DNA from: an uncultured Chromatiales bacterium
GTDB taxonomy: Bacteria > Pseudomonadota > Gammaproteobacteria > Steroidobacterales > BM003
Assembly: GCA_937128475.1 (NCBI GenBank)
Contig: CAKZML010000009.1
Coordinates: 1 to 33,914 of the forward strand
Direction of reading: 5' to 3'
DNA length: 33,914 nucleotides
Positions 1-33,914 of this stretch are shown one piece after another. The notes beneath the pieces are model-generated. The model made no database searches and was not told the origin of the DNA. It saw only the letters and a program-made list of their open reading frames with translations. The translations under genes were made by a program, and so were the position numbers. The stretch's first letter is position 1; each line of letters starts with the position of its first letter.

Positions 1-113
1 GGTGGATATCCGGCAGCAGGCTGATCACTGCGCAGGGCCGAGTCCAGCAGACCGGCCAGGCGGTCAAATCCAATGCTGCTGCGATACAGGGGGGTTAAAT
101 CAATGGTAGTCAT
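1..113 (-). CDS. ibpA: Small heat-shock protein, IbpA/Hsp20 type (5' end only)
   Basis: Only the first 37 or so codons are in the window; the gene runs off the left edge. The N-terminus reads MTTIDLTPLYRSSIGFDRL, which closely resembles the start of E. coli IbpA (FDLSPLYRSAIGFDRL region). IbpA-type proteins are ATP-independent holdases that bind unfolding proteins in the cytoplasm and pass them to ClpB/DnaK. The ATG at 113-111 is preceded by a GGAGGA ribosome site at 121-126 with a 7-nt spacer. The leader carries a heat-shock promoter and a ROSE-like fold, listed separately, which supports the identification. The alpha-crystallin domain itself is not visible. Confidence 0.85.
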   Translation of the reverse strand, partial: MTTIDLTPLYRSSIGFDRLAGLLDSALRSDQPAAGYP

Positions 114-196
114 GAACACATCCTCCAAAAGAAGCGATACGTAAAACAAAAGTCATCTTGCCCGGCGCCAATCTGGGTAAGACTTGGCGCCTGCAG
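114..196 (-). promoter_or_regulatory. ROSE-like RNA thermometer in the ibpA leader
   Basis: The predicted 5' UTR has two elements. Just before the start codon, AUCGCU (138-133) can pair with AGGAU (124-120) inside the Shine-Dalgarno, leaving one bulged G. This is the U(U/C)GCU anti-SD arrangement that defines ROSE elements. Further upstream, GGCGCCA (191-185) pairs perfectly with UGGCGCC (170-164) as a stable 5' hairpin. In known ROSE thermometers the SD stem melts on heating and frees the ribosome site. The fold is hand-drawn, not computed. Confidence 0.6.
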
Positions 197-202
197 TTCT
201 TA

Positions 203-230
203 ATTTCGGGGCGGGCAGAATTTTTTCAAG
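203..230 (-). promoter_or_regulatory. Sigma32-type heat-shock promoter for ibpA
   Basis: On the minus strand CTTGAA (230-225) is followed after 13 nt by CCCCGAAAT (211-203). The sigma32 consensus is CTTGAA with CCCCATNT at 11-16 nt spacing. The position, about 90 nt before the small heat-shock gene, fits. Confidence 0.7.
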
Positions 231-441
231 AGGGAATTTAATGCCGGGCGAGGGATCCATTCCGGCCCATTCTCACAATTCGGAGCATACCAGAGCTTTA
301 TCTCGAAACAGTCGCATAACTCCCCTATAAACTACTGTTTTTATTATTTATTCATTAGACTTTTTTCTGAATCGCTTTCTGAAATAAATCCCCGGTACTG
401 GCGACATTTCCTGAAAAAGCGCACAGTTATTTGTTCTAATT

Positions 442-451
442 CGGTTAACCG
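442..451. repeat. 10-bp perfect palindrome before the 473 gene
   Basis: CGGTTAACCG is a perfect palindrome 21 nt before the ATG at 473. It lies between a weak TCTAAT -10-like hexamer (435-440) and the ribosome site, where a repressor could bind. No family-specific operator is recognised. Confidence 0.3.
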
Positions 452-472
452 TAAACCTTCAGGAGAATAGCC

Positions 473-937
473 ATGATTCGCAAGCTCACCCTGGGCACAC
501 TTACCGCAGCACTGGTGTCACTGGGCGCGGCCGCGCCGCTATACGCCAAGCCACCCGGCCAGGGCCAGGAAGGAAAGCCGCCTGCGGGACAACAACAGGA
601 ACGGCCTCAATCAGCAGAAAAAGAAAAGATGACCCGGGAGGAGCGCCGAGCCAAAAAACAGGCAGAAAAAGCTCAGAAAAAGGCTGACAAAGCCGAACGC
701 AAGGCTGCCGAGACGCGCCAGAGAGAAGAAGAAAAGCTCCAGGAAAAGGCAGAGAAAGAAAGCGCCCGAGCCGAACAGGAAAGATCCCAAGCCGAGGAGC
801 ATCGTCGTAACGAGGAAGCCCAGGAAGCAGGAAACAATTCCGATAGCAGGAATCAGCCAGACAGGCCTGCCAAATATAAACAGGATGACGATGAACGGGA
901 CGATCGCAATCCGAAGGATGATGAGGAAGAGGACTAG
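473..937 (+). CDS. Secreted Lys/Glu-rich coiled-coil protein of unknown function
   Basis: This 154-aa protein starts with a good Sec signal peptide: MIRK, a hydrophobic stretch, then a cleavage-type site near LYAKP at about residue 25. The rest has no hydrophobic core. Residues 30-50 are Gly/Pro/Gln-rich, about 50-115 is a repetitive KAEKAERKAAE-like helix, and the last 25 residues are dominated by Asp and Glu. It would be a soluble, highly charged, probably extended periplasmic protein. A ribosome site (AGGAGA, 7 nt from ATG) fixes the start. Low-complexity sequence prevents a family call; any resemblance to TolA-like or histone-like proteins is probably compositional. Confidence 0.75.
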   Translation: MIRKLTLGTLTAALVSLGAAAPLYAKPPGQGQEGKPPAGQQQERPQSAEKEKMTREERRAKKQAEKAQKKADKAERKAAETRQREEEKLQEKAEKESARAEQERSQAEEHRRNEEAQEAGNNSDSRNQPDRPAKYKQDDDERDDRNPKDDEEED

Positions 938-972
938 TCCCTATATACTGGATTCCTCACTCGATAACTCAG

Positions 973-996
973 ATCGCCGCCCGCCTGGGCGGCGAT
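973..996 (+). terminator. Terminator-like hairpin after the 473 gene
   Basis: ATCGCCGCCC and GGGCGGCGAT form a perfect 10-bp stem with a GCCT loop, followed by GTTTCAT. The T tract is short, so termination efficiency is uncertain. It ends 23 nt before the next start codon. Confidence 0.6.
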
Positions 997-1019
997 GTTT
1001 CATAGCAAATCAATAATCC

Positions 1020-2078
1020 ATGCAGGACCAGGTACCCCCTATGCCAGTGACTAATTCCCACCGTTTGATTCGGACCGTACTGGTCGGCCTGGGGAGCGTA
1101 AATCGAAATCTGCTAGACATCCTCGCCACTAAAAAAGCGCGTCTACTGGATGAGTATGGATTGGAGTTCCGGATAGTGTGTATTGCCGACAGCAGCGGTG
1201 TCGCAATGGACTCCCTGGGCTATGACCCTGCCACCCTTTGCCAGGAAAAAGCATCCGGTAAGCCAGTTGCAGAAATGACCGGTTATGACCAGTCATTGCG
1301 GGTCACTGATGTAATTGAAGACCAGGCCTGCGACCTGGTCATGGAGGCCTCGCCGGTTAACCTGGAACACGGCGACCCGGGACTGACCATTACCCGGGCA
1401 GCGCTGGGCAACGGAATCAGCGTGGTCCTGGCTAACAAGGCCCCATTAGTACTGGCATTCCAGGAATTGCATGAACTGGCCAGGGACAACGATTGTGAAC
1501 TGGGTTTCAGCGCAACGGTTTGCGGAGGCCTGCCGGTGATTAATATTGGTCGCCGGGACATGGTGGCTGCCGACATTGAATTGCTACGCGGTATTTTCAA
1601 CAGTACCTGCAACTTCATCCTGGACGAGATGTCCACCGGGCGATCCTATGAAGACGCATTGGCCGAAGCCCAGCGCCGCGGCATTGCCGAAGCCGACCCG
1701 GCACTGGACGTGGAAGGCTGGGACACCGCAAACAAGCTCAGCATCATCGCCAACAGCATCCTTGGCATGTCGGTTACCCTGGCCGATATCCAGGTAACGG
1801 GCATCACCGCATTGACCCAGGAATTCATCATGGCGGAAAAGGAACAGGGGCGCCGGGTGAAACTGTTGGCCACCGCCCAGGATGGAAAGCTGTCGGTTGG
1901 GCCGGTATCACTGCCTGATAGCGATTTCCTCGCACACTGCGATGGCTGGGAAATGGGCGTTGAGATACACAGCGACATCTACGGCAAGATGTATCACAAG
2001 CTCTGGGAGCGCGAACCGATACCCACCGCGGCTTCCATGCTCAGGGATGCAGTAAATATTATGGCGGATAAGCGCTAG
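1020..2078 (+). CDS. Homoserine dehydrogenase, catalytic form without ACT domain
   Basis: The 352-aa protein has an N-terminal Rossmann motif (VGLGSVN, residues 22-28), the cofactor-domain loop LANKAPL (137-143) and the catalytic-domain signature from A217 to K239. That signature (GIAEADPALDVEG, then D235 and K239) matches the homoserine dehydrogenase pattern in full. The family reduces aspartate semialdehyde to homoserine with NAD(P)H in threonine and methionine synthesis. It lacks a C-terminal ACT regulatory domain and a fused aspartokinase, so feedback control by threonine through ACT is not expected. The stretch usually reading GTTNY is FNSTCNF here. Neither ATG (1020 or 1041) has a strong ribosome site. 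It has no biosynthetic neighbours, so a specialised role is possible. Confidence 0.85.
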   Translation: MQDQVPPMPVTNSHRLIRTVLVGLGSVNRNLLDILATKKARLLDEYGLEFRIVCIADSSGVAMDSLGYDPATLCQEKASGKPVAEMTGYDQSLRVTDVIEDQACDLVMEASPVNLEHGDPGLTITRAALGNGISVVLANKAPLVLAFQELHELARDNDCELGFSATVCGGLPVINIGRRDMVAADIELLRGIFNSTCNFILDEMSTGRSYEDALAEAQRRGIAEADPALDVEGWDTANKLSIIANSILGMSVTLADIQVTGITALTQEFIMAEKEQGRRVKLLATAQDGKLSVGPVSLPDSDFLAHCDGWEMGVEIHSDIYGKMYHKLWEREPIPTAASMLRDAVNIMADKR

Positions 2079-2132
2079 CTCAATCCACAGGGGCAGGCAA
2101 ACTCGAACATGGCGCCCATCTCGCACCTCATC

Positions 2133-2162
2133 AAGACCGGGTCTCAAGTGGAACTCGGTCTT
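2133..2162. repeat. Inverted repeat in the 277-bp gap before the M16 peptidase
   Basis: AAGACCG (2133-2139) and CGGTCTT (2156-2162) form a 7-bp inverted repeat with a 16-nt loop. There is no T run after it, so it is not an obvious terminator and could be an operator or the end of the 1020 transcript. I see nothing else clear in 2079-2355. Confidence 0.25.
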
Positions 2163-2355
2163 GCCGCTGCGACCCCAAAATATGCGTCTTATTGCGGGTA
2201 ATACCGTCTTGTCCCGCGGCAAATTAATCTGCAGGATAGGAAGATAAATGGAAACTCTCTGCGCCGGTCACTGTCCCAGATTCAAAGCGACTCGCCGGAT
2301 CGGTTTCCCTGTCCGCGCGACAAGCGTGCTAACAACACAAAAAAGGATTTTCCTG

Positions 2356-5094
2356 ATGTTCAGAAAAACACTTCTTGGCTCCCTGGCAACGATTTCATTG
2401 TTGCTAACCGGCGCCGCGTGGGCGGCAGATGCCGAAGTAGATATCCCATTTGAAAAATTCGTTTTAGACAACGGCCTGACGCTGATTGTCCATGAAGATC
2501 ACAAGGCGCCCATCGTTGCCGTGAATACCTGGTACCACGTGGGCTCCAAGAACGAAAAAATCGGTCGCACGGGCTTTGCTCACCTGTTTGAACACCTGAT
2601 GTTCAACGGCAGCGAAAACTACAACGAAGACTGGTTCAAGATGATGGGCCGTATCGGTGGAACCGGCATGAACGGAACCACCAGCTTCGATCGAACCAAC
2701 TACTTCCAGAACGTCCCGGTCACGGCCCTGGATACGGCCCTGTGGCTGGAATCAGATCGCATGGGGCACTTACTGGGTGCAATCGACCAGGCCCGCCTGG
2801 ACGAACAGCGCGGCGTGGTGCAGAACGAGAAGCGACAGGGTGAGAATCAGCCTTACGGAAAAGTCTTCAGCACGATATTCGAGGATCTCTTTCCCACCGG
2901 CCATCCGTACTCCTGGATGGTTATCGGCTCCATGGAAGACCTGGATGCCGCGAGCCTGGATGACGTGAAGGAATGGTTCAAGACCTATTACGGTCCGGAT
3001 AACACCGTGTTGGTGGTCGCCGGCGACATCACCGCCGAAGAGGCCCTGGCAAAAGTACAGAAATACTATGGCGCCATCCCCCCGGGACCGGCACTGACCA
3101 AACCCGAGCGCTGGATACCCGAGCGCACCGGAACCCAACGCAAGTCCATGAAGGACCGGGTTCCCCAGTCTAGAACCCATATGGTCTGGGTCATGCCTGA
3201 AGCAGGCAGCGCCGACGCCGATTACCTGGCATTGGCCAGCAGCGTATTAGCGGGTGGAAAGAATTCGCGCCTGTACGAGCGCCTGGTCTACAAGGATCAG
3301 ATCGCCACAGACGTCTCTGCCTTTGCCTATCCCCTGGAGATCGCTGGCGTATTCGCCATATTTGCCACTGCACAGCCTGGCCAGGACCTTGCTGCCATTG
3401 AGCAGGCGATGAACGAGGAAGTGGCACTGTTCCTTGAAAAGGGACCTACCAAGAAAGAACTCGAAAGAGTAAAGACACAAATTCGCGCCGGCTTTGTACG
3501 TGGCGTCGAGAGGATCGGCGGTTTCGGCGGCAAATCTGACGTGTTGGCGGAAAGCGAAGTCTATGGCGGCAGTCCTGATGCCTGGAAAGAGAGTATGGCT
3601 CGCCTGGAAAGTGCCGACAGAAAACAGGTGCAGGCCGCAGCGAAACGTTGGCTGTCCGATGGCAAGTATGTGCTTGAGGTCAATCCCCTGGAGAACTTTG
3701 CCGCTACCGGTGACGACGCGGATCGCAGCGCTGTGCCGGAACCCGAAAGCTACCCGGATGTTTCTTTCCCTGAATTCCAGCGTGGCAAACTCAGCAACGG
3801 CCTGGAAGTAGTGGTGGTTGCCCGGCCGACCATTCCGGTAGTGGATTTCGATTTGCTGGTGGACTCGGGTTATGCAGCGGATCAATCAGGAATCATGGGT
3901 GTCACCAGCCTGGCTATGACCCTGTTGGACGAAGGCACGGCCAAGCGTTCTTCCCTGGAAATCAGTGAACAACTGGCCATGTTGGGCGCCAACCTGGGAG
4001 CCGGGGCCAATCTGGACATGGCAACCGTGAGCCTGAGCGCCCTGAAAGACAAGTTGGATCCCTCGCTGGAAATATTCGCGGATGTGATCCTGAACCCTGC
4101 TTTCCCCGATGCCGAGCTGGAACGCCTGCGCAAGCAGCAAATTGCTGGAATCCAGCGTGAAAAAGTTACGCCCTTCTCCATGGCACTCAGGGTGTTGCCG
4201 AAATTACTTTACGGTGAAGGCCATGCCTACTCCTTGCCATTCTCCGGATCCGGCACGGAGGAAAGCGTCGCCAAAATCACCCGGGCAGACCTGACCGGAT
4301 TCCACGACAACTGGTTCAAGCCTAACAACGCCACCATGGTGGTGGTTGGCGATACGACCCTGGAAGAAATCCTGCCCCAGTTGGAACGGCATTTTGGCAA
4401 GTGGGCTGCCGGGGATGTCCCGGTCAAGACCATCGCAACAGTGGAGGCTCCAGAAAAAGGAGCTGTGTACGTGGTTCACCGGCCTGAATCCCAGCAGTCC
4501 ATCATCATCGCCGGAAGACTGATGGAGCCCAAGGCCAATGACAACGAGATTGGTATCGAGGCCGCGAACCGCATCCTGGGTGGCGACTTCACCTCGCGTA
4601 TCAACATGAACCTGCGTGAGGACAAGCATTGGTCCTATGGCGCCAGAACCGTACTCCTGGACACCCAGGCACAAAGACCCTTCCTGGCCTACGCCCCTGT
4701 CCAGTCGGATAAGAGCGTGGAGTCGATTGCCGAAATAGCCAGGGAATTCCGGGATATCGTTGGTGATCGCCTGCCCTCCCCGGATGAAATTAACGAGGCA
4801 AAGGAAGAGACCATCCGAAGCTTGCCTGGCCGCTGGGAGACCAACGGTGCAGTAGCAGGTGATTTGATCGAGGTCCTGCGCTTCGGCCTGGCAGAGGACT
4901 ACTGGGATCGCTACGCATCAATGGTGCAAGGCCTTGATGTCGACGACGTATCCAGGGGTGCCGCCAGCATGGTTAACCCTGCACAGACGATCTGGGTAAT
5001 CGTGGGCGACAAGGAACAGATCGTACCGGGCCTGGCCGAACTGGGGCTTGGCGAGATCCACTTCATTGATGCAGATGGCAATCCGGTAGAGTAA
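2356..5094 (+). CDS. Periplasmic M16-family zinc metallopeptidase (two-repeat)
   Basis: With the start at 2356 the protein has 912 aa and a clean signal peptide (MFRKTLLGS, ending near AWAAD at about residue 24). The frame is open back to 2248, but AAGGA 8 nt before ATG 2356 and the signal peptide favour the later start. The N-terminal half carries the inverted zinc motif H76-LF-E79-H80 and the distal Glu ligand near E158 (QNEKR). The C-terminal half repeats the M16 fold but lacks HxxEH, as is usual for the inactive half of pitrilysin/PqqL-like enzymes. It probably degrades peptides in the periplasm. A strong terminator follows at 5117, and no operon partner is evident. Confidence 0.9.
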   Translation: MFRKTLLGSLATISLLLTGAAWAADAEVDIPFEKFVLDNGLTLIVHEDHKAPIVAVNTWYHVGSKNEKIGRTGFAHLFEHLMFNGSENYNEDWFKMMGRIGGTGMNGTTSFDRTNYFQNVPVTALDTALWLESDRMGHLLGAIDQARLDEQRGVVQNEKRQGENQPYGKVFSTIFEDLFPTGHPYSWMVIGSMEDLDAASLDDVKEWFKTYYGPDNTVLVVAGDITAEEALAKVQKYYGAIPPGPALTKPERWIPERTGTQRKSMKDRVPQSRTHMVWVMPEAGSADADYLALASSVLAGGKNSRLYERLVYKDQIATDVSAFAYPLEIAGVFAIFATAQPGQDLAAIEQAMNEEVALFLEKGPTKKELERVKTQIRAGFVRGVERIGGFGGKSDVLAESEVYGGSPDAWKESMARLESADRKQVQAAAKRWLSDGKYVLEVNPLENFAATGDDADRSAVPEPESYPDVSFPEFQRGKLSNGLEVVVVARPTIPVVDFDLLVDSGYAADQSGIMGVTSLAMTLLDEGTAKRSSLEISEQLAMLGANLGAGANLDMATVSLSALKDKLDPSLEIFADVILNPAFPDAELERLRKQQIAGIQREKVTPFSMALRVLPKLLYGEGHAYSLPFSGSGTEESVAKITRADLTGFHDNWFKPNNATMVVVGDTTLEEILPQLERHFGKWAAGDVPVKTIATVEAPEKGAVYVVHRPESQQSIIIAGRLMEPKANDNEIGIEAANRILGGDFTSRINMNLREDKHWSYGARTVLLDTQAQRPFLAYAPVQSDKSVESIAEIAREFRDIVGDRLPSPDEINEAKEETIRSLPGRWETNGAVAGDLIEVLRFGLAEDYWDRYASMVQGLDVDDVSRGAASMVNPAQTIWVIVGDKEQIVPGLAELGLGEIHFIDADGNPVE

Positions 5095-5116
5095 TTCTCT
5101 AGCGCCGATAATCCAC

Positions 5117-5150
5117 AAGGCCCTGGCATAAACACCGGGGCCTTTTTCTT
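5117..5150 (+). terminator. Rho-independent terminator of the M16 gene
   Basis: AAGGCCCTGG pairs with CCGGGGCCTT (one G-T wobble, 8-nt loop) and is followed by TTTCTT. It begins 22 nt after the stop codon. Confidence 0.85.
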
Positions 5151-5180
5151 TCCGGGATGAGAAATCGCCGAATCCGGGGG

Positions 5181-5208
5181 CATATTCATCAAATATGAGG
5201 GAATCCCT
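5181..5208. repeat. Two adjacent short inverted repeats before the first binding-protein gene
   Basis: CATATT-N5-AATATG (5181-5197) abuts AGGGA-A-TCCCT (5198-5208), about 75 nt before the start at 5281. They are plausible operator sites for the binding-protein gene. No regulator is assigned. Confidence 0.3.
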
Positions 5209-5280
5209 GACAGATTTTTGCTGCGCTTGTGATGGATAATCCAGCCAGAACACAAAAAAGCCTTTGACAGGATATTGGGA

Positions 5281-6165
5281 ATGAGAACTGACTTCGTCAA
5301 CTATCAAGACTCATCGACCGATTCAATCTCACCCGTGGAGATTATCCCGGCCCCTGGCCTCAGGACAGGCTACCTGGCATTGACCCTGGGTTGTCTTTTG
5401 GCACTGCTGCTCGGCATCCCCCACACGGCGCGAGCCGAGGCCGGGGCAAAACAACCGTTTGTGATTACTGCCGACTACTGGTGCCCCTATACCTGCGCTG
5501 AGAACTCGCGAATGCAGGGCTTTGCCGTGGACATTACCAAGGAAATTTTCGAGGGTTACGGAGAAACGGTCGTCTACAAAGTCTTGCCTTTTAACCGTGC
5601 TTATTCGCAAATTGAAACGAGTAAATTTCAAATGGCAGTGGCCCTGGTGGACGACGAACAGAGATTACTGCTATTCAGCGAAGAAAGCCTGGCCGTGGAT
5701 AGGACTGCCATTGTAATGCGAAAAACCAAGGGCACTAACTACTCGGGTCCCGGCATGCTCGATGGACTGAAGGTGGGCACAGCCTCCGAGTACACTTATG
5801 ACGATGGTGGCCAACTGGATCAATACCTGGAGCAACGCAGAGTCGATCAAGATCGCATTATCGATATATTTAGCGACACTCCTATGAAATCGCTTTTGCC
5901 CATGCTGTTATCGGGTCGGATAGATGTTTTCCCTGAAAACATTGACGTGATCATGTACGTCGCAACCCGCGAAGGGGTATTGGATCAAATCAGCATTATT
6001 GATACCGGTCTCGGCAACACCCTGCACGGAGGATTTCCACGAACTGAGGAAGGCGCAGCCAACATGGCCAGGTTTGATGAGGGGATGCGGCGAATGCGTG
6101 CCTCAGGGCGTTTTGAGGAGATCATGTCGGCTTATCAGTTGGACAAGGAATCACGAGTTAAGTAA
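5281..6165 (+). CDS. Periplasmic solute-binding protein 1 (SBP_bac_3-like, WCPYTC type)
   Basis: Start 5281 is chosen over an in-frame TTG at 5275 because AGGA lies 8 nt before the ATG. The 294-aa product has an unusually long polar N-region (about 30 residues) before its hydrophobic signal segment, ending near TARAEA. The mature part begins ITADYWCPYTC and continues as a bilobed extracellular solute-binding fold (FAVDITKEIF, YKVLPFNRAY, LLSGRIDVF, then a TGLGN-LHGGF block). Paralogues follow at 8591 and 9686. No ABC permease or ATPase is nearby, so a sensory role is more likely than transport. The ligand is unknown. It is cut off from its paralogues by two minus-strand genes. Confidence 0.85.
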   Translation: MRTDFVNYQDSSTDSISPVEIIPAPGLRTGYLALTLGCLLALLLGIPHTARAEAGAKQPFVITADYWCPYTCAENSRMQGFAVDITKEIFEGYGETVVYKVLPFNRAYSQIETSKFQMAVALVDDEQRLLLFSEESLAVDRTAIVMRKTKGTNYSGPGMLDGLKVGTASEYTYDDGGQLDQYLEQRRVDQDRIIDIFSDTPMKSLLPMLLSGRIDVFPENIDVIMYVATREGVLDQISIIDTGLGNTLHGGFPRTEEGAANMARFDEGMRRMRASGRFEEIMSAYQLDKESRVK

Positions 6166-6203
6166 ATATCCACCCGCCTGGCTGCGCGAGTGTGGAAATC
6201 GAC

Positions 6204-6752
6204 TTACCAGGTAATGAGAAATCTACAAGTCTCGCCGCCATCCAGGCGCGACACATGACCTTGCTCCCAGTCCACTTTGCAGGTGGCGCTGATCGATGGC
6301 GGAAACTTCGCACACAGCGCACTGATAATTCCCAGGTCGAAATAGGGAGGATAGGGGTTGCGACATTCCATTATTGCCTGACGAGATTCGATAGCCGCCA
6401 GATCCAGGCGGTAATGCCCGATATCCCCACCCTTGTGATTGAGGTAATAGGCCTCATCCAGTGCTTCCATCGCCGAGCGAAAGTCTTTCACCGACGGGGG
6501 AAACAGGGCGTGATCGGGAATAGAGGTGCCAATGCTTCGTAGCGTGTAATCACCAAAGGCGTCAGTCACTTTCCCGAGAACGTTTAGCCATGACTGTTGC
6601 GGCACCCAGTCATCCGGCCCAACGCCACCTATACCCTCCTCGGTCATAAATTCTCTCACCCGGGCTTCATAGGCGGGCATGGCGTACACCACGACCAGAA
6701 CGGCCCTGCCAAGCACCTCCGCATTCGGTGAATACGCCTTATATTCGGCCAT
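6204..6752 (-). CDS. Unrecognised 182-aa cytoplasmic protein
   Basis: The start at 6752 is preferred because AGGGG lies 6 nt upstream; the longer open frame to 6896 adds 48 residues that look non-coding. There is no signal peptide or membrane segment. The N-terminus reads MAEYKAYSPNAEVLGRAVLV. The C-terminal half has ECRNPYPPYFDLG, then a final block with spaced cysteines (ALCAKF, ATCKVDW, ETCRFLITW). This ending is reminiscent of V4R/heme-NO-like ligand-binding domains that end in C-x(n)-W, but that link is weak. It lies downstream of the OYE-family gene on the same strand, 168 bp away, and converges with the first binding-protein gene. Confidence 0.7.
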   Translation of the reverse strand: MAEYKAYSPNAEVLGRAVLVVVYAMPAYEARVREFMTEEGIGGVGPDDWVPQQSWLNVLGKVTDAFGDYTLRSIGTSIPDHALFPPSVKDFRSAMEALDEAYYLNHKGGDIGHYRLDLAAIESRQAIMECRNPYPPYFDLGIISALCAKFPPSISATCKVDWEQGHVSRLDGGETCRFLITW

Positions 6753-6920
6753 CCATTTCCCCTGGCTCTTGAGATTCCATGAGTAGTGTTCCCCGGCATT
6801 ACGATGCTGCCGAAAACAATGCTCTATGCCAGATAATACATGAAAAGACCGTCGAGCCAGTTTGATTTGCGCCCGGCAAACCTTCTGGAGCGTCAAAACA
6901 TTCCAGGTGGCAGCACCTCC

Positions 6921-8153
6921 TTACCTGCGCCTCAACCACCGACGGTAGCGCCGGGTTTGTTGCAGCTTTCTCAGTTGATCCATCAACAGGGACATGCTGG
7001 GCGAAACACCCGGCATGGGTGGTTTGCCTACGCCCAATCTTCGCAACTGCCTCTTCACTATCGCCATGGTCCCAAGCGCCACCAGCGCCTTGTCCTTCCA
7101 CTTCACAGTCACTGGATTCACCCGGGCCTCCGGGTCTGATTTCCAGTCGTTCACCAGATGAGGGTTCATCGCCAGGGCCGTCGCGATGCCGACCATATCA
7201 ATACCCTGGTCGAGCACATGTTGGGCTACCGCCCTGCGCGTTATGCCGCCGGTGGTCATTACCGGCATTTTTGCCGCCCCGGCAATCCGCTGGGCGAAAT
7301 CGAGGAAATAGGCTTCACGAGCCAGCGTTTGACCATCTGTCGTGTGTCCCTGCATGGCCGGGCTTTCATAACTTCCACCGGACAACTCCACGAGGTCCAC
7401 ATGAAGGTGGTTCAGCATTTCCAGGACCCTGGTGGCATCTTTCTCGTCAAACCCACCCTTTTGAAAGTCCGCGGAATTCAGTTTCACGCCCACACAAAAT
7501 CCCGGGGCAACACTGGCTCTCACCGCCTGGATAATTTCCTTGAGGAACCGGGCCCGGTTTTCCAGGGAGCCACCCCATTTATCTTCGCGACGGTTGGACA
7601 AGGGGGACAAAAACTGCGAAATCAGGTAACCGTGGGCGGCATGAATCTGCACTCCGGTGAAACCCGCCTTCTCAGCCAGCGCCGCACTGGTGGCAAATCG
7701 CCCGATCGTTTCCATGATCTGGTCTTCGCTCATTGCAATCGGTTTGCCAAACATTCCCGAGTGTTTACCCAGGTCCAGCGGAATATCCGATGCAGACCAG
7801 ACATTTCCTTTCATCGTCGCGTAGACCTGGCGCCCCGGATGACTGAGTTGCATCCATGCCTGGGCACCCCCCGCTCGAATTGCCCTGGCCCAACGTTTGA
7901 ACGGTGCAATCACGGTCCCCTCTTCCAACACAACACCGCCCGGTCCGGTCATCGCCCTTCCGTCCACCATGACATTTCCGGTGATAATCAAGCCCGCGCC
8001 ACCCTGGGCCCACGAGGAATACAAATTCCACAAATCCCGTCCGGGCAACTGCCCCTCCACCGCCATATTTTCCTCCATGGCGGCCTTGGCAATTCTATTG
8101 GGAATAGATTGGCCATTCGGCAAATCAAGTGAAGCGAATAAATCCAGGCCCAT
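6921..8153 (-). CDS. NADH:flavin oxidoreductase, Old Yellow Enzyme family
   Basis: This 410-aa TIM-barrel flavoprotein begins MGLDLFASLDLPNG, as is usual for the family, with GAGLIITGNVMVD and QLSHPGRQ in the first third. The substrate-binding pair IHAAHGYL is followed by QFLSPLSNRREDKWGG, and the FMN phosphate site by MTTGGI near residue 300. Such enzymes reduce activated C=C bonds or 2-enoyl thioesters. It is the single-domain form, without the C-terminal FeS/NAD domains of 2,4-dienoyl-CoA reductase. GAGG 7-8 nt before the ATG supports the start. A short GC hairpin (6905-6918) abuts the stop but has no U tract. The substrate cannot be inferred. Confidence 0.9.
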   Translation of the reverse strand: MGLDLFASLDLPNGQSIPNRIAKAAMEENMAVEGQLPGRDLWNLYSSWAQGGAGLIITGNVMVDGRAMTGPGGVVLEEGTVIAPFKRWARAIRAGGAQAWMQLSHPGRQVYATMKGNVWSASDIPLDLGKHSGMFGKPIAMSEDQIMETIGRFATSAALAEKAGFTGVQIHAAHGYLISQFLSPLSNRREDKWGGSLENRARFLKEIIQAVRASVAPGFCVGVKLNSADFQKGGFDEKDATRVLEMLNHLHVDLVELSGGSYESPAMQGHTTDGQTLAREAYFLDFAQRIAGAAKMPVMTTGGITRRAVAQHVLDQGIDMVGIATALAMNPHLVNDWKSDPEARVNPVTVKWKDKALVALGTMAIVKRQLRRLGVGKPPMPGVSPSMSLLMDQLRKLQQTRRYRRWLRRR

Positions 8154-8248
8154 TGGTCGTCCTCAAGGAATCAAAATTAGACATTTAGTCCTCGTGTCAG
8201 CACCAGGTACTGAAAACGGGGAGCTAATGGTAACCCTCATGGATAAGA

Positions 8249-8275
8249 AACGGGAGCCAGGTTTCGCCTCCCGTT
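8249..8275 (-). other. Terminator-like hairpin in the OYE gene leader
   Basis: AACGGGAG and CTCCCGTT form a perfect 8-bp stem with an 11-nt loop. Read on the minus strand it is followed by TCTTATCC, so it could act as an attenuator about 95 nt before the OYE start, or be an operator. No minus-strand gene upstream would need it as a terminator. Confidence 0.35.
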
Positions 8276-8370
8276 GCATGGGAATTTCAATCTCCCCCAA
8301 ACAGCTAGCCGCCACCGACCCTGAACCGGTTTATCTTGGCAGACGAGTGAATTAGACGTAGATTAAGACT

Positions 8371-8397
8371 TTGATTGCCGTATTTTCTGATTATTAT
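8371..8397 (+). promoter_or_regulatory. Possible sigma70 promoter for binding-protein gene 2
   Basis: TTGATT (8371-8376) and TATTAT (8392-8397) are near-consensus -35 and -10 hexamers, but the spacer is only 15 nt. It lies in the 437-bp divergent gap 8154-8590, in an AT-rich stretch. Confidence 0.3.
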
Positions 8398-8414
8398 GTC
8401 TTGCTTGGGAGAAT

Positions 8415-8450
8415 GCTATACAAACGACCGGGATTGAGCCGGTTTGTAGC
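8415..8450. repeat. Imperfect inverted repeat upstream of binding-protein gene 2
   Basis: TACAAA, a CGA bulge and CCGG (left) pair with CCGG-TTTGTA (right) around a 7-nt centre, with GCTA and TAGC at the outer ends. It lies about 140 nt before the TTG start at 8591. It may be an operator or mRNA hairpin. The rest of 8451-8590 shows nothing clear. Confidence 0.35.
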
Positions 8451-8590
8451 ACTCTTGCCTCTACCAGCCAGAAATCGACTATTGCGCGAAATTTAGCCAG
8501 GGGATCAGAATTCTGTTACCAGGATCGATCAATAAATCAGGCAAACGAATTCGTTCAGGCCCACCGGGGCTGATCAGGGCGCTGTCCACC

Positions 8591-9463
8591 TTGCCGGGCT
8601 CCCGCCTGATAGTAAGCCTGCTGCTGATACCGGGCCTGATCAGCGGCGTTCAAGCCCAGGAGGCGACTGCTCCCTTACGTCTTGTCTCCGATCTGTGGTG
8701 TCCCTACACCTGTGAATCCGATGACGCCCAGCGCGGCATCCTGGTAGACATTGTCGAGGAAATTTTCTCGCAGCACGGTATTACGATCAGCTACCAGGTG
8801 ATTCCCTGGCAGCGTGCGAAACATTCGGTGGAGGCCGGACAGGCTGACGCTGCGCTCGGCCTTTCCAAAAATTATTCAGGCAGAATGCTAAGCAACACTG
8901 TCCCGCTGACTCATGACAGGACAGTCCTGATCTGGCGCAAGGGACAGGGCCAGCCCTACACCGGCACCAACGTGCTGGATGGCAAGAAAATTGGTATCGG
9001 GTACGCCATGATGTTCGATGAAGGTGGTGAACTTGATCAATACATCGAGTCGCGACTGGAAAAACACGAGCTAATTAGCGCCCTGTATATGAACAAGCAT
9101 ATTGAACATCTATTGAAGATGCTGCTGAGCGGCCGAATAGACGTCATAGTGGAGGACCTGGGTGCTGTGCAGTACCAGGTAAGCCAGGGAGGCCTGGATG
9201 AACTCAATGATGGTTTGAATTCATTTGATATTTCTGCGACGGGAAAAACCAGCGGTTTGTATGTGGGATTCACGCCAAACGCCAAGGGGCGGGAGAGCGC
9301 AAGATTTCTGGATGAAGGTCTGCTGCACATGAAGGACTCTGGGAGACTGGATGCCATCGTGAATTCTTACCGCAGTGCCGAACAGGTTGACCTCATACCT
9401 TTACCAGGGTCAGACCCGGGGCCAGGGGACCAAAGCAACACCCTCATCCGCCCTGACAAATAA
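8591..9463 (+). CDS. Periplasmic solute-binding protein 2 (WCPYTC type)
   Basis: This 290-aa paralogue starts at TTG 8591. No ATG or GTG is available in frame back to the stop at 8447, and the TTG begins a compact signal peptide (MPGSRLIVSLLLIPGL, cleaved near VQAQE). An AGGGCG about 10 nt upstream is a weak ribosome site. The mature chain begins LVSDLWCPYTC and has the same order of blocks as the other two (GILVDIVEEIF, YQVIPWQRA, LLSGRIDVI, YVGFTPNAKG). It carries a Pro/Gly/Asp-rich C-terminal tail of about 25 residues that the others lack. DNA identity with the neighbours is low, so the duplication is old. Confidence 0.85.
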   Translation: MPGSRLIVSLLLIPGLISGVQAQEATAPLRLVSDLWCPYTCESDDAQRGILVDIVEEIFSQHGITISYQVIPWQRAKHSVEAGQADAALGLSKNYSGRMLSNTVPLTHDRTVLIWRKGQGQPYTGTNVLDGKKIGIGYAMMFDEGGELDQYIESRLEKHELISALYMNKHIEHLLKMLLSGRIDVIVEDLGAVQYQVSQGGLDELNDGLNSFDISATGKTSGLYVGFTPNAKGRESARFLDEGLLHMKDSGRLDAIVNSYRSAEQVDLIPLPGSDPGPGDQSNTLIRPDK

Positions 9464-9482
9464 TCACCTAACATCACCAGGA

Positions 9483-9504
9483 GAAGATAAGTCTTCACTT
9501 TTTT
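9483..9504 (+). terminator. Weak terminator after binding-protein gene 2
   Basis: GAAGA-TAAG-TCTTC followed by AC and six Ts lies 20 nt after the stop. The stem is only 5 bp, so it is probably leaky. In the rest of the 222-bp gap I see only a small TACCTG/CAGGTA repeat. Confidence 0.3.
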
Positions 9505-9685
9505 ATTGATCAGCCCAGCCAACCCAGCTCGATACCTGCCCTGCTGACGGGACCTGGTACAGGTAGACTCAGAATAGACCCTGATGGCCCGAGTTTTTGC
9601 AGAGGTTAATAAGCTGGCTCTCTAACTGGAATCACTGAGACAGCAATCTACATTGCGAAGACAGTCATAAACCCTGAAGAAAATA

Positions 9686-10519
9686 ATGAAACTGAAACTC
9701 TTTTTAATAGGCATGTCTTTGCTTTTGATATCCGCTCACTCGCCGCAAGCGGCAAGCGACGGGCAAAGCGCCTTGGAAACCAGCATATCCATTACCGCCG
9801 AAATCTGGTGCCCCTACGCCTGCACTCCCGAATCCGAGAATCCGGGAATCCTGGTTGAAGTTGTCCGGGAAATTTTTCGCCAGCAAGGCATTGAGGTTGA
9901 ATACGGACTGATGCCCTGGCGGCGCGCACTGATGGAAACCGAAAAAGGCACCTCAGATCTAGTCCTCGGGGTAGTAACGGGAAATCGTGGAAGCCTTTTA
10001 CTGGATAAACGCGGGATGGGGGTTGATGAGACCATTGTCGTTGTACGCAAGGACTCTGACTTTGATTACCAGGGGCCAGAAAGCCTCAATTCCATGCGGC
10101 TGGGAGTAATAGCGAATTACACCTATGACAGCAATGGAGTACTGGACAGTTATCTGAAGGAGCGACGCCGGTTACATGACAGAATCGTAGTTATCTACAG
10201 AGACGAACCGATTAAGTCACTTGCAAACATGCTGTCTGGATACCGAATTGATGCGTTCCTTGAAAATCGTCAGGTTACTCTCTATGAGGGCAAGAGGATG
10301 AATTTTGGGGACAAAATCCGGATTATCAGTACTGGCCTGGGAGATACTGTCCATGTCGGTTTCACCCCAAATGACAGGGGCCGTAGAAACCTCGATATTT
10401 ATAACCGTGGGCTTACGAGATTACTGGAATCCGGCAAAGTCGATGAGATCGTCAAAAAATACGGTCTGGATGGAGTCCCCGCGGAGATCAAAGTAAAAGT
10501 TAATAACCCCTCTAAATAA
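9686..10519 (+). CDS. Periplasmic solute-binding protein 3 (WCPYAC type)
   Basis: This 277-aa paralogue has a typical signal peptide (MKLKLFLIGMSLLLISA, cleaved near QAASD). The mature part has ISITAEIWCPYAC, GILVEVVREIF, YGLMPWRRA and a TGLGDTVHVGFTPN block. It is closer to protein 1 than to protein 2 in the central region (compare ANYTYDSNG and ASEYTYDDGG, then DEPIKSLANML and DTPMKSLLPML). The gene ends 26 nt before the histidine kinase start, so the two are probably cotranscribed. That links this family to signalling rather than transport. Confidence 0.87.
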   Translation: MKLKLFLIGMSLLLISAHSPQAASDGQSALETSISITAEIWCPYACTPESENPGILVEVVREIFRQQGIEVEYGLMPWRRALMETEKGTSDLVLGVVTGNRGSLLLDKRGMGVDETIVVVRKDSDFDYQGPESLNSMRLGVIANYTYDSNGVLDSYLKERRRLHDRIVVIYRDEPIKSLANMLSGYRIDAFLENRQVTLYEGKRMNFGDKIRIISTGLGDTVHVGFTPNDRGRRNLDIYNRGLTRLLESGKVDEIVKKYGLDGVPAEIKVKVNNPSK

Positions 10520-10545
10520 CGTATCTCAAACCAATACCGGTCGCC

Positions 10546-13209
10546 ATGAAAAAAAGAAGCATCACATCCAGAATAAGTATTCTGATCATCATCTTCCTTG
10601 GAGTGGGTGTTTTCATTGCATTCCTGGCTAACGGTTGGGCAAGCGTCAAACAATTCAACGCAGCCTATGAGAAACGGTTGCAACTGGAAACCGAGGTATT
10701 GAGCCAAAGCCTTGCCGGGCCTCTTTGGTCGTACAACTACGATGCAGCGAAGACCATCTGCCGGGCATACGCAGCCCACACGGACGTTGTCCTGGTAAAA
10801 GTTACCGCAACGAGCACAAATGACCCGGTGTACAAGTTGTCCAAAGAAACCTCGATTGAGGTGTTCAAGGCAACCAAGGAAATTGTTTACGATGGAGAGG
10901 TCATAGGCGCCGTTGAAATCGGACTAAGCACGGAGACCCTGAGCAAGAACCTGAAACAGTCATTCTTTTACACTGTGTCACTCATGTTTGTTATTGGCCT
11001 TATTATCCTCGCCGGCATTCGATTTTCCCTGACACGATTAATTGAAAAGCCCATTGCCACTCTCGCAAATTGGGCGCAACAAATTGCCCAGGGCAACTAT
11101 CAAGCCGCAGCCGAAGGGTCAATGAACACCAAGGAACTTGCCCCAGTTGCGCGCCAGATCAAATACATGTCTGGGGAAATCGAGTCCCGAGAAAAGAAAC
11201 TCAACGACCACATTGCCCTGGAGGAAACTCTCTCCAGAATCCAGCAAGAGTGTATTGCATTCCGAAAATGGGATCAGGCCTATCGAGGGTTGCTCAAGGC
11301 AGCCATGAGCACGACCGGCAGTCCGTCTGGCTTGATCGCTGAAATGTCGATTTCGAATCCGGGCAAGGTCAGAGCGGTTCGAGCCTTCTTTAACATCCCC
11401 ACTGGCGGTCGCGGCGGAAACGTGCTCTCGCTCATGTGCGAACCGGCGATAGCATCCCCGGTTCCCACTATCGCGAACGATATACTGCACTTGCCCGAGA
11501 CGATCCGAAAAATTTCAGAAACCTCACCTATCTCGTCTTACGTTGCCATCCCTCTTCGGCGGGGCGGGGAAACCCTCGGAGTCCTGGTGCTGACCAATCG
11601 CAGTGGCGGTTACGATCAGCGCCTCCTTGATTACCTTGAGCCCCTTATACGTGGCGCGAGCAACATGATTGCAGCGATTCGGGATGTAAGGGCCCTGCGG
11701 CAAAGTGAGGATATGAATACCGCCATCCTTAATGGAGCGTTGACCGGGATTGTCACGGCGACAATTGACGGAGCCATTCTGGACCTGAACCCTTTCGCGC
11801 TAAAAATGTTTCGTTGTAGCAGACAGGAAATAATTAACAAGAATGCCGTCGACGTTTTCATGTCGGAGAGTTACCGGGCGCAAACCCGAACTGCCCTTGC
11901 CGCCATCAAAGCGAACGGAACTAGTGAAATACTTGGCAAGACTCTCAATATCGAGGTCTGCCGCCTCGACGGAAGTGTGTTTCCCGCCGAGCTTATCCTG
12001 ACTCTGCATCAGAACAGATACCTACTTACTGGCGTGATGCGGGACGTATCCGAGGAGAAAAATGCGGAGCGCGCCCTCAGGCGAGCCCAAAAGATGGAGG
12101 CAATCGGTCAGTTAACCGGAGGAATTGCCCACGACTTCACAAATATTCTTGGCATCATCATTGGCAACCTGGAGTTCCTGATGCGCCCGGAATTAGTCGG
12201 AGGCAACCCCAAAGAACACCTGGACATTGCGTACAAGGCAGCGATGCGTGCAACAGCCCTGACAAAGCAGCTATTGAACTTTGCCAGGACCAAACCAGCC
12301 GATGCCAAACCAACAGACGTAAACATGATAATCAGCGGCATGAACAACCTGCTGGCGCGCTCGGTCACTCAGCAAATTTCCCTGCGTTACATCCTTGCAG
12401 AAGACCTGTGGAAGGCCAATATTGATCCTGGCGACCTTGAGGACAGTCTTCTGAATCTCGCAATCAATGCCAGGGATGCTATGGAAGGCGGCGGCGAATT
12501 GACTATCACCACTGAGAATCAGGTCATCGATGCAAATAGGGTTGGTTCTAATCGCGCCGTCCCAAAAGGACAATATGCAACACTTTCAATTCGAGACACC
12601 GGTTCAGGCATAAGCCAGGCAGACCAGGAAAAAATATTCGAACCGTTTTTCTCAACCAAGGACCGCGGGAAAGGCACGGGTCTGGGTCTGGCAATGGTAT
12701 TCGCATTCGTAGAGCGCTCTAAGGGCTACATCAAGGTAAATTCAAAGATAAATGAGGGTGCTGAATTCAAAATATTTCTGCCTAGACACAGATCAGAGGC
12801 CAACGAGAAACCTGACAGCCACACAACCCCATTCCCTGAGTTTCCCGAGGGAACAGAATGGGTCCTTGCAGTAGATGATGAAGTCGACCTCACGAATCTC
12901 GCGAAAGCAAATTTAAGCAGCTTGGGCTACTCTGTTTTGATAGCCAACAATGCTGCGCAAGCCCTCAAGATAATCGATTCTGACCAGCAGATTGACATAT
13001 TATTTACGGACACTGTAATGCCTGGCTCATTGAATGGTATTGAGCTCGCAGAAGAAGCTCTAAAGCGAAGACCTGAGCTTAAGGTGTTGATAACCACAGG
13101 ATTTACAAATATAAAAGGCAAGAGACCGGGTGGCCAAAAAGTATTGAACAAGCCTTACACCAAGGCAGAACTGGCTGACCGAATTCGCAGAGCACTGGAC
13201 TCCCATTAA
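10546..13209 (+). CDS. Membrane hybrid sensor histidine kinase (periplasmic sensor, HAMP, GAF-like, PAS, HisKA, HATPase, REC)
   Basis: The 887-aa protein has membrane helices at about 9-29 and 140-160, enclosing a periplasmic domain of about 110 residues with the GPLWSYNYD motif (58-66) common in Cache/PAS-like sensors. A HAMP-like linker follows (about 160-215), then a GAF-like region (about 225-380), a PAS (about 385-500) and HisKA with the phosphoacceptor H529 in GGIAHDFTN. The ATPase boxes are complete: [10 protein letters not shown] (637-646), [14 protein letters not shown] and GKGTGLGLA. The C-terminal receiver has DD777-778, D822 and K869. All catalytic residues are present. It lies immediately after the third binding-protein gene and 45 nt before the REC-EAL gene. 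No HPt domain is visible in the window, so the route of any phosphorelay is unclear. Confidence 0.93.
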
Positions 13210-13254
13210 GAGTCAGGTGAAAGTATCCTTACCAGGTCGGAAGGGGGCGAACTA

Positions 13255-14448
13255 TTGAACGAGACAAGCAGACCCAATCTTCTGATTATTGATGACGAAA
13301 CAGAGATGGGTAAATACATCAGTCTGGTCGCAGAAGAAACTGGATTTTCGGCGACTTCCATTGATGACACGAGCAAGTTCGAATCGGTTTATGACCGAGA
13401 TATTTCGGTAATCATCGTGGACATGTTCATGCCGGGAAGGGATGGCGTTGAGATTCTCCGCTTTCTTGCTGAAGACCGGTTCCGCGGACACATTGTTGTC
13501 ATCAGTGGCTTCGACTCCAGCGTGCTGCATTCCGCAATGGAACTGGCCAATGCACATGGACTGAAAATACTGGGCGCATTATCAAAACCCATACTATACA
13601 ACGACATACAGAGATTACTGCTTAAGGCATTAGACGATTTCTCATCCGACGATCCCACCCTGGCGGGTGAAATCATCCTGCCGACCCGCGAAGATTTCAT
13701 CATGGGCCTCGAGCGACTGGAATTTGAGCCCTATATGCAACCCCAGATCGATATCAAGACCGGGCGCCTGCTGGGGGTCGAAGCACTGGTACGATGGATT
13801 CACCCTACCCTTGGTATACAAACACCCGACATCATAATCCCCATGGCGGAGAACGATGGCCTGATGGATGAATTGACCTATCAGATGCTGGAAAAGACGG
13901 TCAACTGGATCAAAATCTGGAAGGATGCCGGCCTGAGCCTTCGGGCCAGCGTTAACATTTCCGCCTCGACAATTATCGACCTATCACTTCCGGAACTGGT
14001 TGATTCCTATCTGCGAGCCAAGAAACTTCCTCCCGGACACCTTGCCCTCGAGGTGACCGAACAGACATTGATGGGGCAACTGTCAACCTCGCTGGACATC
14101 CTCACCAGGCTCAGGCTGAAGAACATAGAATTATCAATCGACGACTTCGGCACCGGTCACTCGTCATTGATTCAGTTGTACCGGGCACCATTCTCCGAAA
14201 TCAAGATGGATCGTTCTTTCGTCTCAAAGGCAACTGAGCAAAAAGAAGCCCGGGCGATCGTGGAAATGACGGTTGCTCTAGCCCATAAGCTGAACATGAA
14301 GACAGTTGCCGAGGGTGTTGAAGACTCGGCTACTATGGATTTGCTGAGGGAGCTGGGATGTGATGTTGCCCAGGGCTATTACATCGCCCGCCCAATGCCA
14401 CCGGAAGAACTCCTGGACTGGGAACGGGCGCGCTCCGGCACAGCATAA
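13255..14448 (+). CDS. Response regulator with EAL c-di-GMP phosphodiesterase output
   Basis: The start is TTG at 13255, supported by AAGGGGG 7 nt upstream. The 397-aa product has an N-terminal receiver with the acidic pair D13-D14, phosphoacceptor D56 (IIVDMFMPGRDG), S84 and K111. An EAL domain follows from about residue 147. The active-site set is intact: EAL at 176-178, N in SVNIS, E in LEVTEQ, the DDFGTG loop, K in EIKMDRSF, E in VAEGVED, and Q in AQGYYIARPM. It should hydrolyse c-di-GMP to pGpG under control of phosphorylation. The kinase just upstream is the obvious partner. There is no GGDEF domain. Confidence 0.95.
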   Translation: MNETSRPNLLIIDDETEMGKYISLVAEETGFSATSIDDTSKFESVYDRDISVIIVDMFMPGRDGVEILRFLAEDRFRGHIVVISGFDSSVLHSAMELANAHGLKILGALSKPILYNDIQRLLLKALDDFSSDDPTLAGEIILPTREDFIMGLERLEFEPYMQPQIDIKTGRLLGVEALVRWIHPTLGIQTPDIIIPMAENDGLMDELTYQMLEKTVNWIKIWKDAGLSLRASVNISASTIIDLSLPELVDSYLRAKKLPPGHLALEVTEQTLMGQLSTSLDILTRLRLKNIELSIDDFGTGHSSLIQLYRAPFSEIKMDRSFVSKATEQKEARAIVEMTVALAHKLNMKTVAEGVEDSATMDLLRELGCDVAQGYYIARPMPPEELLDWERARSGTA

Positions 14449-14477
14449 AGACAATCCCCGCTCACCCGACTCCATAA

Positions 14478-14513
14478 AAAAACCACCAGCCCGATCTCGG
14501 CCTGGTGGTTTTT
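14478..14513. terminator. Bidirectional rho-independent terminator
   Basis: AAAAACCACCAG pairs perfectly with CTGGTGGTTTTT, with an inner CCG/CGG step and ATCT loop. A and T runs on both sides let it serve the EAL gene and the convergent Zn-ribbon gene. Confidence 0.9.
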
Positions 14514-14575
14514 ACTGAACTACGGAACTTACTCTTTGAGTCTGGCTTCCAGTCTCGCAGAGCGAGAAACTAAAG

Positions 14576-14962
14576 TTAGCTTCTCTTGAACTTGGCAATC
14601 AGACCCTTAACGGTGTCCTGCCAAGTCTCATATTTCCAGTCAGTCATTTCACCCGCATCAAAGAAAATGCCATCACACTGTGGGCAGCGCTCCAATTCAA
14701 GGTGCTTCTGCTTTTCGTCTTTGACGTTGGCCATAGCCACGTTGCAGGATGGGCAGTTAATGTCCTTCAGTGCATTAAAGGCCTTTGACTTGTGCTGTTT
14801 GCCGTAGTCCATCCAATCGGCAAACCATTCCTCTTTAATCTTCTCGAGCACATCGGGCAGCGCGAATATTCCGCCGCAATCAGAGCATCGATTAATAGCG
14901 ATCTTGCGGCCGTGAGTCTTTACTTCCATCTCTGGATGAAGTGGACATTTCGGACATTCCAT
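14576..14962 (-). CDS. Zn-ribbon protein, zf-TFIIB family
   Basis: This 128-aa cytoplasmic protein has two zinc-ribbon halves. The first is CPKCPLHPEME with RCSDCGGIFAL (residues about 3-34). The second is CPSCNVAM with RCPQCDGIFFDAGE (about 70-106). The pattern CP.C...L........I..C..C.G.W/F with following acidic residues is that of zf-TFIIB (DUF PF13453-type) proteins. The function of the family is poorly known; nucleic-acid or metal binding is assumed. GAGG 11 nt before the ATG is an acceptable ribosome site. The gene converges with the EAL gene and is separated from the cytochrome by a terminator. I see no functional link with its neighbours. Confidence 0.85.
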   Translation of the reverse strand: MECPKCPLHPEMEVKTHGRKIAINRCSDCGGIFALPDVLEKIKEEWFADWMDYGKQHKSKAFNALKDINCPSCNVAMANVKDEKQKHLELERCPQCDGIFFDAGEMTDWKYETWQDTVKGLIAKFKRS

Positions 14963-15145
14963 AAACCCTAACTCCTCGGTTTTTCATTCTGGTTATCGCC
15001 GGGAGAGTGCGACAAGGCCATGGCTGGCACTTCGCATCTTGCTCTTCCAACATTCTATGTGCCGTGATAACACGGTGATTATAGACGGTCAAGACAGAAG
15101 CAGGACCACCCCCCAAGCACTAGGGATTATCAAGAACAATTCCGG

Positions 15146-15185
15146 ATAAAACAAGGCTGGCCTCACCTTTTAGGGTGAGGCCAGC
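15146..15185 (-). terminator. Rho-independent terminator of the octaheme cytochrome gene
   Basis: On the minus strand GCTGGCCTCACC pairs with GGTGAGGCCAGC (12 bp, 6-nt loop) and is followed by CTTGTTTTATCC. It begins 57 nt after the stop codon. Confidence 0.88.
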
Positions 15186-15242
15186 GCTCTACTTCGTTAA
15201 ACATCATCCAACCGGGGCTGGATTCACTTCAAAAAACTCATT

Positions 15243-16892
15243 CTAAGGCTGGACTCCTCCATTGAACGGATTATCGGTCCAGCCCAGGGCGTTCCAGTCG
15301 ACTTGACCGGCATCGTGGCAGTCTGAACAGCCCGATCCACCACCGAAGCCAAGAGCCATCTCTTTTGGAGCGACTTCGTGATTCACCTGGAGGTACATCT
15401 CGGTGGGCACGAACTCATATGCACCGCTATACGTCTGACCGGTGTACGCTGCGCCGTCCTGCAGTGCCAAGTCCCAATCGTACTTTGCCCAATACGGGTT
15501 TGGTCCACCCTTCATACCGAACAGATGGGGAACCAGCATGGTGTTGTTGTTGGCATCTGCCACCTGGTTACCAATCATCTTCTTGAACGGATAAATCATG
15601 GCATCAAGATCTGTGTAATCCGCAACCGGGGCAGACATTACTACCGGGGTCGACACATACTGATCATTAACATTCATCATGATTTTTTGTGTCATGCCAT
15701 TGTGGAAACGAAGTTCGGGCCGCACATTCAAGCCCCAGACAAAAGTGCCTTTCTTCTTGTCATAGGTGGGTTTGCCAGTGATGGGATCAACAGGAATCGG
15801 ATCGATATCCTGACCGGCGTCTTCCCAGTACCATTCCATCTTGGTAGGCAGTTTCCTGGCGATAGCCGGAACGTGACATACCTGGCAGGCCAGTCTCTGG
15901 TGATTGGCAACCAGGTCCTGGGCCGCCGTTCCGGCATGAATGCTGGCACGATCACCGTGGCAGTCAGCGCATTGTTTCATCGCGCCTTCTTCAACCGAAT
16001 GGAAAGGCATACCACCGATACCGTGAGACAGCATCTCACCGTCAGGACCGCGTTTCACGCCATGGCAGGCTACGCAATCCAAATTGGCGCCGTCGGTACC
16101 CATGTGAACGTCGTAATCCCTGGTCGTTGCCACCAAGTCTGTTGACAGATCACCGTGCTTCACATTGTCACCACCACCGGCAGCAGCGTGACAGGCAAGG
16201 CAGTTTTGCCGGACGGGGGATCCAGAATTGTCCGCCACGCTTTGTGCCACCACTTGAAGGTCTACCGTAGGATCTGGTAACCCAGCTGTTGTGAGACCCT
16301 TCTTATAGGTGCCTGACTGGTCATGACAAACCAGGCAGTCCACGTTCTTCGGGTTTGAGAAGTCGTATGTCGCATCTGCCAGGCCGTAACCGGCATGGCA
16401 CTGGGAACAACGTCCTTCATTGGTCGGGACCGCAATACAGAAGTTATTAATAAAATCTACTTTGCCGTGAATTTCAGCTTCATAGCCTTCAACGTTTGAT
16501 GCAACGCCACTCCACGTAAAATGACCGGTGGTTATGAAGTCGTCACCAACCTTGCCGTGGCAATCAAGACAACTTGTTGTTCCTTCATAAGTATTGTCTG
16601 TGAAATAGACTTTATGTAGTGTCTCGGGGTCGCTTAACGGCGGAACCAAGACCACACAATCATTCACATCAACGACGCCATCTCCATTGATATCCTCATC
16701 CGGCAGATCCGCCACGCCATTCTGGTTGGTATCCCAGCAACTTAAGCCGTTACTACCATCTGCCCCGGCAGAACCTGCAGCACCATCGGACCCATCGGAG
16801 CCATCACTACCGCACGCAACCAGCCCGGCAGCAAGCAACCCCACTAGCAATATTCTAAATTTTGGGAATCTTCCTAACATTGTATTTTCCAT
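15243..16892 (-). CDS. Octaheme c-type cytochrome lipoprotein (OTR/multiheme family)
   Basis: Eight CxxCH heme sites are visible: CLDCH, CSQCH, CLVCH, CLACH, CVACH, CADCH, CQVCH and CSDCH. The last is near the C-terminus after a gap of about 170 residues. The N-terminus is a lipoprotein signal (GRFPKFRILLV, lipobox LVAC), then a GSDGSDG collagen-like linker. Next is an EF-hand/dockerin-like pair (DTNQNGVAD and DINGDGVVD) before the first heme. The arrangement resembles octaheme tetrathionate-reductase-family cytochromes, which reduce sulfur or nitrogen oxyanions; the substrate here is not proven. Starts at 16901, 16892 and 16880 are all possible. The frame is open to 17009, but that would bury the signal peptide. 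The divergent neighbours are sulfur-handling genes. Confidence 0.88.
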   Translation of the reverse strand: MENTMLGRFPKFRILLVGLLAAGLVACGSDGSDGSDGAAGSAGADGSNGLSCWDTNQNGVADLPDEDINGDGVVDVNDCVVLVPPLSDPETLHKVYFTDNTYEGTTSCLDCHGKVGDDFITTGHFTWSGVASNVEGYEAEIHGKVDFINNFCIAVPTNEGRCSQCHAGYGLADATYDFSNPKNVDCLVCHDQSGTYKKGLTTAGLPDPTVDLQVVAQSVADNSGSPVRQNCLACHAAAGGGDNVKHGDLSTDLVATTRDYDVHMGTDGANLDCVACHGVKRGPDGEMLSHGIGGMPFHSVEEGAMKQCADCHGDRASIHAGTAAQDLVANHQRLACQVCHVPAIARKLPTKMEWYWEDAGQDIDPIPVDPITGKPTYDKKKGTFVWGLNVRPELRFHNGMTQKIMMNVNDQYVSTPVVMSAPVADYTDLDAMIYPFKKMIGNQVADANNNTMLVPHLFGMKGGPNPYWAKYDWDLALQDGAAYTGQTYSGAYEFVPTEMYLQVNHEVAPKEMALGFGGGSGCSDCHDAGQVDWNALGWTDNPFNGGVQP

Positions 16893-16917
16893 AACAAACA
16901 TCCATTTCGACAGTGGA

Positions 16918-16954
16918 AAACAAAAAAAAAGGACGCCTGCGATTGCAGGCGTCC
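16918..16954 (-). terminator. Strong intrinsic terminator inside the cytochrome leader
   Basis: On the minus strand GGACGCCTGC-AATC-GCAGGCGTCC is a perfect 10-bp stem followed by nine Us, G and four more Us. It lies directly before the cytochrome start candidates (16901, 16892, 16880) with no minus-strand gene upstream. It is therefore probably an attenuator or the end of a small RNA. Confidence 0.85.
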
Positions 16955-17387
16955 CATCTTGAATTCTAGGCGCATCTTTAGGGCGCATCCGTGCAGGGGC
17001 AGAAGACATCCTGTGTAAATCCTTTTACCGAGGTCCGAGCCATTTCTTAGCTTGCCCTAATTTAGACCTTTCTAATTTCGTGATGCAATCCGTACTTTCC
17101 CTAGTGCGCCACCGAAGCTCCATTGGATCGATTCCAGCTAGCAAATCACTCACACCCATCCTGACCACCCATTGCATTCGCAACAGGTCAGCCAAAACCC
17201 CCTTTTCCCTTCACACACCAGCCTGGGCGGCGCCCTCGAAACATTCGCCTCTTGTCAGAACAGACTTGATATGAAGAGCATTAATCCGCCATTCTGTTCG
17301 TCCTGAATGATCAAAGCCGGTGGCGCGCTGACCATCAGGCAAGTACATTGAAAAGCCTTGGCGAAATTCTGTGGAGACGGACAAGCA
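16955..17387. promoter_or_regulatory. Divergent intergenic region and cytochrome leader
   Basis: This region of over 400 bp separates the cytochrome (minus) from dsrE2 (plus) and must hold both promoters. On the minus strand GUAAA-AGGA-UUUAC (17028-17015) is a small hairpin. It is followed by three related stretches (GATGCGCCC, GATGCGCCT and GATGGGACGCC) leading into the terminator. I could not find a convincing FNR, sigma54, GEMM or other known riboswitch signature. Confidence 0.4.
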
Positions 17388-17912
17388 ATGAGTGATGCTC
17401 ATATCGACAACAGCCCGGTCAACCCGGCGAAACCAGCCAAAAGCATGTCGATCATCGTTACCAAGGGAACCCTGGACTGGGCCTACCCTCCATTCATCCT
17501 GGCCACCACTGCGGCGGCCATGGGCATGAATGTAAGCATGTTCTTCACATTCTATGGTCTGCCGCTGTTACTCAAGGACCTGGATCTAAAACTATCTCCC
17601 CTGGGTAATCCGGCCATGAAAATGCCCCTGGCCGGCATGCACATGGGTATGCCAAATATGGCATCGATGATTCCCGGAGTAGATGCGGCAGCCTCAACCA
17701 TGATGAAAAACCTGATGAACAAGAAGGGAATCGCCTCTATCCAGGAACTTCGCGAACTTGCCCTGGATGCAGAGGTTAGACTGATCGCCTGCCAGATGAC
17801 CATGGACCTGTTTGAATACGGCCTGGATGACATGATCCAGGGACCCGAACTTGGCGGAGCGGCCACCTATATCGAAGTCGCCAGCGGCTGCGACATCAAT
17901 CTCTTCGTATAA
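17388..17912 (+). CDS. dsrE2: DsrE2-type sulfur-trafficking protein (DsrE/F/H-like)
   Basis: The 174-aa product starts at ATG 17388; the upstream in-frame TTG at 17358 is less likely. A polar N-terminus is followed by the DsrE-like fold: MSIIVTKGTLDWAYPPFILA, then AAAMGMNVSMFFTFYGL, with a Met-rich loop (KMPLAGMHMGMPNM). The C-terminal part RLIACQMTMDLF has the conserved cysteine, followed by GGAATYIEVASGCDINLFV. DsrE2 proteins are membrane-associated partners of TusA and rhodanese in sulfur-oxidising and dissimilatory sulfur metabolism. They are thought to relay protein-bound persulfide sulfur. The tusA gene 52 nt downstream fits. A small hairpin (17923-17941) lies between them. Confidence 0.88.
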   Translation: MSDAHIDNSPVNPAKPAKSMSIIVTKGTLDWAYPPFILATTAAAMGMNVSMFFTFYGLPLLLKDLDLKLSPLGNPAMKMPLAGMHMGMPNMASMIPGVDAAASTMMKNLMNKKGIASIQELRELALDAEVRLIACQMTMDLFEYGLDDMIQGPELGGAATYIEVASGCDINLFV

Positions 17913-17964
17913 CCCCCCTACTCTCTGGACACCAACCAGAGACAACGCTTGGTGACAAATAACG

Positions 17965-18192
17965 ATGGCAGACAAAGTTCTGGACGCAAAGGGATTGAGC
18001 TGCCCCTTGCCAATTCTGAAAAGCAAAAAAGCCCTTCAAAATGTGGCCCCGGGAGGAACCCTGGAGGTCCTGGCGACTGACCCGGGATCAGTGGCCGACT
18101 TCGCGGCATTTTGCCGAATGACCGGTCATGAACTCCTTGAGTCCGAATCGGCGGACGGGATATTCAGATTTCTTATCAGGCGTCACCCCTGA
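17965..18192 (+). CDS. tusA: TusA-family sulfur carrier protein
   Basis: The protein has 75 aa, the standard TusA length. Near the N-terminus is LDAKGLSCPLPILKSKKAL, with the CPxP motif and sulfur-carrying C13. The remainder (GTLEVLATDPGS, then a final RFLIRRHP) matches the two-layer TusA fold. TusA carries persulfide sulfur between a desulfurase or rhodanese and acceptors such as DsrE proteins. Here it follows dsrE2 and precedes a YeiH-family gene, suggesting sulfur oxidation or tetrathionate/thiosulfate chemistry rather than the tRNA thiolation role of E. coli TusA. GGTGAC upstream is a modest ribosome site. Confidence 0.92.
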   Translation: MADKVLDAKGLSCPLPILKSKKALQNVAPGGTLEVLATDPGSVADFAAFCRMTGHELLESESADGIFRFLIRRHP

Positions 18193-18279
18193 CAGGCCCC
18201 GGGGCTGTGAATCTGGAAGTCTCAATAACTCCCGGGCGACAGGTATACTGGAAATTGTTCAGACCACGAGTTCACCACG

Positions 18280-19335
18280 ATGACGACACTTCCCGGATTG
18301 ATGCTTGCCGTAGTTCTAGCAGTTGTCGGTAACTACCTGGCGGATCTTATTGGCGTGGATCTCATGGGATTACCCAAGAGCCCGATAAGTCCCATCATGA
18401 TGGCCATCTTGCTGGGCGTCCTGCTCAGAAATACCGTCAACCTTCCCGCTGCCGTGGAACCCGGAATCAAATTCAGCCTGCAGCGCATACTGCGGCTGGG
18501 TATTGTCCTGCTGGGTATTCGTCTCAGCCTTGGCGAAGTCGGTCTTATCGGTCTCAAAGCCCTCCCGGTTATTCTCATCACCGTGAGCGTGGCGCTGGTG
18601 GTGGTGAACTTCGTCAGCAAACGTCTTGGCCTCTCATCCCGGATGGGCATCCTGATCGCCGTGGGTACCAGTATCTGTGGAGCCACAGCCATCATGGCCA
18701 CGGCGCCCACGATCAACGCCAAGGATGACGAGGTAAGCTACTCAGTTGCCTGTATCGCCCTGTTCGGCATGGCCGCCATGCTCGCCTACCCCTTCGCTGC
18801 TCACTGGCTGTTCGCGGGGGACCCGGTCCTTAGCGGACTATTCCTGGGTACCGCGGTACATGACACCGCCCAGGTCGCCGGCGCCGGACTCGTATACCAA
18901 CAGTATTTTGGTGAACCCAGGGCCCTGGATGTCGCCACCGTGACCAAGTTAGTGAGAAACCTGGGCATGTTGATCGTCATTCCCCTGATGTCCATCCTTT
19001 ATCACCGCAAATCCAGCGAAGGCGCCAAGCCACCCGCCTGGTACAGCATGGTTCCGCTGTTCGTGATTGGCTTTGCCATGATGAGTCTGCTGCGCACCGT
19101 GGGTGACCTGGGTGAGAAACCCTTCGGATTCATGGACCCGGGACTATGGAAGTCTCTGGTGGGCTATACCAGGGACACCGCAGGCTACTGCCTGGCCATT
19201 GCCATGGCCGCAGTTGGCCTGGGAACGCGAATCTCCAACCTGCGCACTATCGGGCCCAAGCCACTGATCGCCGGACTGGTGTCCGCGTTAATCGTGGGGG
19301 CCACAAGCGCGCTGACTCTGCTGGCTTTTTACTAA
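18280..19335 (+). CDS. YeiH-family (UPF0324) membrane transporter, putative sulfate/sulfonate exporter
   Basis: The 351-aa integral membrane protein has roughly ten hydrophobic helices. Diagnostic YeiH/UPF0324 motifs are SPIMMAILLGVLLRN, LRLGIVLLGIRLSL, GTSICGATAIMATAP, FLGTAVHDTAQVAGAG and VGLGTRI. The family is usually annotated as a putative sulfate exporter, on limited experimental grounds. Its place 87 nt after tusA, on the same strand, supports export of an oxidised sulfur product. The start is the first ATG; its ribosome site is poor. It converges with the EamA gene with only 14 nt between stops. Confidence 0.87.
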   Translation: MTTLPGLMLAVVLAVVGNYLADLIGVDLMGLPKSPISPIMMAILLGVLLRNTVNLPAAVEPGIKFSLQRILRLGIVLLGIRLSLGEVGLIGLKALPVILITVSVALVVVNFVSKRLGLSSRMGILIAVGTSICGATAIMATAPTINAKDDEVSYSVACIALFGMAAMLAYPFAAHWLFAGDPVLSGLFLGTAVHDTAQVAGAGLVYQQYFGEPRALDVATVTKLVRNLGMLIVIPLMSILYHRKSSEGAKPPAWYSMVPLFVIGFAMMSLLRTVGDLGEKPFGFMDPGLWKSLVGYTRDTAGYCLAIAMAAVGLGTRISNLRTIGPKPLIAGLVSALIVGATSALTLLAFY

Positions 19336-19349
19336 ACGGCGCCCGCCGC

Positions 19350-20267
19350 CTAGCGCCTGGATCCGGCGAGAGCCACGCCCACCAGGACAACCAGCATCGC
19401 CAACCAACCCCCCGGATGTAATTTTTCGCCCAGGAAAATGCTCCCAACAACCACCGCCCACAGCGGTATCAGGTAATTCATCAGCGACAGGAAGGTCGCC
19501 CCGGCGGTTCGAATAAGCTGGAAATACACGACCGTGGCATATCCGGTGCAGAACACTCCCAGCACAACGATCGACAGCAGGGTTTGCCAACTCAGCGAGA
19601 CCCAGTCTCCCGGGGGCATGGCCCACAGGGCAGGAACGATCATGACCAGGGCAGATATACCCAACACCGCCAGGGAGGCCAGCATGGGGTCCTGAACGGG
19701 CTGCCTGCGAGCGATGATAATGGTCACGCCATAGCACACCGCCCCCAGCAGGATTCCCAACTGCCTTGGAAGTAAGCCTGGCTGCCCGGCAACCTGCTCC
19801 TGGCCCGGAGATGAGAGCAAAAACCAGATTCCCACAAAGCCGGCGATGATTCCCGCGACCTTGAGGATGCTCGCCTTTTCCCCTGGCAGGGTGAAATGCG
19901 CCAGGCCCACCACGACCAGGGGAGTAATCGACATCAGGATTCCTGTCATGCCCGATGGCACCACTTCCTGGCCCCAGGTGATGAGGCAATAGGGAATACA
20001 ATTTCCCAACACAGCAATCACCGAAAAATACGCCCAGGCCCTGGGATCCCGCGGAAGCCGTTTACCCTTGAGGCGGAATAACCCCAGTAATACCAACCAC
20101 CCCATAGACAGGCGCAGGCCCACCAGGGTGATGCCGGGCAACTCCCTTAGAGCGATGGTAATCAGGCTAAACGCCGATCCCCACAGGGCCACCAGTGTCC
20201 ATAGCAACGCCCAACTCATCCAGCCAACTCCCCGCTGGATACTTCTGTGCGAACCTGGACTATTCAT
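19350..20267 (-). CDS. EamA/DMT-family transporter
   Basis: With the start at 20267 (AGGA about 9 nt before ATG) the product has 305 aa; the open frame extends to 20366 but adds a charged tail unlikely to be translated. Ten hydrophobic helices form two EamA repeats. The first begins near WALLWTLVALWGSAFSLI and includes TWGQEVVPSGMTGILMSITP. The second includes YFQLIRTAGATFLSLMNY and PLWAVVVGSIFLGE. These are hallmarks of drug/metabolite exporters. No neighbour suggests the substrate. Confidence 0.9.
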   Translation of the reverse strand: MNSPGSHRSIQRGVGWMSWALLWTLVALWGSAFSLITIALRELPGITLVGLRLSMGWLVLLGLFRLKGKRLPRDPRAWAYFSVIAVLGNCIPYCLITWGQEVVPSGMTGILMSITPLVVVGLAHFTLPGEKASILKVAGIIAGFVGIWFLLSSPGQEQVAGQPGLLPRQLGILLGAVCYGVTIIIARRQPVQDPMLASLAVLGISALVMIVPALWAMPPGDWVSLSWQTLLSIVVLGVFCTGYATVVYFQLIRTAGATFLSLMNYLIPLWAVVVGSIFLGEKLHPGGWLAMLVVLVGVALAGSRR

Positions 20268-20389
20268 GGTCTGGCTTCCTTCCGGCACACCAATTCGAAT
20301 TTCGGGGATGTGCTGCCCGTGATCAACGGTTATTCTTGAACGCTGGCGGGATCCCGCGTTAACCATGATTGTTGCACAAGGAGCTGCAA

Positions 20390-20932
20390 ATGGGTTTGCA
20401 AATCAGTTTTGAGCTGAGCAAGGAAGACCTTCATCACCTGGCCACTCTCATGGAGCAAGCCATGGAGAAAGCAGCCTCAGCGAGCCCAGAGGCGATCCTG
20501 GCCGGTGCACACGAGGTGCTTTCGGCAAGCGAGAGCGTTTCCATGCCCGAGTTCATGCGTGAACGGCAACAGAAATTGCAGAGCCTGGTAGACATGGTGG
20601 AAGACAAGGCCTGGAATTTACCGCCAAGAGAACGACTGCGGGTCATCAGCGCCCTGGCCTATTTCGTACTGGCCGAGGATTTGATCCCGGATCATATCCC
20701 CGGGCTGGGCTTCCTGGACGATGCGATCATGATCGAACTGGTGGTTCGAGAACTGAAATACGAGTTGGAAGCCTACCTGGATTTCTGTCAGTTCCGGGAT
20801 CAACAGAAGGCGGAGCAGGACAACCCGGAAGTTTCCCGATCCAGTTGGCTGGCAAATAAGCGTGAGGCCCTGTTAGGGCGGATGGAAAAGCGCCGCAAGG
20901 CTGGCGGCCTGGGGTGGCTCAAACTTCGCTAG
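20390..20932 (+). CDS. YkvA/DUF1232 family protein
   Basis: The ATG at 20390 has a good ribosome site (AAGGAG, 6 nt), so the 180-aa form is chosen over the TTG at 20369. Residues about 75-115 carry the DUF1232 core: LPPRERLRVISALAYFVL, then LIPDHIPGLGFLDDAIMI. In E. coli YkvA-type proteins this is a short membrane-associating helix pair. The flanking parts are charged and helical, and the tail is basic (RMEKRRK). The family function is unknown. It diverges from the EamA gene and converges with the acyl-CoA dehydrogenase gene. Confidence 0.88.
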   Translation: MGLQISFELSKEDLHHLATLMEQAMEKAASASPEAILAGAHEVLSASESVSMPEFMRERQQKLQSLVDMVEDKAWNLPPRERLRVISALAYFVLAEDLIPDHIPGLGFLDDAIMIELVVRELKYELEAYLDFCQFRDQQKAEQDNPEVSRSSWLANKREALLGRMEKRRKAGGLGWLKLR

Positions 20933-20952
20933 AGTCAGTCACAAGAGAACAT

Positions 20953-20981
20953 GAAGCGGCCCGGTTTACCCGGGCCGCTTC
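20953..20981. terminator. Shared terminator hairpin of two convergent genes
   Basis: GAAGCGGCCCGG pairs perfectly with CCGGGCCGCTTC (12 bp, 5-nt loop). U tracts are poor on both sides, but the position between two convergent stops fits. Confidence 0.65.
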
Positions 20982-20988
20982 CGTTGTA

Positions 20989-22776
20989 TCAGAACATCTC
21001 TTCTGTCATCGCCATGGTGCTTCCAGGACCGGCCTTCACGGTGGCCAGGTGTCCCAGGGTACGCGGAAGCTGGTGCTCGGCAAAGAAGCGCGCGGTGTAC
21101 AGCTTGGCCTGGTAGAACTCGACTTCATCGGTTCCTGCATCCAGGTGCTTGCTGGCCAGCAGCGCTGCACGAGCCATCTGCCATCCACCACACACGTATC
21201 CAGTGATCATCAACATATTCACGGCTGCCGCGAACGGCACGTTGATATCAGTCTGGAAGTTAGCGAACAGCCACTTGGTCCCTTCTTCCATGTTATCCAC
21301 ACCCACGGCCAGGGAGGCGGCGATCGCCTTCACGTCATCATTAGTCGAGGCTGCCGCTTCAGCCACGGTCTGGCGCATCTCGCCAATCAGCAAGCCCATT
21401 GACTTGCCCTTGTCCCGTAACAGCTTGCGCCCAACAAAGTCGGTTGCCTGGATGCCGGTAGTGCCTTCATAAATCGTGGTGATTCGAGCATCCCGGAAGA
21501 ACTGGGCAGCGCCGGTCTCTTCCACATAGCCCATGCCGCCATGAACCTGGATACCCAGAGAGGTCAGTTCCTGTGACATCTCGGTACACCAGCCCTTGAT
21601 CACCGGAGTCATCAGGTCTACCCGGGCAATCGCGGCATCACGATCTTCTTTCTCGGGGCTCTTGTGATGACGATCCAGGTCCGCGCCCGTGACATAGGCT
21701 ATGGCTCGCATGGCCTCGTTGGTTGAGCGCATCAACATCAACATACGACGCACATCGGGATGACGAATGATGGGGCCGCGTTCCTTGTAACCAGGACCTG
21801 CGCCCTGGATACGCTCTTTCGCGTAGCTTGCCGCTTTCTGGTAAGCCCTCTCAGACACAGCCAGGCCTTCAAGGCCCACGCCCAGGCGGGCATGATTCAT
21901 CATGGTGAACATGGCAGCCAGTCCCTGGTTGGGCTGACCGACCAGGTAACCCACAGATCCCTTGGTATCGCCAAAGCTCATCACACAGGTCGGGCTGGCA
22001 TGGATTCCCAACTTGTGTTCAACGGAAATCGGAACCACGTCATTGAGTTCACCGGAATTGCCGTCTGCATCCAGCTGTAACTTGGGTACCAGGAACAATG
22101 AAATGCCACGCACACCTTCAGGGGCGTCAGGCAGTCTCGCCAACACAAGGTGAGCGATATTTTCGGCGTAATCGTGGTCGCCCCAGGTGATGAACACTTT
22201 CTGCCCGCTTACCAGGTAGTGATCACCTTCGGGAACAGCCTTGCTGCTCACCACAGATAGATCCGACCCTGCCTGGGATTCGGTCAGGTTCATGGTTGCC
22301 GCCCACTCACCGGAAACCAGCTTGGGCAGGAACATCGCCTTCAACTCGTCGGTTGCGTGAGCCTCAATGGCACGAATAGCACCCTGGGTAAGCAAGGGGC
22401 ACAAGGAAAATGCCAGGTTGGCAGATTGGAGCATTTCTTCAATGGCAATTCCCAGCAGACTGGGCAAGCCCTGGCCACCGTATTCGGGATCCATTGAAAT
22501 ACCCAGCCAGCCATCCTCAACCAGGGTCTTGTATGCGGGACGAAATGCTTCGGGAGCAATAACCCGACCATCTTCAACTCGAACACCGGTTTGGTCGCCA
22601 ATCCAATTGGTAGGAGCAACGATATCGCCTGCAACCTGGGCGGCGCCTTCGATAATCGCTTCTACCATGTCCGGAGACGCTTCTTCGTAACCCGGTAAGG
22701 CAGCCACGTTTTCAAAGTTTGCCAACTCATTGATTGCAAACAACATATCCCGGACGGGAGCGTTATAATCACTCAT
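20989..22776 (-). CDS. Long-form acyl-CoA dehydrogenase (DmdC/FadE-like)
   Basis: The ATG at 22776 gives 595 aa; GGAGA lies about 11 nt upstream, and the frame to 22797 would need TTG. Typical motifs are GWLGISMDPEYGGQGLP, the FAD-contact MNLTESQAGSDLS, VHGGMGYVEETGAAQFFRDARI, and the catalytic-base segment IYEGTTGIQA. The extra C-terminal domain is that of the roughly 600-aa class containing 3-methylmercaptopropionyl-CoA dehydrogenase (DmdC) and many fatty acyl enzymes. These enzymes alpha,beta-desaturate acyl-CoAs with electrons passed to ETF. The precise substrate cannot be told from motifs. A TATAGT at 22834-22829 may be its -10 box. Confidence 0.92.
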   Translation of the reverse strand: MSDYNAPVRDMLFAINELANFENVAALPGYEEASPDMVEAIIEGAAQVAGDIVAPTNWIGDQTGVRVEDGRVIAPEAFRPAYKTLVEDGWLGISMDPEYGGQGLPSLLGIAIEEMLQSANLAFSLCPLLTQGAIRAIEAHATDELKAMFLPKLVSGEWAATMNLTESQAGSDLSVVSSKAVPEGDHYLVSGQKVFITWGDHDYAENIAHLVLARLPDAPEGVRGISLFLVPKLQLDADGNSGELNDVVPISVEHKLGIHASPTCVMSFGDTKGSVGYLVGQPNQGLAAMFTMMNHARLGVGLEGLAVSERAYQKAASYAKERIQGAGPGYKERGPIIRHPDVRRMLMLMRSTNEAMRAIAYVTGADLDRHHKSPEKEDRDAAIARVDLMTPVIKGWCTEMSQELTSLGIQVHGGMGYVEETGAAQFFRDARITTIYEGTTGIQATDFVGRKLLRDKGKSMGLLIGEMRQTVAEAAASTNDDVKAIAASLAVGVDNMEEGTKWLFANFQTDINVPFAAAVNMLMITGYVCGGWQMARAALLASKHLDAGTDEVEFYQAKLYTARFFAEHQLPRTLGHLATVKAGPGSTMAMTEEMF

Positions 22777-22908
22777 CCCCTGCACTCTCCTATTCAATTG
22801 TATTCATGCCGGGCGGGCGCAAAACTCTACTATACTGCGCCGCACCATTCGGACCATCATACGCCCATCAGCCTGAGTAGGCCAAGAGGCAAATAGAATC
22901 TGGATTAT

Positions 22909-24156
22909 CTAGCCAATTCGGGTGAGAACACCCTTGAGATTGTGCTGAAGTACGGCTGTTTCGCGACCGGGTTCTTCCTGGTCACTTTCAAAGACTCGTT
23001 CTACTTCATTGACGTACTTCAGCCTGGACGAACCCACCTGGATTACGTCATTGCGACGCAGTCGGTGCTTGGTAACGGGCTTGTCATTTACCAGGGTGCC
23101 ATTGGTGCTGTGCAAATCCACCAGCAGGAGTCCGTGGGCATCAGAAAATACTACCGCGTGGTATCGACTCGCCGCAGCCGATGGAATAACCACATCGTTG
23201 CCCAGGTCCCTGCCCAGCAAAATCCGCTGACGATCCAGGGGGACTTCCTCGACAAATTGATCACGATAAGAATGCACCAGCCTGGCCCGGGCACGGATGC
23301 TTTGTTCCAGTCGGTCTGATTTGCGTCTCGCCGGGTGTTCGAGTTGTTGCGGATCCATCTCAAGATCCAGCAACTCGATCGCCAGGGCAACCTCTCTGTC
23401 CGAGACGAACAACATGCAGCGCTTCTCGGCGCATTCCATGGCAGCCTTGCACAGGCGATTGATCGCCCGGGGATTCCCGCTGCTATAACGGAACACCAGG
23501 TGCATTGCCGAGGGTGTGAAAATATCCTTGGAAGCGGAGGCACCCGACATACGCAAGCGACGCTGGATGTAGTGACCGGTTTCTTCCTCGTTCATCCGAC
23601 GAATATAGAAACGATGCCATTGCCTGTCGCCGACGGTTGAATGCAGGTTGGATTCCAGCATCTGCTCCATCTCGAGACCGCCAAGCAGGATGAAATTTAC
23701 CGCCGGAAAACCATTTTCTTCCAGGGAACCCAACCAGTGCAATTCAAGAATTTGTTCGGGGCTGAGCACGTCCACATCATCGACCAACAGAGTAAGGCAC
23801 CGGCCCTGCTGTAAATAAAGCTTACACGCCCTTTCGATATCCATATCCGAGGCTAGCGTGGCATCTACCGGCAAAAATTCCTGCAGTTCGTAGGCGATGC
23901 GTACACGAATATTGGGGGTGTTGGTACCGAGCTTCACCAGGCCTGTGACGGATCGCAGTCCCTTGAGGAACCGCTCCACTAGCATGGTTTTTCCGATGCC
24001 ATGCTCGCCAAATATAGTGACCAGGCATGCCCTGTTCCAAAGCGCATGTCCCATGAGATTCACCGCCCGACCATGCTGCTCCGAAAAGTAGCTCAGGTCG
24101 TAGTCCGATTCTGTCTCGAATGGCCCCTTTTTGAGATCAAAGAACTCTGGTCGCAC
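22909..24156 (-). CDS. ExeA-like AAA ATPase fused to a C-terminal FHA domain
   Basis: The 415-aa protein starts at GTG 24156 with GAGG just upstream. Residues 1-40 (FFDLKKGPFETESDYDLSYF) match the opening of ExeA/GspA-type ATPases. Walker A is GEHGIGKT (50-57) and Walker B is LTLLVDDVD (about 119-127). A C-terminal AAA lid with RYSSGNPRAINRLC follows. From about residue 305 is an FHA domain: LGRDLGNDVVIP, SRYHAVVF and STNGTLVND, with the phosphothreonine-binding R, S, H and N residues present. There is no transmembrane segment, unlike ExeA. No secretion or kinase gene is adjacent. It may couple ATPase activity to phosphothreonine recognition. Confidence 0.88.
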   Translation of the reverse strand: MRPEFFDLKKGPFETESDYDLSYFSEQHGRAVNLMGHALWNRACLVTIFGEHGIGKTMLVERFLKGLRSVTGLVKLGTNTPNIRVRIAYELQEFLPVDATLASDMDIERACKLYLQQGRCLTLLVDDVDVLSPEQILELHWLGSLEENGFPAVNFILLGGLEMEQMLESNLHSTVGDRQWHRFYIRRMNEEETGHYIQRRLRMSGASASKDIFTPSAMHLVFRYSSGNPRAINRLCKAAMECAEKRCMLFVSDREVALAIELLDLEMDPQQLEHPARRKSDRLEQSIRARARLVHSYRDQFVEEVPLDRQRILLGRDLGNDVVIPSAAASRYHAVVFSDAHGLLLVDLHSTNGTLVNDKPVTKHRLRRNDVIQVGSSRLKYVNEVERVFESDQEEPGRETAVLQHNLKGVLTRIG

Positions 24157-24235
24157 GGTTCCTCATCCATGTATCGGTTTTTATTTATATTCCGCTTTGG
24201 TACCTAGTCTATCCCAGACAGGCCCGGCTTGTCAG

Positions 24236-26302
24236 TCAGCTTGGGATCCCGGGTTCCTCCAGAGGCACCCAATGAGCCTTCTGAACCAGCGTAAGAACCT
24301 CGTAAGATGCAACGTTCTCATCATCCTGGTTAGTGGCCTGGACATCCCAGTGGGCTTCGCCATATTCAGCGGTTTCCCGGTTTACCTTTTGCTTGCAGGT
24401 AAACGCTACCTTGATCCTGTCACCCGGATACACCGGCTGATTGAATCGCAAATTCTCCAGGCCATAATTGGCCAGCACCGGGCCCGGATCAGGATCTACA
24501 AACAAGCCTGCCGCCGCCGAAACCAGGAAATATCCGTGGGCCACCCGTCCATCAAAAAACGGATTGGCTGCCGCTGCCACCTCATCCATGTGGGCATAGA
24601 ACGTGTCACCACTGAGCTCGGCGAATGCCTCTATGTCCTCGAGAGTAATTTCCCGCTCTTCGGTCAACAGCGAATCACCGACACACAAGTCCTCGAAATG
24701 CTTGCGGAACGGATGTATTGCCTCGACCCGGCGTGTTCCACCGGGCAGGTAACGGTCACACACCACGCCCAGGGTATCCGGCGATCCCTGCAGTGCCGTT
24801 CTTTGCATGTGATGCATCACAGCCCGTATGCCACCCTGCTCTTCACCGCCGCCTGCACGACCGGGTCCGCCATGAACCAGGTGAGGAAGGGGTGAACCAT
24901 GACCGGTGGATTCCCCGGCGCAATGCCGGTTCAGCAGGACCAGGCGTCCGTGCAATGCCGCCGTACCCAGGACAAACTCTTTGACCACCTGGTCATCAGC
25001 GCTGCACAAGGAGCCCGCCAGGCTGCCTCCGCCCAGGCGAGCCAGTTCAATTGCATGTGCCAGGTCTTTGTATGGCAGCAAGGAACACACCGGACCAAAG
25101 GCTTCCACCGAGTGCACAGGATGCTTGGGATGCGGATCATCCACTCTGAGCAGCACCGGGGACATGAAGGCGCCGACCTGGGCGTCAGCGTCCACCAGCT
25201 CAAGGGTTTCCCGCTGGTAAACAATCCGGGACTCCCTGGCCAGTTCGGCGACCCGCTGCAAGACTTCATCCCGCTGACCCAGGCTGGCCAGCGCACCCAT
25301 ATGCACTTCCTTGCTTGAAGGCAGACCGATACGCAATCCGTCCAGCTTGGCGCTCAACGCATCCTGCACCGCGTCCATGCATGCCTCAGGCACCAGGGCC
25401 CGTCGGATGGCGGTACATTTCTGCCCCGCCTTACTGGTCATTTCCCGAAAGACCTCACCAATAAACAAGTCGAACTCAGGGGTACCGGGTATCGCATCGG
25501 GCCCCAGCACCGAACAGTTCAGAGAATCAGTTTCGGCATTCAAGCGCACCGAATTGCCGATGATCGCCGGATGGGTTCGCAATTTCATTGCGGTGGCCGC
25601 AGACCCGGTAAAGCCCACCACGTCCTGGCAGCCCACGTGGTCAAGCAAATCGCCTGCCGGACCGCACAACAACTGCACCGACCCCACAGGCAGGATTTCC
25701 GACTCCACGATCCGCCTCACCATCTGCTCGGTCAGGTAGGCCGTGCTACTGGCAGGCTTCACCAGCACAGGCATACCGGCCAGGATGGCCGGAGCCAGTT
25801 TTTCCAACATTCCCCAGCAGGGAAAATTGTAGGCGTTGATCTGAATGGCAACGCCTTCCAGCGGCACGCAAATATGCTGACCAACAAAGGTGCCGCCCCG
25901 GGCGATGAGTTCCGGTGCCCCTTCGACGAGGAACCGGTCATTCGGAAGTTCCCGGCGACCCTTGCTTGAGAAAACAAACAAGGTGGATATGCCCCCGTCA
26001 ACGTCTACCCAGGTATCGGACTTGGTTGCACCGGTCAGGTACGACAATTCATAGAATTCTTTCTTGAACTCCATAAGATGCTTGGCCAGCGCCTTGAGAC
26101 TCTCGGCACGCTGGTGAAATGTCATGGCGCGAAGCGCAGGACCCGCCTTGCTACGGCCGTATTCCAGCATCGCTGCCCTGTCCACATCGGCGGCGCCGAT
26201 GGTGGCGACAGGCTCACCGTTTACCGCGCTGCGCAGCTGGGGTGCAGAGGCCTCTGCCGGCACCCATTTTCCTGCGGCATAACTTTCCAGTATTCGGGTC
26301 AT
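24236..26302 (-). CDS. paaZ: PaaZ: oxepin-CoA hydrolase / 3-oxo-5,6-dehydrosuberyl-CoA semialdehyde dehydrogenase
   Basis: The 688-aa bifunctional protein has an N-terminal aldehyde dehydrogenase domain and a C-terminal MaoC-like hydratase, as in E. coli PaaZ (681 aa). The dehydrogenase residues E257 (NAETDSLN) and C296 (KAGQKCTAIRR) align within one residue of E. coli E256 and C295. The MaoC domain has FAELSGDTFYAHMD and RVAHGYFLVS. It opens the oxepin-CoA ring made by PaaABCE/PaaG and oxidises the resulting aldehyde. It is last in the E1-E2-aminotransferase-paaZ operon, 29 nt after the aminotransferase gene, and apart from paaCDE. That separates it from the usual paa order. Confidence 0.95.
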   Translation of the reverse strand: MTRILESYAAGKWVPAEASAPQLRSAVNGEPVATIGAADVDRAAMLEYGRSKAGPALRAMTFHQRAESLKALAKHLMEFKKEFYELSYLTGATKSDTWVDVDGGISTLFVFSSKGRRELPNDRFLVEGAPELIARGGTFVGQHICVPLEGVAIQINAYNFPCWGMLEKLAPAILAGMPVLVKPASSTAYLTEQMVRRIVESEILPVGSVQLLCGPAGDLLDHVGCQDVVGFTGSAATAMKLRTHPAIIGNSVRLNAETDSLNCSVLGPDAIPGTPEFDLFIGEVFREMTSKAGQKCTAIRRALVPEACMDAVQDALSAKLDGLRIGLPSSKEVHMGALASLGQRDEVLQRVAELARESRIVYQRETLELVDADAQVGAFMSPVLLRVDDPHPKHPVHSVEAFGPVCSLLPYKDLAHAIELARLGGGSLAGSLCSADDQVVKEFVLGTAALHGRLVLLNRHCAGESTGHGSPLPHLVHGGPGRAGGGEEQGGIRAVMHHMQRTALQGSPDTLGVVCDRYLPGGTRRVEAIHPFRKHFEDLCVGDSLLTEEREITLEDIEAFAELSGDTFYAHMDEVAAAANPFFDGRVAHGYFLVSAAAGLFVDPDPGPVLANYGLENLRFNQPVYPGDRIKVAFTCKQKVNRETAEYGEAHWDVQATNQDDENVASYEVLTLVQKAHWVPLEEPGIPS

Positions 26303-26331
26303 GGTCTGTACCTGTTTCGTGTTCTGTGAAT

Positions 26332-27438
26332 TTAGCTAGCGCTGTCCTGCCACTGGGCCAGGGCGGAAATAACCGCCCGGTTATCCTCCTCCAGACCCAC
26401 TGATAAACGCAGGCTCCTGGGCAATCCATAGTTGGCTACCGGACGCAGGATCAGTCCCTTGCCACGCAGGAACGCATCCGCCGACTGGCATCGGGCGGCG
26501 TCATCAAAATGCATAAGCAGGAAGTTGCCGATACTCGGTGTTACCTCCAGACCAAGCTTGCGTAACTCACCGTCCAGCCAGGGCAGCCATTTATCGTTGT
26601 GCTGCCTGGCGGCGCGGGTATGACCGGTGTCAGACAACGCGGCGATGGCGGCCACCTGGCCGGCGGTAGAGACATTGAACACACCGCGCACCCTGTGCAG
26701 GGCCATGGCCACTTCCCGTGGCGCCCTGGCCCAACCCACTCTCAGGGAGGCCAGGCCAAAAATCTTGGAGAAGGTATGCAGCACGACGGTGTTACCGTCC
26801 TCGGCTTCAATCAGTTCCTCACCGAAGCTGTATTCATCCTGGTCGCAATATTCGGAGTAGGCAGCATCCACCACCAGCAAAACATGCTCGGGTAATTCAC
26901 GGCGCAATCGGTGTAGCTCGGCGCGCGGTATCCAGGTACCTGTTGGGTTGTTGGGGTTAGCGAGAAAAACCACCTTGGTGCGAGGACTGACCTTTTCGAG
27001 TATCGCATCCACATCAGCGGTCAGGTTCTTCTCAGGCACTCTCACCGGGACGCCGCCGGCGGCCATGGTGGAGATCAGGTAACAAACAAAGGCGTACTCG
27101 GTAAAGATGACCTCGTCCCCCGGCGATACGTAGGCCCGGCAAACGCAGTCAATGAGTTGCTCCGAACCGGTGCCGCACACCACCTGGTCAACATTCAGTC
27201 CATGGGCCTGGGCCAGGGCCTGGCGCAACGCTATCGCTGCGCCGTCAGGATAAAGCTCAAGCTTTCCCGCCTGGTCGGAGTAGGCCCGGATGGCAGCCGG
27301 ACTGGCCCCCAGGGGCGACTCGTTGGAAGATAATTTCGCGGGTGAATCGAAACCCGGGATCTTCGCCTCGCCGGCGATATAGGGCACGATTTTCATCACA
27401 TGGGATTTGGGTTCGACCAAGGGCATTTCCTGCTCCAT
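26332..27438 (-). CDS. HisC-like class I/II aminotransferase, probable aromatic amino acid transaminase
   Basis: This 368-aa PLP enzyme shows NESPLG near residue 40, the phosphate-binding GTGSEQLID, ANPNNPTGTW (160-169), DAAYSEYC (191-198), and the Schiff-base lysine K225 in HTFSKIFGLASLRVGW. The sequence class is histidinol-phosphate aminotransferase, but no other his gene is nearby. Relatives of HisC often act on phenylalanine or tyrosine. Its position between the oxoacid dehydrogenase E2 and paaZ suggests it makes phenylpyruvate (or another 2-oxoacid) for that complex. A second in-frame ATG at 27426 has GGAG 8 nt upstream and may be the true start. Confidence 0.88.
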   Translation of the reverse strand: MEQEMPLVEPKSHVMKIVPYIAGEAKIPGFDSPAKLSSNESPLGASPAAIRAYSDQAGKLELYPDGAAIALRQALAQAHGLNVDQVVCGTGSEQLIDCVCRAYVSPGDEVIFTEYAFVCYLISTMAAGGVPVRVPEKNLTADVDAILEKVSPRTKVVFLANPNNPTGTWIPRAELHRLRRELPEHVLLVVDAAYSEYCDQDEYSFGEELIEAEDGNTVVLHTFSKIFGLASLRVGWARAPREVAMALHRVRGVFNVSTAGQVAAIAALSDTGHTRAARQHNDKWLPWLDGELRKLGLEVTPSIGNFLLMHFDDAARCQSADAFLRGKGLILRPVANYGLPRSLRLSVGLEEDNRAVISALAQWQDSAS

Positions 27439-27467
27439 CAGTAAATGTTTCGGGATCCGAGAGTAAC

Positions 27468-28709
27468 CTAGCCGGGAAGCTTGCTACCGCTTTCCAATGA
27501 CCAGTTCTCCAGCGTACTAACCAGTGCATCCAGGAAGCTGTTCGCCTGGAAGCCATCAAGTACCCGGTGGTCCAGGGTCAGGGTAACGTAGCACATGGGC
27601 CGGACCTGGATACTCTCCTGTCCATCCACCTCACGCACGATCACCCGCTTCTCCAGTTTACCCACTCCGAGAATGGCAGCCTGGGGCTGGTTAATGACTA
27701 TCGGGGAGGCAATCAGGCTTCCGCTGACACCGTGATTGGAAATCGTAAACGTGCCGCCCTGCACATCCGCCGGCAACAATGCACCATCCCGTGCCTTGCC
27801 GGTCAGACGTTCCAGTTCGCGAGCGACCTGGTACAGATCCATGTCCTGGGTATTTCGGATCACCGGAACCATCAGGCCACGCTCACCCAGCGAGGTTCCC
27901 ACGCCGATATTCACATCATCAAAGACTTCCAGCTTGTCATCGTGCCAGCGGCTGTTCACAACCGGCACCTTGCGCATGGCCAGTGCACTGGCGGCTACAA
28001 AATACGCCGTCAGGGTAAGTCGCTCACCCCGGCTCGCCAGTTCCGGCGCCCAGCGCGCCTTGTGGGCAAGAATGGCGGACAGGTCGGCTTCAAACACCGT
28101 GGTGACATGAGGTGCGGTTTGCACGCTGTGTTGCATGTGGGCAGCGATTCGCTTGCGCATGGGATCGTGAGGAACGAAGTGACTGCGAATCGCAGATGAC
28201 TCACCACGAGTGATCTTTGGCCCGGGCACTGCCACCCCATTTTTCAGACAGGTTTCGATGTCACGGGCCGTCACCCGGCCACCGCGACCCGTTCCGATAA
28301 CTTGCTCCAGGCAGAGATTGTGCTCGCTCAACATCCTGCGTACTGCCGGAGACGTCTTCCCCTGCTGAGACCCGGAGTCCCGGGGGGCGTCGGCCTGCAA
28401 CGCAGCTACCGGGGCTTCAGGCGCTGTCGCTGGGGCAGTAGCGGGTTTATCAACACTCGCCTGACTGGAATCCAGCATTGCCACCAACTCACCGGGGACA
28501 AGCTCATCGCCAGCCTGCTTGAGCAGACTCGCCACTACACCATCAGCCGGTGCGGACAATTCCACTACAACCTTGTCCGTCTCCAGTTCGGCAATAGGCT
28601 CGTATGCCTTGATCGCATCACCGGGCTGTTTAAGCCATCCCTGCAGTACGTATCGTGTGCCTTCCTGCTGGTCTTCAGGCACCCTGATTTCAATGTTCTG
28701 GGTCACCAT
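27468..28709 (-). CDS. Branched-chain-type 2-oxoacid dehydrogenase E2 (dihydrolipoyl acyltransferase)
   Basis: The 413-aa protein begins with one lipoyl domain, with lipoylated K46 in ETDKVVVE. A Pro/Ala-rich linker follows, then a peripheral subunit-binding domain (about 120-155: SPAVRRMLSEHNL, GTGRGGRVTARDIE). Last is the acyltransferase domain, with the catalytic DHRVLDG near the C-terminus (H381 and D385). It transfers the acyl group from E1 to CoA. Its ATG abuts the E1 stop codon exactly (TGAATG), implying translational coupling. No E3 gene is in the window, so E3 must be supplied from elsewhere. Confidence 0.95.
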   Translation of the reverse strand: MVTQNIEIRVPEDQQEGTRYVLQGWLKQPGDAIKAYEPIAELETDKVVVELSAPADGVVASLLKQAGDELVPGELVAMLDSSQASVDKPATAPATAPEAPVAALQADAPRDSGSQQGKTSPAVRRMLSEHNLCLEQVIGTGRGGRVTARDIETCLKNGVAVPGPKITRGESSAIRSHFVPHDPMRKRIAAHMQHSVQTAPHVTTVFEADLSAILAHKARWAPELASRGERLTLTAYFVAASALAMRKVPVVNSRWHDDKLEVFDDVNIGVGTSLGERGLMVPVIRNTQDMDLYQVARELERLTGKARDGALLPADVQGGTFTISNHGVSGSLIASPIVINQPQAAILGVGKLEKRVIVREVDGQESIQVRPMCYVTLTLDHRVLDGFQANSFLDALVSTLENWSLESGSKLPG

Positions 28710-30821
28710 TCAGACTCCATCAAGGTCGCGAAGAGCCGCGGCGATTTTTTCGACACTGGGTACCACTTCATTCAACAAGATCGGATTATGCGGGCTCGGA
28801 ATATCAGGCATCGCAATACGCCTTACCGGTGCATCCAGATCGAAGAACGCCTCGTCGGTCAGCACCGCGGCTATTTCGGCGCCAAAGCCTGCCGTCACTG
28901 TATCTTCGTGAACAATCAGGCAGCGACGGGTGCGGCGCACCGACTCCAGCACCATGTCCCGGTCCCAGGGAACCAGGGTACGCAGGTCAATCAATTCCAC
29001 ATCCACACCCGAGGCCTCAACGGCCTCCTCGCAGCGCGCAACCATTCCACCCCAGCTCACCACGGTCAGGGCATTACCTTCGCGGATCTTGCGACCCTTG
29101 CCAAAGGGCACCACGTAGTCATCACCCGGGTAGGGTCTGCGGGCCGAAATATCGTCCAGCAACGCTCTGTGTTCAAAGAATATCGTCGGGTTGTTATCAC
29201 GCATGGCCGAGCGCAACAGTCCCACCGCATCTTCCGCGTTGGAAGGCATTGCCAGGCGCCAACCCACAGCATGGGCCCACTTCACCTCACCACACTGGCT
29301 GTGCCAGGGATCGCCACACTTGAAATACCCCCCCGGAATACGCACCACCATAGGCGCGGCGAAACGGTTATTGGTGCGCCAGCGCATGGTGCCGCAATCG
29401 TTCAATTGTTCCTCGGCGGGATCGGCATATTTACGGAACTGGATTTCTGCCACTGGCATCAATCCGGCAGCGGCCATTCCTACCGCCCTGCCGATAATCC
29501 CTTCCTCTGACAAACTGGTATCAAACACGCGGTCCTCGCCGTATTTGTCCTGCAGGCCCAGGGTCACTGCATGGACGCCACCCTTGGGGCCCACGTCCTC
29601 GCCAAAGACAACCAGGCGAGAGTTGCTGGCCAGTTCAGCATCCAGGGTACGGCGAATCGCGGTAGCCATATTCATGCGCGCAGGCTCGGGTTCCGGTTGC
29701 GCCGAACTGTCGGGGAAAGCATGCCCGAGGGACCACAATCCACCCTGCTCTTGAAGCACGGGTTTACCGTCTTCATCAGTCTCCGAAAATACGAAGCTCT
29801 TGATGCCAGACGGATCAGGCTGGGCACGGGCCAAGACTCTCTCAAGGGCCTGGGCAATATCGTCGGCGGCCTTTTGCTGCAGTTCATCCCATTCGGCCTG
29901 GCCTAGTAAGCCGGGCACCATGAATTCTTGTAACTTCGGCAGCGGATCGTCCTGACGCTCGGATTCAATCTGGGCATCACTTTTGTAGGCCTGGGTATCC
30001 TGGCCAGAGTGTCCATTGAGACGCGGCACGACCAGGCGCAACAGGGCCGGCCCCTTGCCACCTCGCACCCACTCGCTGGCCTGCAACAGCAATTCAGCGG
30101 CCTCCCGGGGATCACTACCTGATCCATCAAAAATCTTCAGTCCATTGAACGACGCCAGGTTGGCAGCGATGTTGCCGCCGGGTGTCTGAAAACTCGACGG
30201 CACTGAAATGCCATAGCCGTTGTCTTCTATATAGAACAGTACCGGAAGCTTTTGCGTGGTACTGATGTTCAGTGCAGACCAGAATCCGTTGGTCGCCGTC
30301 GACGCATCGCCCCCCAGGGCAACTGCCATGCAACCTTTCGCATCGTCTTCCTTCAAAACACGTTGCCGATACTTCAGGGCCTGGGCCCAACCCACCACCG
30401 GGGTGTACTGGGCGCCCACTCCTCCGGACATGGGCAGGACACATGCGCCGTCAGAGGCAGGCATATTGAACACCACCCCGATATCACGGCCATCACTCAT
30501 ACCGCCGGAACGCATCAAGGGACCGGACATGGCGTCGTCCAGGTCCAGGCCTACCGACAACATGAAGGGGCGCGAACGGTAATAACCGCAAGCCGCATCA
30601 CCTTGCCTGTTCAAAAGGCTTCCCAATATGGCCTGGGCCATATCGTGGCCACGGGCGGAAAACTGGTAAAGAACCTGCTTTTGCTTGACCAACTGGTTCT
30701 CTTCCAGGTCATCAAGCGCTCTCGAAAGCAGCGTGGTATATGCGATGCGGTGCCAGTCTACAGCGGGTACCGCTGCAGTATCTGAGCCGTCCAGCGAGCG
30801 TTGTACGGACGCAAGCTTCAT
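28710..30821 (-). CDS. Fused alpha-beta E1 of a 2-oxoacid dehydrogenase complex (BCKDH type)
   Basis: The 703-aa protein joins the two E1 chains. The alpha part (about 20-345) has QFSARGHDMAQAIL, YRSRPFMLSVGLD and the TPP/Mg site GGDASTATNGFWSALN (from G170). A linker of about 40 residues leads to the beta part (about 385-703), with VVFGEDVGPKGGVH, FDTSLSEEGIIGRAVG and EIQFRKYADPA. In most bacteria these are two genes. It decarboxylates a 2-oxoacid and acylates E2. A strong ribosome site (GGAGG, 7 nt) precedes the ATG. It is the first gene of the operon and diverges from the Lrp/AsnC regulator. The substrate could be a branched-chain oxoacid or, from context, phenylpyruvate. Confidence 0.93.
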   Translation of the reverse strand: MKLASVQRSLDGSDTAAVPAVDWHRIAYTTLLSRALDDLEENQLVKQKQVLYQFSARGHDMAQAILGSLLNRQGDAACGYYRSRPFMLSVGLDLDDAMSGPLMRSGGMSDGRDIGVVFNMPASDGACVLPMSGGVGAQYTPVVGWAQALKYRQRVLKEDDAKGCMAVALGGDASTATNGFWSALNISTTQKLPVLFYIEDNGYGISVPSSFQTPGGNIAANLASFNGLKIFDGSGSDPREAAELLLQASEWVRGGKGPALLRLVVPRLNGHSGQDTQAYKSDAQIESERQDDPLPKLQEFMVPGLLGQAEWDELQQKAADDIAQALERVLARAQPDPSGIKSFVFSETDEDGKPVLQEQGGLWSLGHAFPDSSAQPEPEPARMNMATAIRRTLDAELASNSRLVVFGEDVGPKGGVHAVTLGLQDKYGEDRVFDTSLSEEGIIGRAVGMAAAGLMPVAEIQFRKYADPAEEQLNDCGTMRWRTNNRFAAPMVVRIPGGYFKCGDPWHSQCGEVKWAHAVGWRLAMPSNAEDAVGLLRSAMRDNNPTIFFEHRALLDDISARRPYPGDDYVVPFGKGRKIREGNALTVVSWGGMVARCEEAVEASGVDVELIDLRTLVPWDRDMVLESVRRTRRCLIVHEDTVTAGFGAEIAAVLTDEAFFDLDAPVRRIAMPDIPSPHNPILLNEVVPSVEKIAAALRDLDGV

Positions 30822-30910
30822 AGGTCTTCCTCCCTCTTCCGTCTAGGCGGAGTGTTCGCAGGCAATCTTAGGCGTAGAGAATAGAATATCCCTTTCCAGC
30901 GGGAATTTAG

Positions 30911-30946
30911 TTGCTCAATTGACAGCTATAAGCAGTATTTGAGCAA
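30911..30946. promoter_or_regulatory. Inverted-repeat operator between E1 and the Lrp/AsnC gene
   Basis: TTGCTCAA (30911-30918) and TTGAGCAA (30939-30946) form a perfect 8-bp inverted repeat with centres 28 bp apart, within the 169-bp divergent intergenic region. Paired half-sites spaced at near-helical turns suit an Lrp-family oligomer acting on both promoters. Clear -35/-10 pairs were not found. Confidence 0.6.
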
Positions 30947-30990
30947 TTTCCTTCCATTTTTAGATGATTTATGGAATATTGTTTCCTATT

Positions 30991-31473
30991 ATGAACGTAA
31001 AATTATCAAGACAAGACGTGGCCATACTCCGGCACCTGCAAGAAGACGGGCGAATTTCCAACCGTGACCTGGCGAACCAGGTTTCACTGTCGCCGTCGCC
31101 ATGCTGGCGCAGGGTGCGCGCACTGGAAGAACAACAGGTGATTCGCGGGTACACCGCGTTACTTGATCCCGAAAAGTTAGGGCTGAGAGTCGTGGCTTTC
31201 GCCCATGTGTCGCTGGTGGATCATCACCCGCCCACGGTGGCCCGCTTCGATCAAAAGATCAGTGAAGCGCCGGAAGTGCTGGAGTGCTTCATGACCAGTG
31301 GCGACCATGACTACATGCTGAAGGTGCTTACCCGGGACATGTCCAGCTACCAGGATTTTCTGAGTGAGAAACTCTTGAGTCTGGATTGCGTCAGAACGGT
31401 CAACACCAGCTTTGCACTGAAGCAGAAAAAACTCTCCACCCGACTGCCCCTGCAGCAGAGCATGGAAGACTAG
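30991..31473 (+). CDS. Lrp/AsnC-family transcriptional regulator
   Basis: From ATG 30991 the product has 160 aa (the ATG at 30964 would add nine hydrophobic residues atypical of the family). The N-terminal winged helix reads LSRQDVAILRHLQEDGRIS, NRDLANQVSLSPSPCWRRV and a recognition-helix end at EEQQVIRGY. The C-terminal ligand-binding RAM/AsnC domain includes SGDHDYMLKVL. Such regulators sense amino acids. Divergence from the E1 operon, with the shared inverted repeat, makes control of that operon and of itself likely; the effector is probably the amino acid degraded. Both candidate starts have poor ribosome sites. Confidence 0.93.
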   Translation: MNVKLSRQDVAILRHLQEDGRISNRDLANQVSLSPSPCWRRVRALEEQQVIRGYTALLDPEKLGLRVVAFAHVSLVDHHPPTVARFDQKISEAPEVLECFMTSGDHDYMLKVLTRDMSSYQDFLSEKLLSLDCVRTVNTSFALKQKKLSTRLPLQQSMED

Positions 31474-31494
31474 CCCGTCAGGCCTGCCAACCCG

Positions 31495-32568
31495 TCAGGT
31501 CTGATCGTAATCCAGCACCAGTTCCTCACTCAGCGGATAGCACTGACAGGCCAGCACGAATCCGGCCTCCAACTCCCAGGGTTCCAGGGCATAGTTGATC
31601 GGCATCTCCGCCTTACCCTTGACCAACTTCGCACGGCAGGTTGAACAGACACCGCTGGCGCAGGAATACGGAAGCTCCAACCCCTGGTCCAGGCCTGCCT
31701 GCAAGACATTTTGATCACCGGACATACCGAAACGGCGCTCCTTGCCGTCCATGATCACCACCACCTGGCACTGGGCCGCGGTTGTGCTCGATGTCCTGGC
31801 TGCCCTGCCGGCCACCGGCTGACCATCCGTAGAGAAGTGCTCGGAATGTACCCGCCCGGGATCAACCCCCGCATCGACCAGGCTTTCACTGACCTGTTCG
31901 ATCATGCTTGCCGGTCCGCACACGAACCAGTGATCCACATTCTCCGACTCACAAAACGCCGCGCACAACTCCGCTGCCTTGGCCTTGTCCAGGCGACCGT
32001 TGTACAAGTCCACCTCACCGCTCTCCCTGCTGAGAATGTGAAACAGCCTGAAGCGGGTGGGATAACGATCCTTAAGCTCATGCAACGAATCCCTGAACAT
32101 CACGCTGGCGCTGTCCCGATTTCCGTAAAACAGGGTAAAGCTGCTTTCGGGCTCCAGTGCCAGGGTACTGCGAAGAATTGACATCACCGGCGTGATGCCA
32201 CTTCCCGCGGCGAACGCCACGTAGCAACGGGAACTGGCCGGATCCAGGGGAACGTTGAAGTGACCACTCGGTGTCATCACCTTCAACTCATCGCCCACCG
32301 AAACCGTATCGTTAATGAAATTGGATACTCTGCCCTCGGGCTGACGCTTGACGGCCACTTCCAGGAAATCCGTCTCTCCCGCCTGCCCACACAAGGAATA
32401 GGAACGCCTCAAGAGCTCACCCTTGAGCTGCACCTCCAGGTTCAGGTGCTGCCCCTGGGTATAGGCGTAATCCTGTCGAAGCGCCTCGGGCACCTGGAAT
32501 ACCAGGCGCACCGCCTGGGCGGTATCGGGAATAATCCTGGCGACTTTTAACGAATGAAATTTAAGCAT
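31495..32568 (-). CDS. paaE: PaaE: reductase of the phenylacetyl-CoA 1,2-epoxidase
   Basis: Start M at 32568 gives MLKFHSLKVARI, matching the E. coli PaaE start (TFHSLTVAKV) and its length (357 against 356 aa). A GTG at 32613 is open but would add 15 residues. The domains are an FAD-binding barrel (RRSYSLCG), an NAD domain (AGSGITPVMSIL, then WFVCGPASMI) and a C-terminal plant-type 2Fe-2S ferredoxin with CASGVCSTC and the fourth ligand in LACQC. It feeds electrons from NAD(P)H to PaaA/PaaC. It is downstream of paaD in a paaC-paaD-paaE series. Confidence 0.95.
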   Translation of the reverse strand: MLKFHSLKVARIIPDTAQAVRLVFQVPEALRQDYAYTQGQHLNLEVQLKGELLRRSYSLCGQAGETDFLEVAVKRQPEGRVSNFINDTVSVGDELKVMTPSGHFNVPLDPASSRCYVAFAAGSGITPVMSILRSTLALEPESSFTLFYGNRDSASVMFRDSLHELKDRYPTRFRLFHILSRESGEVDLYNGRLDKAKAAELCAAFCESENVDHWFVCGPASMIEQVSESLVDAGVDPGRVHSEHFSTDGQPVAGRAARTSSTTAAQCQVVVIMDGKERRFGMSGDQNVLQAGLDQGLELPYSCASGVCSTCRAKLVKGKAEMPINYALEPWELEAGFVLACQCYPLSEELVLDYDQT

Positions 32569-32603
32569 GCCCTGGTGGTTCTCCGTGGTGAGCGCGTCCG
32601 GCC

Positions 32604-33104
32604 CTAAAGGCACTTGAAGTAATCAAAAGGTTCCAGGCAATCCAGGCACCGGTAATGGGCCTTGCACGGCGTGGAGCCAAACTCACTGATGCACTCGGTA
32701 CGTCGGGAGTCACAGCGAGGACAATGTATGGTCAGTTCCGGGGCAAACAAACCTCGCCTGCCGGTAGCTTTTTCAGGTGGCGCGATGCCATATTGACGCA
32801 GCTTTTCCCGTCCCGCCTCACTGATCCAGTCAGTGGTCCACGCGGGGGTCAATACCTCGCTTACCCTGGCAGTTTCGAATCCTGCTGCAGCCAGCGCACA
32901 ACCCACCTGGCTGCGAATCAAATCGGCGGCCGGGCACCCCGAGTACGTCGGCGTAATACTTACCAGCAGACAATCATCCTGCCACGCAACCTCACGTACG
33001 ATACCCAGGTCGACAATACTCAGCACCGGAATTTCCGGGTCAGGAACGGCCTCCAGTATCTGCCATACCTGGCTTGTTTGTGCATCGGGGGATGAAGTGA
33101 TCAC
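32604..33104 (-). CDS. paaD: PaaD: MIP18-family assembly factor of the phenylacetyl-CoA epoxidase
   Basis: The start is GTG 33104, 12 nt after the paaC stop. The 166-aa protein has the MIP18/DUF59 domain (VPDPEIPVLSIVDLGIV, TPTYSGCPAADLI) and a C-terminal Cys cluster (CPRC, then TPCKAHYRCLDC) that is typical of PaaD. It is thought to help mature the Fe or FeS centres of the epoxidase rather than to catalyse. The C-terminus ends FDYFKCL, as in other PaaD proteins. Confidence 0.94.
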   Translation of the reverse strand: MITSSPDAQTSQVWQILEAVPDPEIPVLSIVDLGIVREVAWQDDCLLVSITPTYSGCPAADLIRSQVGCALAAAGFETARVSEVLTPAWTTDWISEAGREKLRQYGIAPPEKATGRRGLFAPELTIHCPRCDSRRTECISEFGSTPCKAHYRCLDCLEPFDYFKCL

Positions 33105-33116
33105 CGCTGCCGCCTG

Positions 33117-33884
33117 CTACCAGTTGGCATCGGGATAGGAACGGGGAAGAATCTGCATGGTCGCGAGCAAATGCCCCAGGTGTTCAGAGTGACGACCGCT
33201 GCGCCCTCCACTGTGCATCCAGGCATCATCGGAGGGCGGCGAAAGACGGGCTTCGGCAAGCACCTGGTCCAGGGCCTCGCGCCAATCCGATCTCATCGCC
33301 TGCAGATCCACCGCAACGCCTGCCTCAAGCAAGCTGCGATCAACCTCATCCATTTCAAACAATTCGCCGGTGTAGGGCCACAGGTCTTCCACTGCCCGGG
33401 TCACACGCTTGCGACTTTCCTCGGTGCCATCACCCAGGCGCACCAGCCACAGGCCACTATGCCTTGCATGATAGCGACATTCCTTCACTGCCTTGGCGGC
33501 GATACCACCCAGTCGACTGTCGGCACTGTGTTGTAACTGCTCGAACAAGCGCTCGGCAAAACTGGCGAAGAAATACTGGCGAACCATGGTGTACGCAAAA
33601 TCCTGGTTGGGCTGCTCCACCAGCAAGGGGTTGCTGAAACTGCCCACATCCCGATGCATGGCCAACTCATCTTCACCCCTATCCTTGCCCTCCAGCTCGC
33701 CGGCGTAAGACAAGAAATTCCTGGCCTGGCCGACCATATCCAGGGCCATATTTGCCAGGGCCATTTCCTCTTCAAGCATGGGCGCCTTGCCCACCCATTC
33801 GGAAAGTCGCTGGCCCAGCACCAGGCCTGAATCACCAAGCCGCAGCACGTAGGTAAACAGATCTTTTTGATCGTATGTAGTCAT
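33117..33884 (-). CDS. paaC: PaaC: structural subunit of phenylacetyl-CoA 1,2-epoxidase
   Basis: The 255-aa, all-helical ferritin-like protein carries LRLGDSGLVLGQRLSEW, LANMALDMVGQARNFL, DFAYTMVRQYFF and ECRYHARHSGLWLVRLGDGT, which are strong PaaC landmarks. PaaC pairs with the catalytic PaaA to form the epoxidase core. It ends HLLATMQILPRSYPDANW. Its ATG overlaps the stop of an upstream frame (TGATG), which indicates coupling with the preceding gene, most likely paaB. Confidence 0.95.
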   Translation of the reverse strand: MTTYDQKDLFTYVLRLGDSGLVLGQRLSEWVGKAPMLEEEMALANMALDMVGQARNFLSYAGELEGKDRGEDELAMHRDVGSFSNPLLVEQPNQDFAYTMVRQYFFASFAERLFEQLQHSADSRLGGIAAKAVKECRYHARHSGLWLVRLGDGTEESRKRVTRAVEDLWPYTGELFEMDEVDRSLLEAGVAVDLQAMRSDWREALDQVLAEARLSPPSDDAWMHSGGRSGRHSEHLGHLLATMQILPRSYPDANW

Positions 33885-33914
33885 CAGTTATTCCCGGGAA
33901 GCCTCTGTTTTATT
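33884..33914 (-). CDS. 3' end of a gene upstream of paaC, probably paaB
   Basis: Only the last nine codons are inside the window. They read IKQRLPGNN before a TGA that overlaps the paaC ATG by one base. Gene order (paaA-B-C-D-E) predicts PaaB, but the residues are too few to confirm this, and another frame (ending at a TAA) cannot be excluded. Confidence 0.35.
   Translation of the reverse strand, partial: IKQRLPGNN

Follow-up and report, generated by a model that had tools for sequence, protein, structure and literature searches.

Do periplasmic binding proteins encoded beside a membrane kinase feed a transporter, or do they inform the kinase? The question is raised by the window, the whole stretch of 33,914 nucleotides from an uncultured Chromatiales bacterium that was analysed here. 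A preliminary description of this DNA had placed in it three binding proteins (BPs) with a WCPYxC motif, a hybrid histidine kinase (HK) and a REC-EAL regulator, and had proposed that the three proteins present different ligands or redox states to the one kinase. Open reading frames (ORFs), Pfam searches and motif strings put all five genes where they had been described:

5148..6912 (no strand): segment with BP1 and the 230-aa ORF, absent from sister genome G003
5275..6165 (+): BP1, periplasmic SBP_bac_3 protein with WCPYTC (ATG at 5281, TTG at 5275; Pfam; hydrophobic segment at residues 34-48)
6204..6896 (-): 230-aa ORF between BP1 and BP2, missing together with BP1 from G003; uncertain whether it belongs to the system
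6921-8153 (-): Old-Yellow-Enzyme (OYE) homologue, between BP1 and BP2
8208..14476 (no strand): segment BP2-BP3-kinase-EAL, absent from sister genome G003
8591..9463 (+): BP2, periplasmic SBP_bac_3 protein with WCPYTC (ORF, Pfam, alignment)
9686..10519 (+): BP3, periplasmic SBP_bac_3 protein with WCPYAC, directly upstream of the kinase gene (ORF, Pfam, AF2 model)
10546..13209 (+): hybrid histidine kinase, in the order TM, small periplasmic domain, TM, GAF, PAS, HisKA, HATPase, REC
10630..10962 (+): periplasmic sensor domain of the kinase (residues 29-139), PDC/LapD-like and CHASE5-like
13255..14448 (+): REC-EAL response regulator, predicted c-di-GMP phosphodiesterase, motifs intact

The described spacings are exact by ORF coordinates: 26 nt lie between BP3 and the kinase gene and 45 nt between the kinase and REC-EAL genes; BP2 and BP3 are 222 nt apart. 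What had been overlooked is that two minus-strand genes, the 230-aa ORF and the OYE homologue, separate BP1 from BP2, and because of them BP1 is placed outside the operon, not co-transcribed with it. Promoter and terminator scans returned nothing above chance expectation. A near-perfect 17-bp inverted repeat, resembling a bidirectional terminator, marks the right border of the gene set at 14478-14513 and is retained in G003 at the empty junction. The 230-aa ORF has no Pfam or NCBIfam match; as an impression only, its C-terminal half may recall V4R/HNOB-like small-molecule domains.

All three binding proteins pass the Pfam cut-off for SBP_bac_3 (PF00497, 26.4 bits), with 42.3 bits for BP1, 34.5 for BP2 and 38.3 for BP3. 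They have W-C-P-Y-x-C in common, and identity to BP3 is 37% for BP1 and 31% for BP2. The AF2 model of BP3 (pLDDT 88) predicts the two-lobed fold of periplasmic binding proteins with an apparently intact cleft; its top PDB match is the LAO-binding protein (E 8.6e-15), and fourth among the fold matches is 3h7m, a kinase fused to a periplasmic binding protein. A genome search found only these three binding proteins, all in the cluster. Reading the ligand from canonical amino-acid-binding residues was tried and rejected: in the alignment of A1/A3 with GlnP the usual carboxylate-binding arginine is not conserved in register, and for that reason no ligand class is assigned.

In the kinase, transmembrane helices at residues ~10-28 and ~140-158 flank the periplasmic domain, and Pfam identifies GAF, PAS, HisKA, HATPase and REC domains. 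The H-box, DTGSGI, GTGLGL and the REC aspartate are intact as in-frame motif strings. Scores against the LuxQ model (78.9 bits, cut-off 1200) and the TorS model (91 bits, cut-off 676.5) fall far below both cut-offs, and the core resembles CckA-type kinases. The final ORF carries REC and EAL domains (EAL E 7.6e-67). Its catalytic residues had been called intact, and indeed ExLxR (as EALVRW), N, E, DDFGTG, K, E and Q (in QGY) are all found in frame. The best NCBIfam match is PvrR (NF052596; 246.6 bits, under the equivalog cut-off of 580); the PvrR type is alike in its REC-EAL architecture and differs in its partner kinase.

Does this gene set behave as a unit? The binding proteins and the sensor are absent from G002 and G003, which belong to the same genus, and from G001, of the same family. 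G003, whose M16 peptidase is 92% identical to that of the window, retains in order the genes for homoserine dehydrogenase, M16, OYE, a Zn-ribbon protein, DsrE and YeiH, and lacks three pieces: 5148-6912, 8208-14476 and 15225-17262 (octahaem cytochrome). The M16, OYE and Zn-ribbon genes are kept around and between the missing pieces of the cassette. BP1 thus shares its presence or absence with the kinase operon, even with a retained gene (OYE) between the two. Third-position GC is 0.53-0.62 in the cassette genes versus 0.65-0.71 in most flanking genes, which is consistent with acquisition; gain here and loss in G003 are both possible. The five genes look like one transferable sensing cassette. 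The third missing piece carries an octahaem tetrathionate-reductase-family cytochrome gene at 15243-17009 on the minus strand (TIGR04315, 413 bits, above cut-off), followed by a DsrE2 gene at 17358-17912.

A pattern scan across 84,980 species genomes turned up 15 relatives of the binding proteins. The preliminary description had called for a search for co-occurrence of this subfamily with a kinase and REC-EAL, and the arrangement BP-BP-kinase-REC-EAL, in the same order, was found in L004, a Woeseiaceae MAG (contig JAHEFE010000053.1). Identity to the window is 55% for the sensor segment, 55% for the whole kinase and 65% for the EAL protein; the L004 contig starts inside its first BP gene, and a third BP is possible there. 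In a tree of 34 binding proteins, the three from the window and the two from L004 form one clade (100/100), within which BP1, BP2 and L004_a form a subclade (97/93). An arrangement of two or more BPs to one kinase is therefore older than the divergence of the two lineages. By its order in L004 and its co-absence in G003, the linkage of binding protein and receptor is conserved across lineages.

From locus to locus the partners vary. A hybrid HK adjoins the BP in the window, L004 and L076, and in five Bacteriovoracaceae related BPs adjoin HKs, the BP gene following a plain HK gene on the same strand at ~40 nt or closer. Elsewhere the BP gene lies directly downstream of a chemoreceptor gene: by 37 nt in L070 (3159-6284), where the receptor is an MCP ending in a PilZ domain, and by 21 nt in L099 (6021-8305), also an MCP. 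A kinase, chemoreceptor or EAL gene is found within two genes of 7 of the 18 WCPYxC BP genes examined in other genomes. The loci examined do not show the contrary pattern that had been named beforehand, in which homologous binding proteins would always lack the kinase or come with ABC permeases. Of the distant WCPYxC BPs, roughly half stand alone, for example in Vibrio and Marinobacter. In Vibrio L008, L010, L011 and L012 the solitary gene occupies the same place amid flagellar genes, with neither receptor nor transporter beside it.

To what class of receptor do these proteins belong? Modelled with AF2 (pLDDT 85), the window sensor is similar to WalK PAS domains and to 4u64, a periplasmic domain of the LapD type (E 2.7e-4), and the genome holds one sensor of this type only, in the cluster. 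The Pfam search did not list CHASE5 for it at E up to 5, and the genome has no match to PF17149, the CHASE5 family. Compared by profile with CHASE5-positive sensors, the window sensor gave E 1.9e-6; for the periplasmic part only, with the transmembrane helices removed, single comparisons gave 7e-6 for CHASE5 and 2.8e-5 for CHASE8. The domain misses the Pfam cut-off, and CHASE8 is nearly as close without the membrane helices; on these profiles it is CHASE5-like and cannot be filed as CHASE5. The periplasmic parts of the BP-adjacent receptors align over the transmembrane helix, a W-x-x-D segment and a glycine before TM2, except that the L070 receptor is without the W and was compared by eye only. 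Pfam CHASE5 is matched by 7 of the 15 sensors of these receptors.

The association extends beyond the WCPYxC subfamily. With one SBP profile and one distance rule for both sets, an SBP gene was adjacent in 18/40 CHASE5 loci, drawn by Pfam from 299 genomes, versus 0/40 CHASE8 loci (Fisher p = 3e-7, an optimistic value because loci of one genus are not independent). A few more CHASE5 neighbours match other SBP families, or SBP_bac_3 under the cut-off. Receptors with CHASE5 and adjacent SBP_bac_3 genes are like the cassette in SBP-receptor order and in the small W-D periplasmic domain; they differ in that the window sensor is under the cut-off and in that their SBPs are mostly not WCPYxC proteins. 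No relevant paper on CHASE5 was found in the open-access literature, and in the literature searched CHASE5-type sensor domains have no known function.

As a rule, SBP_bac_3 proteins work for ABC transporters of polar amino acids, and among solved structures the nearest are proteins of this kind. The three BPs might therefore be orphan transport proteins that feed an amino-acid ABC permease encoded elsewhere, the kinase and EAL genes being mere neighbours. The permease family that normally works with SBP_bac_3 is TIGR01726 (polar-amino-acid, HisM/GlnP-type). The observation that the cluster holds no ABC gene holds genome-wide for this family: TIGR01726 has no match in the genome, which is 96% complete, and the same search matched 12 of 14 control genomes. 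A transport role was rejected on this result. In Bacteriovoracaceae the HK-BP pair does lie between two ABC operons, but the ABC genes are on the other strand and, as read from the sequence, appear to have binding proteins of their own. An ABC ATPase motif was found within two genes of none of the 18 WCPYxC BP genes in other genomes, and the BPs and the kinase are co-conserved. All this makes the transport explanation very unlikely. The directly established observations, namely gene content, its conservation as a cassette, co-presence and co-absence, no detectable polar-amino-acid permease and recurrent pairing with one receptor domain class, support the earlier suggestion that the BPs would serve the kinase rather than a transporter. 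The suggestion that redox states are the signal fared differently. The WCPYxC proteins might report periplasmic oxidation to the kinase through their cysteine pair, which is conserved in all WCPYxC relatives, and the multihaem cytochrome gene nearby (also absent in G003) could be seen in that light. Yet a count over 43 homologues that carry a W-x-P-[YFL] motif gave 38 with the two cysteines, 5 with neither and none with a single one (the pattern scan had selected for this motif, the profile search had not). Because the cysteines are always both present or both absent, a structural disulfide is expected, and a redox switch is the less likely reading; no further mature cysteine is present in BP2 or BP3, the third cysteine of BP1 lies within its leader, and the cleft fold of the BP3 model seems intact. 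Redox sensing is hardly probable at all.

We consider it likely, from gene content and comparison, that the five genes form a stand-alone periplasmic sensing cassette. Each BP would close on a small, probably amino-acid-like ligand and, once loaded, would dock on the small PDC/CHASE5-like periplasmic domain of the kinase. Docking would shift the kinase/phosphatase balance, and phosphate would pass to the REC domain of the neighbouring REC-EAL protein and alter its c-di-GMP phosphodiesterase activity, with the kinase's own REC serving as a sink or brake. We infer the docking, the ligand class, the phosphotransfer route and the sign of the output; the three BPs may bind different ligands, and signalling may lower rather than raise c-di-GMP. 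Counting against the cassette are the many solitary WCPYxC BPs, the position of BP1 outside the operon, a sensor under the CHASE5 cut-off, and a sample of ~6% of the genome (~142 kb in addition to the window) in which no GGDEF protein was found. Adjacency does not in itself mean interaction: PA0602/AgtB-AgtS and PA4985-AruS are adjacent, yet no binding was seen between them (PMC11113362). Only BP3, perhaps with BP2, might be read by the kinase, BP1 being a duplicate for another receptor or for the OYE/230-aa pair: BP3 alone sits 26 nt from the kinase gene, and BP1 lies in a separate segment beside the two minus-strand genes. However, BP1 is missing along with the kinase in G003 where OYE is retained, L004_a, which groups with BP1 and BP2, adjoins the kinase gene in its own genome, and the genome of the window holds no further sensor of this class. 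We therefore regard such a division of labour as unlikely, if worth keeping in mind. Less probable still, though not negligible, is a CckA-like route in which the kinase, being hybrid and CckA-like in its core, signals via an Hpt protein and REC-EAL is phosphorylated from another source. Hpt domains occur in the genome only inside open frames of 898-1121 aa, and the kinase and REC-EAL genes are adjacent in two lineages. Because no stand-alone Hpt protein was detected in the genome, direct transfer from HisKA to REC-EAL is the preferred route within the cassette.

How does such a cassette compare with known systems? In LuxP-LuxQ and TorT-TorS a periplasmic binding protein acts on a hybrid histidine kinase. 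The principle of a BP-fed hybrid kinase is shared with the cassette, whereas the SBP folds and sensor domains are other ones and the output of the cassette is an EAL regulator. Closest in function is NspS-MbaA of Vibrio cholerae and Sinorhizobium, in which the gene of an orphan periplasmic BP lies directly upstream of that of a membrane c-di-GMP enzyme and the ligand state sets the c-di-GMP level (PMC8079147). The linkage of a BP to a c-di-GMP enzyme is alike; NspS-MbaA has one BP of another SBP family and a single membrane GGDEF-EAL protein, whereas the cassette has three SBP_bac_3 proteins, a hybrid kinase and a soluble REC-EAL. SBP_bac_3 domains are fused to c-di-GMP enzymes in RmcA and CdgH (PMC8846402, PMC5431781). 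These proteins and kinases such as 3h7m have SBP_bac_3 domains controlling c-di-GMP enzymes or kinases, as proposed for the cassette, but fused to the receptor, whereas the SBPs of the cassette are three proteins in their own right.

Activation of many receptor types by SBPs has been reviewed (PMC9602780). Signalling from BP to receptor is thus accepted, but characterised cases are few and adjacency alone has misled before. The case here is stronger than adjacency: the permease family is lacking genome-wide, two separated pieces are absent together, and the pairing recurs with one domain class. What is new is that one kinase is paired with three paralogues, that the output is REC-EAL and that there is a link to a CHASE5-like receptor. 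We tentatively extend this to the joint proposal that CHASE5 and closely related domains serve generally as the module on which orphan binding proteins of the SBP_bac_3 type dock, in kinases as well as in chemoreceptors and c-di-GMP enzymes, and that in this cassette three paralogues compete for one such domain, so that the periplasm is where several ligands are integrated, ahead of a single c-di-GMP output; taken as a whole, we hold it to be possible but somewhat more probably wrong than right. If true, a periplasmic domain class gains a testable role, and the cassette would offer a simple case of one kinase that reads several binding proteins and controls c-di-GMP breakdown.

Three other Pseudomonadota (L079, L081 and L085) have a conserved cluster of a large cytosolic hybrid kinase, a WCPYxC BP and a CHASE5-like kinase. 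In L079 and L081 the order is HK-BP-HK-REC-HD-GYP, and L085 is arranged likewise with the HD-GYP motif not matched. With the cluster of L079 and L081, the same binding proteins may have a second, parallel way of acting on c-di-GMP.

Follow-up and report, generated by a model that had tools for sequence, protein, structure and literature searches.

The window, the whole 33,914-nucleotide stretch of DNA that was analysed (contig CAKZML010000009.1 of an uncultured Chromatiales bacterium), encodes three related predicted substrate-binding proteins (SBPs), each carrying a WCPY(T/A)C motif, together with a hybrid sensor kinase and a response regulator:

5275..6165, plus strand: SBP1 (P0001), an SBP_bac_3 protein with a hydrophobic, signal-like N-terminal stretch recognised by eye
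5479..5496, plus strand: WCPYTC of SBP1 (sequence, translation)
8591..9463, plus strand: SBP2 (P0002), an SBP_bac_3 protein with an uncertain start codon
8696..8713, plus strand: WCPYTC of SBP2 (sequence, translation)
9686..10519, plus strand: SBP3 (P0003), an SBP_bac_3 protein of 277 aa (Pfam, AlphaFold2 model)
9806..9823, plus strand: WCPYAC of SBP3, residues 41–46 (sequence, translation, AlphaFold2 model)
10546..13209, plus strand: hybrid sensor histidine kinase of 887 aa (GAF, PAS, HisKA, HATPase_c and Response_reg over the cut-off, HAMP under it)
13255..14448, plus strand: REC-EAL response regulator of 397 aa, a predicted c-di-GMP phosphodiesterase (domains)

All three SBPs exceeded the cut-off of the Pfam family SBP_bac_3 (PF00497, 26.4 bits), with 42.3 bits for SBP1, 34.5 for SBP2 and 38.3 for SBP3, and NCBIfam gave them matches far below cut-off only. 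The start codon of SBP1 is ambiguous (TTG 5275, ATG 5281 or further downstream). SBP2 and SBP3 are 36% and 38% identical to SBP1, respectively, the longest stretch of invariant columns in the alignment being WCPY, and at E 0.001 the three proteins were the sole matches in the genome to their own alignment. A preliminary description had reported WCPYTC, WCPYTC and WCPYAC in the three binding proteins, which was borne out by the sequence and the translations; of the span it gave, 5479–9830, the start is exact and the end lies 7 bases beyond the last Cys codon.

SBP3, the hybrid kinase and the REC-EAL protein are encoded head to tail in an apparent operon, the kinase starting 26 nt beyond the end of SBP3 (10519). 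Opposite-strand genes separate SBP1 from SBP2, and neither of these two adjoins the kinase. Judged by the motifs that we take to be catalytic in EAL domains, those of the REC-EAL protein look intact by eye. The closest named relative, a Woeseiaceae MAG locus (L014), has the order SBP–SBP–kinase–REC-EAL, and its kinase and REC-EAL protein are 55% and 65% identical to those of the window, whose source probably belongs to the same group. Genes for a multihaem cytochrome c and an FMN oxidoreductase also lie near the SBPs. SBP_bac_3 being the polar amino-acid SBP family, the three proteins might simply serve amino-acid-type ABC importers, their disulfide being a peculiarity of the lineage and signalling no part of their function; against this, the scan of the 20 other window frames, two of which matched no family, gave no match to an ABC permease or ATPase.

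The AlphaFold2 model of SBP3, the one of the three SBPs that was modelled, has a two-lobed periplasmic binding protein fold (mean pLDDT 88, pTM 0.81, ten-residue means of 88–97 over residues 31–260). Its nearest solved folds were 4c0r (Z 21.7), 3h7m (Z 21.0) and 1lst (LAO, Z 19.8), the second of these being the sensor domain of a kinase and the fold matches otherwise amino-acid SBPs. The top VIA match was the glutathione-binding GshT (Z 21.7); rows within 1 Z unit are tied, and this rank was therefore rejected as a sign of a thiol ligand. The motif had been described as ending a beta strand, which does not agree with the model: strand 1 covers residues 33–38, and the motif at 41–46 falls in the loop between strand 1 and helix 1. 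Its proposed location near the ligand cleft is supported by the HMMER alignment, in which WCPY pairs with FAPF of GlnP SBD2 (6h30), whose Phe we take to be the equivalent of LAO Tyr14. According to passages of the respective reports, LAO stacks its ligand between Tyr14 and Phe52 (PMC3102756), and CdgH binds its ligand with a residue of the strand 1–helix 1 loop (PMC5431781). Because of this alignment and these two precedents, the Trp beside the first Cys is probably a ligand-stacking residue.

At the column of LAO Arg77, set by the AncQR alignment and taken by us to be that of the LAO-type carboxylate-binding Arg, 33 of 51 proteins with the Cys pair have Ala and two have Arg, whereas Arg is present in 29 of 47 proteins without the pair. 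Among the window proteins, SBP3 has Arg at this column, while SBP1 has Gln and SBP2 has Ser, with an Arg following one or two positions later; the alignment is gappy here. Since this column is so often Ala and so rarely Arg, most of the subfamily with the pair may bind another kind of ligand than LAO-type proteins do.

To survey the cysteines in a motif-blind manner, a profile (A2) was built from 15 homologues with all residues up to the second Cys cut away. It was run against five sets of genomes, some genomes being in more than one set: the phylum (398 genomes, of which 47, including that of the window, matched at 1e-20), the class (369 genomes, 6 with a match at 1e-28, own genome included), one family (146 genomes, 57 with a match at 1e-30), another family (99 genomes, 18 with a match) and another class (48 genomes, 6 with a match). 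Among the 151 distinct proteins obtained in this way, including those of the window, 87 had both Cys, 64 had neither and none had a single one. With the loci from motif-using searches added (L004–L013 from queries containing the motif and L014–L029 from a scan for the WCPY pattern, all left out of the 151), the set grew to 178 proteins, of which 105 had both Cys, 72 neither and one a single Cys. This sole discordant protein (L006), which was below the cut in a first-round set of 98 proteins (51 with both Cys, 47 with neither, none with a single one), has the second Cys only (WPPYAC) and a further Cys four residues on.

The two Cys were kept while their neighbours varied (WCPINC, WCPHNC, WCPVNC, FCPYNC, SCPSNC, YCPFTC, LCPLVC, WCPQIC), and in close relatives without the pair both were replaced (WFPMNG/WFPMNA, WYPHNG, WYPING, WAPYTS, WPPYTS, DYPFTG), such coordinated losses being recurrent (e.g. 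WFPMNG, WYPHNG, WPPYTS). The Cys pair is thus a real signature, beyond chance, and held up in a broad alignment. That it is invariant while much else has diverged, as had been claimed, is correct inside the clade having the pair; in nested groups both Cys have disappeared together. A relatives search in 58 other genomes gave a match in four at E 1e-5 (best 2.4e-14), with none at this threshold in the two genomes of the same genus and the one of the same family. In a scan of viral contigs, 87 stretches fitted the pattern and none encoded a relative, and PDB sequence searches revealed no CPxxC relative among the matches listed (3, 3 and 5 alignments).

Trees were built on the region after the motif. 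Presence of the pair required five changes on the 98-protein tree; on the 178-protein tree, which was computed with a simpler model and carries a long-branch warning, the first Cys required six changes and the second seven, three of them forced by the starred branches. The second Cys followed the first in all three independent contrasts of the larger tree (median p 0.25, too few for significance), and the smaller tree offers one contrast only. Much of the co-occurrence of the two Cys is explained by co-inheritance. A branch of support 83 in the 178-protein tree has all 105 proteins with the pair on one side, together with 14 without it. SBP1–3 and the two SBPs of L014 form one group in both trees (support 99). 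The pair was found, among other places, in members from Vibrio, Marinobacter, Bermanella, Bacteriovorax-type bacteria and Silvanigrellales and on plasmids of Salipiger and Pseudoalteromonas, the predatory lineages among them belonging, we assume, to the phylum Bdellovibrionota.

Cysteines counted from six residues before the motif onwards numbered two in 71, four in 26, three in six and five in two of the 105 proteins with the pair, i.e. an even number in 97 and an odd number in eight. Likewise, the number was even in 46 of the 51 proteins with the pair in the 98-protein set; the 47 without it had none (26 proteins), one (11) or two (10). A further coupled pair was present in this set: a Cys at the position of SBP3 residue 117 occurred in 20 of the 98 proteins, all 20 with the motif pair, and 19 of these, compared with none of the other 78, had a partner Cys near SBP3 residue 215/216. 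On the SBP3 model these positions lie on strands 112–121 and 211–226, which would, by analogy with the family fold, form the hinge. Genes for DsbB (E 3.5e-43) and for a DsbA-family protein are present in the genome. Since the all-or-none evolution of the two Cys and the mostly even Cys counts are what a disulfide predicts, a disulfide, one of the options suggested at the outset, is much the likeliest state of the pair, and the Dsb genes are consistent with it. Its role is most likely structural, stiffening the binding loop. Because of the CX3C spacing and the SBP fold matches, a thioredoxin-type CXXC oxidoreductase was rejected.

A metal or thiol site had been offered as a second option for the pair. 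CX3C serves copper in Sco-type proteins, and the two Cys could analogously hold a soft metal (Cu, Zn or Hg) or be joined to a thiol ligand in a mixed disulfide, the protein sensing that ligand; GshT as top VIA match would fit a thiol, its Z of 21.7 being tied within 1 Z unit. A metal site is disfavoured because, in the alignment of the 51 proteins with the pair, His and Met stay below 40% in every column. The mostly even Cys numbers and the second coupled pair point to disulfides instead, and the 20 other window frames matched no metal-resistance family. We therefore consider such a site very unlikely, the least probable of the readings weighed here.

The genes next to the relatives were called by a simple longest-ORF method, with the SBP frame forced in at six loci (L008, L101, L105, L112, L113 and L116) where an overlapping ORF had displaced it. 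SBP genes lie beside kinases and a REC-HD protein at four loci (L104, L108, L111 and L113, the last of which ends at the contig end), an SBP is followed by a hybrid kinase in Salipiger (L008), and a kinase is followed by an SBP at five Bacteriovorax/Bacteriovoracaceae loci (Pfam was run on one). With the window itself left out, a same-strand kinase gene within 300 bases was found for 13 of 48 proteins with the pair and for two of 44 without it (Fisher p 0.004); in the motif-blind subset the figures were 6 of 29 and 2 of 39 (p 0.065). An adjoining kinase on the other strand was seen once with the pair and three times without it, giving 14 of 48 and 5 of 44 for either strand. Among the same-strand neighbours of proteins with the pair, 16 of 48 matched HATPase_c and two of 48 ABC_tran, and no permease was among the 25 of 43 neighbour families listed. 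The importer reading draws on these two ABC_tran matches and on the many relatives whose neighbours are unrelated to signalling; the frequency of HATPase_c and the lack of a permease among the listed families speak against it, and we regard it as unlikely.

No same-strand kinase neighbour was present for 35 of the 48 relatives with the pair (the leading SBP of the L014 operon being one of the 35), so that the pair is conserved independently of a neighbouring kinase. No kinase adjoins the SBP at the Vibrio, Marinobacter and Bermanella loci, and a sensory role therefore need not extend to the whole clade. Moreover, GGDEF (three cases) and MCP (two cases) were found among 38 neighbours of proteins without the pair, so that proteins lacking it can be linked to signalling too.

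These counts also bear on the suggestion that the disulfide reports the periplasmic redox state. Reversible oxidation of the Cys would then alter ligand affinity or docking to the kinase and so pass a redox signal into c-di-GMP. The window does join an SBP in which both Cys are present to a kinase and a REC-EAL protein, the multihaem cytochrome c and the FMN oxidoreductase encoded close by might conceivably be connected with it, and passages of PMC8846402 provide precedents in which periplasmic disulfides tune HmsC/HmsD and the CSS domain of PdeC. However, the pair is kept in the 35 relatives that have no kinase gene on the same strand within 300 bases, strict conservation of CX3C in an oxidising periplasm fits a permanent bond equally well, and no thiol-disulfide oxidoreductase family was among the matches of the 20 other window frames. 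Redox reporting is hence possible but unsupported, nothing in the data demanding a switch, and we judge the switch improbable. Still less credence is given to an extended version, in which the CX3C SBPs are a distinct sensory clade whose loop bond acts as a reversible gate, reduction loosening the loop and changing ligand binding; three paralogous SBPs would feed one kinase, and the relay from kinase to c-di-GMP phosphodiesterase would answer metabolite and periplasmic redox jointly.

The reading that we favour, with a probability of about 0.58, is a structural disulfide that shapes the ligand loop of binding proteins serving here as sensors and not as importer subunits. SBP1–3 would be secreted binding proteins of the SBP_bac_3 fold in which, after export, the Dsb pathway makes a bond between the first and the second Cys of W-C-P-Y-x-C, within each protein and in the strand 1–helix 1 loop. 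The bond would fix the loop such that the Trp before the first Cys, placed by alignment in the lobe 1 half of the cleft, could offer its ring to the ligand. Judging from gene order, the adjacent hybrid kinase may sense, through its periplasmic part, the closure of SBP3 upon ligand binding, with SBP1 and SBP2 perhaps providing alternative inputs to it, and the domains suggest that the kinase would pass phosphate to the REC-EAL protein and thereby alter c-di-GMP breakdown.

The window SBPs belong to the same Pfam family and fold as the polar amino-acid SBPs LAO, HisJ and GlnBP, and an aromatic residue in the strand 1–helix 1 loop, like the Trp of the motif, is found in LAO- and GlnP-type proteins (6h30 alignment; LAO Tyr14, passages of PMC3102756). 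In contrast to these, the subfamily of the window SBPs has CX3C in that loop, 33 of its 51 aligned members have Ala at the LAO-type Arg column, and no transporter family was matched among the scanned window frames. Parts of PMC11113362 describe SBP-activated kinases as often encoded beside their sbp gene, and AgtS and AruS of Pseudomonas aeruginosa, where the sbp gene lies beside the kinase gene, resemble SBP3 in this respect. Unlike these two systems, the window places three SBPs in the vicinity of a single kinase, whose gene is followed by that of a REC-EAL protein. MbaA of Vibrio cholerae is a single membrane enzyme. In the polyamine-sensing NspS–MbaA system, a periplasmic binding protein is likewise tied to c-di-GMP turnover, but the partner of NspS is MbaA itself, whereas a kinase and a separate REC-EAL protein are predicted to take this place in the window. 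SBP_bac_3-type sensor domains also occur in CdgH, RmcA, BvgS-type kinases and 3h7m (passages of PMC5431781 and PMC8846402), where the receptor itself contains the binding domain, in contrast to the separate secreted proteins predicted here. Periplasmic Cys pairs are linked to c-di-GMP in HmsC/HmsD and in PdeC with its CSS domain (passages of PMC8846402); these belong to other protein families and their redox response has been shown, whereas for the window SBPs such a response is hypothetical.

It is already known that SBPs serve kinases (PMC11113362) and that SBP_bac_3 domains occur in c-di-GMP receptors (PMC8846402). In the literature searched, at the level of titles, abstracts and passages, the CX3C signature, its all-or-none evolution and an SBP–kinase–REC-EAL operon were not found described. 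CP-x-x-C after strand 1 provides a simple sequence mark by which to recognise a subfamily that annotation does not separate from transporters, two plasmid-borne members with the pair being annotated as 'transporter substrate-binding domain-containing protein'. Next to genes for kinases and for REC-EAL or REC-HD proteins, this mark points to c-di-GMP signalling inputs of which no description was found in that literature.

Departures from the W-C-P-Y-x-C motif, whose two cysteines (Cys1 and Cys2) lie in the loop after strand 1 of the substrate-binding proteins (SBPs), were found among the homologues collected from other genomes (loci numbered with L). A group of high-scoring relatives (L133, L139–L144 and L031; 215–232 bits) carries Phe or Tyr in place of Cys1 and Gly or Ala in place of Cys2, and these proteins are natural double replacements of the motif pair. 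The SBP of L006 has WPPYAC instead of the motif plus an extra cysteine four residues beyond (ACETGC), which may represent a cysteine pair shifted within the same loop. A second coupled cysteine pair, which probably spans the two hinge strands, was present in 20 of the 98 homologues of the first-round set (among them L016, L019, L020, L022–L024, L026 and L029), and in this set it was restricted to proteins that also contain the motif pair.

Other features of the window include the following:

6204–6896, minus strand: 230-aa open frame, flanked on one side by SBP1 and on the other by an FMN oxidoreductase gene that is likewise on the minus strand
15243–17009, minus strand: multihaem cytochrome c, which matches Cytochrome_cB, Mtr-like and C7 domains
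24236–33884: phenylacetate-type degradation genes (Aldedh-MaoC fusion, PaaA/PaaC, PaaD-type and reductase-type matches)

The 230-aa frame matched no Pfam family at E 0.001. Beside the phenylacetate-type genes, the 24236–33884 block encodes an aminotransferase, E1/E2 oxoacid dehydrogenase proteins and a regulator of the Lrp/AsnC type.

Regarding the gene settings of the relatives, a CHASE5 hybrid histidine kinase gene at L106 (6451–8787 of that locus) is divergent from the SBP gene there, which encodes WCPYNC. The SBPs of L101, L105 and L107 bear WCPINC or WCPVNC. At L101 the SBP gene has a sugar kinase gene of the FGGY family on one side and a gene of the PhzF family on the other, an arrangement that, judging from the neighbour tally (three each), is probably shared by L105 and L107 and is unlike the histidine kinase operons.
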